64,000 nt of DNA from Cyclonatronum proteinivorum. GTDB lineage: Bacteria; Bacteroidota; Rhodothermia; Balneolales; Cyclonatronaceae. A program made the translations under genes and the position numbers. The stretch is taken from assembly GCF_003353065.1 (NCBI RefSeq), contig NZ_CP027806.1, positions 3,802,501 through 3,866,500 of the forward strand, in the 5' to 3' direction. This document shows positions 1-64,000 of this stretch, piece after piece. Each line of letters opens with the position of its first letter. The stretch's first letter is position 1. The notes beneath the pieces were generated by a model. It had not been told where the DNA came from, did no database searches, and saw only the letters and a program-made list of their open reading frames with translations.

Positions 1-17
1 CTCTACGCCGCGGCTGT
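1..17 (+). repeat. Truncated copy of palindromic repeat, cut by window edge
   Basis: The first 17 bases are identical to 431-447, the right half and right flank of the palindromic repeat centred near 422. The rest of this copy would lie to the left of the window. Confidence 0.6.
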
Positions 18-311
18 TGCGGGTTTGTTTCGGGCTGTACGCCCGGCCCCGCGTGCGCGCCTTCAGCGCTCGCGGGGGGAATGGTGGGGCGTGATGCGGT
101 TTCTATAAACATGCAACCCCTTCAGGGTTGATCCTGAGTCAGGCCGGGTTAGAATTTCGGCACATTTTCTTTAGATGGACGAGATTTGTGCGCATTTTTT
201 CATTCCAGATTCGGTCATTTCACGGTTCACGAAGCAAAATGGATATAATCGGAGAACCATAAAAGGTCATGCCCGCATGAAGGGATGGAGCCCCTTTACA
301 ATCGCACTATC

Positions 312-345
312 ATCCTGTCTATCCTGTAAATCATAAAAATCCTGT
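312..345 (+). repeat. Short direct repeats of ATCCTGT
   Basis: ATCCTGT occurs at 312-318, 321-327 and 339-345, separated by 2 and 11 bases and followed by an A-rich stretch. Similar phrase-like repeats are common in intergenic DNA of Bacteroidota relatives. No function is evident. Confidence 0.5.
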
Positions 346-400
346 TCAAAAACAGACGGACGTGATTTGGGATTTGGTAATGGAAAATTGGGGTCGTGTC

Positions 401-447
401 CCGACATGGTAGAGAAGCAATGCATTGCGTCTCTACGCCGCGGCTGT
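401..447 (+). repeat. Palindromic intergenic repeat, imperfect copy
   Basis: Positions 409-436 form a 28-base near-palindrome. The half-site is gtagagacgcaatg followed by its reverse complement, with one mismatch (a for c at 416). The flank to the left (gtgtcccgacatg) matches, on the opposite strand, the flank of the perfect copy at 15270-15297 (gtgtccctgcatg). The repeat unit is therefore longer than the palindrome. Confidence 0.8.
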
Positions 448-552
448 GGTAGGCTTGACGGACGCGTGCGGAATCTGGTATTGCGTTTCGTCTTATTAAA
501 TCAGATCATGCGTCCCATTCATGGTTTCCGGAATACATCAAGCATATTTTTT

Positions 553-1311
553 ATGCAGCCTTTTATTTTCAGCCACACGGTAAGAACATTCGAAACGGAC
601 GCGCGCGGCCTGATGACGGTTTCATCTCTGCTCAACATCCTTCAGTACGGCGCCGGTAAACATGCCGGGGAGCTCGGCTGGTCGGTGCGGGCGTTGCATA
701 ACAGCGGTAAAACATGGGTGCTTCAGCGTTTTACGGTTGAAATGAATGAGCTGCCAGCGGATGGCGACACGATCACCCTTACAACGTATCCCAGTGGTTC
801 GGATAAGCTGCTGGCGTACCGTGATTATAAGGTGGAGGACGCTTCAGGCAAGGTGCTGGTTTTGGCTACTTCGGCCTGGGTTATTCTGGATTTGCGGGCA
901 CGGCGCGTTACGCCTATCCCTGATACCGTTAGTGCCATAAGCACGCGTTTTGGTCCTAAGCTGAAAGCAAAGCCCGGCACCCGGCTTACTGACTGGCAGC
1001 CGGAAGCGGATGAGAAGGCCCCCGTTTTTCGGGTCCGACGGCATGATATGGATTTGAACGGACATCTCACCAACGTGACCTATGCCGAGTGGGGCCTGGA
1101 AGCTGTGCCTGAAGAAATTTTCAGCAAGGGTCAGCTGAAGGAAATCGATATCGTGTTTAAGGCGGAATCTTTTTTTAACGACCGTATCAGCTCGCACCTG
1201 AGAACATCCGCTGTTGAGGGATCCGCTGACATTCGCTTTCAGCACATGCTGCGCCGGGAATCGGATCAGAAAGTTACGGCACTGATGGAAACGAGCTGGC
1301 AGAAACCCTGA
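553..1311 (+). CDS. Acyl-ACP thioesterase (FatA-like double hotdog)
   Basis: Predicted to release fatty acids from acyl carrier protein in the cytoplasm. The 252-residue product has the two-hotdog layout of bacterial acyl-ACP thioesterases. The N-terminal half carries TWVLQRFTVEM and the WVILDL strand. The C-terminal half carries the D-x-N-x-H-x-x-N signature (DMDLNGHLTNVTYAEW, about residues 173-188), the family's catalytic region. I start at 553 because the preceding in-frame codons run through an intergenic repeat and upstream residues lack homology. There is no clear Shine-Dalgarno site. It stands alone, upstream of the Rrf2 gene on the same strand with a 235-base gap. The class is well supported; chain-length preference cannot be read. 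Confidence 0.82.
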   Translation: MQPFIFSHTVRTFETDARGLMTVSSLLNILQYGAGKHAGELGWSVRALHNSGKTWVLQRFTVEMNELPADGDTITLTTYPSGSDKLLAYRDYKVEDASGKVLVLATSAWVILDLRARRVTPIPDTVSAISTRFGPKLKAKPGTRLTDWQPEADEKAPVFRVRRHDMDLNGHLTNVTYAEWGLEAVPEEIFSKGQLKEIDIVFKAESFFNDRISSHLRTSAVEGSADIRFQHMLRRESDQKVTALMETSWQKP

Positions 1312-1446
1312 CGGTTTTCTTCTCCTGCTTTCGGTTTCGTTCATTTACGACCTGCCAAGGCTGAGGGATGGCAGGCGGCGGTGCGCGCAAAATAGCGAGC
1401 GCTTTGGCTAAAACTTTGGTAGTCAACGGTAAATCATATTTAGGGC

Positions 1447-1539
1447 TAAAATCAGATATCGAAATAAAAAATCTGAATTTAGATTTTATATAACCTAAAG
1501 TTACCCTATATTCTAATATCAATATCCGATATAGAATAT
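1447..1539 (+). promoter_or_regulatory. Candidate operator region for the Rrf2 gene and cbb3 operon
   Basis: Two dyads lie in very AT-rich DNA just upstream of the Rrf2 start at 1547. One is taaaatcagat (1447-1457) against atctgaattta (1471-1481), which is its reverse complement apart from one extra base. The other is atattcta (1508-1515) against tagaatat (1532-1539), a perfect pair. Rrf2 regulators often bind AT-rich dyads over their own promoters, so autoregulation is a reasonable inference. No promoter elements were assigned. Confidence 0.5.
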
Positions 1540-1546
1540 TACCATT

Positions 1547-2005
1547 ATGCAATTTCTCTCCTTAGGCACCCAATACACGCTTACCGCCCTGATCTTCCTG
1601 AGTCGTCAGGAGCAAGGTACTGCGGTTTCAGCGTCCAAGCTGGCTGAGCCCTTAAACAGCCCCAGCACTTATCTGAGCCAAATGCTCACCCGCCTTATAG
1701 AGCCGGGTATCATCGGCACACGGCGGGGAATCCATGGAGGGGTGTATCTGGCTAAAGAAGCCGCTGAAATTTCGATATATGATATTGTTACGGCGGTTGA
1801 AGGCGACGATTTCTTTAAAACCTGCTTTCTCGGTATAAGCGGCTGCGGCGATGTTGAGCCCTGCCCTTTCCATGAGGAGTGGGGGAAGAAAAGAGGGGAT
1901 ATCGAGGAGTGGCTGCGCGCGACTTCGCTTGATGACCTTGCCAATGACCTGTCAAATCATCTTAGTAATGGCCTGTTTCAGTTTGAGCGCAAAGCCCAAG
2001 TCTGA
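1547..2005 (+). CDS. Rrf2-family Fe-S transcriptional regulator
   Basis: A 152-residue winged-helix regulator of the Rrf2 family (IscR, NsrR and RsrR relatives). The N-terminal helix-turn-helix (about residues 10-70) includes the typical S-x-x-Y-L-S-Q-M-L-x-R-L recognition helix and the GIHGGVYLA wing. Three cysteines, C93, C100 and C106 (C-x6-C-x5-C), are placed where family members bind a [2Fe-2S] or [4Fe-4S] cluster. A redox, NO or Fe-S-status sensor is therefore likely. The stop lies 21 bases before ccoI, so it probably heads the cbb3 operon and controls it. Two dyads sit upstream of its start. The exact signal cannot be decided from sequence. Confidence 0.88.
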   Translation: MQFLSLGTQYTLTALIFLSRQEQGTAVSASKLAEPLNSPSTYLSQMLTRLIEPGIIGTRRGIHGGVYLAKEAAEISIYDIVTAVEGDDFFKTCFLGISGCGDVEPCPFHEEWGKKRGDIEEWLRATSLDDLANDLSNHLSNGLFQFERKAQV

Positions 2006-2026
2006 TTTATCTGAGTAACACCTGTT

Positions 2027-4477
2027 ATGTCAACTGAACTGTTAGAGAAAACCCAGTGTACCCATTGCGGCGAACCCTGTGACGAAGAAATAATCTCGAC
2101 TGAAGAGGCGCATTTCTGCTGTCATGGCTGCCAAACGGTTTATGAACTGCTTAATGAAAGCGGGCTGGGATCCTTCTATAAAATAGATCAGGAAAATCCC
2201 GGCATTTCCATGCGGAAGGTGAAACAGGCGTCGCAGTTCTCCCATCTCGATGATCCGCAGGTGATGCAGCCGCTGCTGGATTTCAACGACGGTAAGACGG
2301 CGCGGGTAACCCTGCGTCTGCCGCAAATCCACTGCAGCTCCTGTATTTATCTGCTCGAGAATCTGCACAAGCTGGATTCGGGGGTTAAAAGTGCCGAAGT
2401 CTTTTTCGACCGCCGCGAAGCCGCCATCACTTTCAATATAGAGGCGCTCCCGCTTTCGGGGCTTGCCGCGCTGCTCAGCCGTATCGGCTATGAGCCGGAT
2501 CTGAGCCTGGATCATCTCAGCAAAAAGAAACAGCGCGCCACCAACCGCCCGCAGCTGCTTAAAATCGGTATTGCGGGTTTTGCATTTGGCAACATCATGC
2601 TGTTCAGCCTGCCGGAGTACCTTGCGGGTCCCGGCGGTATTGATGCGCAGTTTCTGAAGCTTTTCGGCGGACTCAACATCATTCTGGCTCTGCCGGTATT
2701 TTTGTACAGCGCTTTGGATTTCTACAAGCCCGCCCTGGCAAGTATTCGTCAGCGGCAGTGGAGCATGGATATTGCCATTTCGCTGGGTATCATGGCGATG
2801 TTCTTCCGCAGTCTGTATGAGATTCTATCCGGCATGGGTGTCGGCTATATGGATTCGTTTGCGATGTTGGTGTTCTTCCTGCTTGTCGGGCGGCTGTTTC
2901 AGCAAAAAACCTACGAGAGCCTGTCCTTCGACCGTGATTTTAAGTCTTACTTTCCGCTTTCCGTTATCCGCATAACGGAAAAGGGGGATGAAGAAAGCGT
3001 TGCTGCAACCCGCATAGAAGCCGACGACAAAATTCTGATCCGTAACGGTGAGCTGGTTCCGGCTGATGCCATCCTGCTCGATGAAGACGCCTGGCTCGAT
3101 TACAGCTTCGTGACCGGGGAATCCGAGCCCGTGCACATGCAGAAAGGCGCCCTTGTGTACGCCGGCGGGCGCAATGTAAAAACTGCTGCCCGCTTCAAAA
3201 CGGTGAAAGCGGTTTCGAGTAGCTACCTTACCCGCCTTTGGAACAGCGAGACTTTCCGGAAGCCCAAGCCGAAAGGCCTGCACTCGACTTCCGGCCGCTT
3301 CAGCCGCTATTTTTCTCCCGCCATTCTGGGCGTAGCAAGCCTTGCTGCCGCGTACTGGCTGTTCTTCGGGGAAGTCGGTCTGGCCCTAAATGCTTTCACC
3401 GCGGTGCTCATCATCGCCTGCCCCTGCGCCATTGCGCTATCTGCCCCATTCACTCTGGGCTGGGCGACCAAGATTTTGGGCAAGAACAAAATTTATCTCA
3501 AGAACTCCGAAGTAACGGAACAGTTTGCGGCGGTTACGAGCGTCGTTTTCGATAAAACGGGTACGCTCACGCACCGCGATCAGGCGCACGTCCGCTTTGC
3601 AGGACGCAACCTGGACCCTGATGAAAACCGGCTGCTCCTTTCTGCCCTGCACGAAAATACCCATCCGCTCGGTCGCGCGGTTTATCAGCACCTTCAGTCT
3701 GAAATCAGAGAGCCCATGCGCGAGCTGCTTCTTAAGCCCGATCACTACCGCGAAGAAAGCGGCAAGGGTGTAGAAGTCGTTTTTGGGGATAAGACCATCC
3801 GAATCGGTTCCGCTGTATGGGTGGGCGTCCCTAAGGATACGGAAGCCGATGCCCTGGCTTCGCGGGTGTATATCAGTTTTGACGGCATTGTGCCCGGCTA
3901 CTTTGAGCTGCAGAATCAGTACCGCAGCGGCATGAACGAGCTGATCGGGAACCTGCGCAGCCGTCTGAGCGACAGCGTGTTTCTGCTCTCCGGCGACAAT
4001 GATCAGGAGAAGCGCAACCTGCTTCCGGTATTCGGCAGCGAAGACCGGCTGCGATTCCGTCAAAGCCCGCACGACAAGCTTGCATTTGTGGACGGTCTCA
4101 AAGCGGGTCAACAGGAAGTACTCATGATCGGCGACGGACTCAACGATGCCGGTGCATTGCGCTCAAGCACCGTGGGCATTTCGCTGGCAGAAGACACAAG
4201 TAGCTTCACCCCCGCGAGTGATGTCATCATGGAAGCGGGCTCCCTAAGCCTGCTCGACCGCGTGCTTGCCTTCTCCCGCAGCGCCATCACCATCATTTAC
4301 ATCAGCTTCGGTATTTCCATCCTGTACAACATCATCGGACTGAGCTACGCCGTAACCGGCACCCTCTCCCCGCTGATTTGTGCCATCATTATGCCGATCA
4401 GCTCCATTTCTGTCATCCTTTTCACTACCCTGGCCACCCACTGGGTCGCCCGGAAAAACCAGCTTAAAACGACATGA
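2027..4477 (+). CDS. ccoI: Cu-transporting P-type ATPase CcoI (cbb3 oxidase maturation)
   Basis: An 816-residue P1B-type ATPase that exports copper for cytochrome cbb3 assembly. The N-terminus has a cysteine-rich metal-binding region (C11, C14, C18, C31, C32, C35), typical of CcoI/FixI, followed by a heavy-metal-associated domain with CSSC at 103-106. The membrane copper motif CPC is at 465-467. The phosphorylated aspartate is D509 in DKTGTLT. An HP dipeptide lies in the nucleotide-binding domain (THPLG) and GDGLND is at 702-707. About eight membrane helices are expected. Its last four bases overlap the ccoS start (ATGA), and ccoNOQP follows, which separates it from general CopA exporters. 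All catalytic residues are present. Confidence 0.93.
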   Translation: MSTELLEKTQCTHCGEPCDEEIISTEEAHFCCHGCQTVYELLNESGLGSFYKIDQENPGISMRKVKQASQFSHLDDPQVMQPLLDFNDGKTARVTLRLPQIHCSSCIYLLENLHKLDSGVKSAEVFFDRREAAITFNIEALPLSGLAALLSRIGYEPDLSLDHLSKKKQRATNRPQLLKIGIAGFAFGNIMLFSLPEYLAGPGGIDAQFLKLFGGLNIILALPVFLYSALDFYKPALASIRQRQWSMDIAISLGIMAMFFRSLYEILSGMGVGYMDSFAMLVFFLLVGRLFQQKTYESLSFDRDFKSYFPLSVIRITEKGDEESVAATRIEADDKILIRNGELVPADAILLDEDAWLDYSFVTGESEPVHMQKGALVYAGGRNVKTAARFKTVKAVSSSYLTRLWNSETFRKPKPKGLHSTSGRFSRYFSPAILGVASLAAAYWLFFGEVGLALNAFTAVLIIACPCAIALSAPFTLGWATKILGKNKIYLKNSEVTEQFAAVTSVVFDKTGTLTHRDQAHVRFAGRNLDPDENRLLLSALHENTHPLGRAVYQHLQSEIREPMRELLLKPDHYREESGKGVEVVFGDKTIRIGSAVWVGVPKDTEADALASRVYISFDGIVPGYFELQNQYRSGMNELIGNLRSRLSDSVFLLSGDNDQEKRNLLPVFGSEDRLRFRQSPHDKLAFVDGLKAGQQEVLMIGDGLNDAGALRSSTVGISLAEDTSSFTPASDVIMEAGSLSLLDRVLAFSRSAITIIYISFGISILYNIIGLSYAVTGTLSPLICAIIMPISSISVILFTTLATHWVARKNQLKTT

Positions 4478-4698
4478 GTGTAATGTACATGCTGATCGCT
4501 TTCAGCCTTATTCTCGCAGCAATGTTTTTACTGGCCTTCATTTGGGCCATGCGCGACGGGCAGTACGAAGACAAATACACGCCCAGTGTACGCATCCTTT
4601 TTGATGATGCGCCCATAGAACAAGATGAAGATTCCAAAGAACATCCTTCAATACAGCAACAGCAACAGCAACAACGAAACGAAACAAAAAAGCACTAA
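4474..4698 (+). CDS. ccoS: cbb3 oxidase assembly protein CcoS
   Basis: A 74-residue protein with one N-terminal membrane helix (about residues 5-25) followed by the CcoS-typical WAMRDGQYED segment. CcoS is needed for cofactor insertion into cbb3 oxidase in other bacteria. It overlaps the end of ccoI by four bases, indicating translational coupling. The C-terminal tail is hydrophilic with a glutamine run (about residues 60-67) encoded by cag/caa triplets, a low-complexity tail that probably varies between strains. Confidence 0.88.
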   Translation: MSVMYMLIAFSLILAAMFLLAFIWAMRDGQYEDKYTPSVRILFDDAPIEQDEDSKEHPSIQQQQQQQRNETKKH

Positions 4699-4751
4699 AA
4701 GCTTCCCAATAAAGACGAGATATACCATCACACCAATAAACAATTGTAAAT

Positions 4752-6935
4752 ATGGCAACTGAAACCTTCTATTACGACAACAAGATTGTCCGCAATTTTG
4801 CGATTGCGACGGCAATTTGGGGTGTAATCGGGATGCTGGTCGGCATAATCATTGCGATTAAGCTGTTTGCGCCGAACTTCCTGGGCTTCATACCGGAGCT
4901 CTCGTACGGCCGCCTGCGTCCGCTGCACACCAATGCCGTTGTTTTTGCCTTTGCGGGTAACGCCATTTTCCTGGGGGTCTATTACTCATTACAGCGCCTT
5001 TGTAAGAGCCGTATGTGGAGCGATACCCTGAGTAAACTCAACTTCTGGGGCTGGCAGGCCATTATCGTATCGGCCGTGTTCACCCTTCCCTTTGGCTTTA
5101 CCCAAAGCAAAGAATATGCTGAACTTGAGTGGCCCATCGCCATCGCCATCGCCGTAGTCTGGGTGATTTTTGGCGTCAATATGATGATGACCATCTATAA
5201 GCGCCGGGTTAAACACATGTATGTGGCGATCTGGTTCTATATCGCGACCTTCATTACCGTAGCCGTGCTGCACATCGTGAACAACCTGGTACTACCGGTT
5301 GATGCGCTCAAGAGCTACTCCATGTTTGCAGGCGTGCAGGATGCGCTGGTGCAGTGGTGGTACGGTCACAACGCGGTTGCGTTCTTCCTTACGACCCCGT
5401 TTTTGGGCTTCATGTACTACTTCATCCCGAAAGCGGCGAACCGTCCGATTTTCTCTTACCGTCTTTCTATTGTCCACTTTTGGGCACTGATCTTCATTTA
5501 CATCTGGGCAGGACCTCATCACTTGCTGTACACCGCCCTTCCGGGCTGGGCACAGTCGCTGGGCGTGGTGTTCTCGGTTATGCTTATTGCGCCTTCCTGG
5601 GGTGGTATGATCAACGGTCTGTTTACCCTGCGGGGTGCCTGGGACCGCGTGCGTCAGGATCCGGTACTTAAATTCCTGGTCGTTGGTGTAACGGCTTATG
5701 GTATGGCAACCTTTGAAGGGCCGATGATGTCCTTCAAGAGTGTGAACGCCATCACGCACTATACCGACTACGTAATCAGCCACGTGCACACCGCAGCCCT
5801 TGCCTGGAACGGTGGTCTGACCTTCGCGATGCTGTATTTCATTGTTCCGCGTATTTTCGGGACCAAGCTGCACAGTATCAAGCTGGCCAACTTCCACTTC
5901 TGGGCCGCTACGATGGGTATGGTGATTTACGTGATCCCGATTTACTGGGGCGGAATCACACAGTCGCTGATGTGGAAAGAATTCACCGCTGAAGGTACCC
6001 TGATGTACCCCAACTTTATGGAGACGGTAACCCACCTGATCCCGATGTACATTGCCCGTACGCTGGGCGGTACCCTGTATCTCACTGGTGTACTTGTGGG
6101 AACGTACAACCTGTTCAAGACCATGAAACAGGGCTCGCTGATTGCTGATGAGAAGGCTGAAGCGCAGGTTGCTGTAGCTGAATCTGCGGCGCGCAAAGAA
6201 AGCACCTTCCACCGCTGGCTGGAGTCCAAGCCAACGCTGTTCACCGTGCTTACAACCGTTGCCATCCTGATTGGGGGTATTGTTGAATACGTACCTACCG
6301 CGCTAATCAGCTCGAATGTACCGACTATTGCCAGCGTGCAGCCTTACACCCCGCTTGAGCTGGAAGGCCGCGATATTTACATCGCAGAAGGTTGTTTGGG
6401 ATGTCACTCTCAGATGATTCGTCCGTTCCGTTCTGAAACCGAGCGCTATGGCGAATATTCCAAAGCCGGTGAGTTTGTGTACGACCGACCCTTCCTTTGG
6501 GGCTCGAAACGTACCGGACCAGACCTGCACCGTGTAGGCGGCAAGTATCCTGATTCCTGGCACTATATGCACTTCATGGATCCGTACTCCACTTCGCCGG
6601 GCTCGATTATGCCGGCCTATTCGTGGTTTGTTGAGCGCGAAGTAAACGTAGACCGGATTCCGGCTAAGATCAGAACCCTGCAGCGCCTCGGCGTGCCTTA
6701 CGCAGAAGGCTTTGATCAGCAAGCCATCGATCATTACCGGCGTCAGGCTGAAGAAATCGCCAATGGTCTTAATGCCAGCGGTTTCGAAGCTGCCTGGAAC
6801 AGTCATATGGTGGCTATGATCGCCTATATGCAGCGTCTGGGTACTGATATTAGTGCACAGCCGGGCGAACGCGCGCATGCTATTCCGCTCCGGGATGATA
6901 CGCCCGAAGCTGCTACCACAGCGAGTCAGGACTAA
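4752..6935 (+). CDS. ccoNO: Fused CcoN-CcoO, cytochrome cbb3 oxidase subunits I and II
   Basis: A 727-residue fusion of the catalytic subunit (about 1-480) and the membrane-anchored mono-heme cytochrome c subunit (about 500-727), located in the inner membrane. In the CcoN part, H59 in RLRPLHTNA is a heme b ligand candidate. H206 (WYGHNAV) and H256/H257 (GPHHLLY) fit the CuB ligands, and H344/H346 (SHVHT) fit the high-spin and low-spin heme ligands. In the CcoO part, the heme c motif is C548-L-G-C551-H552 and a methionine ligand probably lies in SIMPAYSW. The fusion is common in Bacteroidota relatives. The gene sits between ccoS and ccoQ in one operon. Confidence 0.95.
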   Translation: MATETFYYDNKIVRNFAIATAIWGVIGMLVGIIIAIKLFAPNFLGFIPELSYGRLRPLHTNAVVFAFAGNAIFLGVYYSLQRLCKSRMWSDTLSKLNFWGWQAIIVSAVFTLPFGFTQSKEYAELEWPIAIAIAVVWVIFGVNMMMTIYKRRVKHMYVAIWFYIATFITVAVLHIVNNLVLPVDALKSYSMFAGVQDALVQWWYGHNAVAFFLTTPFLGFMYYFIPKAANRPIFSYRLSIVHFWALIFIYIWAGPHHLLYTALPGWAQSLGVVFSVMLIAPSWGGMINGLFTLRGAWDRVRQDPVLKFLVVGVTAYGMATFEGPMMSFKSVNAITHYTDYVISHVHTAALAWNGGLTFAMLYFIVPRIFGTKLHSIKLANFHFWAATMGMVIYVIPIYWGGITQSLMWKEFTAEGTLMYPNFMETVTHLIPMYIARTLGGTLYLTGVLVGTYNLFKTMKQGSLIADEKAEAQVAVAESAARKESTFHRWLESKPTLFTVLTTVAILIGGIVEYVPTALISSNVPTIASVQPYTPLELEGRDIYIAEGCLGCHSQMIRPFRSETERYGEYSKAGEFVYDRPFLWGSKRTGPDLHRVGGKYPDSWHYMHFMDPYSTSPGSIMPAYSWFVEREVNVDRIPAKIRTLQRLGVPYAEGFDQQAIDHYRRQAEEIANGLNASGFEAAWNSHMVAMIAYMQRLGTDISAQPGERAHAIPLRDDTPEAATTASQD

Positions 6936-6960
6936 CCGAAACCAAAACTGAGATTACCCT

Positions 6961-7170
6961 ATGAGACGCGACGTTTTGGAAACCATTCAGGGGATCGAAA
7001 TTTTTCCCCTGATTTCCCTGGTCATTTTTGTCGGATTCTTCATCCTTATGCTCACCTATGTATTCAGTATGAGCAAAAACAAAGTTGAAGAACTCGAGAA
7101 CATGCCCCTTAGACCCGACTCTGACGAAGACGATATTTTCACCGCCGATTCCAAGGAAAAAAGGAACTGA
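6961..7170 (+). CDS. ccoQ: CcoQ-like small subunit of cytochrome cbb3 oxidase
   Basis: A 69-residue protein with a single membrane helix (about residues 14-36) and an acidic, charged cytoplasmic tail. Its size, topology and position between ccoNO and ccoP fit CcoQ, which stabilises the cbb3 complex. Sequence identity in this family is low, so the call rests on context. The gap to ccoP is two bases. Confidence 0.75.
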   Translation: MRRDVLETIQGIEIFPLISLVIFVGFFILMLTYVFSMSKNKVEELENMPLRPDSDEDDIFTADSKEKRN

Positions 7171-7172
7171 CA

Positions 7173-7844
7173 ATGGCTGAACAATCCAAAAAACCAAAAA
7201 ACGATCCCGATAAGAACCTGATCCTCGACGATGAACGGGATCTGCTGATGGATCATGAGTATGATGGCATTCAGGAGCTGGATAACAACATGCCGCCATG
7301 GTGGCTGTACGGCTTCTATGTGACCATCATTTTCGCGGTGGGCTACCTGCTGTACTATGATGTACTTGGATGGGGGCCTTCCCAGGAAGAAGAGTATGAA
7401 ATCGAGATGGCTATGGCCGCCGAGCGCTATGGCATTCAGGAAACAGAAGCCCGCGATTTTTCGCAGGCTGTGCTGCTCACCGATGCCGCAAGCCTGGAAC
7501 GGGGCCGCGAAGTATTCAACGCTTCCACCAACCTGTGTACAACCTGCCACGGGCAGAACGCACAGGGTCTGGTAGGGCCTGACCTCACCAATGAGTACTG
7601 GAAATACGGCTGCGATATGGAGTCGCTGATGGTAAGCATTAGTGAAGGCTTCCCCACCCGCGGTATGCCGGCCTATGGCAGCACTGTTCGCATTGGCGAT
7701 GACGATCTGGCGAAGCTTGCCAGCTATATCATCTCACTGCGCGGCACCAACCCTGCCGGCGCAAAAGCACCGGACATGAGCCGTTCTGAGCGCTGCGAAG
7801 ACCCGACTGCTGCCGGTGAAGATGTACCCGCAGCTGATGAGTAA
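7173..7844 (+). CDS. ccoP: CcoP, cytochrome cbb3 oxidase subunit III (single heme)
   Basis: A 223-residue membrane-anchored cytochrome c. The N-terminal CcoP-type domain contains YDGIQELDNNMPPWW followed by a membrane helix (about residues 46-68). A cytochrome c domain follows with C122-T-T-C125-H126 and a probable methionine ligand in TRGMPAYG. Proteobacterial CcoP carries two c-hemes; only one CxxCH is present here, the short form seen in Bacteroidota relatives. A GGA-containing site precedes the start. A long hairpin follows the gene at 7868-7910. Confidence 0.92.
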   Translation: MAEQSKKPKNDPDKNLILDDERDLLMDHEYDGIQELDNNMPPWWLYGFYVTIIFAVGYLLYYDVLGWGPSQEEEYEIEMAMAAERYGIQETEARDFSQAVLLTDAASLERGREVFNASTNLCTTCHGQNAQGLVGPDLTNEYWKYGCDMESLMVSISEGFPTRGMPAYGSTVRIGDDDLAKLASYIISLRGTNPAGAKAPDMSRSERCEDPTAAGEDVPAADE

Positions 7845-7867
7845 CAGCACGCTGCGCTGAAAATAAT

Positions 7868-7910
7868 GGGGCGTCAGCTGATTCATTCTAACGAATCGGT
7901 CTGATGCCCC
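7868..7910 (+). terminator. Long hairpin downstream of ccoP
   Basis: ggggcgtcag (7868-7877) pairs with ctgatgcccc (7901-7910) apart from one G-U pair, and the inner ctgattc/gaatcgg extends the stem. There is no U-tract, so this may be an mRNA-stabilising or processing hairpin rather than a terminator between ccoP and ccoG. Confidence 0.4.
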
Positions 7911-8094
7911 GATTTCAGCAAAACTTCCCCCTTTGCAATATACACTACACCCTAAAGCCCCGATGCGGAATCAGCATACGTACTTCCGCACCTTTCCGGA
8001 AAGACAGCCTTGCCTGCCCAACCGATTAATTTTACAATAAAAGTTCAAAACACATCCGGCACAGTAGTCCGGATTACAGAGAAAAGGCAACAAC

Positions 8095-9579
8095 ATGAGC
8101 AAAGCAAACCAACGGGAAATTAACCCGATCACCCGAGAAGAAAGTTACCGGGATTTTGTCTCAACCATTACCGAAGACGGCAAACGAAACTGGATTTATC
8201 CCAAAAAGCCCGACGGGCGCCTGTATAAACTCCGGTCGTACCTGAGCTGGCTGCTTCTCGGATTTCTTTTCGCCGGCCCCTTCATTACCATTGGCGGAAA
8301 CCCGCTGCTGCTGCTCAACATCTTTGAGCGTACCTTTGTGATTTTCGGCGTCGTATTCTGGCCGCAGGATTTCTACCTGTTTTTCCTGGCCATGATCAGC
8401 CTCATCATCTTTATTGTTCTCTTTACGGCGATTTGGGGGCGTCTTTTCTGTGGATGGGTCTGTCCCCAAACCATATTCATGGAGATGCTCTTCCGGAAGA
8501 TTGAGTATGCCATTGAAGGCGATGCCACACAGCAACGCCGGCTGAACGAAGCCCCGATGAGTCAGGAAAAGTTTTTCAAAAAAGCGGCCAAACACACCCT
8601 TTTTGTAGCGATCGCCCTGCTGATAGCCCATACCTTTATGGCGTATATCATAGGTAAAGATCAGGTCATTGAGATTGTGATGGCCGGACCTGCGGAAAAC
8701 TTTGGCGGCTTCATGGCTACCATGGTATTTACCGCGCTGTTTTACGGCGTATTCTCCCGCTTCCGTGAGCAAGTCTGCCTTGTAGCCTGTCCCTATGGCC
8801 GCTTTCAGTCTGTGCTCGTTGATAACGACAGCATTGCGGTAACCTACGATTTTGCGCGGGGTGAAGGTCTCAAAGGCCGGGCTAAAGTAGGTAAGCGTCA
8901 GAAGATTGACGGGGTCGTAACCAATTACGCCAAAAACGGCGACACCGAAACCGAAGTGTATGGCGATTGTATCGACTGTGCGCAGTGCGTGAAAGTGTGC
9001 CCTACCGGTATTGACATCCGGAACGGGATTCAGCTGGAGTGTATCAATTGTACCGCCTGTATCGACGCCTGTAACGATGTTATGCGCAAAATCGGCAAGC
9101 CGGAAGAGCTGGTTACCTATACCTCCTATAACGCAGTTGCAAACGGTGAGAAACCCAACTTCTTCACCACACGGGTGAAAGCGTACCTTGCGGTTTTCAC
9201 CGTCATTTTTTCGGTCTTCCTGTATTTGTTCATTACACGTCCGGAAGTGTACACCGTAATTCTGCGCGAACCGGGCATGCTCTACAATGAACTACCGGGC
9301 GACCGTTTCTCGAACTTCTACAATGCGAAATTCTTCAACAAAACATTCAACGAAAGCGAAGTTGAGCTCCGCCTCATCAGTCCGGCTGGTGAAATTCAGT
9401 GGCTGGGCGAACAGCGCCCTGTTCCGGGTCAGCAACAGATCGAAAGCCGTATCATGGTCTTCCTGGATCGTGAACAGCTTGCCGGTGCGCAAACACCAGT
9501 CGAGTTTGGGGTTTACTTTGAAGGACGCCGCATTCAAACCCTGCGCACCAACTTTGTGGGTCCGCCACCCGGCCGCTAA
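8095..9579 (+). CDS. ccoG: CcoG/FixG/RdxA-type 4Fe-4S membrane protein
   Basis: A 494-residue membrane iron-sulfur protein of the CcoG family, reported to reduce copper for cbb3 oxidase assembly. Membrane helices flank the FCGWVCPQT motif (about residue 120). A second cysteine motif, CLVACPYGRFQS, lies near residue 230. The ferredoxin pair CIDCAQCVKVCP and CINCTACIDACN follows (about 290-330). The C-terminal 120 residues after the last helix match the immunoglobulin-like FixG domain. An AAGG Shine-Dalgarno-like site lies about nine bases before the start. It lies downstream of ccoP and upstream of fixH, so it belongs to the same maturation cluster. Confidence 0.93.
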   Translation: MSKANQREINPITREESYRDFVSTITEDGKRNWIYPKKPDGRLYKLRSYLSWLLLGFLFAGPFITIGGNPLLLLNIFERTFVIFGVVFWPQDFYLFFLAMISLIIFIVLFTAIWGRLFCGWVCPQTIFMEMLFRKIEYAIEGDATQQRRLNEAPMSQEKFFKKAAKHTLFVAIALLIAHTFMAYIIGKDQVIEIVMAGPAENFGGFMATMVFTALFYGVFSRFREQVCLVACPYGRFQSVLVDNDSIAVTYDFARGEGLKGRAKVGKRQKIDGVVTNYAKNGDTETEVYGDCIDCAQCVKVCPTGIDIRNGIQLECINCTACIDACNDVMRKIGKPEELVTYTSYNAVANGEKPNFFTTRVKAYLAVFTVIFSVFLYLFITRPEVYTVILREPGMLYNELPGDRFSNFYNAKFFNKTFNESEVELRLISPAGEIQWLGEQRPVPGQQQIESRIMVFLDREQLAGAQTPVEFGVYFEGRRIQTLRTNFVGPPPGR

Positions 9580-9655
9580 GGAAAGCGCCACAGCAACGCT
9601 CAGGCTTTTCAACAACAGTTCAAACCAACAATCCGAAATAAAACAACACTGAACG

Positions 9656-10120
9656 ATGGAAAATACTTCAACCAAAAAAGAATGGAAATGGCCCCTCGGT
9701 ATCTTCCTTTTTTACATGACCTTCGTGGTTGGTACCCTCACCTTCGTATTCTATACTTTTACCCAAAAAACAGATCTGGTAATCGAAGAGTACTATGAAG
9801 CGACCCTAACCTATCAGGATCATATAGACAAGGCAAAACGGGCCAACAGCCTGGCCGAACCTGTACAATTCAGCCTTCAGGGCCAACAAGCCAAGATCGT
9901 ATTCCCTGACTTCATGCAGGCAGATGGCCTCAATGGTAAGATCCAGCTCTACCGGCCTTCCGGTTCGAGTATGGATGAGCTTCTGCCGATTGTGACCGAT
10001 GAAAATGGCGTTCAGTACTTATCCTTTGCTGACCGTACGCCCGGCCTGTGGCGTGTGAAAGTTGACTGGGCATTCGACGGTCTTGACTATTACACTGAAC
10101 ACGATTTCTTTATCAGATAA
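9656..10120 (+). CDS. ccoH: FixH/CcoH family protein
   Basis: A 154-residue protein with one N-terminal membrane helix (about residues 12-34) and a periplasmic domain ending in a beta-sandwich-like segment (TPGLWRVKVDWAFDGLDYY). FixH/CcoH proteins are required for assembly or stability of cbb3 oxidase. The EEYYEATLTYQDHIDKA segment after the helix is characteristic of the family. It follows ccoG and is followed by a strong terminator, so it closes the cluster. Confidence 0.87.
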   Translation: MENTSTKKEWKWPLGIFLFYMTFVVGTLTFVFYTFTQKTDLVIEEYYEATLTYQDHIDKAKRANSLAEPVQFSLQGQQAKIVFPDFMQADGLNGKIQLYRPSGSSMDELLPIVTDENGVQYLSFADRTPGLWRVKVDWAFDGLDYYTEHDFFIR

Positions 10121-10572
10121 AATCCGGCCTCCATATCAGGCAGCCCGCTGCAGGGCAGTGCTTGATGGATATCGTTCGTCTTAGCCCGCTTTCAGCATTT
10201 GGAAGCGGGCTTTCTTATATCGCGACACTTCATATCGGGCTATGATATTTTTCTCATCTCATCCGATCAGCTTGAAATAACGTACCCTAATTTCGCGCCA
10301 TAGTTGCCCTTGCGCTATCCTTTTTGGTCTGTAGCTATGCAGCCTTCACCCAGAAAGAATATGCGGGAGAATGCCTTAGAACACCGCATTTTTCTCCATG
10401 TGAATAAGCGCTGAGTTCATTACCTTTCGGCATTGCAGCTGCACCGTATTCAGCTTTAAAAATCCGCTTTTAGGAACTAAAGCGTACGATTGAGATCCCG
10501 ATTTTTAAGCGATGGAATGCCGGTAATTAACAGTAGCTGTTCTACTTTTTTATTCAACTGAAGTACTTTTTT
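10121..10572. other. Intergenic region between ccoH and yicC
   Basis: Apart from the terminator at 10183-10215 I find no coding potential or recognisable RNA gene. The AT-rich stretch just before 10573 probably holds the promoter of the yicC-gmk-rpoZ-coaBC run, but no elements were assigned. Confidence 0.55.
10183..10215 (+). terminator. Rho-independent terminator after ccoH
   Basis: agcccgctt (10183-10191) pairs perfectly with aagcgggct (10203-10211) across an 11-base loop, and the stem is followed by a T-rich stretch. It ends the cbb3 cluster transcript. Confidence 0.78.
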
Positions 10573-11454
10573 ATGGCAGAATCAATGACCGGTTTTGGCC
10601 GGGCACAAGCACAGGCCGAAGGATATTCCGTGGAGACGGAAATCCGCTCTGTAAACAACCGCTACTGCGACGTCAGTATCAAGCTGCCGGGAGATTTTCA
10701 GCACCTTGAACCGGCTTTAAGGAGCAACCTGCAACAGCGTTTCGAGCGGGGAAAAATTACGGTAAGCGTAAAGCTGGAACAGACCAGTGCGCAAAAACCA
10801 AAAGTAGTGATCAACGAGAGCCTGGCTGCGGCTTACTTCGAAGCGCTCTCAAATCTGGGCAGTAAGCTTGGTATTGCGCATAAACCGACCTACACGGATT
10901 TGATGGGCTTCAGTGATATCTTCACCCGTGAAGGCCTCACCGAAGCGGAAGAAAAGCTCATCACCGGTATCATTGAAAAATCTGTGGATGAAGCCGCCGG
11001 GCGAACCTGCACCATGCGCCGGGATGAGGGCGCAGCGCTGGCCAAAGATCTCCTTGAAAGGCTGCGGCAGATTCAGCTTGTTACCGATGACATCCTGCAC
11101 ATCTCTGAAGGAAGGTCTTCCGAAGCCCGCACCAAACTGCATGAACGCATTGCTACGCTTTTGGGTGATGACAAATACGACAAAGAGCGGCTGGAGCTGG
11201 AAATCGCCCTGCTTGCCGACAAGCTCGATATAACAGAAGAAATTGTCCGGCTTCGCTCTCATATTACCTTTTTCAAAGAAGCGCTTGAAGGTCAGCAATC
11301 TTCGGGGCGCAAACTCAACTTCCTCATGCAGGAAATGCTGCGCGAAGTCAACACCATCGGTTCCAAGTCTTACAGCGCCGAAATTGCGCATAAAGTGGTT
11401 GATGTGAAAGAAATTCTGGAAACCATCCGCGAACAAATTCAAAACCTGGTGTAA
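10573..11454 (+). CDS. yicC: YicC/YloC family endoribonuclease
   Basis: A 293-residue YicC family protein. It opens with MAESMTGFGRAQ, the family hallmark, and ends with the conserved C-terminal domain (SSGRKLNFLMQEMLREVNT and a final VKEILETIREQIQNLV). E. coli YicC has been reported as an RNase that acts on small RNAs. The ATG follows an A/T-rich leader without a clear Shine-Dalgarno site. gmk starts three bases after its stop, so the two are co-transcribed. The yicC-gmk-rpoZ order is widespread in bacteria. Confidence 0.93.
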   Translation: MAESMTGFGRAQAQAEGYSVETEIRSVNNRYCDVSIKLPGDFQHLEPALRSNLQQRFERGKITVSVKLEQTSAQKPKVVINESLAAAYFEALSNLGSKLGIAHKPTYTDLMGFSDIFTREGLTEAEEKLITGIIEKSVDEAAGRTCTMRRDEGAALAKDLLERLRQIQLVTDDILHISEGRSSEARTKLHERIATLLGDDKYDKERLELEIALLADKLDITEEIVRLRSHITFFKEALEGQQSSGRKLNFLMQEMLREVNTIGSKSYSAEIAHKVVDVKEILETIREQIQNLV

Positions 11455-11457
11455 GCC

Positions 11458-12057
11458 ATGCTCGAGAAAAAGCCCTTAAATGCCGGAAAAGGCAGCGTAG
11501 TAGTCATTACCGCCCCGAGCGGCGCAGGCAAGACTACCCTTGCAAAAAAACTTCTGGCCGAGTATGACCAGCTTGTTTTTTCGGTTTCCGCAACAACACG
11601 TGCGCCCCGCGCCAATGAAGTACACGGCCGCGACTATCACTTCCTCGACCGTGAAACTTTCGATCAGCATATTGAACAGGGCGACTTTCTCGAATGGGAA
11701 GAATTCTACAACGGATCACGCTACGGCACCCTCAGAAGTGACGTTGAACATCACATCAAAAATGGCTATTTTGTCCTGTTCGACGTTGAAGTAAAAGGTG
11801 CGCTAAACCTGAAGAATGTTTACGGTGATGCATGCCTGTCTGTCTTCATTAAGCCGCCCTCAACCGAAGTTTTGGAAAGCCGGTTGCGCAGCCGCGGAAC
11901 TGAATCTGAAGAAACCCTTCGTTTGAGACTTGACCGCGCCAAAATGGAGCTTCAGCAAGCCGGACACTTCGACGCCATTGTGGTAAATGATGATTTTGAC
12001 CTTGCGTACGCAGCCGTCAAAGACCTGATAACCCAATTTACCGGCTGCAGCTACTGA
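11458..12057 (+). CDS. gmk: Guanylate kinase
   Basis: A 199-residue kinase converting GMP to GDP with ATP. The P-loop APSGAGKTT spans residues 19-27. The GMP-binding region follows, with SATTRAPRANEVHGRDYHF and the tyrosine-containing FLEWEEFYNGSRYGT segment. The lid region R-L-R-S-R-G-T-E-S-E-E lies near residue 140. Length is normal for the family. It is tightly spaced after yicC and followed 51 bases later by the omega subunit gene. Confidence 0.96.
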   Translation: MLEKKPLNAGKGSVVVITAPSGAGKTTLAKKLLAEYDQLVFSVSATTRAPRANEVHGRDYHFLDRETFDQHIEQGDFLEWEEFYNGSRYGTLRSDVEHHIKNGYFVLFDVEVKGALNLKNVYGDACLSVFIKPPSTEVLESRLRSRGTESEETLRLRLDRAKMELQQAGHFDAIVVNDDFDLAYAAVKDLITQFTGCSY

Positions 12058-12108
12058 GTTTCGGTAGCATGTACACTTTTTTTATTTAATAACACTGAAA
12101 TCCCCCTT

Positions 12109-12399
12109 ATGTCAGCTCGTGCACTTGATGTTGAAAAAATCCAGGATACTACCGGTAACCTGTACGAATCTATCGTAATTATGGCAAAGCGCTCGCGTCA
12201 GATTGCCGCCCGCGAAAAAATGGAGCTTGACGAAAAGCTTCGTTACTTCGAAGGTTTTGAAGAAGAAGACGAGTTCTCTTTTAATGAAGAGCAAGAGCGT
12301 ATCTCCAAAGAATATGAAGCCAAGTCACACCCTGTGGTTCGCGGCGTTGGTGAGTTTCTGGACAATAAAGTTGCCTACCGCTACCCGGATAATCAATAA
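12109..12399 (+). CDS. rpoZ: RNA polymerase omega subunit (RpoZ/Rpb6-like)
   Basis: A 96-residue protein matching the omega subunit layout of Bacteroidota relatives: an N-terminal helix containing NLYESIVIMAKRSRQIA (the conserved R-x-R-Q-I-A core), then an acidic middle and the segment KSHPVVRGVGEFLDNKVAYRY. Omega helps fold the beta' subunit. Its position between gmk and coaBC is conserved and supports the call. Confidence 0.88.
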   Translation: MSARALDVEKIQDTTGNLYESIVIMAKRSRQIAAREKMELDEKLRYFEGFEEEDEFSFNEEQERISKEYEAKSHPVVRGVGEFLDNKVAYRYPDNQ

Positions 12400-12407
12400 A
12401 TTTCAGG

Positions 12408-13679
12408 ATGATTGCTGAATCCCGTCCGCTGGCCCGTAAGCGCATTATACTGGGTATCACGGGCGGTATAGCCGCCTATAAGGCGGCTTTTTTATTGCGC
12501 GATCTTCAGAAAGAACAGGCGGAAGTGCGTGTAATCATGACGCCATCCGCGCGTCGTTTTTTAGGTCAGGATACCATGAGCGCGCTTTCGCGTCAGCCGG
12601 TGCCGGTTGAAGTCTTTCCCAAAGACAGCGACGTATCCGAAAGCTGGTCGCGCCACATTCAGTGGGCCGAATGGGCCGACGTCCTGCTGATTGCGCCCTG
12701 CACCGCCAACACCCTGGCTAAAATTGTGCACGGGCACTCCGACAACATGCTTACCTCCACCGTGCTTGCCGCACGCTGCCCGGTCGTAATTTGCCCCACC
12801 ATGGATGGCGGCATGTATGAAGCTCCGGCCACCCGGCGCAACCGCGCCCTTGCCCGTGAATACGGCTACCACCTCATCGAGCCGGAATACGGCTACCTCG
12901 CAAGCGGTCTCGAAGACAAAGGCCGCCTACCGGAAAACGCCCATATCCTCCGTGCGCTGTCGGAAATTATGGACTTGGAAAGTCAACCTGCCGGTGCGGC
13001 AGCTTCCCTACCCAAACCACTAAGCGGAAAGAACGTGCTCATCACCGCAGGTCCCACGCGGGAGTATGCAGACGCCGTGCGTTTCCTTTCCAACCCCAGC
13101 ACCGGCAAAATGGGTTTTGCTGTGGCAGAAGCGGCCCGGAAACTCGGTGCAGCGGTCACCCTCGTTCACGGCAAAGTAGCCCTCCCGGTACCTGAAGATA
13201 TCGAAGCGGTCCCCGTTATTTCAGCACACGACCTCTGTGAAGCGGTTCAGGCGCGGCATGCCGGGCACGACATTTTTATACTTGCCGCTGCCGTATCTGA
13301 TTTTCGGCCGGCGAACCGCTCCCCTCACAAAGTCAAGAAAGAAGGCGCAGCGCTTGAAATGAAGCTGGAGAAAACCCCCGACACCCTGCAATGGCTGGGT
13401 GAAAACAAACTTCCGCACCAAACCCTGATCGGGTTCGCCATGGAAACCGAAGACCTCATCGCACGGGCTGCCGCCAAGCGCCGGCGGAAGAAGGCAGATT
13501 ATATTGTAGCCAACACCATAGGCAGCGCAGATACTGGCTTTGAATCGGATCGCAATGAAGTCGTTCTCATTGGTGAAAACGGCGGCTCTGAGTGGTCGCA
13601 TGCGTTCAGCGGCACCAAACAAAAGGTTGCCGAAGCCCTGCTGCTGCGTATCTTCTCAAACGATACGCCTGAATCCTGA
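12408..13679 (+). CDS. coaBC: Bifunctional CoaBC: PPC synthetase and decarboxylase
   Basis: A 423-residue bifunctional coenzyme A biosynthesis enzyme. The N-terminal flavoprotein decarboxylase (about 10-190) begins GITGGIAAYKA, has the catalytic histidine in SRHIQWAEWAD and the APCTANTLAKI segment. The substrate motif reads CPTMDGGMYEAP rather than the usual P-x-M-N-x-x-M-W. The C-terminal synthetase (about 205-423) starts NVLITAGPTREYADAVRFLS and includes SNPSTGKMG and ILAAAVSDFRP. Eight bases separate it from rpoZ. It takes pantothenate-derived intermediates on to CoA; panB lies nearby on the other strand. Confidence 0.94.
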   Translation: MIAESRPLARKRIILGITGGIAAYKAAFLLRDLQKEQAEVRVIMTPSARRFLGQDTMSALSRQPVPVEVFPKDSDVSESWSRHIQWAEWADVLLIAPCTANTLAKIVHGHSDNMLTSTVLAARCPVVICPTMDGGMYEAPATRRNRALAREYGYHLIEPEYGYLASGLEDKGRLPENAHILRALSEIMDLESQPAGAAASLPKPLSGKNVLITAGPTREYADAVRFLSNPSTGKMGFAVAEAARKLGAAVTLVHGKVALPVPEDIEAVPVISAHDLCEAVQARHAGHDIFILAAAVSDFRPANRSPHKVKKEGAALEMKLEKTPDTLQWLGENKLPHQTLIGFAMETEDLIARAAAKRRRKKADYIVANTIGSADTGFESDRNEVVLIGENGGSEWSHAFSGTKQKVAEALLLRIFSNDTPES

Positions 13680-13776
13680 GCGGCAATTCCGAACATACCA
13701 GTCGCGCCCAGCTCCTGCTCACTTCGCCTGAACGCCCGAAATTTCCTTTCTTTTTCCAGCTGTCCTGATCCGCCCC

Positions 13777-14217
13777 ATGAACGCAAGCCTGCTCAAAAAA
13801 CGGAAATCGCTGCTCGCGCTGCTCCTCTCAGGTTGTACGGTTGCAGCGCTGCTACTCCTGCTCATACCGCCTCCGCAAAAATACCTGCTCGAAGATCTCG
13901 GCACCCTTGACCGGCTGATTACACAGAGCTTTGCAGACCATGGCATTCCCCCCGGCAGGCTTCAGGTTCGTGCAACAGAAGTGGACAGCCTGCTCACCCG
14001 CCGCGACTACAGCATTCAGCTTGCCCGCAGCTTTCCGGCAACGCGGGTTCACATCGCAATAGCGCAGGGAGCCTACCCCTACGGCGTGCAGGTTAAAGGC
14101 CGCTACAATCAGGACGAGACGGCCCTCCATCTGACGCTCAGCTACAGAAACACGCTGCTGCGCACCCTTGAAATGCGGTTTTCGGATTCAGCTGAACCAC
14201 TCATCCCCAGCCCTTAG
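13777..14217 (+). CDS. Hypothetical membrane-anchored protein
   Basis: A 146-residue protein I do not recognise. It has a basic start (KKRK), one hydrophobic helix (about residues 12-31) containing a cysteine, and an exported domain of about 110 residues rich in predicted beta strands (YGVQVKGRYNQDETALHLTLSY). It is probably a signal-anchored periplasmic protein; the LLSGC segment is a possible lipobox but is followed by more hydrophobic residues, so I do not call it a lipoprotein. It lies 97 bases after coaBC and 11 bases before the lipase, so co-expression with the lipase is likely. Confidence 0.65.
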   Translation: MNASLLKKRKSLLALLLSGCTVAALLLLLIPPPQKYLLEDLGTLDRLITQSFADHGIPPGRLQVRATEVDSLLTRRDYSIQLARSFPATRVHIAIAQGAYPYGVQVKGRYNQDETALHLTLSYRNTLLRTLEMRFSDSAEPLIPSP

Positions 14218-14228
14218 CTCAATTTTAC

Positions 14229-15065
14229 ATGAATCCTCTACAGCGCTTTAAACTCGATGTTTTTCCACAGCCCGAACCCATCCTGCTGCGTCATCCGGTG
14301 CTGCTGTGTCATGGCTTTGGCGCGCTGGGAAACCTTGTAAGCAAGGGCCTGCTGCATTCCACCTGCATAATGCTGCGTACACACGGCGTGCTCGCCTTTG
14401 CCCCCAACATTCTGCCCTACGGACGAATCGAAACCCGGGCTGAAGCCTGGTGCGAAATCATTGATACCATAAAAGCAAAAACGAGGGCGGATAAACTGCA
14501 CGTTATTGCACACTCCATGGGTGGCCTCGATATGCGCTATGCCATCAGCCGGCTCGCGCGGCATGACGACATCCTGAGCCTTACCACTGTGTGCACCCCG
14601 CACCAGGGGACAAGCCTGGCCAAGCTTACGTTGAACACCCCCGAGCCCATTCGTGAAAATGTGCTCGGTATGATGAACTGGTTTGGCAACAATGTGTATC
14701 CCAACATCCCAAGCGATGTACTCAGCGCCCTAAAAGAGCTCAGCCCGGAGTACGTGCAGGAAAAATTCAACCCCGGCACGCCCGATCACCCCGACGTCGT
14801 GTATCAGTCCGTGACCGCGGCCTGCGGCAAAGGCACCGACGCCCCGATTAACAAGCTCCTGATCCCTTTCAACACCTACATTTATGAGCGGGAAGGGCTC
14901 AACGACGGCTATGTCCCTACCGAAGGCGCAAAGTGGGGCAAGCTGATTGCCGAAACCGATCTCTCCCACGCAGAGCAAATCCGGCTCAACCTCTCTTCCA
15001 AAAAAATCCCGCAATGGCGCGACCTCTGGGTGGACATCGCCAAATCGCTCCGGGAAATTTGGTAG
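14229..15065 (+). CDS. Alpha/beta-hydrolase, EstA-like lipase/esterase
   Basis: A 278-residue alpha/beta hydrolase related to triacylglycerol lipases of the EstA/LipA type. The oxyanion motif is LLCHGFG (26-32). The nucleophile is S96 in AHSMGG. The probable acid is D226 in GLNDGYVP and the probable base is H247 in DLSHAEQ. The spacing between the G-x-N-D-G-x-V and D-x-S-H motifs is typical of this group. There is no obvious signal peptide, so the protein may be intracellular or exported by an unusual route. It closes a plus-strand run and is convergent with surE. Confidence 0.85.
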   Translation: MNPLQRFKLDVFPQPEPILLRHPVLLCHGFGALGNLVSKGLLHSTCIMLRTHGVLAFAPNILPYGRIETRAEAWCEIIDTIKAKTRADKLHVIAHSMGGLDMRYAISRLARHDDILSLTTVCTPHQGTSLAKLTLNTPEPIRENVLGMMNWFGNNVYPNIPSDVLSALKELSPEYVQEKFNPGTPDHPDVVYQSVTAACGKGTDAPINKLLIPFNTYIYEREGLNDGYVPTEGAKWGKLIAETDLSHAEQIRLNLSSKKIPQWRDLWVDIAKSLREIW

Positions 15066-15269
15066 ACCTAAGCCGACGTTCGCGGGATGGTCGTGTTAGG
15101 ATTTTTATCGGCAGGTTTATAATATCGTATTCCGGATGCTGGACGGGCTTCTCAGCGATTGCAGCGCAAACGGTATCCTAAATGATATTTTTGATGCGGG
15201 CTTCGCTTGTTACCGCTGCACCGTCTGACGGCGCCCGTGTGGACAGGGCATAACCCGTGATAAACCCGC

Positions 15270-15297
15270 GTAGAGACGCAATGCATTGCGTCTCTAC
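15270..15297 (+). repeat. Perfect 28-bp palindromic intergenic repeat
   Basis: The half-site gtagagacgcaatg is followed directly by its exact reverse complement. It sits in the convergent gap between the lipase and surE and could fold as a hairpin in either transcript. A near-identical copy lies at 409-436 in the opposite orientation by its flanks, and a partial copy lies at 1-17. Confidence 0.85.
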
Positions 15298-15335
15298 CAT
15301 GCAGGGACACGCCTCAATGGCGCGGGAGGCAGGAT

Positions 15336-16100
15336 TCAGACATCCATGCCTGACATGGCTTCAAATACTTTGTAGGCAGTCAGGTCATATTGAATGGGGG
15401 TTATGGAGGCGTATCCGCTTTTGAGCACGTTGATGTCGACATCATCGGCTTCGTCGAGGACTTCGAGACGGCCGAACATCCAGTAGTAGGGGCGGTTGAC
15501 GGGGTCAACGCGGGCGACGTATTCGTCGGTGTAGCGGCTGTCGCCCTGCCGGGCCCAGCGCATGCGTTTAAACGGACCCGCGGGCGCATTCACGTTCAGG
15601 GTGATGCCCTTCGGCAGGCCGTTGTCAAATACGAACTGCACCGCGCGTGCCGCAGCTTCCTGTGCGCCGCTGAGATCAGCGTCTTCTGCGAAATCCATGC
15701 AGCTCACGGCAATGGACGGATATCCGAGAATGGTGCCTTCGGTCGCAGCACTTACTGTGCCCGAGTAGATGATGTTGATACCCGCATTGGAGCCGTGATT
15801 GATGCCGCTGAGTACAAGATCAGGTTTTTCTTTGAGAAGCTGATCTGTGGCAAGCTTCACGCAGTCTGCGGGAGTGCCGTTCACTGAAATGGCCGTAACG
15901 CCTTCCTTCATCTCAAATTTTTGCGTGCGCAGAGGTTCCGATATGGTAATGGAATGCCCGACAGCGCTTTGCTGCCTGTCAGGAGCTACGACGATGACGC
16001 GGCCAAATCGCTCGGCAACTTCAACCAGTGCCCTGATGCCTTTTGAAAAAATGCCGTCGTCGTTGGCAACAAGTATCAGCCGTTCCTGCTTTGCGCTCAT
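15336..16100 (-). CDS. surE: 5'/3'-nucleotidase SurE
   Basis: A 254-residue SurE phosphatase, which removes phosphate from nucleoside 5'- and 3'-monophosphates. The metal-binding N-terminus reads LVANDDGIFSKGIRAL, with the conserved DD pair. VVAPDRQQSAVGHSIT and SGINHGSNAGINIIYSGTVSAATEG are both signature segments. Length is normal. It is the last gene of the fabZ-panB-surE run and its 3' side carries the palindromic repeat. Confidence 0.95.
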   Translation of the reverse strand: MSAKQERLILVANDDGIFSKGIRALVEVAERFGRVIVVAPDRQQSAVGHSITISEPLRTQKFEMKEGVTAISVNGTPADCVKLATDQLLKEKPDLVLSGINHGSNAGINIIYSGTVSAATEGTILGYPSIAVSCMDFAEDADLSGAQEAAARAVQFVFDNGLPKGITLNVNAPAGPFKRMRWARQGDSRYTDEYVARVDPVNRPYYWMFGRLEVLDEADDVDINVLKSGYASITPIQYDLTAYKVFEAMSGMDV

Positions 16101-16133
16101 GGGGTGTGGGGTCTCTCTTGAACTTGGTCGGTT

Positions 16134-16982
16134 TTAATTGTACTGCTCTTTCTCATTCGGGAAGTCGCGGGATTTGACGTCCTGCACGTAGCTGCTCACA
16201 GCTCCGACTACGGTATTGTGCAGGTCGGCGTAGCGACGCAGGAATCGGGGATGAAAATCTTTATTGAGGCCCAGCATGTCATGGCTCACCAGCACCTGAC
16301 CGTCGCAGTGAGACCCGGCACCTATCCCGATGGTCGGGATACTGAGGCTCTCGGTGACCATCTTAGAAAGTTTGGAGGGGATTTTCTCGAGTACAAGCCC
16401 GAAACAGCCGGCGTCTTCAAGTTTGCGCGCGTCTTCAAGAAGCTGATCGGCTTCCTGATTTTCGGTAGCCCGAACTTTATAGGTGCCGAATTTATAGATA
16501 CTCTGCGGGGTCAGCCCAAGGTGCCCCATCACAGGAATACCTGCGTCCACAATACGGCGCACAGTGTTAACGATGGGCGTGCCGCCTTCGAGCTTGACAG
16601 CATGCGCACCGGCTTCTTTCATCATTCGGCCCGCACTGATCAGGGCTTCTTTGGTCGTCACCTGATAGCTCATGAACGGCAGATCAGCAACCACAAGGGC
16701 ACGATCAACGCCGCGCACTACGCAGGAAGTGTGGTAGATCATGTGATCGAGCGTGATGGGCAGGGTCGTTTCAAAGCCGGCCATTACGTTACTCGCAGAA
16801 TCCCCCACTAAAATAATATCGATACCGGCAGCATCGATCAGCTTGGCCATGGTGAAATCATAGGCCGTTAGCATGCTGATGGCTTCCCCGCGGTGCTTCA
16901 TATCCACGACGGTCTGCGTGGTAACTTTCACAGGGTTAACAGTGTTAGGCTTTTTCGCGGAATCTCCGAGCTGTGTACTCAT
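16134..16982 (-). CDS. panB: 3-methyl-2-oxobutanoate hydroxymethyltransferase
   Basis: A 282-residue PanB, catalysing the first committed step of pantothenate synthesis (ketopantoate from 2-oxoisovalerate and methylene-tetrahydrofolate). The metal and substrate motifs are visible: [24 protein letters not shown], here split by helix boundaries, then [20 protein letters not shown] and VKLEGG, with the late GIGAG segment. Twenty bases separate it from fabZ upstream and 33 from surE downstream, indicating a shared transcript. Confidence 0.95.
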
Positions 16983-17002
16983 TATTTGAAGGGTTGCTGG
17001 TT

Positions 17003-17446
17003 TTAGAGAGAATCAGAAGGAACAAAGGCGGCCGTAGCATCGAGCTCACAGGCGACTTTGCCATCAACGGTAGCCGTGCCTCTGAGCGTAGCAAACTGCC
17101 GGCGGATGGATACGACTTCCACTTCCATGTGCAGCTGATCTCCCGGCACAACGGGTTTTCTGAATTTTGCTTTGTTAATCGAAGAAAAAACGATGGTCGT
17201 ATTTTCAGGATCTTCAGCCAGCATTTTAAGAAAAAGTATGCAACCAGCCTGCGCCATCGCCTCAACCTGCAGTACCCCTGGCATAATGGGTTTTCCGGGA
17301 AAGTGACCATTAAAGAAATCTTCATTCCCGGTCACATTTTTAATAGCGACTATTTTTTTATTGTCCATCTCCAAAACACGATCAACCAGCAAAAACGGAT
17401 ATCTGTGCGGTATTACGGCTTTGATTTCTTCAATTGTCATCATCAT
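17003..17446 (-). CDS. fabZ: 3-hydroxyacyl-ACP dehydratase FabZ
   Basis: A 147-residue single hotdog dehydratase of type II fatty acid synthesis. The catalytic pair is H48 in [13 protein letters not shown] and E62 in [10 protein letters not shown]. The N-terminus contains [13 protein letters not shown]. Two methionines follow the first, so the start may be one or two codons later. In many Bacteroidota, fabZ is fused to lpxC; here it is a free gene followed by panB and surE. Confidence 0.94.
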
Positions 17447-17600
17447 TTCTTACTCGTTCGGATAAATATGTACAAATTGCAGTATTGCACGATTCGGGCT
17501 GATCGGCCGGGCCTGGTTCAGAACTGCATAAGCACATGCTGAGCGAACCCTGAAACCCCTGACTTTTAATAATATCTTTTATTCCTTTCACTTACAAATG

Positions 17601-17620
17601 AAAGCGGCCCAACGGGCTTT
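17601..17620 (-). terminator. Possible terminator at the end of ubiE
   Basis: aaagc and gctttt-side bases at 17601-17620 form a short stem with a CCC/GGG core around aac, with two bulged bases. It touches the ubiE stop codon on the minus strand and is followed by a weak T-containing stretch. Confidence 0.4.
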
Positions 17621-18309
17621 TATGCTACCGTACCTACGTAAATGTAGGCGACCCCGCTTTGCAAGGTATGATAGGCCTGCGCGCTGTAGCTTCCGGACTC
17701 TTTCATCAGGTCCAGGAACTTGTCGGCAGCCGGGAACTTGGCACTTGTTTCAGGCAGATACTCGTAGGCTTGCTTGTTACCGCTCAGCCAGCCCCCAACT
17801 GTTGGCATCACGTATTTGGAGTACAGGGTGAAAGGCACTTTCATAATGCCGTACGCCTGACCAAATTCGAGCACGATCACCTTGCCGCCGGGCTTCACTA
17901 CCCGCGCCATTTCGCGCAGGGTCACAACCGGATCATCCACGTTGCGAATGCCGAAAGCAATGCTCGCAATGTCAAAGCGGTCTTCCTCGAAGGGCAGATC
18001 CATGGCGTCGGCGACCTCAAACTGAATATCGAGACCTTTCTTTCGTGCCTTTCCGGGCGCCGGCGCAATCATCGCGTCAGAAAAGTCTGTACCAATTACA
18101 TGCCCCTGCGGACCCACTTTTTTCTTGAAGGTGATGGCGAAATCGCCTGTACCGGTCGCGCAGTCAAGCACGTGATGTCCCGGTTTTGCCCCGCTCAGCT
18201 TTACCGCTTTTTTGCGCCACCGGTGGTGTATGCCAAAGGATAGCACAGTGTTAATCATATCATACCGGTCGGCGATGGAGCCGAACATCTGTCTTACTTG
18301 TTCACTCAT
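17620..18309 (-). CDS. ubiE: UbiE/MenG demethylmenaquinone methyltransferase
   Basis: A 229-residue class I methyltransferase acting in the last step of menaquinone (or ubiquinone) synthesis. The family N-terminus VRQMFGSIADRYDMINTVLSFGIHHRWR is present in consecutive segments. The SAM motif LDCATGTGDFA follows, then FEVADAMDLPFEEDRFD and the late RVVKPGGKVIVLEFGQ. With ACIII and heme-copper oxidases nearby, menaquinone is the expected product. The start sits only 14 bases after the U-tract of a strong terminator hairpin, an unusual arrangement that leaves little room for an independent promoter. Confidence 0.93.
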   Translation of the reverse strand: MSEQVRQMFGSIADRYDMINTVLSFGIHHRWRKKAVKLSGAKPGHHVLDCATGTGDFAITFKKKVGPQGHVIGTDFSDAMIAPAPGKARKKGLDIQFEVADAMDLPFEEDRFDIASIAFGIRNVDDPVVTLREMARVVKPGGKVIVLEFGQAYGIMKVPFTLYSKYVMPTVGGWLSGNKQAYEYLPETSAKFPAADKFLDLMKESGSYSAQAYHTLQSGVAYIYVGTVA

Positions 18310-18323
18310 GGGATGGGATTTAG

Positions 18324-18353
18324 AAAAAAACCGCAGCCTGTTTCAGGCTGCGG
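18324..18353 (-). terminator. Rho-independent terminator in the ubiE leader
   Basis: On the minus strand a perfect 10-bp stem, ccgcagcctg with caggctgcgg, closed by a three-base loop, is followed directly by seven T residues. It lies about 130 bases after the lipoprotein gene stop and ends 14 bases before the ubiE start codon at 18309. It terminates the upstream gene pair and could act as an attenuator for ubiE. Confidence 0.8.
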
Positions 18354-18482
18354 TGTAATAAGAGAAGATCAAAAATGTATTGAAAACAGCACGGGTGCGT
18401 ACGGATTTTGACATTACACACAGACTGTCGTAATCATAGCGGCTTAAACCTTAAAAGACGGTGCTACATTCCGTTAGCACGA

Positions 18483-19097
18483 TTAATACCGCACCCGGTT
18501 GTGGTCGGCCGCCTCCTGCCAGATCTGACCAAACACGGAGTGCATGACCGGAAAAATGGTTTGTTGCTGCAGGCCGCTGTCGGTGCGCTCTTCCGATGAA
18601 GGCACATAAAAGCGTGCGCCGTCTGCGGCGAGTACCGCAAGATTACCGTGCTGCGTCGTGCGCTTTTCGAAAACACGGGTTTGTCCCTGCCAGCCGCTCA
18701 CCGAAATCCGTACGCGGTATACCGGCCCGGGGTGCACCACATTCAGGGTTCGGACGGCCCGCACGTGTACTTCATCCACACGAAACACGATATCGGCATC
18801 CACGGGGCTCTCAGCCATGCGCAGGGTTTCCTGTCCGCCCCGACTGTAGGCAGCAAGCACGCGGTCCAGCGCCGACGCTGCCAGCGAGTCCGCAGCACCT
18901 TGCTGCAGGCGGGTACTTAGGTTTGTGTCAAGCCGGCGCGTTTCAAGATCAAAACTGTCCGGCGACGTTTGCTCAAGATAAACCGACCAGGTGCTTACCC
19001 TTGGATCCTCCTTCAGCCAGCCCGTCCGGGCGCAGCCTGAAACCACGATCCCTGTAAGTAAAGCAACCACGACCATTATCCCTGTTCTGTTCATCAT
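18483..19097 (-). CDS. Hypothetical lipoprotein
   Basis: A 204-residue protein with a lipoprotein signal: hydrophobic residues 8-20 then the lipobox VVSGC (cysteine about 22). The mature part has a helical middle (residues about 60-95) and a later beta-rich domain with VDADIVFRVDEVHVRAVRTL and YRVRISVSGWQGQ. It is loosely reminiscent of outer-membrane lipoproteins that handle envelope components, but I cannot assign a family. It starts 18 bases after the membrane protein gene, forming a two-gene unit ended by the terminator at 18324-18353. Confidence 0.7.
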   Translation of the reverse strand: MMNRTGIMVVVALLTGIVVSGCARTGWLKEDPRVSTWSVYLEQTSPDSFDLETRRLDTNLSTRLQQGAADSLAASALDRVLAAYSRGGQETLRMAESPVDADIVFRVDEVHVRAVRTLNVVHPGPVYRVRISVSGWQGQTRVFEKRTTQHGNLAVLAADGARFYVPSSEERTDSGLQQQTIFPVMHSVFGQIWQEAADHNRVRY

Positions 19098-19115
19098 CTG
19101 TTCTTTCCTTTAAAT

Positions 19116-19811
19116 TTACTTTTTGTGGCCTTTTGTCCACTGTTTCCGCTGCGACGCACTTTTTTGCATCGCCTGCATGATGTCGCGTTCCATCACCTCA
19201 ACCGATGGCAGGGTTATCCCGCTTTTAATTCCAAACCGAATCAGCAGCATATTCAGGATACGATCGTTTGAGCCGGGTTGCGGGGGATCGGCCTTCAGGT
19301 TGGCGTTACCATACGCATCACCTTCAAACATGCGGCTCAGCAGCATCCTTATCCAGCCGAATTTATACACCAGAAAAAGCGCGATACCGCTTGCGGCTTT
19401 ACCCGCTTCCCCGCTAATCCCCAGCCAGGAAAGCACCGCAACACCTGCAAGCAGCATCACAATTTCATTCGTGAAGACTTTCAGGAAAGCGTCGGCTGCA
19501 GGTCCGGCGAAGGCGGTTCGGCTTTGGTGCCAGAGTATGGACACACCCAGCACGGCAGGTATCGCCCACATCAGCGGCAGAAGTGACAAAAACAGCAGCA
19601 CCGACCACACGCCGGCCGCGTCCGTACTCTCGATACAGCGGGTAGCCCTGCGAAGCCATTCACCGACAGGCTGTTCCGAAAGCAGCTTTCCGGCATAGGC
19701 CTCAAGTACGGATTCGCGGGTGTAAAACAAATATCCTTTGGGCGTGAGCAGCCCCGCCGGAGAATCCAGATAGGGAAAATCACCACCGGAAGTGAATACG
19801 TTTTTAAGCAT
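19116..19811 (-). CDS. Hypothetical multi-pass membrane protein
   Basis: A membrane protein of about 231 residues that I do not recognise. From the chosen start (MLKNVFTSGG at 19811; an in-frame ATG also exists at 19835) there is a soluble segment of about 70 residues, then hydrophobic stretches at WSVLLFLSLLPLMWAIPAVLGV, IVMLLAGVAVLSWLGIS and IALFLVYKFGWI (each at most 20-odd residues), and a basic C-terminus (QRKQWTKGHKK). It is translated just before the lipoprotein gene, so the two may act in one envelope function. Confidence 0.65.
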   Translation of the reverse strand: MLKNVFTSGGDFPYLDSPAGLLTPKGYLFYTRESVLEAYAGKLLSEQPVGEWLRRATRCIESTDAAGVWSVLLFLSLLPLMWAIPAVLGVSILWHQSRTAFAGPAADAFLKVFTNEIVMLLAGVAVLSWLGISGEAGKAASGIALFLVYKFGWIRMLLSRMFEGDAYGNANLKADPPQPGSNDRILNMLLIRFGIKSGITLPSVEVMERDIMQAMQKSASQRKQWTKGHKK

Positions 19812-20020
19812 GATGAATAGGATCTGACAGCGCACAGCGGCTGCCGTCGAAGTGCTGTTGTAGGGGTCGGATTATGCGGCCTTAAAATACGCTTTATTAG
19901 CCGCTATTGGAAACAGCAGCCACCTTCCCGCCAAACGCCTGATTGAACAAATTGACAGTCGGTAAATGCCGAACTTCAGAGACGAATCATCAACAATAAA
20001 GACAGGTATGATTGCAGGCC

Positions 20021-20788
20021 TCAGGCCATACCAATCGTAAACACCGACACCGAAGCCGGTTTGGCCTCCTGCAGCACCCCGGCAAGCGTAAAAGCCGTTG
20101 AGCCAGTCGTGAACACATCATCCACAATAATCACATGCCGGCCCTGCACAAGGCTGAAGTCCGTCAGCCGGAACGCGCCCTTCAGATTCACCATGCGCTC
20201 CGACAAGCTGAATCGGGTCTGCGTTTTGGTGTTTTTCTGACGCACCACAAGCTGCGGATCCGCTACCGGAAGCGCCGTCGCCCGGCTCATGCCAAGGGCG
20301 ATTTGCCGCGCCTGATTGTAGCCCCGCTTTTGCTCGCGCTTCGGGTGCAGCGGCACCGGCAACAGCAGCACAGGCGCCCCGGATTCAAACCGCCGCGCGC
20401 CCTCAATATGCCGCTCCTGCAGGCGCCGTCCCGCATAATAGCCCACCTCCTCCCCTACCGCTGCCATTCCCTCATACTTCAGCAGATGAATGATTTGGTT
20501 CAGCAAACCACCCTTATCATACTTCCAAAGCGCGTCCTGAAACAAAATGCCTTCCGGCAGCAGCAGCTTCTCACACGTCAGCGCATTCGACGGATTCGGA
20601 TCACTGAAGCGTTCATGCGGGCAGCGCTCACACAGCAGGCGGTCCCGGGCGGGCAGGGCCGTTCCGCAGCCCATACAGTTCACCGGAAAAGCCACCGACA
20701 GCAGCCCCTGAACCAGCGCACGGAAGCCTGTCAGGTGCTGTTCGGGTTGGGTTTCGGGGGATGTGTTTCCGGGTAGCTCAGGGCGCAT
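20021..20788 (-). CDS. comF: ComF family phosphoribosyltransferase-like protein
   Basis: A 255-residue ComF/GntX family protein. The N-terminal zinc-binding cysteines are in CMGCGTALPARDRLLCERC. The middle has the conserved LKYEGMAAVGEEVG and VPLHPKREQKRGYNQA segments. The PRPP-binding loop is VIIVDDVFTTGSTA. In naturally transformable bacteria ComF assists DNA uptake; its role here is inferred. It begins 16 bases after the flippase gene, which is an unusual partner. Confidence 0.9.
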   Translation of the reverse strand: MRPELPGNTSPETQPEQHLTGFRALVQGLLSVAFPVNCMGCGTALPARDRLLCERCPHERFSDPNPSNALTCEKLLLPEGILFQDALWKYDKGGLLNQIIHLLKYEGMAAVGEEVGYYAGRRLQERHIEGARRFESGAPVLLLPVPLHPKREQKRGYNQARQIALGMSRATALPVADPQLVVRQKNTKTQTRFSLSERMVNLKGAFRLTDFSLVQGRHVIIVDDVFTTGSTAFTLAGVLQEAKPASVSVFTIGMA

Positions 20789-20804
20789 AAGTCGGTTCTC
20801 AGGG

Positions 20805-22238
20805 CTAAGAAGTGGTCCCGGCTGCGGGCTTCCGGTTGAGTACGATCAGGATAAAAACTGCGGCAATCGTTGCAGCTGCGGCAAATCCGAGCCATGCCAG
20901 ACCTGCCTGATACTTTAACAGTGCCCCCGGCAGCACTACCAGCGGCAGCCCCCAAAGCAGCGGCAGCAATCCGCGGCCCGGCACCAGCGAGCGCACCCGA
21001 ATGCCATAGTGTGCGCGGCAGTATCCAAAAAGGGCCGCCGTAAAAAACACATGGCTCGCCAGGGTCGCAAGGGCAGGCCCCGCAAATCCGATCCACATGA
21101 CCAGGGCAAGGCTCAGGGCAACATTAAATACGAGCTCGGCAACGCTGAAGCGCGCATTCACATCACTGCGCCCCAGCGCAAGCAGTATACTCTGCGGAAA
21201 CACCAGCTGCGTCAGCACCGTGAGCAGATAAATCCGGAAAATGGGCGCGGAATCCGCAAAGCCGCCAAACAGCAGAAAAAGCGCCTGTTCAGCAAACACA
21301 AACAGCACCGCGAGCACCGGCAGCAGCAGCAAGGCCAGCCGCTGACTCGCCCGCCGGGCTTCCTGCAGGGCGGCGTCATACGAGCCGGAAGTGAGCTGTT
21401 TGCTGTATTCCGAAACCAGCGCCGCACTTACCGCAGAAGTCAGCGCGATGACAAACGGTATTTTGCGCGCGCCGATCTCATATACGGCGTACAGACGGTC
21501 GCTTTCAAAAAACAGGGCAATAATCCATTTATCGGCGTACAGGGCTGCCGTTGACGTTACCGCAAGCAGAAACATCCCGGCAGCATAGCGCAGGGAAGCC
21601 GAAGCTTCGGTCCGAAGAGCGCCAAGCGCAGGCCATTGTTTCATGCTTTTCACAGAAGCCAAAACCACAAAAGCTGCACGCAGGGCGGGGCTCAGGGCCA
21701 TGAGCAGCATGATGTACGGCAGCTCAAGCCGGAACACAAAGCCGCCGATAATCAGGCTTGCTTCAATAAGATTGTACCCGATACTGTAGCTGATCAGCCA
21801 TTTTTTCCGGCCCAAGGTTACGAAGAGCGGCTCCGCAATGCCCGCAAACACGGCAAGCGCCATATACAGCGCGAAGAACCGGAAACCATCTTCGAGCCCC
21901 GGGAGATTCAGGATTTCAGCCCAGAATCCGGCACCAAAAAGGGCAAGTGCTCCGGTAAGCAGACCCGCGGCAGCACCGAGCAGCAAATTGACTGCAACAG
22001 CATGTTCCGGATCTCCGGCTCCCCCGCGGTAGTAGAGCGTGCTCGCAAGCGCATTGATAAATGCGGGGCCCAAAATGAGATAAATCAGCCACAGCTTGCG
22101 GTAGGCACCATACACATCCCCCGAAATAATCCGCGTGAGCACCATGGTGACGAGCAGGGCTGTGCCAATGGTAATAAAGCGGGCAATGGTCATTGCACCG
22201 AGCTTTCGGTAAAAGGAAGTCAACTGCGGCAGCTTCAA
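20805..22238 (-). CDS. Oligosaccharide flippase / polysaccharide biosynthesis protein
   Basis: A 477-residue polytopic inner-membrane protein of the MOP superfamily (Wzx-like). It begins with FITIGTALLVTMVLTRIISGDVYGAYRKLW, seen as two helices and the G-x-Y-G-x-Y-R turn typical of flippases. About 12 to 14 membrane helices follow. Such proteins move lipid-linked sugars across the inner membrane, but no glycosyltransferase lies next to it, so the substrate is unknown. comF follows 16 bases downstream. Confidence 0.85.
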   Translation of the reverse strand: MKLPQLTSFYRKLGAMTIARFITIGTALLVTMVLTRIISGDVYGAYRKLWLIYLILGPAFINALASTLYYRGGAGDPEHAVAVNLLLGAAAGLLTGALALFGAGFWAEILNLPGLEDGFRFFALYMALAVFAGIAEPLFVTLGRKKWLISYSIGYNLIEASLIIGGFVFRLELPYIMLLMALSPALRAAFVVLASVKSMKQWPALGALRTEASASLRYAAGMFLLAVTSTAALYADKWIIALFFESDRLYAVYEIGARKIPFVIALTSAVSAALVSEYSKQLTSGSYDAALQEARRASQRLALLLLPVLAVLFVFAEQALFLLFGGFADSAPIFRIYLLTVLTQLVFPQSILLALGRSDVNARFSVAELVFNVALSLALVMWIGFAGPALATLASHVFFTAALFGYCRAHYGIRVRSLVPGRGLLPLLWGLPLVVLPGALLKYQAGLAWLGFAAAATIAAVFILIVLNRKPAAGTTS

Positions 22239-22676
22239 GGAAGGTGATTTTAAAGGAAGTGATTTCCGTCAGGAAAGAATTGAATTTAAGAAAGCAGTAC
22301 GCAACCTTCACCCTGAAAATCCCGACGGAGAATCCCGATAAGAAATGTCCGTTATCAGCATACGCAAATCCGGCTTTCCTTCATTCAAACAGACCGCCAC
22401 TCAGGTTCCCGGCCTTCCCGGATCCACTCTTTTGATAAAGTCCCCGGTGTTGCGAACCCTAAAGAAGTTCAAGGCGGCACATGCAACCTGATTGTGGTGT
22501 TAACCCGCATTCGGGGTAATCCTGATCCAGCGCAAATTAGGCAGATCCGCGGCTGTCATTTTTGGATAAAGTCAAGTATATTTTGAATCTTTAAGTTTTA
22601 AATAGGACAGTCATTTTTTGCGCGGGTTTGCATACCCATTTTTTTTAAAAGATCATTATTTCCAGGTAGTTAGAAT
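22239..22676. other. Divergent intergenic region upstream of the RodZ-like gene
   Basis: No convincing gene is present. The region separates the minus-strand flippase from the plus-strand RodZ-like gene and must hold promoters for both. A 12-base stretch ttaacccgcatt at about 22500-22511 matches the arm of the MITE-like hairpin at 31935-32014. T-rich stretches lie at 22610-22650. Confidence 0.5.
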
Positions 22677-24002
22677 ATGGCCAAGCTTCAAGAAGATTTA
22701 GTATCCATTCGGCAGCAGCTTAAACTTAGTGCAGATGATATACACGACAAGACGAGACTCTCAACGCTCATTATCAGTCAGATAGAAGACGGTAGCATTT
22801 TTAAGTCAAAACAGAACAAAACATACATCCGGAGCTTTGTGCGTACGTACGCCCGTGCGTTGGGCATTAGTGATGATGACATGATCGAAGCACTCGATCA
22901 GATGGATGTAAGCAACTATCAGGGCTTTCTTCTAAAACGATACGCGACGGGACAAACGCCAACGGCGGCAGAGCAAAAGAAAGAAGCCTACCCCAAAACC
23001 GGAGCAACAACAGCTTCATCATCCCCAAAAACACCTGCCGCAAAACCGCCTCAGCCTCAAAAAGCTGATCAGGGCAGCAAGCCGGATACCACCCAAGCCC
23101 CGAGCTCCGGCGCGGACAAAACGAGCACGAACACATCCGGTACGAAGGCACAGTCACAACCACAACCACAATCTCAGTCTCAGTCTAAATCTCAATCTCA
23201 GTCTCAGTCTCAGTCTCAGTCTCAGTCTGCGTCACAAGGTACCAAAGCGGCTGCCGCTTCTGCCTCATCAAAATCAAAAGAAACAGCTTCAGGCCGGACC
23301 AAAGCGTCAACGGTTAAGGCCGGACGCCCCGCACGGGTCAACAAAACCGGGTCCTATCGCGGACCCGACGCGTCTGAAGTCAACTGGAGCGATGTGAGCC
23401 GGGGGGCTTCCAAAAAAAGTCCGGTCCCGGTATCTGCCATCCTAATTGTTGCCCTCGTGCTCATTGCACTCGGTGCTTTCGGCTATTGGTACCTGAATAG
23501 CGAAGACGGCTTTAGCGGCTTGTTCAGCGACAGCATCCCGCCAACCGAACAGCAAACCACCGTACCCGACCGCACCCCCGAGCTGTTGCTTTCTGACACC
23601 CTCGACGCGCCGGTCGCCCCCGATCCCGGACTGACTTCCGCCCCTGCACAAACGCTTCCCGACACCCTGGCCGTCGTAATTTATGCTGCAACCGGCAACC
23701 TCGAGCCTTTCCGGGTTAGCGCCGATACCTTCGAGAACCGCAGGCCCTACTGGGTCGAAATCGGGCGCGGCATGCGCGTACAGTTTATTGATGAAATCGT
23801 GCTAACAGGAAATTTCAACCGCATGATCGTGATGTACGAAGACCGCGTTATTTCGACTTTTGCTGAAGTCACCAATCAGGGTGAACGCATTATCCGTCGC
23901 TCACAGTTTGAAGACGATCCAACCCTTGAATCGTTTACCGAACCGCGGCTGCCCGAAGGGATCAATCCTCCAACAGAGATTATCGACCGCCCGCTGTTCT
24001 AA
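22677..24002 (+). CDS. RodZ-like helix-turn-helix membrane protein
   Basis: A 441-residue protein with the RodZ layout: an N-terminal Cro/C1-type helix-turn-helix (about 1-75, LVSIRQQLKLSADDIHDKT and RSFVRTYARALG), a long disordered linker, one membrane helix (about 255-275, in SAILIVALVLIALGAFGYW) and a C-terminal beta domain resembling DUF4115 (about 330-425). RodZ links MreB to the cell wall machinery. The linker includes a (Q-S)n tract (about residues 162-182) made of cagtct hexamer repeats at about 23170-23227. ligA follows after 15 bases, so they are likely co-transcribed. Confidence 0.85.
   Translation: MAKLQEDLVSIRQQLKLSADDIHDKTRLSTLIISQIEDGSIFKSKQNKTYIRSFVRTYARALGISDDDMIEALDQMDVSNYQGFLLKRYATGQTPTAAEQKKEAYPKTGATTASSSPKTPAAKPPQPQKADQGSKPDTTQAPSSGADKTSTNTSGTKAQSQPQPQSQSQSKSQSQSQSQSQSQSASQGTKAAAASASSKSKETASGRTKASTVKAGRPARVNKTGSYRGPDASEVNWSDVSRGASKKSPVPVSAILIVALVLIALGAFGYWYLNSEDGFSGLFSDSIPPTEQQTTVPDRTPELLLSDTLDAPVAPDPGLTSAPAQTLPDTLAVVIYAATGNLEPFRVSADTFENRRPYWVEIGRGMRVQFIDEIVLTGNFNRMIVMYEDRVISTFAEVTNQGERIIRRSQFEDDPTLESFTEPRLPEGINPPTEIIDRPLF
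23170..23227 (+). repeat. Hexamer tandem repeat (cagtct)n in the RodZ-like gene
   Basis: An in-frame microsatellite of cagtct units with a few substitutions (aaatct, caatct) encodes alternating Gln-Ser. Because the unit is six bases, copy number change would lengthen or shorten the linker without a frameshift. Confidence 0.8.
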
Positions 24003-26015
<2,013 letters not shown>

Positions 26016-26029
26016 TCATGCACAAAAAA

Positions 26030-26058
26030 CCGACGCCTGCTCCGGCTTCGGTTTTTTT
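26030..26058 (+). terminator. Rho-independent terminator after ligA
   Basis: ccgacgcc (26030-26037) pairs with ggcttcgg (26044-26051) with one mismatch over a six-base loop, followed by seven T residues (26052-26058). Confidence 0.75.
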
Positions 26059-26179
26059 GTTTGAAAACAGTTCAAAAAAGAAACATATTCAGGCAGTCAC
26101 ACACCGGTTGTTTTTTTAAAAAGCACGATTTAAAAACCATCCAAACCCTTCATCCCAATCAACGAGCCTTGTACTTATT

Positions 26180-26569
26180 ATGAAACTCGACCTTCAGCAA
26201 AACGAAGATTACGCCCTGCTTACCCCGCACGCGAGCAAGCTGGACTCAACCGTTGCACCGGATCTCAAAAGCAACATCATCCTGCTCGGCAATACTTTTG
26301 ATACCGGCGGGCTCATCATCAACCTTGAGAATGTAGAATTTGCGGACTCAAGCGGCCTCAGCGCGCTCCTGCTTGCCTTCCGCATGTACCGCGACAGTGG
26401 CCGAACCCTGGTGCTGTGCTGCCTGCAAGAGCGCGTGCAAAAGCTGCTGGATATTTCGCAGCTCACCAATTCTTTCATCATCAAAGAAAGGCTGGATGAA
26501 GCCATCGAAGTGTTCACCGCCTACGAATCAGATGATGACGAAGACGCTGATGATGATGATGATTTTTAG
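26180..26569 (+). CDS. STAS-domain protein, anti-sigma factor antagonist-like
   Basis: A 129-residue single STAS domain. The phosphoacceptor loop is DSSG at 56-59 in FADSSGLSALL, as in SpoIIAA/RsbV proteins, where the serine is phosphorylated by an anti-sigma kinase. The C-terminal 12 residues are almost all aspartate and glutamate, an unusual acidic tail. No partner kinase or sigma factor is encoded in the neighbourhood, so its pathway is unknown. Confidence 0.87.
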   Translation: MKLDLQQNEDYALLTPHASKLDSTVAPDLKSNIILLGNTFDTGGLIINLENVEFADSSGLSALLLAFRMYRDSGRTLVLCCLQERVQKLLDISQLTNSFIIKERLDEAIEVFTAYESDDDEDADDDDDF

Positions 26570-26681
26570 CCGCTAAGCCTTCCTTTGCGGGCCGCAGCTT
26601 TTTTTGCCGGACCTGCACAACTGCCCCGCAACCGGGCTGATTTCAAGATTCTGAAATTGTAACCAGAATTCATCATCCTTC

Positions 26682-28130
26682 ATGGCCGAAATGTTAAGCA
26701 CCCTCAGTATGCTCGACTGGGGGATTGTTGTCTTTTACCTGCTCTTATGTGTGGCGATCGGCCTTTACGCGGGCGGAAAACCGGGTAATCCGGCTGATTA
26801 TTTCCGGACTTCCGGAAACGTCCCCTGGTGGGCTGCTTCCTTTTCAATTGTAGCGACGGAAACAAGCCTGCTCACCGTTATTTCCATTCCGGCTGTTGCC
26901 TATGGCGGCAGCCTTGTTTTTTTACAGCTTGCCGCCGGTTACATCATCGGGCGCATACTGGTAGCCTGGCTGATTCTTCCTGCCTATTTCCGGGGGGATC
27001 TGGTAACCCCCTATGCTTTGTTTGAAGAACGTTTCGGCAACCGTTTCCGGCGGCTTTCATCCTTCGTTTTTCTGCTTACCCGCCTGCTTGCTGATGGCGT
27101 GCGCCTGTTTGCGGCGGCCATACCGCTCAAAATTATAACCGGGCTCGATTACCCCACCGCCATTGCGCTCATAGCCCTGCTCACGCTCGCTTACACCTGG
27201 TACGGCGGCCTTCGCTCCGTCATCTGGATTGACGTGCTGCAGCTGCTGGTGTACACCTTATGCGCGGTTTTTATCGTCTGGTACACGATTGGTCTGCTTT
27301 CCGGCGCGCCAGAAGCCTCCGCACTGCTGCGCGACGCCGGTAAGCTCACACTTATTCAGTGGCCTGCCTCCTTCAGCGACATATTCTTTACGCCCTACAA
27401 CCTCATCGGGGCCGTCATAGGCGGACTGTTTCTGGCTATGGCTTCACATGGCACAGACCATCTCATTGTGCAGCGACTGCTGGCCTGCGGCAAAACGTCC
27501 ACCGCCCGCAAGGCGCTCATCAGTAGCGGATTCCTGGTTTTCGGGCAATTTGCGCTCTTCCTTGGTGCAGGTCTCATGCTGTGGCTGTTTTATGAAGGGG
27601 CAAGCATTGCCTCCCTCGGCCTCAACAATCCTGATGAACTCATGCTCACCTTCGTAACGGCAGAGCTTCCTGCGGGTACCGTCGGACTTTTCGTTGCGGC
27701 CCTTTTTGCGGCAGCGATGAGTACCCTAAGTAGTTCGCTTTCGGCCCTGTCGTCTTCCACCTTTTTTGACCTTTTCCCCAAACTCGCCGCGCGCGGCAAT
27801 ACCATGCTTCGCTCCCGCCTGCTGATGGTAGTCTGGACTCTTATTTTTATTGGGTTTGCCTCCCTCTTCACCGACACCGACAATCCGATTGTGGAGCTTG
27901 GTCTCGGCATAGCCGGCTACACTTACGGCGCACTGCTGGGCGCTTTCCTGATGGCAATCTATAGTCCGGTAACGCAGCGTCAGGCCATCATCGGACTTGT
28001 CAGCTGTGTAGCCGGCATGGCGGCCATCATCCTGCTTACGCCTCTTGCATGGCCCTGGTACACCCTCTGCGGTCTGAGTATTTTTTCGGCCGTGTCAGGT
28101 GCGCTTTACAAACTGCGTATCGCGGTCTGA
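26682..28130 (+). CDS. Sodium:solute symporter (SSS family)
   Basis: A 482-residue polytopic protein of the sodium/solute symporter family with about 13 membrane helices. Family landmarks are NPADYFRTSGNVPWW near residue 40, ATETSLLTVISIPAVAYG around the first unwound helix, and GTDHLIVQRLLA followed by ARKALI near residue 260-275. The substrate cannot be read from sequence; sugars, amino acids and nucleosides are all possible. It follows the STAS gene on the same strand after 112 bases. Confidence 0.87.
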   Translation: MAEMLSTLSMLDWGIVVFYLLLCVAIGLYAGGKPGNPADYFRTSGNVPWWAASFSIVATETSLLTVISIPAVAYGGSLVFLQLAAGYIIGRILVAWLILPAYFRGDLVTPYALFEERFGNRFRRLSSFVFLLTRLLADGVRLFAAAIPLKIITGLDYPTAIALIALLTLAYTWYGGLRSVIWIDVLQLLVYTLCAVFIVWYTIGLLSGAPEASALLRDAGKLTLIQWPASFSDIFFTPYNLIGAVIGGLFLAMASHGTDHLIVQRLLACGKTSTARKALISSGFLVFGQFALFLGAGLMLWLFYEGASIASLGLNNPDELMLTFVTAELPAGTVGLFVAALFAAAMSTLSSSLSALSSSTFFDLFPKLAARGNTMLRSRLLMVVWTLIFIGFASLFTDTDNPIVELGLGIAGYTYGALLGAFLMAIYSPVTQRQAIIGLVSCVAGMAAIILLTPLAWPWYTLCGLSIFSAVSGALYKLRIAV

Positions 28131-28220
28131 TACAACTCATAACAAGCTGACATTATGATGAAGCACAAAATAATCGTAGCTTTTGTCATGCTATGATTGT
28201 TTTGTAACAACCGCACTAAG

Positions 28221-28314
28221 AACTGTTTTCAGCTTATACAACAGTATGCCTGTTTCATGGCAGGCTTGGTTCACACCTGCCTTTTCCCTGCTGTGCTAAG
28301 CACTGAAAACAGTT
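28221..28314 (+). promoter_or_regulatory. Inverted repeat upstream of the PgpH-like gene
   Basis: aactgttttcag (28221-28232) and its exact reverse complement (28303-28314) lie 70 bases apart, ending 19 bases before the PgpH-like start. Both arms also share an adjacent ctaag/cttag motif. They may be paired binding sites for a regulator. Confidence 0.4.
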
Positions 28315-28333
28315 TTCATCCGCCATATTTGTT

Positions 28334-30847
28334 ATGCCATCCGAGAATAATTTGTTCATGACATTTCTTGAAAAATTAGGCCTTCAGCGAAAAAAACCTG
28401 TCTCTCCCAAAGGCCTGAACGATAAAGCGCGCCTTGAAGAAGAACAGCTTTGGCGGAAGAACCTGCTGATCAAACTTGGGATTGCCGCTGGTTTTCTGCT
28501 GCTCGTTTTGCTGCTTTATCCCCGCGACGCGGTGAAGGAAGTGAGTTATCAGATCAATGAACCCTGGCGGCAGGATGATCTTACGGCCCCCTTCGATTTC
28601 AGTATCCTTAAAACCGAACAGGAAATTAACGCTGAAATAGACGAGATCAACCGTATTACAGCTCCTGTGTTTCACATCGACCGCAGCATACCGGAGCTGG
28701 TACAGACGCAGATGGATTCGGTGATGACCAACCTTATGCCGGTTTTAGAAGCCTACGCGAGCTGGCAACAGCATGAAGATCGTGAAAGTGATTCGGCTGT
28801 GGCAGACAGTATCAGCTTTCATCACAGCTTGTCGAACAGCAATCATATTTTTAGTGAAGCCAACATGAACTTCATGCTCCGGCAGTATTTACGCATACAG
28901 CGGGAAAACAGTCGGCAGACGTTCGTAGGCTCTGATATTGTAACCCGCTTGCAACAGCTGCTCACAGAAGTTTACCGAAACGGGGTTATAGACATACCCA
29001 AAGAAGATCTGAACAGTACGGAGCTTTCCATACGGGACACCGAACAGCGTACCGAGCGCTTTACAAGCATAAGCTCCGTGCGGGATATGGAAGAACTCAA
29101 CGAATTTGTGATTTTTCGTCTCAACCGCATGTTCCGGGATGAAGCGGCTGCTATTGCCATTCAGCTCTACTCCGCATTTATTCAGCCCAATCTCATCTTT
29201 AATGAAACCCAAACGCAGCTGCTGATTGACGAAGCGATTGCGAACATCAGTCCGACCAAAGGCGCGGTTGCAGCGGGTCAGGTTATTATCAGACGGGGCG
29301 ACCTGATTGATAATGAGCGGCTAAACATGCTGCAAAGTCTTGAAGCCGCGCGAGCGACACGGGCAAGTAATGTGGAGATTTCCCTGCGCACGCTGGGAGA
29401 TGTGCTGCTGATGATTGCCATCCTGGCTACTTTTCTCTTCTACCTTTATTTGTACAGGCAGCCCATTTTTGACAGCAACAGCAAGTTTCTGCTGGTATTC
29501 ATAGCCCTTTTTCTGGTTGTGGGGGCAAGTGCTTTTTTTATTCGTCTGGAAGGCGTTTCCGAATACATCATCCCGCTCGCCCTTGCTCCCCTGCTGCTCA
29601 CCATCTTTTTTGATTCAAGGGTCGGCATTATCGCTGCGATCAGTATCTCACTGATGACAGCACTCATGAACGGGTACAATTTTGAGTTCCTTACCGCAAC
29701 CCTTGTTGCTTCAAGCATAGGCGTGTATTCGGTCCGCGATATCCGGCAGCGCAGTCAGTACTTCCTGAATACGCCGGGCATTATTTTCCTGTCCTATGCA
29801 TTTGTGCTGCTCGGCTTCACCCTGTCACGCTCAGGGGCATGGGATGTTTTCGGGATGAACCTGCTCATCATTTTCGTGAATGTGCTGCTGATTTCTATCC
29901 TGACCTATCCGCTCATTTTTCTGTTCGAAAAAATGTTTCAGCTCACAACTGATGTGACGCTGTACGAGCTCAACGACAACAACAATTCGCTACTCAAAGA
30001 GCTGATGTTTAAAGCTACCGGAAGCTTTCAGCACAGCATTCAGGTTGCCAATCTTACGGAGGCTGCCGCTTCAGCCATTGGTGCCAACGCGCTGCTTGCC
30101 CGTGTCGGTGCCCTTTATCACGATATCGGTAAGATGGAAAAGCCGCAGTATTTTGTTGAGAATCAGGGCGGAGGCGTAAATCCCCACGATCAGCTTAAAC
30201 CGGCCATGAGTGCTAAAATCATTCGTGACCACGTCAAGGCCGGGGTTCGGAAAGCACAGCGCGCCAATCTGCCGCCGGTAATTATCAATTTCATCGAAAG
30301 CCATCACGGCAACACCATCATTCAGTACTTTTACGCCAAAGCCCTTAAAGAGGCGGATTCTGAAAATGAGGTGCATGATAACTTTTTCCGCTACGACGGG
30401 CCGCTCCCATCAACCAAAGAAACCGGGATTCTGCTGCTTGCCGATGCCATCGAAGCCGCTTCAAGGGCTATGAGTGATCCCACGCACAAAAAGCTCGAAA
30501 ACCTGGTCAACCGCCTTGTAGACGAAAAGGTTAAACATGGACAGCTGATCGATTGCCCCCTTACATTTCGGGATATCACTTTGATTAAAGAAGCTTTTGT
30601 CAAGAATCTCTCGGCCATTTATCACAGCCGGATCAAGTATCCCGGGCAGGATAAAAAAGATAATGCTGTGGATGCAGATGAAAAGTCAGCACAAAGCACA
30701 TCATCCAAAGCCGACGATACAGATGGAGGCGTCAAGGAAAGTAGTGCCGCAGCGAACCAGGCGGAACAGAGCGAATCCGGTTCCAAAACTTCGAAGGGCA
30801 AAGAGACTTCGGCAGATTCGTCATCTCCTGAAACGGAAAAGGGATAA
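28334..30847 (+). CDS. 7TM-HD family c-di-AMP phosphodiesterase (PgpH-like)
   Basis: An 837-residue membrane protein. Residues 1-65 carry one helix (about 47-62), residues about 65-345 an extracellular 7TMR-HDED domain, about 350-545 seven membrane helices, and about 555-760 a cytoplasmic HD domain with H596-D597 in LYHDIGKMEKPQYF and ESHHGNTIIQYF. PgpH of Listeria hydrolyses cyclic di-AMP. The last 70 residues (S, E, K, D rich) form a disordered tail. An in-frame ATG 13 codons later (28373) is a less likely start. It stands alone, without an adjacent endolysosomal ybeY gene that often accompanies it. Confidence 0.88.
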   Translation: MPSENNLFMTFLEKLGLQRKKPVSPKGLNDKARLEEEQLWRKNLLIKLGIAAGFLLLVLLLYPRDAVKEVSYQINEPWRQDDLTAPFDFSILKTEQEINAEIDEINRITAPVFHIDRSIPELVQTQMDSVMTNLMPVLEAYASWQQHEDRESDSAVADSISFHHSLSNSNHIFSEANMNFMLRQYLRIQRENSRQTFVGSDIVTRLQQLLTEVYRNGVIDIPKEDLNSTELSIRDTEQRTERFTSISSVRDMEELNEFVIFRLNRMFRDEAAAIAIQLYSAFIQPNLIFNETQTQLLIDEAIANISPTKGAVAAGQVIIRRGDLIDNERLNMLQSLEAARATRASNVEISLRTLGDVLLMIAILATFLFYLYLYRQPIFDSNSKFLLVFIALFLVVGASAFFIRLEGVSEYIIPLALAPLLLTIFFDSRVGIIAAISISLMTALMNGYNFEFLTATLVASSIGVYSVRDIRQRSQYFLNTPGIIFLSYAFVLLGFTLSRSGAWDVFGMNLLIIFVNVLLISILTYPLIFLFEKMFQLTTDVTLYELNDNNNSLLKELMFKATGSFQHSIQVANLTEAAASAIGANALLARVGALYHDIGKMEKPQYFVENQGGGVNPHDQLKPAMSAKIIRDHVKAGVRKAQRANLPPVIINFIESHHGNTIIQYFYAKALKEADSENEVHDNFFRYDGPLPSTKETGILLLADAIEAASRAMSDPTHKKLENLVNRLVDEKVKHGQLIDCPLTFRDITLIKEAFVKNLSAIYHSRIKYPGQDKKDNAVDADEKSAQSTSSKADDTDGGVKESSAAANQAEQSESGSKTSKGKETSADSSSPETEKG

Positions 30848-30963
30848 AACCAGCATTGTGCGTCCGGATTTAGACCCAAAAGGCTGCGCACGGCACGGCA
30901 GGTAAACAGAAGATTTTAACGGAAGCCCTGTACCCATCAGCTGCAGGCGCCAAAACTCAGAGC

Positions 30964-31887
30964 ATGGCAAAAGAAAGCCCGTTCGCTTCACTTAACCGTG
31001 ATTATCAGCATTATCTTAAACTTGAAAAAGGTCTCTCAGGCCATACGCTCGATGCCTACACGCGTGATATTGCGAATTATCTGGATTTCATCTTTGCCAT
31101 CCAAAAAGTACACGATCCCGCCGGTATTTCGCTCCGGCATATTGAAGACTACCTGCTTGAGCTAACGGAAACCGGTTTTGCCCCGGCAACCATTGCCCGC
31201 AACATTTCGAGCATTCGCGGTTTTCATCTTTTTCTGATTCTTGAAGGTCATACCACAGCAAACCCGGCACAGCTTGTGCGTTTGCCGAAAAAAGCACTCA
31301 AGCTGCCCGAAGTGCTTAATCCTGAACAGGTTTCACGCATGATTGAAGCGGTGTGCTCTGCGGAAGCTTCAAGCCGGACGCCCCTTCGGGATAAAGCCAT
31401 ACTCGAACTGCTGTATGCTACGGGCATGCGGGTAAGTGAACTCACAGCGCTCGATCTTTCGCAGCTCTATCCCGAAATCGGCTTCGTACGGGTGTTTGGT
31501 AAAGGCAGCAAGGAAAGACTTATCCCGGCCGGCGCGCAGGCATTTGAAGCCGTCTCCAACTATACCGAACAGGAGCGCGCAGACCTTGTGAAGCCAACCG
31601 CTGATACGGGAAATGCTGTTTTTCTGAATGTGAGAGGCGGCCGGCTTAGTCGGGTAAGTATATGGCAGCTGGTGAAAAAAGCTGCCCGGCTCGCTGGTGT
31701 GAACGCGCCGGTTTATCCCCATGCATTCCGGCACTCATTCGCGACACACCTGCTGGAAGGCGGTGCGGATTTGCGGTCTGTACAGCAAATGCTCGGGCAC
31801 GTATCCATCAACACTACTGAAATTTACACGCATGTTGACCGCAGCTTTCTCCAACAGGTGTACCGTGATTTTCACCCCCGCGGATGA
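30964..31887 (+). CDS. xerD: Tyrosine recombinase XerC/XerD
   Basis: A 307-residue site-specific recombinase for chromosome dimer resolution. The N-terminal SAM-like DNA-binding domain (about 8-95) has YLKLEKGLSGHTLDAYTRD. The catalytic domain has R156 (ATGMRVSEL), K180 (GKGSKER), H253-x-x-R256 (HAFRHSFATHLLE), H279 (MLGHVS) and the nucleophile Y288 (TEIYTHV). All catalytic residues are present. XerC and XerD cannot be told apart with confidence; XerD is a label of convenience. Nothing around it suggests an integrative element except the MITE-like hairpin just downstream. Confidence 0.88.
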   Translation: MAKESPFASLNRDYQHYLKLEKGLSGHTLDAYTRDIANYLDFIFAIQKVHDPAGISLRHIEDYLLELTETGFAPATIARNISSIRGFHLFLILEGHTTANPAQLVRLPKKALKLPEVLNPEQVSRMIEAVCSAEASSRTPLRDKAILELLYATGMRVSELTALDLSQLYPEIGFVRVFGKGSKERLIPAGAQAFEAVSNYTEQERADLVKPTADTGNAVFLNVRGGRLSRVSIWQLVKKAARLAGVNAPVYPHAFRHSFATHLLEGGADLRSVQQMLGHVSINTTEIYTHVDRSFLQQVYRDFHPRG

Positions 31888-31934
31888 GGATTGCGTTTTG
31901 TATCCTGTTTATGGCTATTTTAACCGCCTGATGT

Positions 31935-32014
31935 TAACCCGCATTATTCACAATTAAAAAGAATTTATTTGCTAACTGTAAGTTTAAATTTAGCTTGGTG
32001 AATAATGCGGGTTA
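31935..32014 (+). repeat. MITE-like hairpin with 17-bp inverted arms
   Basis: taacccgcattattcac (31935-31951) and its exact reverse complement (31998-32014) flank 46 AT-rich bases. If the outer TA is taken as a target duplication, the structure resembles a small non-autonomous element. It lies between the Xer gene and mtnA. A partial arm (ttaacccgcatt) recurs near 22500. Confidence 0.6.
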
Positions 32015-32050
32015 TAGCTGCTTACTCTAATTTTTCTGACTGATTTTTTT

Positions 32051-33103
32051 ATGAGCGAAAACAAACAAGCTGTCAAATCTATCGAATGGCGCGATGATCA
32101 CGTGCGGATCATTGACCAAACCTTCCTGCCTTCCCGCACGGTTTATTGCGATATTCGGGACATCGGACAGATGTGGGACGCCATCAAAAAGCTTAAAGTA
32201 CGGGGCGCACCTGCCATTGGCATAGCTGCAGCCTATGCCTTCTATCTTGGTATCCGTGATATTCGCGACATCTCTTTCGCAGGATTCAATATTGAGGCGG
32301 AACGCATTGCTGAATATCTGGCTTCAAGCCGCCCAACTGCCGTTAATTTAAAGTGGGCACTTGACCGCATACTGATGACCATCTATGCGCTTCGGGAGAA
32401 ACCTATTGAAGAAATCAAAGCCAAAGTACTGGAAGTCGCGCAGACCATACATCAGGAAGACATCAGAACCTGCAGGCAGATCGGGCTGAACGGTCAGGAG
32501 CTCATCCCAAAAAAAGCTAACATCCTGACACACTGCAACACCGGCGGACTTGCGACCGGACAGTATGGCACGGCGCTTTCCATGATTTTTCACGCACATG
32601 AAGAGGGTAAAAACATCCATGTTTGGGTAGATGAAACGCGACCGCTGCTGCAGGGCGCGCGGCTGACGGCCTGGGAGCTGTCTCAGGCGGAAATTCCGTT
32701 CAAGCTCGTCATTGATTCAGCTTCCGGACACTTGATGAAATCAGGCATGGTAGATTTAATTGTGGTCGGAACTGACAGGGTTGCGGCCAACGGAGATACG
32801 GCAAACAAAATCGGCACGTACAATCTTTCCGTGCTTGCAAAAGCGCATAACATCCCCTTTTATGTGGCTCTTCCGCTTTCGACCATTGACCTTAGCCTGT
32901 CGCACGGTGATCTCATTCCGATTGAAGAACGCGACAGCGCGGAAGTCACCCAATTCGGCAATGCGCGGGTAGCGCCGCCCAAAACAGCTACCTTCAATCC
33001 CGCCTTTGACGTAACCCCTGCTGAAAACATCACGGCATTCATCACTGAAAAGGGAATCGTAAGGCCGCCTTTCACTGAAAACCTGAAAAAGCTTTTCGAA
33101 TAG
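32051..33103 (+). CDS. mtnA: S-methyl-5-thioribose-1-phosphate isomerase
   Basis: A 350-residue MtnA of the methionine salvage pathway, converting methylthioribose-1-phosphate to methylthioribulose-1-phosphate. Signature segments are KKLKVRGAPAIGIAAAYAFY, ILTHCNTGGLATGQYGTAL (with the catalytic cysteine) and VVGTDRVAANGDTANKIGTY (with the catalytic aspartate). The C-terminus ends FITEKGIVRPPF. Other methionine salvage genes are not in this window. Length is normal. Confidence 0.94.
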   Translation: MSENKQAVKSIEWRDDHVRIIDQTFLPSRTVYCDIRDIGQMWDAIKKLKVRGAPAIGIAAAYAFYLGIRDIRDISFAGFNIEAERIAEYLASSRPTAVNLKWALDRILMTIYALREKPIEEIKAKVLEVAQTIHQEDIRTCRQIGLNGQELIPKKANILTHCNTGGLATGQYGTALSMIFHAHEEGKNIHVWVDETRPLLQGARLTAWELSQAEIPFKLVIDSASGHLMKSGMVDLIVVGTDRVAANGDTANKIGTYNLSVLAKAHNIPFYVALPLSTIDLSLSHGDLIPIEERDSAEVTQFGNARVAPPKTATFNPAFDVTPAENITAFITEKGIVRPPFTENLKKLFE

Positions 33104-33543
33104 CCTGAAGACAGAAGCTCTTGCCAGATTTTTTTTGTGTACTCTAAATAGCGAGGGTGGTTTTTGACGGTTGATTCGTCGTCGCTTTCGCTGGCCTTTT
33201 CGACTTGTTTACCGGGACAAGTTTCCGCACTAAGGCATTGGATCAGATTCCAACCGTAAAGAGCTGTTGGGAAATCAGGTCGCGCACACCGCTGTTTTCT
33301 GTCCCGGGACTGCGGGTTGCCCGCAAAAAAGCAAGGGGCCCATCTTAGGTTTGGGATCCCTAAACTATCACGAAAGACCGTGATGTTCTCGGAATTTCAC
33401 CCAAAAAAAACGAAAGACTAACATACCCGGAACGCCGGGCTCAGGGCTCTTCTGCTGGTACACGCGTTGTTTTTTCGGGATGGAAGCTTTTTGATATTCT
33501 GCTGCGTCCAATCAGGGTAAGGTTACGCACATTGTGATACCTG
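33104..33543. other. Convergent intergenic region with a structured repeat
   Basis: There is no credible gene between mtnA and the HD hydrolase. The second half, about 33295-33440, contains copy 1 of a dispersed structured repeat that recurs at about 58115-58275. Confidence 0.6.
33295..33440 (+). repeat. Dispersed structured element, copy 1
   Basis: Contains the 20-base core CGAAAGACCGTGATGTTCTC (33371-33390) shared exactly with copy 2. Outer arms tttggg (33350-33355) and cccaaa (33400-33405) pair, an atcac/gtgat hairpin encloses part of the core, and a cccgg/ccggg hairpin follows. A gc-A-run-gcaa block precedes the element in both copies. Confidence 0.65.
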
Positions 33544-34209
33544 TCAGGCCGGGTGCTGCATGTCGTTTTTTCCTGCTATTTCGCCGATCAGCTGCTGCTC
33601 GAATTTTTTCATAAAGCTGAGACGCTGCAGGGCGATTTCTCTGGCTGTTTGTGTGTGCATGCGTTCCGGCAGCTTGTACAGCTTTGTGTAGAAATGATCG
33701 AGGGTATAGTGCTTGTCGTTAAAGCTTCGGCTGTTGCCGTCGGTGATTGGCATTTCGGGGTGGTAAAAGGCTGCGCCAAAGGAGGCGCCGGTTACAAAAC
33801 AGCGCGCAATTCCGATGGCTCCAAGGGCGTCGAGGCGGTCGGCGTCCTGCAGGATTTTGGCTTCTTTCGTTCGGGCCTGTACTTCGCCGCTAAAGCTGTG
33901 CGCAGCTATGCAGTGTGAAATGGCGTCAACCGTGGCTCTGTGTGTGCCTTGTGACAATAACCATGCAGCGGCTTGCTCAGCGGACCTTGAAGCGGCCTGA
34001 CTGCGTTCGGCACTGTTCTTGGGGAGGGCGATAAGATCATGCAGCCACGCGGCGGGAATCAGAATGTTTAAATCCGCGCCTTCCGCCTGCCCGATATCCC
34101 GCGCGCGTTCGACAACGCGCATTACGTGCTGCAGATCGTGGGCGGTATCATGTTTGGCAATGCGGGGCGTCAGCCAGTGCTTTATGGTGTGCTCGTCCGG
34201 TGCTTTCAT
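33544..34209 (-). CDS. HD-domain phosphohydrolase (YedJ-like)
   Basis: A protein of about 221 residues from the chosen ATG at 34209 (MKAPDEHTIKHW). The frame stays open to an ATG at 34287, but the extra 26 residues do not resemble the family. The HD motif is in AAWLHDLIALPKN, preceded by the metal-binding histidine in HDLQHVMRVVERA and followed by ILQDADRLDALGAIGIAR. YedJ-like HD proteins are presumed nucleotide phosphohydrolases; the substrate is not known. The YrdC-like gene ends 110 bases upstream on the same strand, so they may be co-transcribed. Confidence 0.82.
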   Translation of the reverse strand: MKAPDEHTIKHWLTPRIAKHDTAHDLQHVMRVVERARDIGQAEGADLNILIPAAWLHDLIALPKNSAERSQAASRSAEQAAAWLLSQGTHRATVDAISHCIAAHSFSGEVQARTKEAKILQDADRLDALGAIGIARCFVTGASFGAAFYHPEMPITDGNSRSFNDKHYTLDHFYTKLYKLPERMHTQTAREIALQRLSFMKKFEQQLIGEIAGKNDMQHPA

Positions 34210-34319
34210 TCGGGTAACTAATTTGGCGTTTGATTCCGGTATAAAGTGAAACAGGCAGGCTGTACATTTATACAGCGCTGCCTGCATGCAAACCGGATCA
34301 CAGTATTTTTGTGAAAGGG

Positions 34320-34994
34320 TTATGACTCGGAAAGGGCTGCGTCTAAATCGTGCAGGGCAAAAACTTCTTCTACTCTTTCGAAGCCTTCACCGACGCGGAT
34401 GATGGAGGGCACATCACCGGTCATGTCAATAATGGTAGATTCCACGGTTTGAAGAGGCTGCTCGTCGTCGATAGCAATATCAACAAGGTGATCAAAAATC
34501 CGGAACAGCTCATCTGTAAATTGCGGATCGCCATCCGGAACAAGTTCATCGGGGGCTTTGGCGCTTGTTGCAAGCAAAGGATGACCGAGTTCGGCAATAA
34601 TTTGTTCACAAATCGGATGGGAAGGCACGCGGAAGCCAACGGTTTTGCGCTTGGGGTGAAGCAAAAGACGGGGCACTTCTTTCGTACCAGGCAAAATAAA
34701 GGTGTAAGGACCCGGTATGAGTCGTTTGATGATTTTAAAGTTATCTGTGCTGATGTTGGCAAACTTGGAGATTCCGGTAAGGGAGTCGCAGATAAGCGTA
34801 AACATGTGGTCGCTGTCGAGTTTACGGATGTTTCTGATCCGGTCGACTCCTTTTTTGTTGGTATAATCGCACCCGAGGGCATGCTGCGTGTCAGATGGAA
34901 ACAGCATAATTTCACCAGCCCGAAGCCTGTCAACAATATCGAAAACACGCTTTACATGAGGGGTTACCGGATGAAGCTTAATAATCTCAGCCAT
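34320..34994 (-). CDS. Sua5/YciO/YrdC family protein
   Basis: A 224-residue YrdC-fold protein. The nucleotide-binding motif KRLRAGEIMLFPSDT region (here DRLRAGEIMLFPSDTQHALG) and the PGPYTFILPGTKEVPRLL and VGFRVPSHPI segments are typical. Members either make threonylcarbamoyl-AMP for the tRNA t6A modification or are YciO-type paralogs. The phrase STIIDMTG near the end is conserved. The HALGCDYTNKKGVDRI region resembles the YciO group more than TsaC, so I do not give a gene symbol. Confidence 0.83.
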   Translation of the reverse strand: MAEIIKLHPVTPHVKRVFDIVDRLRAGEIMLFPSDTQHALGCDYTNKKGVDRIRNIRKLDSDHMFTLICDSLTGISKFANISTDNFKIIKRLIPGPYTFILPGTKEVPRLLLHPKRKTVGFRVPSHPICEQIIAELGHPLLATSAKAPDELVPDGDPQFTDELFRIFDHLVDIAIDDEQPLQTVESTIIDMTGDVPSIIRVGEGFERVEEVFALHDLDAALSES

Positions 34995-35161
34995 ATATTG
35001 GATCTGTATATTTAGTTGATGTTTCGGTTAAACCTGCTGTTCAGGTTATGGATTACATCTCTTTAAGCAAGCTTTTGTGCCTTAACACAAAATGTTGCCG
35101 TAATCTTGTATCTTGAATGTAGTAAATTTTCAAACAAAGAAATCTGTACAAGGAGTTTTCT

Positions 35162-35866
35162 ATGTCATCTGCATTAAACATAACCTTTTTAGGTCATTCA
35201 GCATTTAAGATCACAACGCCGGAGGGCTGTGTTATTCTTATTGACCCTTTTTTGAGTCAGAACCCGTCAACCCCGGAAGACTTAAAGAAACAGAATAAAG
35301 CGGACTACATCCTGCTTACTCATGGCCATGAAGACCATGTCGGGGATACGCTGGAAATCGCCGCCCAAACTGGTGCTACTGTTGTGAGTACCGTTGAGCT
35401 TTCCGGTTTGCTCAAATCAGACGGTCTTGAAGCGTCGCAGGCTGCGGAATTCAATAAAGGCGGTACGCTAAAGTTTTCGGAATTCAGTGTGACGCTCACC
35501 AATGCCAATCACTCTTCATCATTTGGCGGACGCTATGCCGGTGAGGCCGGTGGCCTGGTGCTTCGCTTTACGGATGGCAGCTGTATCTATCATGCGGGCG
35601 ACACCAACATTATGCCTGATTTCAGCCTGTATGCGGATTTGTATGCCCCGGATATTGTTATGCTGCCCATTGGTGATCATTATACCATGGGCCCCGTTGA
35701 GGCCGCCATGGCAGCTGCCATGATCAAAACAAAAAAAGTGATTCCCATGCACTATGGCACGTTTCCGGTGCTAACAGGATCTCCTGAAACCTTTAAGACT
35801 GAGGTAGATAAAAGAACCGGTGGCGCTTCAGAGGTTGTTATCTTGCAACCCGGCGAGTCGGTCTGA
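35162..35866 (+). CDS. UPF0173 metal-dependent hydrolase
   Basis: A 234-residue metallo-beta-lactamase-fold protein of the UPF0173 family. The metal motif is LLTHGHEDHVGD (residues about 55-66), with further ligands in NANHSS, HAGDTNI and PMHYGTFP. Segments GHSAFKITTPEG and DPFLSQNP are family markers. The physiological substrate of the family is unknown. A clear AAGGAG Shine-Dalgarno site precedes the start, which is uncommon in this window. A bidirectional terminator separates it from ctaB. Confidence 0.92.
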   Translation: MSSALNITFLGHSAFKITTPEGCVILIDPFLSQNPSTPEDLKKQNKADYILLTHGHEDHVGDTLEIAAQTGATVVSTVELSGLLKSDGLEASQAAEFNKGGTLKFSEFSVTLTNANHSSSFGGRYAGEAGGLVLRFTDGSCIYHAGDTNIMPDFSLYADLYAPDIVMLPIGDHYTMGPVEAAMAAAMIKTKKVIPMHYGTFPVLTGSPETFKTEVDKRTGGASEVVILQPGESV

Positions 35867-35903
35867 CCCGCTGAAGGATTGAAGTCATCCTCATTTATAA
35901 ACC

Positions 35904-35943
35904 AAAAAAGGGTACGGTTCGCAAAGCGCCGTACCCTTTTTTT
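35904..35943. terminator. Bidirectional rho-independent terminator
   Basis: aaagggtacgg and ccgtaccctttt form a strong stem around ttcgcaaagcg, flanked by an A-run on the left and a T-run on the right. It serves both the UPF0173 gene and ctaB, which converge on it. Confidence 0.88.
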
Positions 35944-35961
35944 GCTAATTGAAAAAATTAA

Positions 35962-36867
35962 TCAACCGATCAGTACATCCAAAAGGATGACGATCCAAAC
36001 TATTGGCAGGTAGAAGATGGAGGCAAACATCAGCTTTTTGGCTGAATCCTTGTCTTTATTTTTGAAGAACAAATAGCCGTAATAAAAGAAAAATGCTCCG
36101 GCGAGCAATGCGCCAGCGAGATAGATCATCCCGTTGTACCCCATAAAGTACAGGCTGACTGATATGGGGATGAGTATGATGAGGCAGGAAAGATTAACCC
36201 AAGCGGCCTTATAACCGGCTTCGTCGTTTTTGGGAAGCATTCTGAAGCCTGCTCTTGTGTAATCGTCGTTGCAAAGCCAGGCAATGGAAACAACGTGCGG
36301 TACCTGCCAGAAAAAGACGATGGCAAACAATACCCAAACGCCGGGTTCTGTAATGGTGCCTGTTGCGGCAGCCCAACCCCCGACGGGTGGTAAGGCGCCG
36401 GGCACGGCTCCAATCCAGACATTGCTGAAAGAGACCCTTTTCATGGGGGTGTACATCGCAAGGTATGAAAACGCGGTGAGGGCAGACACCATACCCGCTA
36501 CCCAGTTGACGGTTGCGATAAGGTAAATAAGCCCGCCGAAGATCATGCTCATTGAGAATATGAGCGCATGTGAAGTTTTAATTCTCTCCATTGGCAGCGG
36601 TCTCTTGCTGGTGCGGAGCATCAGTTTATCGAGATCGCGCTCAATGTACTGATTGTGCGCGGCTGTTCCTGCTGCAATAAGTACGGTACCAATAATTGCG
36701 TGAAATAATAGCGTAAAATCGAATGTTCCGGCTGATCCAAGTAGAAAACCGATTGCCATACTTGCCAGTACGAGAACGGTTATACCCGGTTTTGTCAGCT
36801 CGAAGTAATCGGATAATGCCTGCGAAAATACTGGTTTGGAAAGTGTTTTTTCCTGCGTTAGCTTCAT
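35962..36867 (-). CDS. ctaB: Protoheme IX farnesyltransferase (heme O synthase)
   Basis: A 301-residue UbiA-superfamily prenyltransferase that makes heme O from heme B. The first aspartate-containing motif is AAHNQYIERDLDKLMLRT, with KRPLPMERI after it. The second motif region is VWVLFAIVFFWQVPHVVSIAW, split over a helix, followed by LCNDDYTRAGFRMLP. About nine membrane helices are expected. It diverges from ctaA across a 162-base shared promoter region, and both feed the caa3 oxidase encoded just downstream. Confidence 0.95.
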   Translation of the reverse strand: MKLTQEKTLSKPVFSQALSDYFELTKPGITVLVLASMAIGFLLGSAGTFDFTLLFHAIIGTVLIAAGTAAHNQYIERDLDKLMLRTSKRPLPMERIKTSHALIFSMSMIFGGLIYLIATVNWVAGMVSALTAFSYLAMYTPMKRVSFSNVWIGAVPGALPPVGGWAAATGTITEPGVWVLFAIVFFWQVPHVVSIAWLCNDDYTRAGFRMLPKNDEAGYKAAWVNLSCLIILIPISVSLYFMGYNGMIYLAGALLAGAFFFYYGYLFFKNKDKDSAKKLMFASIFYLPIVWIVILLDVLIG

Positions 36868-37029
36868 GAAGTGCGAGCAAATGATGGTCTTTGATAAGTC
36901 TTAAAATTTAAGAAATAATCCATTAATACTCACGGATAGATTGAATATATATGCACAATAAACCTTAATTTACATGGGCACGTTATTATTGGTCCATGCA
37001 GGACTGAACACAAAGTTTTTATTTTATTT

Positions 37030-37944
37030 ATGCTTAAGCAACTTTTCCCGACCGTAGCTGTAACCACCATCGTCGTTACCGTATTGCTGATATTTATTGG
37101 GGTCATTGTTCGTGCTTCGGGTGCAGGTCTGGGATGTCCGGACTGGCCTAAGTGCTTTGGCATGTGGATACCACCAACAACTGCAGAAGCACTCCCCCCT
37201 GAATTTAATCCTGACGAGTTCAATGTGGTTCATACCTGGACAGAGTACATTAATCGTCTCTTTGGTGTGCTGGTCGGCTTCCTGATTATTCTTACTACGA
37301 TATTCTCAACCGGCTACCTAAAGGAGCGAAAGACCGTTTTCTTTGCTTCGTTTTTATCACTTGTACTTGTGCTTTTTCAGGGATGGCTCGGGGGGCAAGT
37401 GGTCAGAAGCGGTCTTATGCCGGGTATGATTTCAGTGCATATGGTCGTCGCTATGCTGATCCTGATGACGCTGGTTTATGCTGCGTGGTCAGCAATTAAG
37501 GACCGTTACCGTTTTACCCTAATGCATAATCATAAGCGGTCTTTGTTTATCGCGTCATTTTTGCTGCTGTTTTTGATGTTTGTGCAAATTGTACTCGGAA
37601 CACAGGTACGTGAGGCCATAGACATGGTCGACAAGGTTTCTATCGCGCGTGCTGAATGGCTCGATCATGTGGGTATAATCGATCAGATACACAGAACTTT
37701 TTCCTGGACGATATTGCTGGTGAGCGGATGGATTGTGTATTATGTGAAAAGCAATAATCTGGTAACCAATATTACCAAAATTGCAGGCTTAATATTCATA
37801 CTGGTACTCACACAAGTTTTCATTGGTGTCGTACTTGCCTATGTAGGATTCCCGGCTTCATTTCAGGTTCTGCACCTTGGGGTATCTTCTTTTTTGATCA
37901 TTGCTATTCAGATATTACTGCTTGCTTCGAAGCACAACCGGTAA
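37030..37944 (+). CDS. ctaA: Heme A synthase (CtaA/COX15)
   Basis: A 304-residue membrane protein with eight predicted helices that oxidises heme O to heme A. Conserved features are VRASGAGLGCPDWPKCFG in the first loop, and the four heme-ligand histidines in VVHTWTEYINRL, ISVHMVVAM, DQIHRTFSW and VLHLGVSS. The C-P-D-W-P-x-C pair marks the cysteine-containing class. It is transcribed away from ctaB and towards the IS256 remnant. Confidence 0.93.
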   Translation: MLKQLFPTVAVTTIVVTVLLIFIGVIVRASGAGLGCPDWPKCFGMWIPPTTAEALPPEFNPDEFNVVHTWTEYINRLFGVLVGFLIILTTIFSTGYLKERKTVFFASFLSLVLVLFQGWLGGQVVRSGLMPGMISVHMVVAMLILMTLVYAAWSAIKDRYRFTLMHNHKRSLFIASFLLLFLMFVQIVLGTQVREAIDMVDKVSIARAEWLDHVGIIDQIHRTFSWTILLVSGWIVYYVKSNNLVTNITKIAGLIFILVLTQVFIGVVLAYVGFPASFQVLHLGVSSFLIIAIQILLLASKHNR

Positions 37945-38123
37945 CAAGCTTGAGATAGTGCCTTTGCAAATAGTTGTGCATGCCTTGTTTGTTCGTTCAT
38001 ACAGGACAGATATAACTGTTTGAGAAATACACAGAACTGCTCAAATACACAGACTACCCGCGATTGCGTGTGACTCTGTGCGTATAAGGCAAAGCGCTTA
38101 CCATCTGATGTGAGTCAGCCTGC

Positions 38124-38490
38124 AGGTCGTGCAAAAAAACCAGGATTTTAGAGTAATAATGGGTGTTACGGTCTCACGGAGTGGCTAATTCAGGGATTTT
38201 ACCATTGCTTTATGCACGACCTGAAATGGTAGCCATTAGCCTTATTTGTGCCCATTGGCTGCTCGCTGAGCAAAATGTCGCGCTCGGCCTTCATCAGCGC
38301 ATTCAGGGTGTATTGCATGATGTCGTTGAGCCCGTTTTCTTTGGTCGCAGCTTGGTTGCGTATCAGCTCTTCGATCTGTGATTTGTTGAATTCCATAGGT
38401 CTTCTCCTTGCCTTAGGGTTTCTGCTTTAGTCATTATTTTCAAACTTAAGGAAAGGGGCCCCCGGACACACTTTTTGAAATACTACCGAA
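38124..38490 (-). mobile_element. IS256-family remnant
   Basis: A decayed insertion sequence. The transposase 5' part lies at 38199-38396. Upstream of it a leader contains ttcaaaaagtgtgtccgg (minus strand, about 38465-38482), resembling the terminal region of IS256-type elements. At the other side aggtcgtgca (38124-38133) and its reverse complement (38213-38222) form an inverted pair. Most of the element is missing, so boundaries are approximate. Confidence 0.5.
38199..38396 (-). pseudogene. Truncated IS256-family transposase (N-terminal fragment)
   Basis: A 65-residue remnant of a transposase normally near 400 residues. It begins MEFNKSQIEELIRNQ and includes LNDIMQYTLNALMKAERDIL, followed by a K-A-N-G-Y motif as in Mutator/IS256 transposases (NALMKAER...NGY). 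It then runs to a premature stop after HFRSCIKQW. The DDE catalytic domain is absent, so it cannot be active. A good AAGGAG Shine-Dalgarno site is still present. Confidence 0.75.
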
Positions 38491-38565
38491 ATACTACCAC
38501 AAAACAACCCTTGATTGAGTTGCCCTTAGATGAAATGAGATAGCTGCTATGGATATGTTAAACAT

Positions 38566-38599
38566 AAAAAACCTCGCGGTGCTATGAACACGCACGAGG
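38566..38599 (-). terminator. Rho-independent terminator of the cox superoperon
   Basis: On the minus strand cctcgtgcgtg pairs with caccgcgagg (one bulged C, one G-U pair) around ttcatag, followed by six T residues. It lies 50 bases after the last cox gene. Confidence 0.78.
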
Positions 38600-38648
38600 C
38601 TTCTAAATTAAAATTACTTACGGAGATTAGTTTACTTTTATCGCAAAC

Positions 38649-38957
38649 TTAAGGGTTCCAAATATTAATGCCGGCATCTCTGAAGCTCGTATCGAGTAAG
38701 GTTATTCCTACAAATACAAGAAAAAATATTATGGAGAAAACAAGTACTACTGAATTAAACTTTTCGTCGTAGTACAAACCCATAAAAAACATCGCAACCA
38801 ATGTTGCTTTAAAAGTAGCGAGCAATAAAGCAACAATTACATCAAATGGGGCGGGTATGTTTAAATAAAATACTGCTACAGTAACAACGGTAAGTACTAC
38901 CAGCGCCAGTGTAGTTGAAATAAGTGTTTTGAGCGGGATGATGTGATGTGCACTCAT
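38649..38957 (-). CDS. Cytochrome c oxidase subunit IV family protein
   Basis: A 102-residue protein with three membrane helices (about 12-31, 38-60 and 67-88) of the bacterial subunit IV (CtaF/CoxD) family. The segment VALLLATFKATLVAMFFMGL with a conserved lysine in the second helix is typical. It follows subunit III after 57 bases and is the last gene of the superoperon. Confidence 0.87.
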   Translation of the reverse strand: MSAHHIIPLKTLISTTLALVVLTVVTVAVFYLNIPAPFDVIVALLLATFKATLVAMFFMGLYYDEKFNSVVLVFSIIFFLVFVGITLLDTSFRDAGINIWNP

Positions 38958-39014
38958 GAGAAAGAAATTTTATGATGAAGTACAGTTTATCCTTAATGAA
39001 GTAATATAGATTCG

Positions 39015-39665
39015 CTAATCTATCAGATACATTAGCGGGAACAGGAAAATCCATATTATATCCACAAGGTGCCAATACAAACCTGTAATTTCAACCGGGG
39101 TATAATATGAGGAACTGTATGCACCAGCCTTAGCTTTAACGACAAGCCATATCATCAGGCCTATTCCTATAATCACGTGCAAGCCGTGTAATCCTGTCAT
39201 CATGTAATAGATACTGAAGAACACGCCTGCTTTAGGGTGATCTATACCTTCGAATGCGTAAAGACCTCCGGGAAGGATACCTACCTCAAACTTGGCAGTG
39301 TACTCAAAATACTTAATTACGAGAAAGATGGTTGCCAGCACTATCGTTACAAGAAGATAATTCACAATCATCTTTTGATTGTTGGTCTGCGCCGAGCGAA
39401 TCGCAAGTGCACATGTCAGCGAGCTCCCGATAAGTACAACCGTGTTAATTCCGCCCAGTACTGTACTAAGTTCAGTAGCTGCAAGCGTAAATAAGTCGGG
39501 GTTCCATGCGCGATATATAATGTAGGCTACGAAAAGTCCGCCAAAGAACATTACCTCTGTGAAGAGGAATAGCCACATACCCAATTTAGAAGAGCTGAAC
39601 TGTTGGTCAGAGCTTCTGAAATGGTGCTGAACATGTGCGTTTTCTAAACTATGTGCCTGTGCCAT
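39015..39665 (-). CDS. ctaE: Cytochrome c oxidase subunit III
   Basis: A 216-residue subunit III with five predicted helices, the short bacterial form. It has KLGMWLFLFTEVMFFGG near the start, with the conserved glutamate. Further segments are GSSLTCALAIRSAQTNNQ, YMMTGLHGLHVIIG and the terminal TGLYWHLVDIIWIFLFPLMYL. It stabilises proton uptake by subunit I. It lies between ctaD and the subunit IV gene. Confidence 0.94.
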   Translation of the reverse strand: MAQAHSLENAHVQHHFRSSDQQFSSSKLGMWLFLFTEVMFFGGLFVAYIIYRAWNPDLFTLAATELSTVLGGINTVVLIGSSLTCALAIRSAQTNNQKMIVNYLLVTIVLATIFLVIKYFEYTAKFEVGILPGGLYAFEGIDHPKAGVFFSIYYMMTGLHGLHVIIGIGLMIWLVVKAKAGAYSSSYYTPVEITGLYWHLVDIIWIFLFPLMYLID

Positions 39666-39698
39666 TAATTGAAGGATTACCTTTTTGAGTTCTGTTAA

Positions 39699-41426
39699 TT
39701 ATACAGTTTGTGCTGATTCCGATTTTTTCTCTCCGGCATGTTCCTGATGGTATACATCATCGGAAATTCCGAGGGTAAATTCAGATACAGGCTTGTGGTA
39801 GTCATACGCTCCGTTTGTTACAACCGGCTGATAATCGAAGTTGTGCTGTACCGGCGGTGAGGAAGTCATCCAATCCAGCGTACGGGCACCCCATGGGTTA
39901 GCCGGAGCTTTTTCGCCCTTAAGAAGTGAATGCGCCAGATAGATGGCAATGATAACAAATCCGATTCCCAATACATATGAACCGATGGTTGAGAGCTGGT
40001 GCATAGCCTGGAACTGATCGATATAGGAGTAGTACCTGCGGGGCATACCCTGACTTCCCATGATGAACTGTGGCAGGAAGGTAAGATTAAACCCTATAAA
40101 TATAATTACAGCTGATATCTTGCCCCAGAATTCATTATACATTTTACCGGTCATCTTAGGCCACCAGAAATGTAACCCACCAAGGAAAGCCATTACCGTA
40201 CCCCCCATCATCACATAATGAAAGTGGGCTACAACATAATAGGTGTCATGGAGATGCACATTGACTGAAATAGCACCGAGCATGATACCTGTTACCCCAC
40301 CGATCGTGAAGAGAAACAAAAAGATACAGGCATAGAGCATCGGTGTTTTCATGTCTATAGAACCCTTATGCATGGTAGCCAGCCAATTAAAGATTTTAAT
40401 ACCTGTAGGAATACCTACAAAGAAAGTCAGAAATGAAAAGACTACTGTGCTCAGCTCACTTTGCCCGGACACAAACATGTGGTGTCCCCATACAAGCGAC
40501 CCAATAAAAGCAATAGCAAGACTTGACATCGCAATAGCCCAGTATCCGAATACTGTTTTTCTTGAGAATGTACCGATAAGTTCAGAAATAACCCCGAAAG
40601 CCGGAACAATCATAATATATACGGCCGGATGTGAATAGAACCAGAAGAAATGCTGGTACAATACAGGGTCACCCCCCAAGGCCGGATCAAAAATACCGAC
40701 TCCAAGTACGCGCTCCATAATCAGAAGTGCAAGGGTAATCGCCAGTACCGGTGTTGCCAGTACCTGAATAACAGAAGTTGCATACATCGCCCAAATGAAC
40801 AGCGGCAAACGACCCCAGGTCAAGCCGGGTGCTCTCATTTTATGAATGGTCACAATGAAGTTCATACCCGTCAGAATAGACGAGAACCCCATAATAAACA
40901 CACCGAATGTCATCAGTATGACCGCTGAGCCCGTCTGTACAGAATATGGGGTGTAGAACGTCCAGCCTGTGTCAATGGGATTAACAGCAAGAGAAGCCAG
41001 TGTGAAAAGTGCACCAATAGAATAGATCCAGAATGATGCCAGGTTCAGCCTGGGAAATGCTACATCTTTCGCTCCGAGCATAATCGGTAACAGGAAGTTA
41101 CCTAAGGCAGCGGGTATCGAAGGTATAATGAATAAGAATACCATAATCGCACCGTGCAGGGTGAAGATGCGATTGTAGGTTTCTGCATTCATCAGGTTTT
41201 CTGCAGGTGTAAACAACTCTGTACGAAGTACAAGTGCTAAAACACCACCCACAAAAAAGAAAAGGGCAATAGATGCAAGGTACATCAGGCCTATTCTCTT
41301 ATGGTCGACGGTGAACAACCATGATTTAAGACCTGATTCCGCGTTCAGATAATTTTTTGACGGATTTTCGTCAATATCAAAATAGCGGACTTTTAAAGTA
41401 TTTCCGTTTGATGCTGTGGCTGACAT
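39699..41426 (-). CDS. ctaD: Cytochrome c oxidase subunit I, A2-type caa3
   Basis: A 575-residue catalytic subunit binding heme a, heme a3 and CuB. H91 fits the heme a ligand. The CuB histidine and cross-linked tyrosine lie in YSHPAVY (264-270), H315-H316 are the other CuB ligands, and HFH in [12 protein letters not shown] carries heme a3 and heme a ligands. The usual D-channel glutamate of HPEVY is replaced by alanine, and Tyr-Ser precede the histidine. This is the A2-type arrangement described for the Rhodothermus marinus caa3 oxidase. It starts two bases after the subunit II stop. Confidence 0.96.
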
Positions 41427-41428
41427 AA

Positions 41429-42382
41429 TTACTGTAACTCCTTAATAAATTCAACTAAACCAAGAATTTCACGTTCGCTCAGTGTTTGTGCGTAAATAGT
41501 AGGCATATTGTTGGGATAGCCTACATTTACCTGTGCATTTGGGTCTACAATGGCTTGAACAAGGTATTCTTCGTCTGCTATTCTCCGTGTACCATCTGTA
41601 AACTCACGCTCTCTCATGTAAAGTCCGGCCATTGTAGGACCTACACGCGATGAACCATCAATAGAATGACAGCCCTGGCAACCGGCACTTGTAAAGACCA
41701 ATTGACCAAGCTCTGCAAGAGGTAATGCGTCTAAATCCCGGCCAAGTTCATCTTCTGTCCAAGCATCAAACTCTTCCTGTGTCTTGGCTCTTACAATACC
41801 ATTCATCATGGAATGACCGCCCCCGCAATATTCCGTACAAAAGTACACGAATTCACCCGGACGCACAGCTTCAAACCATGCAAAAGTGTACCGGTTTGGA
41901 AGCAAATCTTGTTTAAGACGGAATTGCGGAACAAAGAAAGAGTGTATAACATCCCCATCTCTTGAACGCATGATCAATCGTACAGGCTGTGCTACAGGTA
42001 CCGTAAGCTGATTGGCTTCTCGAATACCGTTTGGATGCTCGAAATTCCAACCGAATGAAAAGCTTTCAACATGCACTTCGTATGCATTAGCCGGTGGCGT
42101 CCGCATTTCAACGTAATCATTAAATCCCCAGAAGAACACAATGAGAATAAGAATGAGGGGGATTACGGTCCAGGTGACTTCAAGAGTAGTGTTGTGTGTT
42201 ATTAATGGTGTTGTGTCTTCCTGAGATTTTCTCCGGTATTTAATGGAGAAATATACAATAGCGATTGTAATTCCTACCAATAGTATGAGGCTTACTATAT
42301 TTATAAAATGAAATAAGCCATCCACATTAGCTGCGTACGTAGACTCAGCTGATGGAAGAAAAAAATTAGTTAAATATTCCAT
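41429..42382 (-). CDS. ctaC: Cytochrome c oxidase subunit II with fused cytochrome c
   Basis: A 317-residue subunit II of the caa3 type. Two membrane helices (about 26-48 and 72-87) lead into a CuA cupredoxin domain with H147, C182, E184, C186 and H190 in [10 protein letters not shown] and a methionine at 193 or 192. A C-terminal cytochrome c domain follows with C235-Q-G-C238-H239 and a probable methionine ligand near NNMPTIYA. The fused heme lets the oxidase take electrons from ACIII through its cytochromes. There is no clear lipobox. It sits between the SCO gene and ctaD. Confidence 0.95.
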
Positions 42383-42396
42383 AATTATATTTGCTG

Positions 42397-43272
42397 TTAA
42401 TCAAAACTAAGACCTGTTGCATCTTTTTTTCTCTCGCGTAACCAAAAGCCACCCAGGAAGATACCTAACCCGAGAAGTATCACTACTCCGCCAACCTTCA
42501 TGATATTCATAGCATAGGGAACATATGAACCCGAGTCAGGATCGAAGGTAAAACAATAAAGTGCAATACGCTCAAGCGTAGAACCTACTCTGCCGCCTGC
42601 CGCATCAAATAATGCATTTCTGACGTCCATTTCCCGGTAAGAAACACCATATAAATAACGGGTGATTCTCATTTCAGGAGAGATGAACATAATTGCAGAC
42701 CCATGCAGAAATTCCTGCGCTTCTTCGCTCCACACAAATGGAATCCCTACAGATTCGGATATAGCATCAATATTTTCCTGCGTACCGGTAAGGAAATGCC
42801 AACCTTCTTCAATACCGGATTTATTCATCCTGTCTGCGTAACCTTGCTTGACTTGAGAAGCAAGCTGATAGTCTTCGTTAGGATCTATACTAATGGTTAC
42901 GATGTCATACTCAACGCCGGGAGTCCATCTCACCTGCTCTACTGCATCGGCAACACCATTTAAAATGAGGCTGCAAATACTGGGACAGCTGAAATAGATG
43001 AGATTGAGGAGTACGGGTCTGTCAGACTCGAAAAACGAGCTTAGTTTAACTTCTTCTCCAAACTCATTAGTAAATACCAAATCCTCCGGAAGGTATTCGC
43101 CTAATTGTTCCTGAATTTGCAACTGCTCCAACAGACGCGCATTGGCTTCTGTGGCCGGATTGGTTGTCTGTGCAAACAATCCGTCAGTTGCAAAAAGAGT
43201 AGTGAATAGTAGAAGTGTTAGTAGCTGTATTTTAACAGAAAAATTCAAACTTGAGTACTGCGGGTTTATCAA
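42397..43272 (-). CDS. SCO1/SenC family copper chaperone
   Basis: A 291-residue thioredoxin-fold copper chaperone for CuA assembly. There is a signal peptide (about 12-34). Copper ligands are C96 and C100 in YFSCPSIC and H190 in EFLHGSAIMFI. A C-terminal membrane helix (about 255-277) with a basic end (RERKKD) anchors it, which is unusual since most SCO proteins are anchored at the N-terminus. Its start overlaps the end of the small upstream gene. It precedes subunit II, its expected client. Confidence 0.92.
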   Translation of the reverse strand: MINPQYSSLNFSVKIQLLTLLLFTTLFATDGLFAQTTNPATEANARLLEQLQIQEQLGEYLPEDLVFTNEFGEEVKLSSFFESDRPVLLNLIYFSCPSICSLILNGVADAVEQVRWTPGVEYDIVTISIDPNEDYQLASQVKQGYADRMNKSGIEEGWHFLTGTQENIDAISESVGIPFVWSEEAQEFLHGSAIMFISPEMRITRYLYGVSYREMDVRNALFDAAGGRVGSTLERIALYCFTFDPDSGSYVPYAMNIMKVGGVVILLGLGIFLGGFWLRERKKDATGLSFD

Positions 43273-43637
43273 TTATTGTTGCGTTGGTTTATTAAAATAG
43301 TTTTTGCGCTATCAACCGGGATTCTAAAAATCCCGGCTTCTTCATCAACCACTTCAAGCGTAGTCAAATGTCTTGCTGATTGCTCTCTGTGCTCATTCAA
43401 TACGGGATACTCCGTATTGATAGCTTGTTGGAATTGTGTGTCAAACTTCCAGAACTTGTAGAGATTAAAAGCAATTGCTATCAGGATTACCACGACAATA
43501 GAGGTTGCAACAGTCCACAACACAATTCGGGACATACTAAGTTCATCAGCCATCACGCCATCATTGATTGACGTTTGGGCGTCTGGATCACTCAGCTCAA
43601 AGTATTCCTTATCAGAATTATTTTTATCTATCTGCAT
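43269..43637 (-). CDS. Uncharacterised single-helix membrane protein in the ACIII-cox operon
   Basis: A 122-residue protein without a recognised family. It has an acidic N-terminus (about 1-35), one membrane helix (about 38-60) and a periplasmic tail that ends at RIPVDSAKTILINQRNNN. It overlaps the SCO start by four bases and follows actF by 14, so it is firmly in the operon. Similar small proteins lie at this position in other ACIII-caa3 clusters, by memory of family context. It could be an accessory subunit or assembly factor. Confidence 0.72.
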   Translation of the reverse strand: MQIDKNNSDKEYFELSDPDAQTSINDGVMADELSMSRIVLWTVATSIVVVILIAIAFNLYKFWKFDTQFQQAINTEYPVLNEHREQSARHLTTLEVVDEEAGIFRIPVDSAKTILINQRNNN

Positions 43638-43651
43638 GTCAGTAAACGAAT

Positions 43652-44836
43652 TCAGTGTTTGTTGAGTGATTCAATGAGCTTGGGATCGTTTTTAGGGACC
43701 ATGCTCTGTTGTTTAAAGTAGAAGAAAAATAAACCTAAAAAGATACCGGCAAGAGCAAGAAATGTAGCGAGGTCGAGCCAGTGGAATGCAAAGGTATCGT
43801 GCAGTGAAGGCATAATGAGCCAGTATAACTCAACGACATGACTTATTACAATAAAGACAGCCATGGTCTTCAGCACTGTGAAATTACCCTTGGCAGGTTT
43901 GGAGAGTAAAACTATGAAGGGAATTACAAACCGGCCAAAAATCACCGCATAGAAGATATATTGCCAGTTCCCTTCTAATCTGTAGAAGAAGAAAAGCGTA
44001 GCTTCAGGAATGTTTGCGTAATAAATAAGGAAAAACTGACCAAATGCTATGTAAGCGTAGAAAACTGTAAAGGCAAATAACCAGGCTCCCAAGTCTCTGA
44101 TATGAGCTTTATTAATCGTGTTGAGCAAAAGTCCGTTATTCCGCAAATAAAAAATTACAAGCAACAGAATAGCGAATATAGCCTGAAACGACATAGCGAA
44201 ATAATACACGCCAAACATGGTAGAGAACCAGTCAAAACGCAGCGACATAATCCAGTCGAAAGAGGCAAAAGCTACTGTGAAACCAAAGAAGAAAATGCCC
44301 GGAGCGCTGATTTTTCTGAGCGTCGTATCAATGCCCCAATCGCCGGTCTGATCCATCTTTATGGAGTTCTGATACAGCTTGTATCCCAGAAAAGCCCAAA
44401 TGGCAAAGTAAATGATGTTACGCGCAACGAAAAACGGAATATTCAGATACGGTGATTTATACTCTCTTAATCCTTCATAAAACGGATGGTATTGTTCCTG
44501 TGTCCATGGGAAAAGGGTTGTCATCCCAATAAGAATAGGAATAAAAAGGAGCCCAAAAACCCACAAATATGAAGAAAATGTCTCCGGAATTCTTCTAAGC
44601 GTAGTACCCCAGCTTGATCTTGTAATATGATGTATCATAACAAGAAACAGAGAGCCGAGTGAGATACTAATAAAGAAGGTAAAGCTCGTGAGGTAGGAGT
44701 GCAGAAATTGCTCAAAGTTTACCACAACGCCAACGAGACTTGCTATTATCCCTACAACCCCGATTGCTATAATAATACGTGAAGGATTTGCACTTTCGGG
44801 AAATTCAATACTGTCAGTAAGCTTTGTATGTGCCAT
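43652..44836 (-). CDS. actF: ACIII subunit ActF (quinol:cytochrome c oxidoreductase membrane protein)
   Basis: A 394-residue polytopic protein with about ten membrane helices. Segments such as SYLWVFGLLFIPILIG, AFASFDWIMSLRFDWFSTMFGVYY and LGAWLFAFTVFYAYIAFGQF match ActF, a divergent NrfD-like subunit of alternative complex III. It probably contributes to the quinol-facing membrane core and proton pathway together with ActC. It follows actE after 21 bases. Confidence 0.93.
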   Translation of the reverse strand: MAHTKLTDSIEFPESANPSRIIIAIGVVGIIASLVGVVVNFEQFLHSYLTSFTFFISISLGSLFLVMIHHITRSSWGTTLRRIPETFSSYLWVFGLLFIPILIGMTTLFPWTQEQYHPFYEGLREYKSPYLNIPFFVARNIIYFAIWAFLGYKLYQNSIKMDQTGDWGIDTTLRKISAPGIFFFGFTVAFASFDWIMSLRFDWFSTMFGVYYFAMSFQAIFAILLLVIFYLRNNGLLLNTINKAHIRDLGAWLFAFTVFYAYIAFGQFFLIYYANIPEATLFFFYRLEGNWQYIFYAVIFGRFVIPFIVLLSKPAKGNFTVLKTMAVFIVISHVVELYWLIMPSLHDTFAFHWLDLATFLALAGIFLGLFFFYFKQQSMVPKNDPKLIESLNKH

Positions 44837-44857
44837 TATATAATTACTGAGTCGTGA

Positions 44858-45517
44858 TTAATTTTGTGTAGCAAGATCGGAAGTCGGGTCATACAATCCG
44901 AAATCACCTGCTGTCAAACCAATAGAATTTACTTCTTCTTCTGTAGCTGCCTGACTGATCTGAAGCGCTCTGATATATGCAACAATAGCCCAGCGGTCTT
45001 CAGCTCTTGGAACAATTCTTCTGAAGGTCGGCATACTTCCTGCGCCATTGTAAATAGCGCTATATATTCCGCCATCAACCATTTCAAGAAGCCTGTCTTC
45101 ATGGAATGATGGTGGTGGCACATATCCTCTTTCAATTACCAAACCATTACCCAAACCGGAAATACCGTGGCATGGACTACAGGTAATTTCATACTGTGCG
45201 CGCCCGCGGTTCAGTAATTCACGGGTTATTTCTACCGGGATAAAATCTACCTGTGAGCCATCTGCATTTACACCCTGATACATGGCAAGGTCCTGACGAA
45301 GATGTCCGCGCGCAATTGTACCTTCAACAGGTACACGCATAGCTCTGCGGTCTTCGAAAAAGTCGTTAGGCTCAAATGCCTTGAATTTTTGCTGCCAGTA
45401 CATGTTTTGCTGAGGCTGTATTTGCGTTTTCTCGCTTGGCATACCCTGACAGGACGCTAATACGAGTACCGCAATAAAGAGCATCAGAAGATATTTGCCT
45501 TTTGAAATTGAAATCAT
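44858..45517 (-). CDS. actE: ACIII subunit ActE (monoheme cytochrome c)
   Basis: A 219-residue lipoprotein cytochrome. The signal peptide ends in a lipobox VLASC (cysteine about 23). The heme motif CSPCH lies in YEITCSPCHGISGLGNG (about 111-127) and a methionine ligand is likely in AGSMPTFR. It transfers electrons from ActA to the oxidase side. It lies between actD and actF. Confidence 0.93.
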   Translation of the reverse strand: MISISKGKYLLMLFIAVLVLASCQGMPSEKTQIQPQQNMYWQQKFKAFEPNDFFEDRRAMRVPVEGTIARGHLRQDLAMYQGVNADGSQVDFIPVEITRELLNRGRAQYEITCSPCHGISGLGNGLVIERGYVPPPSFHEDRLLEMVDGGIYSAIYNGAGSMPTFRRIVPRAEDRWAIVAYIRALQISQAATEEEVNSIGLTAGDFGLYDPTSDLATQN

Positions 45518-45532
45518 TTTAGGGTGCTCCTC

Positions 45533-46090
45533 CTATTCGTAGATATTTTCAATGTGTGACGCACCTGTTGATTCCAGGAACTTATAGGTTTCTTCCTCAG
45601 AATACATACCATCTTCAGTTTCAATTGTAATGAAAAACTTGTCATCCGTTACCCTGTTGAATGTTTCGGAGTTGAACAGGGAATTGTGATGCTTCGGAAG
45701 GTTATTGAGAAACAACATGCCAAATACAGCTGCAAAGGCAGACAACAGAATCGTCAGCTCAAAGGTGACTGGCACAAAAGCCGGAAGATTAACAAATGGT
45801 CGCCCACCAATATTTATGGGATAGGCAATTGACGCTGCCCAAACCTGTAAGGCGATACCACCGGAAAATCCAACGAGCGCATGGCTCAGTACTATCCAGC
45901 CTAATTTTGATTCTTTCAGACCCATTGCATCATCCATCCCGTGGATAGGGAAGGGACTGTGTGCATCAAACTTGGTATAACCGGCCCGGTTTACCAGCTT
46001 TGCAGCTTTCATCAGCTTGGCCGGATTGTCATATTCAGCCAGAACAGCAAATGTCTTTTTCTCTGTGTTTTCGGATACTATAGTGCTCAT
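45533..46090 (-). CDS. actD: ACIII subunit ActD (DUF3341)
   Basis: A 185-residue membrane protein. A cytoplasmic N-terminal domain (about 1-60, FAVLAEYDNPAKLMKAAKLV and YTKFDAHSPFPIHGMDDAM) precedes two helices (about 66-90 and 105-130). This is the DUF3341 architecture of ActD. It is 11 bases from actC upstream and 15 from actE downstream. Confidence 0.93.
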   Translation of the reverse strand: MSTIVSENTEKKTFAVLAEYDNPAKLMKAAKLVNRAGYTKFDAHSPFPIHGMDDAMGLKESKLGWIVLSHALVGFSGGIALQVWAASIAYPINIGGRPFVNLPAFVPVTFELTILLSAFAAVFGMLFLNNLPKHHNSLFNSETFNRVTDDKFFITIETEDGMYSEEETYKFLESTGASHIENIYE

Positions 46091-46101
46091 CTTTAGCTGG
46101 C

Positions 46102-47517
46102 TTATGCGTTAGAATCGTTAGCTTTTTCCTTGACGGGTTCATTGCCGTCTTCGTCATAATAGTGCGGATCAGCCTGTGGCATTACCATTTTAACCTCAGC
46201 AATGGCTACCATCGGCAGGAATCGCAGGAAGAGCAGGAAGTTGCTGAAGAATAAACCGAAAGTCCCAACATAGGTTAAAACGTCAACCCAGGTCGGAGAA
46301 TAATAGGCCCAGGAACCCGGTAGAAAGTCTTGTGCCAGGGAAGTTACGGTAATCACAAACCGTTCAAACCACATCCCGATGTTCACAACTATTGAGAGTA
46401 TGAATGATACTGTAATGCTTCTTCTCATTTTCTTGAACCAAAAGAAATTAGGTGCAATAACATTACAACTCATCATAATCCAATAGGCCCAGGCGTAGGG
46501 CCCGACAGCCCTGTTAACGAAGGCAAATTTTTCGTATTCGACCCCCGAGTACCATGCTATGAAGAACTCCATGATGTAGGCAAAACCAACCATCCAGCCT
46601 GTTACGAGAATAATGATATTCATCTTCTCTATATGGTCGATGGTCATAATATCTTCAAGCCCATATATCTTCCGCGCAATGATCATGAGTGTCATTACCA
46701 TTGCAAAGCCCGAGAAAATTGCACCCGCTACGAAGTAGGGTGGGAAAATAGTCGTGTGCCATCCGGGGATGATCGATACGGCAAAGTCAAAAGATACAAT
46801 AGTGTGTACAGAGAGTACGAGTGGCGTGGCGATACCAGCCAGAATCATGTAGGCCTTCTCGTAATGCTGCCATTGTCTGTTACCACCTGTCCAGCCGAGT
46901 GCAAAAATACCGTACAGCTTTGCAGCAAGCTTACTTTTTACGCGGTCTCTGAGAGTTGCAAGATCCGGAATCAATCCCACGTACCAGAATAAAAGTGATA
47001 CCGTAAAGTAAGTCGATACAGCGAACACGTCCCAAAGCAGCGGGCTGTTGAAGTTTGGCCACATTTGCATCTGATTCGGAAGCGGAAATACCCAGTAAAT
47101 TACCCAGATTCGACCGACGTGTACGGCTGGGAATATACCCGCACACATTACCGCGAAAATGGTCATGGCTTCTGCAAACCTGTTAATTGCAGTACGCCAA
47201 CCCTGTCTGAAAAGGTAAAGTACAGCACTGATCAGCGTCCCGGCGTGACCGATACCGACCCACCATACGAAGTTGATAATCGCCCAGCCCCAGGCTACGG
47301 TATTGTTCAGACCCCAGACGCCGGTACCTTCCCAAATGAGATAGGCCAGCATAAGGAAAAGCAAACCCAGCAAAAGGTTTGATATCCCGAAGGCGATGTA
47401 CCACCAAAATGGGGTGGGTTTTTCAACAATGTCGGCTACCAGTGCCGTGATGCTACTGAAGGTATGGTTCCCCTGCACGAGAGGAGCTTCTTTTACATAA
47501 CCACTATTACTGCTCAT
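46102..47517 (-). CDS. actC: ACIII subunit ActC (NrfD-like integral membrane subunit)
   Basis: A 471-residue NrfD/PsrC-like protein with about ten helices. Landmarks are [34 protein letters not shown], with a conserved histidine, and [26 protein letters not shown]. It forms the main quinol oxidation site with ActB. It lies 38 bases after actB. Confidence 0.95.
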
Positions 47518-47555
47518 GTATGACTGCTTTGAATTGTAGTTCTTGGTTGCAGGGC

Positions 47556-50500
47556 TTACGCCAGCTCATTATTTACATTTCTGAGTTTGGCCAGGTATGA
47601 GGTTCGTGGCCTGATGTTGATTTCTTCCAGCATCACGTAGTTTCTGTCGTTGCGTTTAGTCCGTGATATAATGCTGTTATCGTCAGTTAAGTCACCAAAA
47701 GTAATCGCCTGTGAAGGACATGCCTGCTGACAAGCTGTTTTAACTGTACCGTCAGCCGGTTTAATCGAGTTACCGGTAGCATTCTTGGTTGCGATCTTGG
47801 CTCTGTTGATACGTTGCACACAATAGGTACACTTCTCCATCACCCCTCTGAAACGAACAGATACATCCGGGTTCATTGCCATCTGAATAATATCCGGATC
47901 ATCATCCATTTCGAGCCAGTTTTTAGCATAGTTGAAGAAGCTAAAACGTCTGACTTTGAACGGACAGTTGTTTGAACAGTAACGCGTACCAATACACTGA
48001 TTATAGGTCATCTGATTCAGACCGTCATCACTGTGGGTTGTTGCTGCAACCGGACAAACCATTTCGCAGGGCGCCTGCTCGCAGTGCATACAGGGGATGG
48101 GCTGATGAATAACCTGCGGGTCTTCCTGATCACCTGAGAAATAGCGGTCAATCCGTATCCAGTGCATCTCCCGATTGCGAACAACTTCACGTTTTCCAAT
48201 AACCGGGATGTTATTCTCGGCCTGACAAGCAATGGTACAAACACCGCATCCTGTACAGGCGTTAAGATCTATCGCCATGCCCCATTGCGGCTGATGGCTC
48301 GGGAAAATCTGATCGTTAAACAGGTTAACCGGATGTCCGTCTTCCTCACGACGCCCTGGCACATATACCTTGTCGGCAGCGATTCGCGGATCTTCCTTAT
48401 ACTCTTCTAAAGTTGCCTCACGCGCCAGTGGACGCCCTTCCATCGAATGGTGATTTTGGGTACACGCAATCGGGAAATTTCTGCGGGCTACTTCCATCGA
48501 GACAGATTCAGCCGCGACCAGTGAGGCCGTGGTAAACCCTACATAGGCATTGTGACCAATATCATCCGCTACCCGGCCGACAGAAGTTCTGCCGTAACCA
48601 ACATTAATGGTGATACTGTTGTCTGCATGTCCGGGCAGAATCCATGCCGGCATTTGGAAGGTTGTTCCATTTACCGTGATGTTAAGAAGATCATAATCCG
48701 TTTCCCCGAACTTACGCTCACGGACACCAAAACGGCTTGCCGTAGCCGGGCTCATCGCGGCGACGTTATCCCACGTAATCTTGGTGATAGGATCCGGAAG
48801 CTCCTGAAGCCAGCCGTTGTTAGCATAGCGACCGTCAAATAATTTGCGGTCTGGTTTCAGCACCATTTCGATACGATCAGGATCTGTTACGCTGATGTCC
48901 TGAAGCATACTCTGCATCGCAGTACCAAAGCCTGAGGTCAGAGAAGCTGTTGCAGCCTGGAAACGGGTGCCGCTGTAAATGCCATCATGGATGGTTTTTT
49001 CCCAGTTCGTCTGAAAATCAGTAGGGAATACTGACTGCCATGTTTCCCGAACAATGTCGAAACACTCCCGGCTTTCGCCATGCAATATTGCGCTTAAAAA
49101 CTCAGTCTCACACTTACTTCCAAACAGCGGCTGAATGGTGGGCTGAATTACGGAAAGATGACCTCTGTAATCAGCTACATCTCCCCAGTATTCCAGGTAG
49201 TGTGCGCGCGGTACGTGCCAGGTGGCTTTTGACGATGTTTCATCAACATGATTCGACAAATGGATGGTTGTATCAACCTGATCCATCAGGGAAGCGAAAT
49301 CTATTGAAGAAGGCGCGTTAAACACAGGATTGCCCCCAACAAGTACAACCGTATCTACCTGACCATTTTGTACGGCTTCAGCTACGCGTGCGAGTGCGTC
49401 GGGATCATAAGAGCTGTCATGGTAAGGCACCTGAACGTATTCAACTGTTTCACCGGAATTACCAAGGGCGGTGTTTATGGCAGCGACCATTGCGTGTACC
49501 GCTACACTGTTCTGTTCACCAGCGGCGATGATTGATTTGCCGCGATTTGCCAACAGCTCCTGAGCCAGCACGCTTACCCACATGTGCTGACTAAATTCAT
49601 TGCTCACACCACTTAGTGCAGAAAGGCCATTAACTGATTCTGAGAGTTTGCTTCCCAGGGCAGCAACAAATGCAGGTAAATCGCCTGCTTTTAGTCTCAG
49701 GCGGTGATCAGCGTTTGAGCCGGTTACGCTCAGATCATTTTCGACAACATAAAGACGGTTCATTGAGTCTTCTGAGGATTCAACCCGCCGACGGTTGGCA
49801 TAATCGAGGTTGCAGCGCACCATATCGGGTGCAAGACCCATGAAATCAAAATCCAGCGAAACAACCACATCGGCATTTGCGAAGTGATAAACCGGACGAA
49901 GTTTGCGACCGAATGCTGTTTCAGTACCGGCTAAAACATTATGTGGACCAAAAGGCTCATAGGTTGCCCACATCGCGTTAGGGAAGGTACTGAGAAGCTC
50001 TGATTTCAGTCTGTTTACAGAGGGCGAGCCGCTTGCTTCACTTACAAATGCGATTCCTCTGTTTCTGATGGAAAAATGATCTGCACAGAATGATGTAAAT
50101 GCTTCCCAATCAGACCTTTCACCGTTATTTCGCACAAAGCGGGAGCGGTCAGGATCATAGAGATCAAGAATAGAAGACTGCTGGAAAATATTGGTTGCAC
50201 CTTTACTGGAATCATGATCCGGATTCCCTTCTACTTTTGTTGGTCTTCCTTCATTTGTTGTTAAAAGAACACCAACACCGTAGTCCTGAAACGGCACTGC
50301 AGAAGCATATTCGAGCGGGATTCCACCAACAATTTCTTCGGGCTGCTTGTGATAGGGCAACAGCTTCTGAACAGGCTTACGGCATGCAGCAAATCCTGCA
50401 AGTGCAACGGAAGCACCCATGATTTGCAGAAAGTTCTTTCTGGAGTACCCGTCCCGGAGCTCACTTGCTCCTTCTGGAAATTCACGGCTTACATATTCTT

Positions 50501-50567
50501 TATAGGCTTCATTCTGAGAGAGTTCCTGCAGACTGCGCCAATACGTTTTTTGCTTAGTACTTGACAT
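47556..50567 (-). CDS. actB: ACIII subunit ActB (molybdopterin-like domain plus Fe-S domain)
   Basis: A 1003-residue periplasmic subunit. The N-terminal region has a Tat-like segment without a full twin-arginine ([18 protein letters not shown]) and a cysteine that could be lipidated. Residues about 60-720 resemble the molybdopterin oxidoreductase fold, which lacks the cofactor in known ACIII. The C-terminal part (about 740-960) carries four ferredoxin-like cysteine motifs: [38 protein letters not shown] with CTYCVQRI, and CQQACP. These hold three [4Fe-4S] and one [3Fe-4S] clusters in the structures of the family. It follows actA after 33 bases. Confidence 0.95.
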
Positions 50568-50600
50568 TCCGGATAATTAAGCTTTTTAGAAAGTTAGGCC

Positions 50601-51248
50601 TTAGCGATGGCACGCGTTACAGTAAATTGGCGGAGCGATATTCTTCTTCGAAATCACCATCTGTGCAAACTCAAAATGGTTCTCTTCGGGCTCCCAGGCC
50701 ATATTTGTTACTTCTTCTACAGGTCTCAGATAGGGAGCCGGGTTGTTATGGCAATCAAGACACCATCCCATACTCAGCGGCTCAGCCTGCATAACAACTT
50801 CCATTCTGTCAACCCTCCCATGGCAAGTTGCACAGCCCACACCCACATTCACGTGAGCGCTGTGGTTGAAATATGCAAATCCAGCCAATTTGTGGATGTG
50901 AACCCATTCAACCGGATTACCCGTATCCCAGCTGTCACGCAGGGGCTGTAGTTTTTCACTGTCAGTAGCTATCTGCACATGACAGGTCATACAGGTTTCT
51001 GTTGAAGGGATACCAGCACGTGCCGACTCCCAAACAGATGTATGACAGAACTGACAGTCAATACCCAGTTCAGATACATGCAGTCTGTGGCTGTAGTCGA
51101 TAGGCTGTACAGGTGCATAGCCAACTTGCGTAAACTTCGGAGAACCCCAGTACCAGAACCCGAAAATAACTGCAAGGAGTAGCAAATTAACAGATAATAA
51201 AAGCCTTTTAGGGACCTTATTGGACCACTTCGGAAAAAGTTGCGCCAT
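50601..51248 (-). CDS. actA: ACIII subunit ActA (pentaheme cytochrome c)
   Basis: A 215-residue membrane-anchored cytochrome with one helix (about 15-34) and five CxxCH motifs: 65-69, 86-90, 139-143, 163-167 and 210-214. Five hemes are the count expected of ActA, which collects electrons from ActB. It is the first gene of the superoperon. The C-terminal arginine comes directly after the last heme motif. Confidence 0.95.
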   Translation of the reverse strand: MAQLFPKWSNKVPKRLLLSVNLLLLAVIFGFWYWGSPKFTQVGYAPVQPIDYSHRLHVSELGIDCQFCHTSVWESARAGIPSTETCMTCHVQIATDSEKLQPLRDSWDTGNPVEWVHIHKLAGFAYFNHSAHVNVGVGCATCHGRVDRMEVVMQAEPLSMGWCLDCHNNPAPYLRPVEEVTNMAWEPEENHFEFAQMVISKKNIAPPIYCNACHR

Positions 51249-51730
51249 TAGGAATAATTATTTGATTGCACGGATTTTGAAGAACCGTTTGTAAAAATAG
51301 CGTAATTGAATTGCGTAATATACGATACAGCATTGCTCAAACCCCGACCTTTGTAACCCCTGACTGAATTTGAACTCAGTCTAAATTAATTGATCCGGAT
51401 GGAACGCTTGCTCGTAGCTCGAATTAAAAATAACAGCTTTAACTATAAAAACCCACACTATTTACGCATGAATGCGCTTTTAAACCCCTTAATCAGCCAG
51501 CCTGTTTGTATAAATCGTTCTGTTTTAACGTGATACAGTATCCATCTTTTTTTATAGAATTTCATCATATCCCAAATCAATAAATGAATAGCAATATTCG
51601 ATTATTGCTATTCATTTATTGATATACTATTTAACCCTTTGCCGGACTTCAACATAATAGATCGTGGATAACATCCGGACTATTCCCCCTTTTCCTACGC
51701 TCTGAAGGGCGATCCTCCCTCTGAAGCGTG
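51249..51730. other. Intergenic region upstream of the ACIII-cox operon
   Basis: There is no gene. The AT-rich DNA next to 51248 should hold the actA promoter. The far side holds a 21-bp perfect palindrome (51576-51623) described separately. Confidence 0.55.
51576..51623. repeat. 21-bp perfect inverted repeat with six-base loop
   Basis: Positions 51576-51596 and 51603-51623 are exact reverse complements around ttcgat. The stem is very AT-rich (about 24% G+C). It lies 108 bases after the RND permease stop and is not followed by an obvious U-tract on either strand, so the terminator role is uncertain. Confidence 0.75.
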
Positions 51731-54700
51731 TCAGCCAGCCTGAGATTGCGGCACGGCGGCTTTTTCTGCTGAAGGCCTGAAGGAAACAAGGTAGGCTCTC
51801 ACACGCTCAATCGCTTGATTCGCTGATACATATACAACAGGAATCAGGAAAAGGGTGATGAGTGTTGAAGCGGTCAGACCACCAATTACAACCCGCGCAA
51901 GTGAAGCCTGAAGCTCACCGCCTGCACCTATGCCAATTGAGAGCGGGATGAGGGCCAGGATGGTGGTAAAAGTAGTGAGCAAAATGGGTCGAAGCCTCAG
52001 CCGGCCTGCTTCAACAACGGCTTCTTTAATACTTAGCTTTTGTTCACGTCTCATCAGGTTGATATAATCGACCAGTACAATTGCATTGTTGACCACAATT
52101 CCTAACAGCATCATTACCCCCATCAGGCTTTGCAGGTTCATGGTCGTATTGGTGAGAATCATGGTTGGCACGACGCCTACAATTGCAACCGGCACGGAGA
52201 ACATCACGATCAGGGGGTCAAGGAAGCGTTCAAACTGAGCTGCCATGACCATGTAAATGAGAAGCAAAGCCATAATGATTGCCAGATTGAAATCACGCTG
52301 CGCCCGCTGCTGCTCTTCGTACTCCCCGCCGAAATAAATCGAAAAACCATCCGGCAGCGGAATCTCTGCAAGATCAGAACGGATCCGGTCCACGGCCGTC
52401 CCTAAAGGTACACCGCTTTCGAGATTAGCTGTTATGAAAGTGACCCGCTGACCGTTGATACGGTTGATATTGGTCGGGCCACGCTCCGGAACCTGCTCGG
52501 CTACGGTTGAAATGGGTACGATATCCCCCTGCGCGGTGCGGACATTAATGTTATCAATATCGTGAATGCTTACCCTGTCTTCGGGTCTCAGGCGTACGGT
52601 GATGGGTATTTCCTCTCCGTCCATTCGAAATACGCCTGCCCGGCGGCCACCAACGTTCGACTGTATTGCTGCTCCGAGATCCTGCGCTGAGATACCAAGT
52701 CTTGACATCCGCTCGCGGTCAAATCTGATATTCTGCTCCGGCCGCCCTTCACGCACACGGGCCCAAACGTCAGCGACGCCTTCAATATCCTCAATGCGAT
52801 CGCGAATCATCAGGGCAAGCTCTTCGGCTGTTTCAAGGTTGAAACCCCGCAGCTGTATCGCCACAGATTCGGTATCGTCCCCCCCTCCGGAACTGAAAAC
52901 CCTGCGCAGTACCCAGAGTCCGGTTCTTGCATTCACACGTATTTCAGCACCGGGGATTGTTCCTGCGAGGCGCTCTCTTATTTCGTCGGCCAGCGCATTG
53001 GCGGACTGTGTACGGTCGGCATAATCCACCAAGGTGAGATCGATACGGGCATTTCCGTTCCGGGCCTCTCGTGTGATGTACCGCACATCGGTCATCGGCA
53101 CAATACTGTCAACAATGGCATTAAGTTCCTGCATATACTCATAGATGATGGCGATATTTGTGCCGCCATCCATGTTCATGCTGATGCGAATTTCATCGGC
53201 CTCAGTCTGCGGAGCAAGCTCGAAGGGAATGTCCGGAAGCTTGTAGAATGCGAGCGCAACCAGCACCGCGGTCACGGTAACGATGGTTCCCTTAAATCGC
53301 AGGGCTGTTCCAACGCCGTGTGCATAGGCGTTTTCAAATCGTGCCATAAACTGCTGCCAGCGCGGACGCTTGCTTATATCCGGATGGTCCGGCTCAACCT
53401 TCAGATATTTACTCGAGAGCATGGGTACGAGCGTTAGCGCCACCAACAGCGAACACAACAAAGAGAATACCACAACAAGCGCTAACTCTTGAAACATCAT
53501 ACCGGTAACGGTAGTCATAAAGACAACCGGCAGGAAAATCACTGAGGTTGTAAGGGTACTTGCAACAATGGCACCGGCAACCTGTTTCGTACCGATAAGC
53601 GCGCTTTTCTTCTTGCCCTTACCATTTTGCCGCTGCCGCACAATATTTTCAAGAACTACAATGGCATTATCTACAATAAGACCCACACCGAGCGCAAGTC
53701 CGCCGAAACTCATCTGATTCAAAGTCAGGCCGCCGAAGTACAAAAGTCCGAAGGTAGCAATGATGGATATCGGGATTGTAATTCCGATAATCATCGTAGC
53801 TGAGCCATTGCGGAGGAAGGAAAACAACACGATGATGGCAAGTATCCCGCCCCAAATGGCTGCATTCCGAACATTGTCTATCGACTGATTGATGTAGTCA
53901 CTCTGGTCTGTAATGACGCGCAGCTCAAGGTCTGACCTTTCCAGGTTTACCCGCCTCACCTCTTCATGTACCTGTCGGGCAACGGCGACGGTGTTGGCGC
54001 CGCTTTGCTTACGCAAGCCCATCCGGATGGTGGGACGGTTGTCTATCTCCACATACCGGTTGATTTCCTGATACCCGAACGTTACCTGCGCAACATCACC
54101 CACCCGAATCGGCACCCCATCTACGGTGGTGATGATCGTATTCTGAACATCTTCAACTTCTCTGAACTCCCCCAGGGTGCGAACATAAAGGTCATTTAAC
54201 CCTTCCTTTATGTTTCCTCCAGGCAGGTTTACATTTTCACGACCAATGGCATTTACGACATCATTTGCCGTAATATTAGACGATGTAAGCCGCTCCCGTA
54301 TCAAATCCACATGAATTTCACGGTAAACCCCGCCCCATACATCAATGGAACCGATACCCGGTATTTGTTCAAAACGCTTGCCGATTTCACGCTCCAAAAT
54401 GCGGGTAAGCTCAGACATTTCCCGATCAGAAATGGCGCCGATGACTACGATTGGGGCATCATTAGGGTCGAAGCGCCAGATACGCGGGGGATCAACTTCC
54501 GGCGGCAGGCTGCGCCTTACGCGGTCGAGTGCGGCACGAACATCATTGGTAGCCTCGTCCAGATTGGTACCCTGCGCAAAATGAAGGGTCACCCGACTGT
54601 TGCCCTCGCTCGAGTTGGAATTCACACGATCAATATTCGGCACGCCCGCAATGGCATTTTCAATCTGATCTGTGATAATGCGCTCCATTTCCTCCGGACC

Positions 54701-54862
54701 GACATTGTCGTAGTTAACCGCGATCGTAAGCTGCGGATATTCTATGGGAGGAAGCAAATCAACCGGAAGCATCCGGAAGCCGATAATTCCCAAGGTGATC
54801 ACAATGAGGTAAATCATTGCGGTTGCAATGGGGCGTGAGACCGCTTTAGCCGATAGTGACAT
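51731..54862 (-). CDS. RND efflux transporter permease (HAE1/AcrB family)
   Basis: A 1043-residue inner-membrane proton-driven pump with the 12-helix RND layout. It starts LSAKAVSRPIATAMIYL. Two large periplasmic loops lie between helices 1-2 and 7-8. The fourth helix has GLALGVGLIVDNAIVVLENI, with the pair of aspartates/asparagine typical of RND proton relays, and late segments FGGEYEEQQRAQRDF and GVMMLLGIVVNNAIVLVDYI are conserved. The adaptor gene lies 57 bases upstream; no TolC-type channel is present in the window. Substrates are unknown. Confidence 0.94.
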   Translation of the reverse strand: MSLSAKAVSRPIATAMIYLIVITLGIIGFRMLPVDLLPPIEYPQLTIAVNYDNVGPEEMERIITDQIENAIAGVPNIDRVNSNSSEGNSRVTLHFAQGTNLDEATNDVRAALDRVRRSLPPEVDPPRIWRFDPNDAPIVVIGAISDREMSELTRILEREIGKRFEQIPGIGSIDVWGGVYREIHVDLIRERLTSSNITANDVVNAIGRENVNLPGGNIKEGLNDLYVRTLGEFREVEDVQNTIITTVDGVPIRVGDVAQVTFGYQEINRYVEIDNRPTIRMGLRKQSGANTVAVARQVHEEVRRVNLERSDLELRVITDQSDYINQSIDNVRNAAIWGGILAIIVLFSFLRNGSATMIIGITIPISIIATFGLLYFGGLTLNQMSFGGLALGVGLIVDNAIVVLENIVRQRQNGKGKKKSALIGTKQVAGAIVASTLTTSVIFLPVVFMTTVTGMMFQELALVVVFSLLCSLLVALTLVPMLSSKYLKVEPDHPDISKRPRWQQFMARFENAYAHGVGTALRFKGTIVTVTAVLVALAFYKLPDIPFELAPQTEADEIRISMNMDGGTNIAIIYEYMQELNAIVDSIVPMTDVRYITREARNGNARIDLTLVDYADRTQSANALADEIRERLAGTIPGAEIRVNARTGLWVLRRVFSSGGGDDTESVAIQLRGFNLETAEELALMIRDRIEDIEGVADVWARVREGRPEQNIRFDRERMSRLGISAQDLGAAIQSNVGGRRAGVFRMDGEEIPITVRLRPEDRVSIHDIDNINVRTAQGDIVPISTVAEQVPERGPTNINRINGQRVTFITANLESGVPLGTAVDRIRSDLAEIPLPDGFSIYFGGEYEEQQRAQRDFNLAIIMALLLIYMVMAAQFERFLDPLIVMFSVPVAIVGVVPTMILTNTTMNLQSLMGVMMLLGIVVNNAIVLVDYINLMRREQKLSIKEAVVEAGRLRLRPILLTTFTTILALIPLSIGIGAGGELQASLARVVIGGLTASTLITLFLIPVVYVSANQAIERVRAYLVSFRPSAEKAAVPQSQAG

Positions 54863-54919
54863 ATTACAAAGAGTGGTTCAGTTCAGATTAAAAATTATGA
54901 AGCCGGGGTATTATGATTC

Positions 54920-56263
54920 TTACACATCATTGGCTATGCCATTGGTATTGGCCAGCTTTCTGCGGATCATATCCAGTAAATCCCTGTTTTGCAATTGCTG
55001 CAGCTCAAGCATGCGATCCCAATCCGTAAGGCGTACGCGCGCTTCTTCCCTGCCGGAGGCCAGTAAATTCTGCCCTATCGTAACAACAAGATCGCCTGCC
55101 TGTATGCCGCTAACCCCGGATACCTGCCTGCCCTGCGCTACTATGGTAACGGGCATAAAAGCCATGCCTGTAGGACCGATAATAGGACTTCCTTCCGCTG
55201 TGTCAACCTGCTCACCAAGCTCTGTAAGCGTTGCACGGTCTGCAACAAAAACGCCTCTGCGGCCATCGTTAGGATTGGTAAACAGTGCTGTATTAGGAAT
55301 GAGTACGGCCTGCTCGCTTTCCCCGTAGAGAATGTCGATGGTTACAAACATACCGGAACGAAGAAGACCGTCCGGGTTACTGAGCTCAATTTCTGCTTCA
55401 GTTGAGTTTGTGACGGGGTTAATAAAAGGCGAAATACGGGTGAGGGTAGTTTGAATAACTTCGCCGCCGAATGCAGGAGATGTAATGTTTACCGTCTGCC
55501 CGGGCTGAATGTAACTCAGCATGCGCTCGGTGAGCGAAATCCGGATATTCATCATTCGGGTATCGCCGATTTCAAACATGCGCGTCGATGGGCTGGCGAG
55601 CTGACCGACTTCGACATGACGCGTACCCACAAACCCATTTGTAGGTGCGCGGACTACGGTATTCTCAAGATCAGAGCGGCGCTCTTCCAGCACTGATGCG
55701 GCCTGTGACTGCTGTGCAAGCGTAAGCTGATGGGCAGCTTCTGCCGCTTCGACTTCAGCTTCAAGCTGTTCTACTTCAAGTTCACTTTCGAGATTGCGTA
55801 CGCTTAGGGTTTGTACGCGGGATAGCCGTGATTCAAGCCGCTGCACATTGGCCCGCGCCTGCCGTACCTGCGCATCTGCGATCTGAAGTCCGGCTTCTGC
55901 CTGTCGTACCCGTTCACGGGCTTCGGTATCCCGCAATTTCACAAGAGGCTGCCCGCGCTGCACCTGATCTCCGCTGTTTACCAGGATTTCAGTTATGGGT
56001 GCGGTGATTTCCGGAAAGACTTCCGCCTGATTACGTGCTCGCACAACGCCGGTCAGGCGTTCCTCTAAGGGCAATGAACCCATTACAGTAGGTATCACTT
56101 CGACTGTCGGAACATGCCCACCCCTGCGTTGCGTCTGATTTTCATCTTCGCTGCTGCAAGCCATAGCCCCCAATAGAATACATGCGACAAACAGCGATGG
56201 GTATAATTTCTTTTGTATAGTCACTTGAGAATAAAATGATTGAATGTTTTGTTGTTGCAACAA
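54920..56263 (-). CDS. RND efflux periplasmic adaptor (membrane fusion lipoprotein)
   Basis: A 447-residue adaptor. The signal peptide ends in a lipobox LGAMAC (about residue 36). A GTG 13 codons downstream (VTIQKKLYPSLF, at 56224) would give a shorter and more typical lipoprotein signal, so the start is uncertain. The mature protein has the lipoyl half-motifs (PEITAPITEILVNSGDQVQRGQPLV and VVRAPTNGFVGTRHVEVGQL), a helical hairpin in between (about 105-190, coiled coil), and beta-barrel and membrane-proximal domains. It pairs with the permease downstream. Confidence 0.92.
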   Translation of the reverse strand: MLQQQNIQSFYSQVTIQKKLYPSLFVACILLGAMACSSEDENQTQRRGGHVPTVEVIPTVMGSLPLEERLTGVVRARNQAEVFPEITAPITEILVNSGDQVQRGQPLVKLRDTEARERVRQAEAGLQIADAQVRQARANVQRLESRLSRVQTLSVRNLESELEVEQLEAEVEAAEAAHQLTLAQQSQAASVLEERRSDLENTVVRAPTNGFVGTRHVEVGQLASPSTRMFEIGDTRMMNIRISLTERMLSYIQPGQTVNITSPAFGGEVIQTTLTRISPFINPVTNSTEAEIELSNPDGLLRSGMFVTIDILYGESEQAVLIPNTALFTNPNDGRRGVFVADRATLTELGEQVDTAEGSPIIGPTGMAFMPVTIVAQGRQVSGVSGIQAGDLVVTIGQNLLASGREEARVRLTDWDRMLELQQLQNRDLLDMIRRKLANTNGIANDV

Positions 56264-56589
56264 ATGTTTTACGCTACCTTAATTCTCAAACTTGCGATTT
56301 AGTTTGATTGGTGCTGTAAAAGCTTTTTAAGCGCCTTTTAAAGTAAAAGTAACTGTGCCGCACGACACAGCATTTTTTATAGTTGAATTATGTATCAAAA
56401 GGTCATAGGGTGCTTATATTAGCACATCGCTAAACCGTAATGTGTACTGAGTTGCTTTTACTTTCTGATTGTCTGTTTCAGTGACATTCAGGACTTATCA
56501 GCGTTATTTTCGCAACAATGATCCCCGTTTAGCAGACTTATTTTGGACTCTATGCTTCCGTTTTCACCATAATCTATCTCATTGCCGCT
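56264..56589. other. Divergent gap upstream of the M23 peptidase gene
   Basis: No gene or RNA is recognised. The region separates the minus-strand efflux operon from the plus-strand peptidase and should contain both promoters. It is AT-rich near 56270-56340. Confidence 0.5.
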
Positions 56590-57933
56590 ATGCACGCCTT
56601 GATTTCTGTTCGTGCCCTTTCTTTTACATTTATCCTTTCATCTGTGATGCTTCTGTCGTGCTTTCCGGAAGCCAAGCAACCGTTACCCGAGGAGATACAG
56701 GTAACCACCGAGCTGGCTTCCCTCCCCGCGGAACCAATCAGGATGGACTCTTTCGGGCTACCGGAAGAACTTTTTGAAGTCACCGAGCGACGTGTCCGGA
56801 ACGGCGAAACCCTGTCAGCTATGCTTGCACCCTTCGGACTTGGGAGTCAGCGGGTACACGAAATCGTGCAGGCTTCGCAGGATGTTTTTAATGTGAGGCG
56901 TATCAACTCAGGCAGACCGGTTCATTTTTATGTGAATCCTGAAACCGAAGAGCTTTCCTTTTTTGTCTATGAAAGCAGCAATCGGGAGTATGTCGTTTTT
57001 GACCTGAGTGATGAAGTTTCCGTGCATGTGAGCAGCCGGGAGATCACCCGCAAAACACGGCACATCTCTGGTGAAATCAACGGCTCTCTGTACGTATCTC
57101 TGACGGAACAGGGCGGAAGTCCGGCACTGGTTTCGGCGCTTGCACAGGTTTATGCCTGGCAGGTAGATTTTTACCGGATTCAGCGCGGCGACAGCTTCAC
57201 TGTGGTTTATGAACAGCTTTATATTGATGATGAGCCTGTTGGAATCGGCCGCATCAAAACGGCACACATGAACCACCGCGGGACCGATTATTATGCAGTC
57301 TTCTTTGATCAGGGCGACACCGGACACGGAACTTATTTTGATCTGGAAGGCAACTCCCTTCAGAAAGCTTTTTTGCGTGCTCCGCTTGATTACACCCGCA
57401 TCAGTTCCCGGTTTACGAACCGCCGCTATCATCCGATTCTGCAGCGGAACATGCCGCATCATGGTACCGATTACGCAGCGCCGGTTGGCACGCCCATCCG
57501 CGCGGTTGGTGATGGCGTGATTACGCACGCGGCCTTTGACCGTAACAACGGGAACTACATCCGGATACGGCATAACAGCGTGTACGAAACCGGATATCTG
57601 CACATGAGCCGCATGGCTGCCGGCATGAGACGCGGCACAACCGTACGGCAGGGTCAGGTTATCGGCTACGTTGGCGCGACCGGGCTTGCTACCGGGCCCC
57701 ACCTGTGTTTCCGCTTCTGGCAAAATGGTCAGCCGGTTGATCCCTATCGTGTAGAAATGCCGCCATCCGAGCCGGTTGAGCCGCGCTACCGCTTTCAGTT
57801 TACCGCGGCGAAGCACGCGGCCCTTGTACAGCTTTTCCCGGAGAAACACCTGCACGGCCCGCAACTGCACCTTGCCGCTGCTGACCTGCTGCAACATCCG
57901 GCTGCCCTTCAGTCTCTGGTTTTAGTTCAGTAA
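56590..57933 (+). CDS. M23-family peptidase lipoprotein with Cys in place of a zinc-ligand His
   Basis: A 447-residue cell-wall peptidase-like protein. A signal peptide (about 7-25) ends in lipobox LLSC. A LysM-like or OapA-like N-terminal domain follows (VRNGETLSAMLAPFGL, about 62-77). The LytM/M23 domain spans about 275-400: metal ligands H290 and D294 in HHGTDYAAP, a histidine in GYLHMSRMA, and H371-L-C373 in GPHLCFRFW. Classical M23 enzymes have H-x-H here, so the third ligand is cysteine. It is convergent with the Omp28-like gene. Confidence 0.88.
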   Translation: MHALISVRALSFTFILSSVMLLSCFPEAKQPLPEEIQVTTELASLPAEPIRMDSFGLPEELFEVTERRVRNGETLSAMLAPFGLGSQRVHEIVQASQDVFNVRRINSGRPVHFYVNPETEELSFFVYESSNREYVVFDLSDEVSVHVSSREITRKTRHISGEINGSLYVSLTEQGGSPALVSALAQVYAWQVDFYRIQRGDSFTVVYEQLYIDDEPVGIGRIKTAHMNHRGTDYYAVFFDQGDTGHGTYFDLEGNSLQKAFLRAPLDYTRISSRFTNRRYHPILQRNMPHHGTDYAAPVGTPIRAVGDGVITHAAFDRNNGNYIRIRHNSVYETGYLHMSRMAAGMRRGTTVRQGQVIGYVGATGLATGPHLCFRFWQNGQPVDPYRVEMPPSEPVEPRYRFQFTAAKHAALVQLFPEKHLHGPQLHLAAADLLQHPAALQSLVLVQ

Positions 57934-58114
57934 AACCCTGCGCAGGGTCACTTCATTATTTGAGCCAGGCTTTGATTTCAAAGTCTGGTTTTTTTTGGAC
58001 TGTTGAAAGAGCCCATGATTCCATCTTCAGATCAGTACAGTTTGAAGAAAAAAGGAGTTTGGGACAGCGCAGGGTTAACCCGGATCTTTCAGACACGAAT
58101 ATGACAAGGCACGA

Positions 58115-58275
58115 AAGTCGGGCATGCCCGGAAACTCGGGTACTGCGAAAAAAAGCAACGCCTTCATCTTTGATTTGGGGACTCAGAAGCTGCCGCGAAA
58201 GACCGTGATGTTCTCTGAGTTTTCCCCAAAATAAAAAAAGCCTGAATCCGGAAATCACGGGGCTCAGGATGATAC
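58115..58275 (+). repeat. Dispersed structured element, copy 2
   Basis: Has the same 20-base core as copy 1 (58196-58215). Outer arms tttgggg (58174-58180) pair with ccccaaa (58224-58230) and ctcag (58182-58186) pairs with ctgag (58215-58219). A later cctga/tcagg hairpin replaces the cccgg/ccggg hairpin of copy 1. The arms differ from copy 1 but keep pairing. Confidence 0.65.
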
Positions 58276-58332
58276 TGCCGGATTCATCTCCCCGCGCAGC
58301 GCAGCGCAACGTGCTGGCGTACGGAACATCCG

Positions 58333-58385
58333 AAAAAAAGAAAGCCCGTCGGAAGACCTTTGTTGCAAGGATTCCGGCGGGCTTT
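58333..58385 (-). terminator. Rho-independent terminator of the Omp28-like operon
   Basis: aaagcccgtcgga (58341-58353) pairs with tccggcgggcttt (58373-58385) apart from one G-U pair; the loop carries a small cctt/aagg stem. On the minus strand a T-rich run (58333-58340) follows. Confidence 0.78.
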
Positions 58386-58452
58386 AGCGGGTTGCGTTTT
58401 CAGGAAGCCTGACTACAGCTTCCTGATTCAGCTTTATGCTATACTGCTGGTA

Positions 58453-60105
58453 TTACTTCACGAGGGTCATTAGTCGGGTGAAGCTTTGTCCGGCCGTTTC
58501 GAGGCGGTAGATGTAGGTACCGCTTGACAGGGCCGCAGCGTCGAAGCTGAGGGTGTGTGTGCCTGCGCTGTAGGTTCCGTCAGCCAGAACTGCTACCCGG
58601 CGGCCTTCCAGTGTGAATACGCTGAGATTTATCTCAGCTGTTTCGGGCAGCTCGAAGGAGATGTTGGTGACCGGGTTGAACGGGTTGGGGTAGTTCTGAT
58701 TGAGTGATATTACGCGCGGCAAATCCGTCTCTGGTCCGGTAGAGGTCGGGGTTGGGGTACTGAAGGTGAAAGCCTCGGACCATACGCCTGACCCGCCAAT
58801 GTTTACCCCACGAACGCGCCAGTAGTAGGTTGTGGCTTCTTCGAGCCCTGATATGGTTGTGTTCAGCTGCGTGATGCCTGTACGGCTCACGACCGGATTG
58901 CTGAATGCGCTGTTTTCGGCAACTTCCACATCGTAGCTTGCAGCTGACTCAACCGCTGCCCATTGCAGGGTGATAAACTGCGAGGTAACTTCTGTGCCGT
59001 TGGAAGGCTGCAGGAGGGTAGGTTCTGTAGCCGGGGCAGCCATGATGGTCGTAAATGATGAAACGGAGGACCAGTCGCCAACAAGACCTTCATTGCTGTT
59101 GATGCCGCGCACACGCCAGAAATAGGTTGTTTCCGGAACGAGCTCTGATACCACTACAGAGGTGCCGCTGAGTCCGTCGAATTCAACTGCGTTGTTCTGG
59201 AAATCCTGTGAAGCGGAGACCTGAATATCGTAGGTTGTTGCGGCAGAGGCAGCCGACCAGGAGAACGAAAGGTCAGTGAAGGAGACGTTTTCCGCATCAT
59301 TAGCGGGCTCCATCAGGGTGGGTACGCCAACGACGAGCTCGCTAAGCACGGGAACCATAGCAGATTGCAGAACGGCACGGCTTGGGCTGTTGGTTGTTGG
59401 CTGTACAAATGCGACAACCTTGAGGTTATCAGTATCCCAGCTCTCGTTCAGATCGTGGTTGTACGAGACAGTCACTGTTTGACCTGCTGTGAGCTCAACG
59501 GGCACGCCCACGGCACCGTTAATCATATCACGATGTACAAAATCCTGGTTTGTGGAGCCGTTAGGTCCGTTGTAGGCAATGTTGCGCTCAACAATAGCCA
59601 ATCGCAGGGAGAGTCCCTGAGCGGGCCAGTCCGCACCGGGGAGGCGGGTCATGTTTACCGTAACATCAACACTACCGTTGTTCAGAACCGCTACCATACT
59701 CATATCCATAGGTGCCGCAACGGATACGCGATTCTGAATGGCGTTCCGCCAGCTTGTCCATGTGCTGCCAAGCGGCGTACCGTCAACCACCCCGGTTGGG
59801 GCGGCATTCGCACCGTAAAAGGAAACACGCGGGTTTACAGGGGTTGGATTCTGATGATAGAAAATACAACCACTGCCGGGCCACCAAACGGGATACTTGA
59901 TCACACTTACGCGGTCAGCGTGTTCGAAATTACTAAGCCAGTTGTCAAAACCTACCGCGGCAGGTAAACAGGGCGGACAGGTTGTTGAGGTAAAAATCTC
60001 GACCATTACATGACGGTTGTCATTGGCCTGAGCCTGCTGCGACAGTACAGCTGTAAAAAACAGCGTAAGGGCAGCAACAATCAGAATTGTAGAGAGCTTC
60101 TTCAT
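58453..60105 (-). CDS. Omp28-like surface protein with FnIII domains and T9SS sorting tail
   Basis: A 550-residue exported protein. A signal peptide covers residues 1-27. The first 260 residues resemble Omp28-related proteins and include a thioredoxin-like C43-P-P-C46 motif in EIFTSTTCPPCLPAAVGFDNW. Two fibronectin type III repeats follow, each with a Y-F/Y-W-R-V-R-G strand (about 275-355 and 365-445). The last 80 residues are a type A sorting domain (NYPNPFNPVTNISFELP, then SAGTHTLSFDAAALSSGTYIYRL), so the type IX system should export it to the cell surface. It is the last gene of a three-gene run. Confidence 0.87.
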   Translation of the reverse strand: MKKLSTILIVAALTLFFTAVLSQQAQANDNRHVMVEIFTSTTCPPCLPAAVGFDNWLSNFEHADRVSVIKYPVWWPGSGCIFYHQNPTPVNPRVSFYGANAAPTGVVDGTPLGSTWTSWRNAIQNRVSVAAPMDMSMVAVLNNGSVDVTVNMTRLPGADWPAQGLSLRLAIVERNIAYNGPNGSTNQDFVHRDMINGAVGVPVELTAGQTVTVSYNHDLNESWDTDNLKVVAFVQPTTNSPSRAVLQSAMVPVLSELVVGVPTLMEPANDAENVSFTDLSFSWSAASAATTYDIQVSASQDFQNNAVEFDGLSGTSVVVSELVPETTYFWRVRGINSNEGLVGDWSSVSSFTTIMAAPATEPTLLQPSNGTEVTSQFITLQWAAVESAASYDVEVAENSAFSNPVVSRTGITQLNTTISGLEEATTYYWRVRGVNIGGSGVWSEAFTFSTPTPTSTGPETDLPRVISLNQNYPNPFNPVTNISFELPETAEINLSVFTLEGRRVAVLADGTYSAGTHTLSFDAAALSSGTYIYRLETAGQSFTRLMTLVK

Positions 60106-60211
60106 AGGATTGCTGTGGTTTGTTGTTAGGGAGATGGTACCGCAGGGGCGACAGCACCGCAGGTGAACATAAGGAAAGGTTGTTTGGAGGCAGGATAATC
60201 TTAAGATAAAA

Positions 60212-61864
60212 TCAGAATGAGCTGATCAGGCTGAGCCGCATGCCCGTGAAAGCGTTGACGAAGCGGCACACACCGTTGGTGCATACGAAACCGCCTCGCT
60301 CTCTGCCGTAACTTGCCATCACCGTGTGGGTGTTGCCAATGCGCCAGGAGCCCTCGGCCGTGTACCAGAATTTTTCTCCGCTGGGATCGAATTCGCTGGT
60401 GGTTGTTTCAATCCGGCCCCCGAAAGAGAAATCAGGGGAACGCGCAATCTGCAGGGAGAGCATTTGGCTGTAGTAGTCGCTGTCGTCGCCATATTGCGTG
60501 TCGCGCACGAACTGATGCTCAGAAATTACTTTCACACTCCATCGCGGCGAAAAGGCATACTGCGCGTCGATTGCGAAGGTGTTGGCGAATACCCGCTGAC
60601 TGAATTCCGGAGCGAGTGCCTGATAAAACAAGCGGTTGCGGTGATTATAGGCGACCTTCACATACGACATAAAATCCGGGAAGAGGTATTCGATGTGTCC
60701 GTAGTATTCCCAGTAAGGATCACGGGCATCGGCGCGGCCCGGCAGCCAGGTCGGACCTTCTTCTTTTTTGAAGAATTCAAAATCTTCTTCATCCCACAGC
60801 CAGCTGTTGTGCAGCGAAGCCATCGCAATACTGCTGTTTAGGGTGATGTTGTAGGTTGGGGAATAAAAGGCTTCGAGGAAAAAGCCTACTTCATCTTCAA
60901 AATTAACAAGGTGCGGGTCGCGCGTCATCAGACTGTAGGAGTGTTCTTTGTGCGCAATGGGCGGACTTTGAAACGGGCTCATGCGGGTATTGCGAAGCGG
61001 GTCGCCGGCACGCGCAAACGGATCAACCTCATCATACCTGTAGTTCTTGTATTCAAAGGTAACGCCATAGCCGGGTCCGCTATGATTTACCGCAGCGTAA
61101 AAACCTCCACCGGTTGTGCTTGTGGTATCGGCAAAATCAATGAGCCGGAGGGTTCTGTAGTTGTAGCCCGCTGTCACCCGTGCGAAGGGGAACCTGAAGC
61201 TGACGTACCCTTCGGGTATAAAAATTTCTGCCTGATCAGGTTCTTCAGAAAACAGGGACGGCATAGTACCATCAGCATAGGTATAAGATCCGCCTATGCG
61301 AAGCCGCTGCTGCGGACGAAGCTCAAGCGCTGCAGAGCGGAGCCGGTAGTTTTCCTCCCGGATACCACCGGGATCGTCGAAGGTGAGATGTTCAAGGTAG
61401 TTGATAGTACCCGCGAGTGCTTTCACCCGAAACAAGTCGTGTTCGTAAGTGGCGCGTATCCCGTCGAGGCTGGTATCATACCGGATTACGCGGTCTTCGA
61501 AAAGATTCAGCGACATACCGCGGTTGTGGAGTGCGAATAAATCGCCGATTCGCACATCGAGGCCATCCCGCTGATAACCTATGAAACGGCGCCTGATACC
61601 AGAGAAATCGGGTCCGTATTCTGCCGGATCGCTTAGTTCAAGCCGAAAGCCGATGATCACATTATCCGCTAAAATGCGCACATCCGTGAAGTTCTCTAAG
61701 TATTCCTTTTCGGCTTTGTCCATACCGAGGTTCTGGACTTCTTCGCCGAAACCGTAATTGACGATATTATTTACCGAGACCTGAACCTGCTGTGCCTGCG
61801 TAAAGGTAACTGTGTAAAGTGTAATGAGAAGTACAGAGCAAATGACCCGCCGTAACTGATTCAT
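60212..61864 (-). CDS. DUF6029-like beta-barrel outer membrane protein
   Basis: A protein of about 550 residues starting at MNQLRRVICS (61864); an in-frame ATG at 61906 adds 14 residues before the signal peptide and is less likely. After a signal peptide (VLLITLYTVTFTQA) come alternating amphipathic strands to the end, finishing in a terminal phenylalanine (LSLISSF), which is typical of outer membrane barrels. It resembles the DUF6029 group. Its N-terminal strand reads NIVNYGFGEEVQNLG. It lies between the TlpA-like and Omp28-like genes. Confidence 0.72.
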   Translation of the reverse strand: MNQLRRVICSVLLITLYTVTFTQAQQVQVSVNNIVNYGFGEEVQNLGMDKAEKEYLENFTDVRILADNVIIGFRLELSDPAEYGPDFSGIRRRFIGYQRDGLDVRIGDLFALHNRGMSLNLFEDRVIRYDTSLDGIRATYEHDLFRVKALAGTINYLEHLTFDDPGGIREENYRLRSAALELRPQQRLRIGGSYTYADGTMPSLFSEEPDQAEIFIPEGYVSFRFPFARVTAGYNYRTLRLIDFADTTSTTGGGFYAAVNHSGPGYGVTFEYKNYRYDEVDPFARAGDPLRNTRMSPFQSPPIAHKEHSYSLMTRDPHLVNFEDEVGFFLEAFYSPTYNITLNSSIAMASLHNSWLWDEEDFEFFKKEEGPTWLPGRADARDPYWEYYGHIEYLFPDFMSYVKVAYNHRNRLFYQALAPEFSQRVFANTFAIDAQYAFSPRWSVKVISEHQFVRDTQYGDDSDYYSQMLSLQIARSPDFSFGGRIETTTSEFDPSGEKFWYTAEGSWRIGNTHTVMASYGRERGGFVCTNGVCRFVNAFTGMRLSLISSF

Positions 61865-61966
61865 CAATAAAGGTGATAATCTTTGAAAGTGAAATGAGAA
61901 AAGCACCCCGCCCCTGAAGCATGCAGGGGCAGCTTTTTGTAAAGTGCCGTTTGGAGTGGATGGATG

Positions 61967-62512
61967 TTACTCAGCCGCTATAAGCTGCTGAACCAGGTCT
62001 TCGATTTTGCGCTCGTCACCGGGCAGGAATCCGGAATCAACCTGAACAATGGTGCCATCCTGCGCTACCATAAGCGCATAGGGCAGGCTTCTGCCGTTGA
62101 GACGCTCGAACACCTGCGCGCTCGGATCGAGCAAAAGTGGCATGTCGTAGCGCTGACTCCGCCAGTACGACTCAACCCGCGACAGGCTGTTTGGGGTATC
62201 TGTATTGATGACAAGAAGGGTGAAGCCTGCTTCACGGTAGGCATCCCAAATCGGCCTGAGGGTACGCAGTTTGTGCAGACACGGCTGACACCACATGGCA
62301 AAGAAACTGATGTAAACCGGACCTTTATCCAAATACTGCTGTAAACTATGGCGATTACCATCAAGATCTTCCAAGGTAAAGTTTACAATTGTATCAGACT
62401 GTGCATACACCTGTTGCGAAGGAGCCGTAATGGCAAGCAGGCAAACCGTACAAGCCACTAAAAATAAACTGTATAATAGATTGATTTTATTGGTTTTGCT
62501 TACCTGTTCCAT
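61967..62512 (-). CDS. TlpA-like thiol-disulfide oxidoreductase
   Basis: A 181-residue thioredoxin-fold protein. A signal peptide (about 11-37) sends it to the periplasm. The active site is C75-Q-P-C78 in FAMWCQPCLHKLRTL, followed by LPYALMVAQDGTIV with the conserved cis-proline region. TlpA/ResA-type proteins reduce disulfides during cytochrome c or protein maturation. It heads the run that continues with the DUF6029-like and Omp28-like genes. Confidence 0.9.
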   Translation of the reverse strand: MEQVSKTNKINLLYSLFLVACTVCLLAITAPSQQVYAQSDTIVNFTLEDLDGNRHSLQQYLDKGPVYISFFAMWCQPCLHKLRTLRPIWDAYREAGFTLLVINTDTPNSLSRVESYWRSQRYDMPLLLDPSAQVFERLNGRSLPYALMVAQDGTIVQVDSGFLPGDERKIEDLVQQLIAAE

Positions 62513-62803
62513 GTATTGAGAAATTTTCTAAAAGGGTTGGTAGGAATCATAAATCACGTATTCAATGAATTAACAACTTCATTTAATTAAATCCAAACCC
62601 TTTAAAGGCTTATCCGCATCCTTCTGCTTACATTCTTTGGCGTCATCTCTTTCAGGGCTTTAAAAGCGGTTTTTATATTTTTCCTGATGTCGCAATGGTG
62701 ACTGCCCGGCCTGCCCGATATGTAAAAACGGCGAACGATTTCCGGCATCATATTTATTGAGATGAGCTGAGCCATCCAACCTTTGATTCTAATTGCCCGC
62801 CCC

Positions 62804-63142
62804 ATGCAAACGCAGCAACTGCTTAACCGTCCGATTTTTTTTCTGGAACCCGCCCTCATTTTTCATCTTATGGACGCCAATGCCGTCATTCGTCTGAGCC
62901 CGGGAAGCAGCGAAGATACCCCAAAAGCGGAAATGCTGCCCGAGAAGACCAAAGCGGGTGAATCCTGCGCATCTTATGATCAGGACGGCATCCGTATTTA
63001 TGTATCTGAAAAGCTAAAACTGCCCCCGGCTGCGCAGGTTTCCATCATGCTTAAAAAAGGATGGTTCAGCAAATCTGCCGAAGCCCGCATCGTACCCCGT
63101 CAGCGGGCAACCGGATTTATGGGAACAAAAGTAAGCACCTGA
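62804..63142 (+). CDS. Small hypothetical protein
   Basis: A 112-residue reading frame starting MQTQQLLNRPIFFLE (an ATG at 62783 adds seven residues). I do not recognise it. It contains GIRIYVSEKLKLPPAAQVSIMLKKGWF, seen as a likely beta-alpha unit, and a basic tail. Codon choice resembles neighbouring genes, which favours this strand over the shorter opposite frame at 62602-62859. It lies between the TlpA-like gene and the histidine kinase. Confidence 0.5.
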   Translation: MQTQQLLNRPIFFLEPALIFHLMDANAVIRLSPGSSEDTPKAEMLPEKTKAGESCASYDQDGIRIYVSEKLKLPPAAQVSIMLKKGWFSKSAEARIVPRQRATGFMGTKVST

Positions 63143-63214
63143 TTCCGGAAAGATAAAGCTGTTAGGTTTTGACCGGTTCTGATCATTGCCTGAAACTATA
63201 AAGCTGATCGTTTC

Positions 63215-64000
63215 TTATTTCTTGTATGCGGGCAAATGAATGATGAATTCGGCGCCGCCACCCATGCGGTCTCTTACGCTAATGGTTCCGCTGTGCTTTT
63301 GGATGATACTACGGGTAATGGCGAGTCCAATGCCCAGCCCGAATTCTCCGCCCGCAGTTTTGGTCGTGAAGCTGGAGTCAAAAATTTTTGCTTTGAGGTT
63401 GTCGGGCACGCCGGGACCGTCATCAGCGATCGTAACCCAGACCATATCACCGGCAGCGGTACCGCAGTTGATGTAGAGTTTACCGGTGTCTTCCATCGCA
63501 TCACAGGCATTGATAATGATGTTGGTCCACACCTGATTGAGCTCGCCGACATAACAGCGCACCATCGGGATCTCCGGCAGGTTGACCGTCACATCCACAT
63601 CGCGCAGACGGTTGCCAATAATCATGAGGGTTTCCTGAATACCAAGGCGGATATCCGCAACTTCGGGCTCGGCACGAGAGTCCCGGCTGTAGCTTTTCAG
63701 GCTCTTGACCAAATGTCCGATTCTGCCGGTCGATAGCTTGATACTTCCCAGAAAAACCCCGGCCTGATGGCTGTCCAGCAGCAGGCGGAGCGAGAGTGGT
63801 TTTTCGCTGTTATTGGCATAAGGCTCAATTTTTTCGAGCATTTCATTGCTAAGCTCGGCCATATCACGGACAACAGAGCGGCTGAGGTGCGGATATTTTT
63901 TCTGTATTTCCCGCATTTTGTTGCGCTGATCACCGGTGGACTGCATCTCGCGGGCAAGGCCGGCTTCCAGGAAAGCGCGGACGAGGCCGGTATCGGGCAG
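63215..64000 (-). CDS. Sensor histidine kinase, partial at window edge
   Basis: The frame continues through the right edge: upstream of an internal ATG at 63946 the codons read LPDTGLVRAFLEAGLARE and stay open to 64000. The ATP-binding domain is intact, with the N box NQVWTNIIINACDAM, G1 ADDGPGVPD, the TTKTAGGEFGLGIGLAI region and the C-terminal GGGAEFIIHLP. The helix VKSLKSYSR resembles the dimerisation region of kinases that carry a cyclic-nucleotide-binding (Crp-like) N-terminus. The phospho-accepting histidine is not visible and should lie beyond the window. Confidence 0.85.
   Translation of the reverse strand: MPDTGLVRAFLEAGLAREMQSTGDQRNKMREIQKKYPHLSRSVVRDMAELSNEMLEKIEPYANNSEKPLSLRLLLDSHQAGVFLGSIKLSTGRIGHLVKSLKSYSRDSRAEPEVADIRLGIQETLMIIGNRLRDVDVTVNLPEIPMVRCYVGELNQVWTNIIINACDAMEDTGKLYINCGTAAGDMVWVTIADDGPGVPDNLKAKIFDSSFTTKTAGGEFGLGIGLAITRSIIQKHSGTISVRDRMGGGAEFIIHLPAYKK

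Follow-up and report, generated by a model that had tools for sequence, protein, structure and literature searches.

The window, by which we mean the whole stretch of 64,000 nucleotides analysed here, belongs to the genome of Cyclonatronum proteinivorum (4.29 Mb, a single contig). Near its start a cbb3 oxidase operon is encoded on the forward strand in the order rrf2-ccoI-ccoS-ccoNO-ccoQ-ccoP-ccoG-ccoH. The first gene, rrf2 (1547-2005), encodes a winged-helix regulator of 152 residues, assigned by Pfam PF02082 and by invariant cysteine and histidine residues. Its stop codon ends at 2005 and the ATG of ccoI lies at 2027, which gives the 21 bases between the two genes described in the original prediction. 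The gene ccoI (2027-4477) is assigned from its domains and operon position as the copper P-type ATPase for oxidase assembly. It is followed by ccoS (4474-4698; PF03597, TIGR00847), ccoNO with fused subunits I and II (4752-6935; NF011053, 1226 bits), a ccoQ-like gene (6961-7170) whose PF05545 score of 22 bits is under the cut-off of 29, ccoP (7173-7844; PF14715, PF13442), ccoG (8095-9579; TIGR02745, 396 bits) and ccoH, or FixH (9656-10120; PF05751). By motif count ccoP has one CxxCH motif, and the canonical CcoP has two. Near its end the ccoS frame contains a glutamine run encoded by a CAG/CAA repeat, at about 4654-4674. Farther along the window (39699-50567, minus strand), the translated reading frames read by eye apparently include a second terminal oxidase of aa3-like type, together with Sco-like and alternative complex III-like genes. 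Both a low-affinity branch (aa3-like, read by eye) and a high-affinity branch (cbb3) thus appear to be encoded in the window. The string ctctacgccgcggctgt occurs twice, at 1-17 and 431-447, and by eye it is perhaps an intergenic repeat.

How is the operon transcribed? A scan for sigma-70-type promoters found no promoter-like site on the forward strand between rrf2 and ccoI, so the simplest reading is a single transcript starting upstream of rrf2. Its end is likely marked by a terminator-like hairpin of 13 pairs on the forward strand (10183-10211), which has the longest stem among 13 such sites, where shuffles give 9.9 expected.

The product of rrf2 scores 98.2 bits against the Rrf2 domain PF02082 (cut-off 30) and 89.4 bits against TIGR00738 (cut-off 73.3), which places it in the Rrf2 superfamily. 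Rrf2 is the only Pfam family matched; neither a cNMP-binding nor a Crp HTH domain was found. The protein contains the motif C93-x6-C100-x5-C106 followed by P-F-H109 (C106-x2-H109), and all four residues, Cys93, Cys100, Cys106 and His109, are invariant across an alignment of 28 sequences, with the three cysteines typical of Fe-S Rrf2 regulators. The open reading frame at 1547-2005 is thus the Fe-S-type Rrf2 gene with the C-x6-C-x5-C pattern that had been proposed, and judging from these residues its product probably holds an Fe-S cluster through Cys93, Cys100, Cys106 and His109. The protein falls below the cut-off of every equivalog model compared: IscR (TIGR02010, 61 vs 207.55 bits; the gene is linked to cco and not to isc), NsrR (NF008240, 35 vs 182), RirA (NF008886, 47.9 vs 193), the SUF-system regulator suf_reg_Xantho (TIGR02944, 58 vs 110.65) and CymR (NF047409, 50.4 vs 195). 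Its predicted structure has a mean pLDDT of 83, and Foldseek matched it to structures of RsrR, CymR, IscR and NsrR. A tree built from 37 Rrf2 proteins places the ccoI-linked ones to one side of a moderately supported branch (77/90).

Two AT-rich dyads had been predicted upstream of the regulator gene. Inverted repeats do occur there, at 1464-1477/1478-1491, 1446-1457/1471-1482 and 1508-1515/1532-1539. Under a scoring scheme of our own, however, their scores were matched or beaten in dinucleotide shuffles 24 times out of 500 for 1440-1546, 7 out of 500 for 1440-1500 and 55 out of 500 for 1500-1546. Since shuffles reach equal scores, complementarity was rejected as evidence for the dyads. Conservation separates the two. 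Among six members of the genus, 25 of the 28 positions of a promoter-operator block at 1507-1534, which spans most of the second dyad, are invariant, compared with 22 of 87 positions upstream. Moreover, the 18-bp core of the second dyad recurs, with no more than 3 mismatches, ahead of 38 of the 39 linked rrf2-ccoI units. On account of this conservation the second dyad is taken as real. No such conservation in the genus is seen for the first dyad as drawn (1464-1491), which was rejected as an operator for this reason. The prediction therefore stands for one dyad of the two, also with regard to conservation before ccoI in relatives. The genus alignment contains one more conserved block, ATTTAGAT-TTT-ATCTAAAT, over the -35 region (1477-1495). 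Its palindrome ATTTAGATTTTATCTAAAT is perfect in three of the six genus members; the right arm is altered in the window and in genome G005, and the block is absent in G001.

The operator core is TCTAATATCAATATCCGA (1512-1529, forward strand), a form of the consensus TCTAATAT-N2-ATATTAGA with 2 mismatches. The consensus was defined from the upstream sequences of the 26 linked promoters and then scored on them; in 25 of the 26 the best site within 200 bp departs from it at no more than 3 positions, a level reached by no more than 9 of 300 shuffles for each promoter. The exception is G022, where rrf2 and ccoI are linked and the operator is absent within 200 bp at up to 3 mismatches. In 13 genomes fetched after the pattern had been fixed, the operator is present at up to 3 mismatches in all 13 and exact in 7. 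Where two tandem rrf2 genes precede ccoI (G024 and G056, loci L019 and L021), the second gene has an exact operator and the first a degenerate one with 3 mismatches. Two genomes encode rrf2 away from ccoI; in both of them the operator stands before ccoI itself, with 2 mismatches, and the unlinked rrf2 has a 3-mismatch operator upstream. Transcription of ccoI from a promoter of its own, independent of the regulator, would have spoken against control in cis; the promoter scan of the rrf2-ccoI gap and the operator placed before ccoI in these two genomes give it no support. Among genomes with ccoI and no close regulator the operator was found in 0 of 4 ccoI promoters, a count that leaves out G011, whose ccoI lies at a contig edge.

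Might the palindrome be no protein site at all, and simply chance complementarity in AT-rich promoter DNA? Complementarity alone is within the shuffle range, as noted above. The palindrome is nevertheless kept across genera, is present in all 13 genomes added once the pattern had been settled, and tracks the presence of the regulator, so that we regard a chance origin as hardly credible. With TCTAATATNNATATTNGA at up to 1 mismatch, the 28 genomes with the regulator yield 61 matches on one strand and 67 on the other, the cco sites included, where the reversed control yields 9 and 12; ten regulator-free genomes give 5 and 3 against 2 and 2. Within the window's genome, the looser pattern TCTAATATNNATATNNGA has a single match without mismatch, the cco site; at up to 2 mismatches it gives 23 and 19 matches against 16 and 12 in the control, which is little excess. 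A genome-wide regulon drawn from this genome alone was dropped, as these matches are too near the control, and the regulon sites counted below are mainly those that recur in relatives.

A -10-like element, TATATT, lies at 1507-1512 on the forward strand, as found by promoter alignment and by scan, and the operator begins on its final base. A -35-like element lies at 1484-1490 of the same strand. The scan reads it as TTTATA (1485-1490) with 16 nt of spacer, the promoter alignment as TTTTAT (1484-1489) with 17 nt. That alignment comprised 50 sites picked for carrying the operator (35 rrf2 promoters, 2 ccoI, 8 pflB and 5 hemN), leaving out G022, the first tandem copies and three order genomes fetched later. 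Relative to the operator start, T-T-G/T falls at -28 to -26 and TAWAWT at -5 to 0. This layout corresponds to a sigma-70-like promoter whose spacer measures 17 nt, the final T of the -10 element being operator base 1. An independent promoter scan of the window gave TTTATA-16-TATATT ending at 1512, as one of 14 promoter-like matches in 9.3 kb, compared with 8.7 in shuffles. Because the operator starts on the last base of the -10 element, it should cover the transcription start, which is expected near 1519 (about -7 to +11). This position fits a repressor, and we infer the sign of regulation from it. Geometry alone is no proof of repression, since IscR activates or represses from slightly shifted sites (PMC8561392, available part).

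Is the pairing of regulator and oxidase peculiar to this species? The survey covered 59 genomes of the order and below, the window's own included and several of them incomplete, with thresholds of E up to 1e-80 for CcoI and below 1e-40 for a close Rrf2. CcoI is present in 33 of the 59 genomes. A close Rrf2 was found in 28 of these 33, as against none of the 26 without CcoI, and it stands directly before ccoI in 26 of the 28, being unlinked in G007 and G010. Five genomes have CcoI without a close Rrf2 (G011, G023, G025, G042 and G053). In genus g8 both genes are present in four genomes and both absent in four. Owing to the relatedness of the genomes, these counts are not independent. Searching 145 genomes of the class at E up to 1e-35 added 13 further genomes of the order, all 13 with rrf2 adjoining ccoI, and gave no close Rrf2 relative beyond the order among the genomes searched; the sole weaker match outside, in G102, is not beside ccoI. 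A phylum-wide linkage was rejected, since tblastn on fetched flanks found an Rrf2 gene at 0 of 18 ccoI loci outside the order, these being the best 18 of 41 matches in a phylum-wide sample of 118 genomes; three loci of the order, used as positive control, were all matched. One of the 18 loci (G184) has a 3-mismatch operator match with no regulator, which is taken as chance. The proposal of an Rrf2 regulator in cis to the cbb3 operon is thus borne out in that the linkage is kept through much of the order, with a conserved palindrome in the promoter.

Several loci in this survey have a composition of their own. In G107 and G154 (loci L238 and L240) the ccoI-linked copy is preceded, in divergent orientation, by another Rrf2 gene that is only distantly related (33% identity), and the linked copy of G154 contains an internal TAA. 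In G025 (L032), a distant Rrf2 gene precedes cytochrome c-like and NosZ-like genes, as read by eye; in the tree it falls in a separate clade, distant from the ccoI-linked genes.

The cbb3 operons of Proteobacteria are usually under FNR/FixK. In the window's genome no FNR-type protein was found in a search with one profile, HTH_Crp_2, which gave five matches, one of them above the cut-off; the other four look, by eye, like different kinds of protein. The lone Crp-family protein is not FNR-type because it has a single cysteine, and FNR control in this genome was rejected on that ground. Outside the order, 5 of the same 18 ccoI loci (best 18 of 41), all from family f30, have a divergent Crp-family gene with a cysteine-rich N-terminus beside ccoI, two of the five having been tested with Pfam. 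Family f30 is presumably of the Flavobacteria. These FNR-like regulators share with Rrf2 the place next to ccoI and the expected job, but they have the Crp fold and are unrelated to Rrf2. The rrf2 product resembles FNR in job, not in descent.

There is a further question of concern: does the operator occur before other genes? In the window's genome, matches lie about 25 bp before pflB and about 30 bp before a protoporphyrinogen oxidase gene, the latter recurring in the close relative G005. The upstream region of hemN shares the 19-mer CCTATATTCTAATATCAAT with the cco promoter, and the hemN site departs from the full consensus at 4 positions, a level reached in 8 of 300 shuffles. Thirty genomes were searched for pflB, which turned up in 13. 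In 8 of these the operator precedes it with no more than 2 mismatches (a level seen in 0 of 300 shuffles), namely in all seven genomes of family f1 where the gene was found and in G018. Among pflB orthologues absent from the earlier pattern matches, 5 of 10 carry the operator. For hemN, found in 17 of 28 genomes, the operator is present at up to 3 mismatches in three (G005, G007 and G008) and at up to 4 mismatches in five of the 17, adding G000 and G004 (8 and 4 of 300 shuffles); hemN of G001, G002 and G010, also of family f1, is without a site. G008 has nine sites (8 matches per strand, against 0 and 0 for the reversed-pattern control) that include hemN, pflB, sdhC, two universal stress genes and an Amphi-Trp gene. 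Other sites lie before PEP carboxykinase in G001, before an acyl-CoA ligase in G004 (by profile) and in G002 and G003 (by eye), and before YceI-like genes in G056 (by profile) and in G024 and G048 (by eye). Matches in G000 before genes named by eye as asparaginase-like and acetyl-CoA hydrolase-like are candidates only. Families f4 and f5 have the regulator, yet their pflB and hemN are without a site, so that the wider regulon, if real, would lie mainly in family f1. Of 14 matches examined in f4 and f5 besides those at ccoI and YceI, 9 are inside the longest reading frame and 5 do not recur among the loci examined.

Which protein would serve these additional sites? In five of the six genus members there is an unlinked paralog of the regulator, 51% identical to the linked copy in the window's genome (in G000 it lies at 664-1113 of locus L171). 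It keeps all four ligand-type residues and could bind the same sites. An AT-rich block upstream of it is similar in four of the five copies. One may thus suppose that the ccoI-linked Rrf2 controls its own operon only, and that pflB, hemN and the other sites in the genus are served by this paralog or by another factor. The paralog looks more conserved across the genus than the linked gene, and G009, in an assembly 88% complete, has a pflB site and no close Rrf2 that was found. In G008 and G018, on the other hand, pflB sites are present with the ccoI-linked copy as the only close Rrf2 in the assembly, the assemblies being 87% and 92% complete. We consider this division of labour unlikely, though it is the one among the alternatives that we would take most seriously.

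Taking these results together, we favour, with somewhat more than even confidence, the reading that the gene encodes an autoregulated Rrf2 repressor which releases the cco operon when oxygen is low and which, in one family, commands an FNR-like regulon. In this scheme an Rrf2 dimer would bind the palindrome TCTAATAT-N2-ATATTAGA, the bound dimer over the transcription start would block RNA polymerase, and Rrf2 would thereby repress its own gene together with the whole cco operon. Repression at high oxygen and release at low oxygen is the direction we infer, because the operon encodes a high-affinity oxidase and the same operator stands before pflB and hemN in one family. If repression takes place in air, then the apo or oxidised form of Rrf2 should be the one that binds, as has been proposed for apo-IscR at hyaA and as found in vitro for oxidised RsrR.

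An alternative effector is the Fe-S or iron status of the cell. The apo form would then repress iron-costly genes (the hemes of cbb3, the partners of SdhC, HemN) when iron or clusters are short, and oxygen would act indirectly. The well-studied relatives IscR and RirA sense cluster or iron status (PMC9338935, available part), and hemN, sdhC and protoporphyrinogen oxidase are putative targets related to heme or Fe-S. No isc or suf gene, however, was recognised by eye among the inspected reading frames neighbouring the sites, and the site is also carried by pflB, universal stress, PEP carboxykinase and YceI-like genes. The products of these four kinds of gene are not iron-rich. We therefore hold an iron-status sensor to be rather improbable.

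A nitric oxide sensor is less probable again. Such a protein would be an NsrR-like repressor that frees the cbb3 operon once NO damages its cluster; it would belong to the Rrf2 family and have three cysteines, as the rrf2 product does, and within that family NsrR is the member known to sense NO (PMC5411485, available part). Against this, the product is far below the NsrR equivalog cut-off, as given above, neither an NO reductase nor a flavohaemoglobin gene could be made out by eye in the inspected neighbours of the sites, and sites at pflB and hemN fit low oxygen better than NO. We give this explanation very little weight. As for NsrR itself, the NsrR-DNA structure 7b0c is among the Foldseek matches; in the available part of PMC5411485 the fourth ligand of S. 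coelicolor NsrR is Asp8, and residue 8 here is, by count, Thr.

The favoured reading, an oxygen-responsive repressor, may be compared with better known systems, for which the sources cited are represented by the parts available. IscR of Escherichia coli shares the Rrf2 fold and three cysteines with a histidine three residues past the last one, its ligand residues being C92, C98, C104 and H107 (PMC8593673). Its cysteine spacing is x5/x5 compared with x6/x5 here, one extra residue lying between the first two cysteines, and rrf2 differs in being linked to cco instead of isc and in its operator. Apo-IscR is more active at type II sites in air, hyaA is poorly repressed in anoxia, and apo-IscR has been proposed as the repressor of hyaA in air (PMC8561392); a passage in a review, contrary to this, names holo-IscR as the repressor of hyaA (PMC8593673), which counts against the apo-IscR precedent. 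RsrR of Streptomyces venezuelae gives the best Foldseek matches by E-value (6hse and 6hsd, at about 24% identity). It also has inverted-repeat operators, its autoregulation is thought likely, and in vitro it binds DNA tightest when oxidised (PMC5015018). RsrR differs in that its apo form is without DNA binding, its operator has an 11-3-11 layout, and its class 1 targets suggest roles in NAD(P)H and glutamate metabolism (PMC5015018). In Melioribacter roseus, the Rrf2 gene Mros1101 lies beside the nosZ cluster, also a respiratory operon, and is its proposed regulator; that locus resembles by eye the one in G025, and the available part of the paper names no Rrf2 gene for the cbb3 operon of this organism (PMC3534657). 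A literature search combining Rrf2 with cbb3, ccoI, pyruvate formate, hemN/FNR or Balneola, which covered titles and the starts of abstracts and few subscription papers, did not find the present system.

Some points speak against the favoured reading and should be noticed. They are the linked pair without operator in G022, the pflB site without close regulator in G009, the 51% identical paralog, the lack of sites at pflB and hemN in families f4 and f5 and at hemN in some f1 genomes, and the weak signal in the window's own genome.

If the reading holds, what would it mean for the order? A broader scenario, which we put forward tentatively and with less than even confidence, is that in Balneolales an Rrf2-type Fe-S repressor has replaced FNR. 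It would head the cbb3 operon, regulate itself, and in family f1 command a regulon of pflB, hemN, succinate dehydrogenase, universal stress and gluconeogenesis genes, acting by repression in air as opposed to activation in anoxia. The idea is directly testable, because the operator is defined and the list of target genes is short. If true, a large part of the order would control respiration in response to oxygen through a protein family other than that of the FNR/FixK activators, and by the opposite logic, with a repressor letting go in place of activation. It would also add an oxygen-type role to the Rrf2 family, which is known for NO, iron, cysteine, redox and Fe-S sensing.

Follow-up and report, generated by a model that had tools for sequence, protein, structure and literature searches.

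The locus described here raises the question of whether thiol reducing power can be carried to the surface of a bacterium through its outer membrane. To our knowledge, no system with this ability is known. For the surface thioredoxins of Bacteroidota, such as HBP35, a cluster of three genes in Cyclonatronum proteinivorum offers a candidate chain with three cysteine pairs. This triad, which recurs in hundreds of genomes of Bacteroidota, looks like an undescribed system that passes thiol reducing power to the surface; no description of it as a system was found in the literature searched, the coverage of which was partial. In the same partially covered literature, DUF6029, the family of the central barrel, is named by a single paper.

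The Gene Run

The window is the whole stretch of DNA analysed, 64,000 nt of Cyclonatronum proteinivorum NZ_CP027806.1 (GCF_003353065.1), positions 3,802,501-3,866,500, and the run occupies window positions 58453-62512. It consists of three ORFs on the minus strand, in the order TlpA-like protein, DUF6029 barrel, and Omp28/T9SS protein. All three genes placed here by an earlier note on this DNA were confirmed, with a refined start for the barrel, which is likely the ATG at 61864 (60212-61864, 550 aa) and not that of a longer GTG ORF. The features are the following:

61967..62512, minus strand: TlpA/ResA-like thiol-disulfide oxidoreductase, 181 aa, with signal peptide; matches to AhpC-TSA/Redoxin and ResA-type models
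62279..62293, minus strand: WCQPC active site, residues 74-78 of the TlpA-like protein; W74, C75, P77, C78, and P144 without variation among the 39 cluster TlpAs
61908..61932, minus strand: terminator-like hairpin with a weak T tract between the TlpA and barrel genes; without counterpart in three same-genus relatives
60212..61864, minus strand: DUF6029 outer-membrane beta-barrel, 550 aa; PF19494 E=3e-40; 24 strands in the predicted model
60266..60283, minus strand: C528-T-N-G-V-C533, the C-x4-C pair of the barrel, placed by the model in the final extracellular loop; 41/41 loci, counting the frameshifted end of L042
58453..60105, minus strand: predicted Omp28/HBP35-like surface thioredoxin, 550 aa; thioredoxin domain, beta-sandwich, two FN3 repeats, and T9SS type A sorting domain
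59968..59979, minus strand: CPPC active site, residues 43-46 of the Omp28 protein; no variation at its two Cys and at one Pro across 59 aligned partners
58474..58692, minus strand: T9SS type A C-terminal sorting domain, residues 472-544 of the Omp28 protein; TIGR04183 39.8 bits, cut-off 23
58333..58385, minus strand: intrinsic terminator closing the run, predicted from its fold; the Omp28 genes of L051, L055, and L057 followed by a similar stem and T run

The closure of the run by a terminator, also claimed beforehand, holds at its downstream end, where the terminator of the Omp28 gene is strong and a comparable one is present in 3/3 same-genus relatives. An extra hairpin (61932-61908) lies between the first and second genes. 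It could split the TlpA/barrel transcript in this genome, in which a single transcript of the run is putative. No Rfam families were found in the window.

Linkage and Co-Inheritance

Conservation of the neighbourhood was surveyed with HMMs in 148 genomes, comprising 41 DUF6029 loci and 107 DUF6029-negative genomes, whose counts share ancestry and are not phylogenetically independent. A WCxPC TlpA gene adjoins the DUF6029 gene in 39 of the 41 HMM-found loci, on the same strand in 36 and with 4-base overlaps in many pairs; an adjacent WCxPC gene is absent at L038 and L053. The background is given by 297 more distant genes of the same fetched loci, none of which carries WCxPC. A second CxxC protein, either a lipoprotein or a T9SS cargo, belongs to the barrel run in 38/41 loci (directly downstream in 34, upstream in 4), and the remaining three genomes encode an Omp28 with CxxC elsewhere. 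In a scan of GTDB species genomes, at least 590 stretches encode a DUF6029 barrel, and among the matches listed are, for example, Hymenobacter, Fluviicola, and Crocinitomicaceae. The full triad is present in 74 of the 80 kept loci with record titles. The rarity of the three families together, considered in the earlier note, is refuted by these triads and by the TlpA adjacency, and the same two counts with the 0/297 background rule out chance neighbours.

The families are also lost together. Omp28 scores above its cut-off in 27 genomes, all DUF6029-positive, and in 0/107 of the negatives. Within family f2, 12/12 barrel-positive genomes encode the partner lipoprotein (E <= 1e-85) and 7/7 barrel-negative ones lack it, a co-loss that includes two within-genus losses. 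DsbD was detected in all 148 genomes, barrel-negative ones included (DsbD_TM in the window's genome, G000), and because of this it is uninformative as a discriminating partner.

The Predicted Periplasmic Oxidoreductase

The TlpA-like protein carries a signal peptide, read from its sequence, which predicts a periplasmic location; together with the WCQPC motif, this fits the periplasmic CQPC oxidoreductase previously proposed. It resembles ResA by a profile match of 4e-31, and its redoxin-type thioredoxin fold is thus assigned by profile and not by a model. WC.PC and P144, the probable cis-Pro, are invariant across the aligned cluster TlpAs, which also share a conserved GYxPGDE-like tail. The closest solved chain is 2m72. 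Proteins of the ResA/TlpA type act as reductants and are themselves supplied by CcdA/DsbD.

The Outer-Membrane Barrel

PF19494 (DUF6029) matches the barrel over residues 12-550 (138.7 bits, gathering cut-off 27), spanning model positions 9-538 of 538. Structure prediction, suggested in the earlier note, gave a confident AlphaFold2 monomer of 24 strands, with a mean pLDDT of 90.1 and a pTM of 0.84. By the strand order of this model, C528 and C533 are placed in extracellular loop 12, the last one. They are the two most conserved columns of the barrel apart from Met1 and, outside the signal peptide, its sole conserved cysteines. With the frameshifted end of L042 included, the C-x4-C pair is retained in all 41 HMM-found loci. 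This conserved pair had been missed by the earlier note. Good conservation is likewise seen in extracellular loops 3 and 7. The best solved folds for the barrel are the FimD/PapC usher barrels (Z 18.4), and MtrB of the porin-cytochrome conduit gives Z 14.4 over 366 residues. FimD/PapC ushers pass folded domains.

A disulfide between C528 and C533, lying in an outer loop, may have a structural role and no other. The barrel might be a transporter or export channel, with the TlpA-like protein and the surface thioredoxin as its dedicated folding catalysts and no electrons crossing the membrane; during assembly, the TlpA-like protein would isomerise or reduce the C528/C533 disulfide in the way that DsbC acts on LptD. 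The single conserved pair and the tight coupling of the TlpA and barrel genes fit this explanation, as do loops 3 and 7, whose conservation is expected of a plugged channel. However, two cysteines with 4 residues between them in a single hairpin offer no intrachain mispairing, and a dedicated isomerase would therefore hardly be needed. A surface-located third thioredoxin, lost together with the barrel, is left unexplained. We consider this explanation unlikely.

Alternatively, the barrel could be a channel for metal, haem, or polysaccharide, the thiol proteins acting on the ligand, for example by keeping copper or iron reduced, and C-x4-C binding metal. HBP35 is a hemin-binding protein required for growth without hemin (PMC2907840), and barrels similar to DUF6029 have been described beside polysaccharide export proteins (PMC9603273). 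Nevertheless, the hemin site lies outside the thioredoxin motif (PMC2907840), and no constant neighbours with a metal-handling or polysaccharide role were seen in the loci. Around the loop, the Cys pair provides the only invariant potential ligands, no other invariant ligand residue having been found in the aligned barrels. Such a ligand channel is the least probable of the explanations weighed here.

The Surface Partner

The third protein was previously taken as a T9SS-exported protein with its own CPPC, and both parts are upheld, the first by its TIGR04183 match and the second by CPPC at residues 43-46, where the window has Cys codons at the two active-site positions. By sequence it is a T9SS type A cargo, and SprA is encoded in the window's genome. 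PF11551 (Omp28) matches it with 59.5 bits against a gathering cut-off of 34.9, and it falls below the curated cut-offs of NF033782 (49.9 of 150 bits) and NF045500 (35.6 of 200 bits). An Omp28-related selenoprotein relative exists by name (NF045500); no convincing selenocysteine partner behind an in-frame TGA was detected among all fetched loci. The monomer model (pLDDT 90.9) consists of a thioredoxin domain and a beta-sandwich, which with the T9SS sorting domain make up the HBP35-type architecture. A lack of conservation of this CxxC, the other refutation named in the earlier note, was rejected: of 29 Omp28 homologues picked without regard to Cys, 28 have CxxC. Its two cysteines and one Pro (probably the cis-Pro) do not vary among the aligned partners.

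The partner type varies, being a lipoprotein without sorting domain in many lineages and a T9SS cargo in many others. This bears on disulfide quality control of T9SS cargo, the second purpose offered by the earlier note, in which the surface thioredoxin would be a protein disulfide isomerase whose activity the barrel and the TlpA-like protein maintain; it is compatible with a relay and differs in purpose. All 41 barrel-positive genomes encode SprA, and many partners are themselves T9SS cargo. Conversely, 76 SprA-positive genomes are without barrel, from which it follows that the T9SS does not need it. T9SS was accordingly rejected as the reason for the association, as the barrel occurs only alongside SprA, yet most SprA genomes are without it. 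Because many genomes have a lipoprotein partner without T9SS tail and the barrel is missing from most genomes with a T9SS, quality control is weakened as the core function, for which it appears doubtful, and may be a downstream use; no candidate cargo was identified.

Partners of family f2 carry CPHC, as does the active site of DsbA in E. coli. This DsbA dipeptide is compatible with an oxidising role and counts against a reducing direction. A relay may run inward, the oxygen-exposed surface thioredoxin oxidising the barrel pair and then the TlpA-like protein, with disulfide-forming power or the sensing of the outside redox state as its purpose. Besides the CPHC motif, the repair of E. coli dsbA mutant defects by HBP35, recounted in PMC2907840, speaks for this direction. 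On the other hand, the TlpA-like protein is ResA-like, a reductant type, and DsbD is present in every genome tested, though equally in barrel-free ones. Overall, an inward relay seems distinctly improbable.

The Proposed Relay

The Cys pair in each protein, the gene linkage, the co-loss, the predicted folds and topology, the presence of DsbD, and the T9SS signal of the partner point to one trans-outer-membrane thiol-disulfide exchange system, DsbD → TlpA → barrel → surface thioredoxin, to which we assign a probability of roughly 55%. Electrons of cytoplasmic thioredoxin would enter the periplasm via DsbD and reduce WCQPC of the TlpA-like protein. This protein would in turn reduce the C528/C533 disulfide, which lies on a hairpin at the outer side of the barrel, and to do so would probably enter or plug the wide lumen from below; the structure models are monomers, in which C528/C533 may or may not be within reach of the periplasm. 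The barrel pair would then reduce CPPC of the surface thioredoxin, which may act on surface disulfides or oxidised residues and perhaps on T9SS cargo too.

The redox relay from periplasm to surface envisaged in the earlier note thus gains strong comparative support from the triad, the co-loss, and the cysteines of each protein, and it agrees with the outer-side barrel pair of the model and with the measured thioredoxin activity of HBP35. From these we infer contact among the three proteins and electron transfer, whose outward direction and final substrates are likewise proposals. In a more specific form, tentatively put forward at somewhat less than even odds, a TlpA docked inside the 24-stranded barrel reduces the outer-loop disulfide, which reduces the surface thioredoxin; such a thioredoxin conduit would be the reductant so far missing for the HBP35/Omp28-type surface thioredoxins of Bacteroidota. 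The relay, if true, would give DUF6029 a function and extend bacterial redox biology by a step at the outer membrane.

Comparison with Known Systems

Two candidates were set aside. The OPX-associated polysaccharide export barrel is 18-stranded, whereas the model has 24 strands, and no OPX or polysaccharide neighbours recur. ExtI of the Geobacter Ext porin cluster was excluded because it has one cysteine only and no thioredoxin partner.

HBP35 (PG0616) of Porphyromonas gingivalis is like the partner in having a thioredoxin domain followed by a beta-sandwich, a T9SS tail, and a cell-surface location. It is the nearest solved relative of the partner model (225 residues aligned, Z 26.1, rmsd 2.6, 14% identical). 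In the excerpted text of PMC2907840, its insulin reduction depends on C48/C51, and what its thioredoxin domain does physiologically is left open, with no reductant named. The partner is also a member, above the Pfam cut-off, of the Omp28 family (PF11551, NF033782; structure 2r2c), although the Pfam model covers the sandwich domain alone, without the N-terminal thioredoxin part, and the window partner differs from Omp28 lipoproteins by its added FN3 repeats and T9SS tail. At the P. gingivalis locus, we take PG_2174 to be the barrel and PG_2175 (structure 2m72) to be the TlpA. PG_2174 has been reported as an uncharacterised vesicle protein (PMC4335976) and PG2173 as an outer-membrane Omp28 lipoprotein (PMC9722745).

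ResA, TlpA, and StoA share fold and WCxPC with the window TlpA. The window protein is a cluster-specific form, tied to an outer-membrane barrel and not to cytochrome c maturation. Electrons of Etrx1/Etrx2 in Streptococcus pneumoniae come directly from CcdA. These are surface thioredoxin-fold lipoproteins with MsrAB as redox partner (PMC3914529); both they and the triad provide surface thioredoxins, but Etrx has no outer membrane to cross. In the T9SS and gliding machinery, SprF/PorG and GldK are disulfide-linked outer-membrane proteins (PMC12635249). SprF/PorG resembles the barrel as a Bacteroidota outer-membrane protein with a conserved Cys pair and a disulfide-exchange role (PMC12635249), but its pair lies in a periplasmic C-tail and links covalently to the track, whereas that of the barrel is modelled in the last outer loop.

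A similar architecture, by analogy, is that of MtrCAB, with a periplasmic carrier, a large barrel, and a surface acceptor. The MtrCAB barrel has 26 strands, compared with 24 in the DUF6029 model. Haems serve there and thiols here: the triad includes no multihaem protein, its three proteins contain no CxxCH haem motif, and common descent is not supported. If the conduit proposed above is true, the triad would be a counterpart of MtrCAB that is haem-free and based on thiols.

Organization of the cluster

The cluster consists of three genes in one strand orientation, and the placing given for them in the earlier note proved right when the ORFs were checked in the window:

61967-62512, minus strand: TlpA/ResA-like protein with a WCQPC motif
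60212-61864, minus strand: DUF6029 barrel (PF19494, E=3e-40, full-length match), most likely starting at ATG 61864
58453-60105, minus strand: Omp28 domain, two FN3 repeats and a T9SS type A sorting domain, with CPPC close to the N terminus

The terminator previously reported after the third gene is strong (58385-58333), and a comparable one lies 3′ of the same gene in three same-genus relatives. A second terminator-like hairpin, weaker than the first, lies between the TlpA and barrel genes and is absent in these relatives. Divergent from the TlpA gene, a small plus-strand ORF of 119 aa occupies 62783-63142. It may be a real gene, because ORFs of similar size (109-112 aa) are found at the same place in two of the relatives (L051 and L057).

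Other genes in the window

The minus-strand genes at 39015-51248 comprise, from translations only, an alternative complex III-like set in ActABCDEF order, then a Sco-like protein and caa3-type oxidase subunits. The arrangement resembles the ACIII-oxidase supercomplex that is usual in this group. At 2027-10120 (plus strand), a heavy-metal P-type ATPase, a fused CcoN-CcoO-like oxidase subunit of 727 aa, CcoP, CcoG and FixH-like genes are read, likewise by translation, as a putative cbb3 oxidase cluster in which two subunits are fused. A RodZ-like protein of 441 aa with a long QS-repeat low-complexity linker is encoded at 22677-24002, plus strand.

Conservation of the neighbourhood

The cluster is real and conserved. 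DUF6029 was found by HMM search in 41 of 148 sampled genomes from the GTDB phylum of the window, and about 7 kb on either side of each match was fetched, contig permitting. A WCxPC TlpA gene adjoins the barrel in 39 of these 41 loci (36 on the same strand, 3 divergent; a CxxC gene lies between the two in two of the 39), and a four-base overlap of both genes is common. WCxPC occurs in none of the 297 genes farther off in these loci. The second CxxC protein is directly downstream in 34 loci and upstream, in the same run, in 4 more; in the other 3 genomes, a CxxC-bearing Omp28 is encoded outside the locus. GTDB species genomes were also scanned, with a pattern that contained the barrel Cys motif, so that only the HMM-found set is unbiased for the barrel cysteines; this gave at least 590 confirmed barrel stretches. 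The full triad is present in 74 of the 80 loci kept; the remaining six comprise three cut short by a contig end, two where one member is missing and one where both are. The earlier note had proposed neighbourhood conservation as a check, and these counts bear it out.

Records titled Euryarchaeota and Polynucleobacter (L084, L138) contain typical Bacteroidota clusters; these titles are probably bin misassignments.

Co-inheritance and partner exchange

Of the 148 genomes, 27 have an Omp28 above the cut-off; all 27 are DUF6029-positive, and none of the 107 negatives has one. Because the genomes are related, such co-inheritance counts are not independent trials. In family f2, from the window's order, Omp28 does not serve as the partner; its place is usually taken by two CPHC proteins of the redoxin fold, a lipoprotein and a protein with a T9SS tail. 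All 12 barrel-positive f2 genomes have the lipoprotein and all 7 barrel-negative ones lack it, among them two cases of loss within a genus (g2 and g5). These within-genus losses, and the use of a different thioredoxin-fold protein as partner, speak for an association that reflects function rather than inherited linkage.

Loci L046-L050 (families f15 and f33) mostly have at least one Omp28/HBP35-like CxxC protein upstream of or beside TlpA and the barrel, so a single barrel may work with more than one surface thioredoxin. In several of the loci L074-L085, mostly Flavobacteriales, the third gene encodes a WCGPCW protein of ~490 aa instead; another type of thioredoxin seems to have replaced the surface partner there.

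Cysteine pairs of the barrel and the partner

The earlier account left out the barrel's own cysteine pair. In 41 aligned barrels, C528 and C533 (window numbering) are the only conserved cysteines outside signal peptides and, Met1 excepted, the two most conserved columns, within the motif C-x-x-G-[IV]-C-[RY]. The sole apparent exception (locus L042) is a frameshifted ORF with the same motif in its missing end. The AlphaFold2 model (mean pLDDT 90.1, pTM 0.84) has 24 strands, and its even connections are taken as periplasmic turns because they are short (2-6 residues), whereas most odd ones are longer. Both ends of an outer-membrane barrel are, as a general rule, periplasmic. By this rule and strand order, the pair is predicted to lie within extracellular loop 12, on a small hairpin; the loop carrying it is the most conserved inter-strand segment.

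Among solved structures, the usher barrels FimD (Z 18.4, rmsd 4.4, 371 residues) and PapC, through which folded domains pass, are nearest in fold. A match was also obtained with MtrB, the barrel of the Mtr porin-cytochrome complex (Z 14.4, rmsd 4.6, 366 residues). A common fold is no proof of function; the modelled size would leave room for a thioredoxin domain.

The 59 aligned surface partners all keep both cysteines and one proline, which is probably the cis-Pro. Conservation of the Omp28 CxxC, on which the earlier proposal depended, holds: it is present in 28 of 29 homologues picked regardless of cysteines, and the 29th, near a contig end, has TCEPC in its gene as seen in locus L053. The model of residues 20-262 (pLDDT 90.9) shows a thioredoxin fold followed by a beta-sandwich, with CPPC at the start of the first thioredoxin-fold helix. 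Of all solved structures, it matches HBP35 of P. gingivalis best (Z 26.1, rmsd 2.6, 225 residues). HBP35 is delivered to the surface via its C-terminal domain and outperforms E. coli thioredoxin in insulin reduction, for which C48 and C51 are required; what its thioredoxin domain is for is not known, according to the authors (PMC2907840).

Proposed redox relay

Each triad member has a strictly conserved, redox-capable Cys pair, expected in the periplasm, on the outer side of the outer membrane and at the cell surface, respectively. The simplest account is that thiol-disulfide exchange would run from TlpA through the barrel pair to the surface thioredoxin. The relay from periplasm to surface in the earlier note stays the best explanation and is strengthened by the barrel pair; electron transfer itself is what we infer. 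A periplasmic source of reductant is available, since DsbD_TM is found in the window genome and every sampled genome. Outward reduction is favoured because TlpA is of the ResA type; a relay in the opposite direction is a live alternative, with which the CPHC motifs of the f2 partners are compatible. The weakest step is the access of TlpA to a pair on the far side. Given the width of the barrel and the conservation of loops 3, 7 and 12, we suggest that TlpA may enter the lumen, where these loops could form a gate or plug.

Comparison with known systems

The earlier note knew of no description of such a system, and our literature search likewise found none for the triad, which is undescribed as far as could be found. 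Among the papers searched, DUF6029 appeared only in PMC9603273, where it is named for its resemblance in fold to barrels close to polysaccharide export proteins. In Streptococcus pneumoniae, where no outer membrane intervenes, thioredoxin lipoproteins work at the surface (PMC3914529). SprF and PorG, Bacteroidota outer-membrane proteins of gliding and the T9SS, have recently been described as carrying reactive Cys pairs (PMC12635249); there the cysteines lie on the periplasmic side and form a structural link, whereas C528/C533 are predicted on the outer side. The architecture is similar to that of MtrCAB, with thiols replacing haems; the triad contains no cytochrome, and the likeness is one of arrangement, with no descent claimed.
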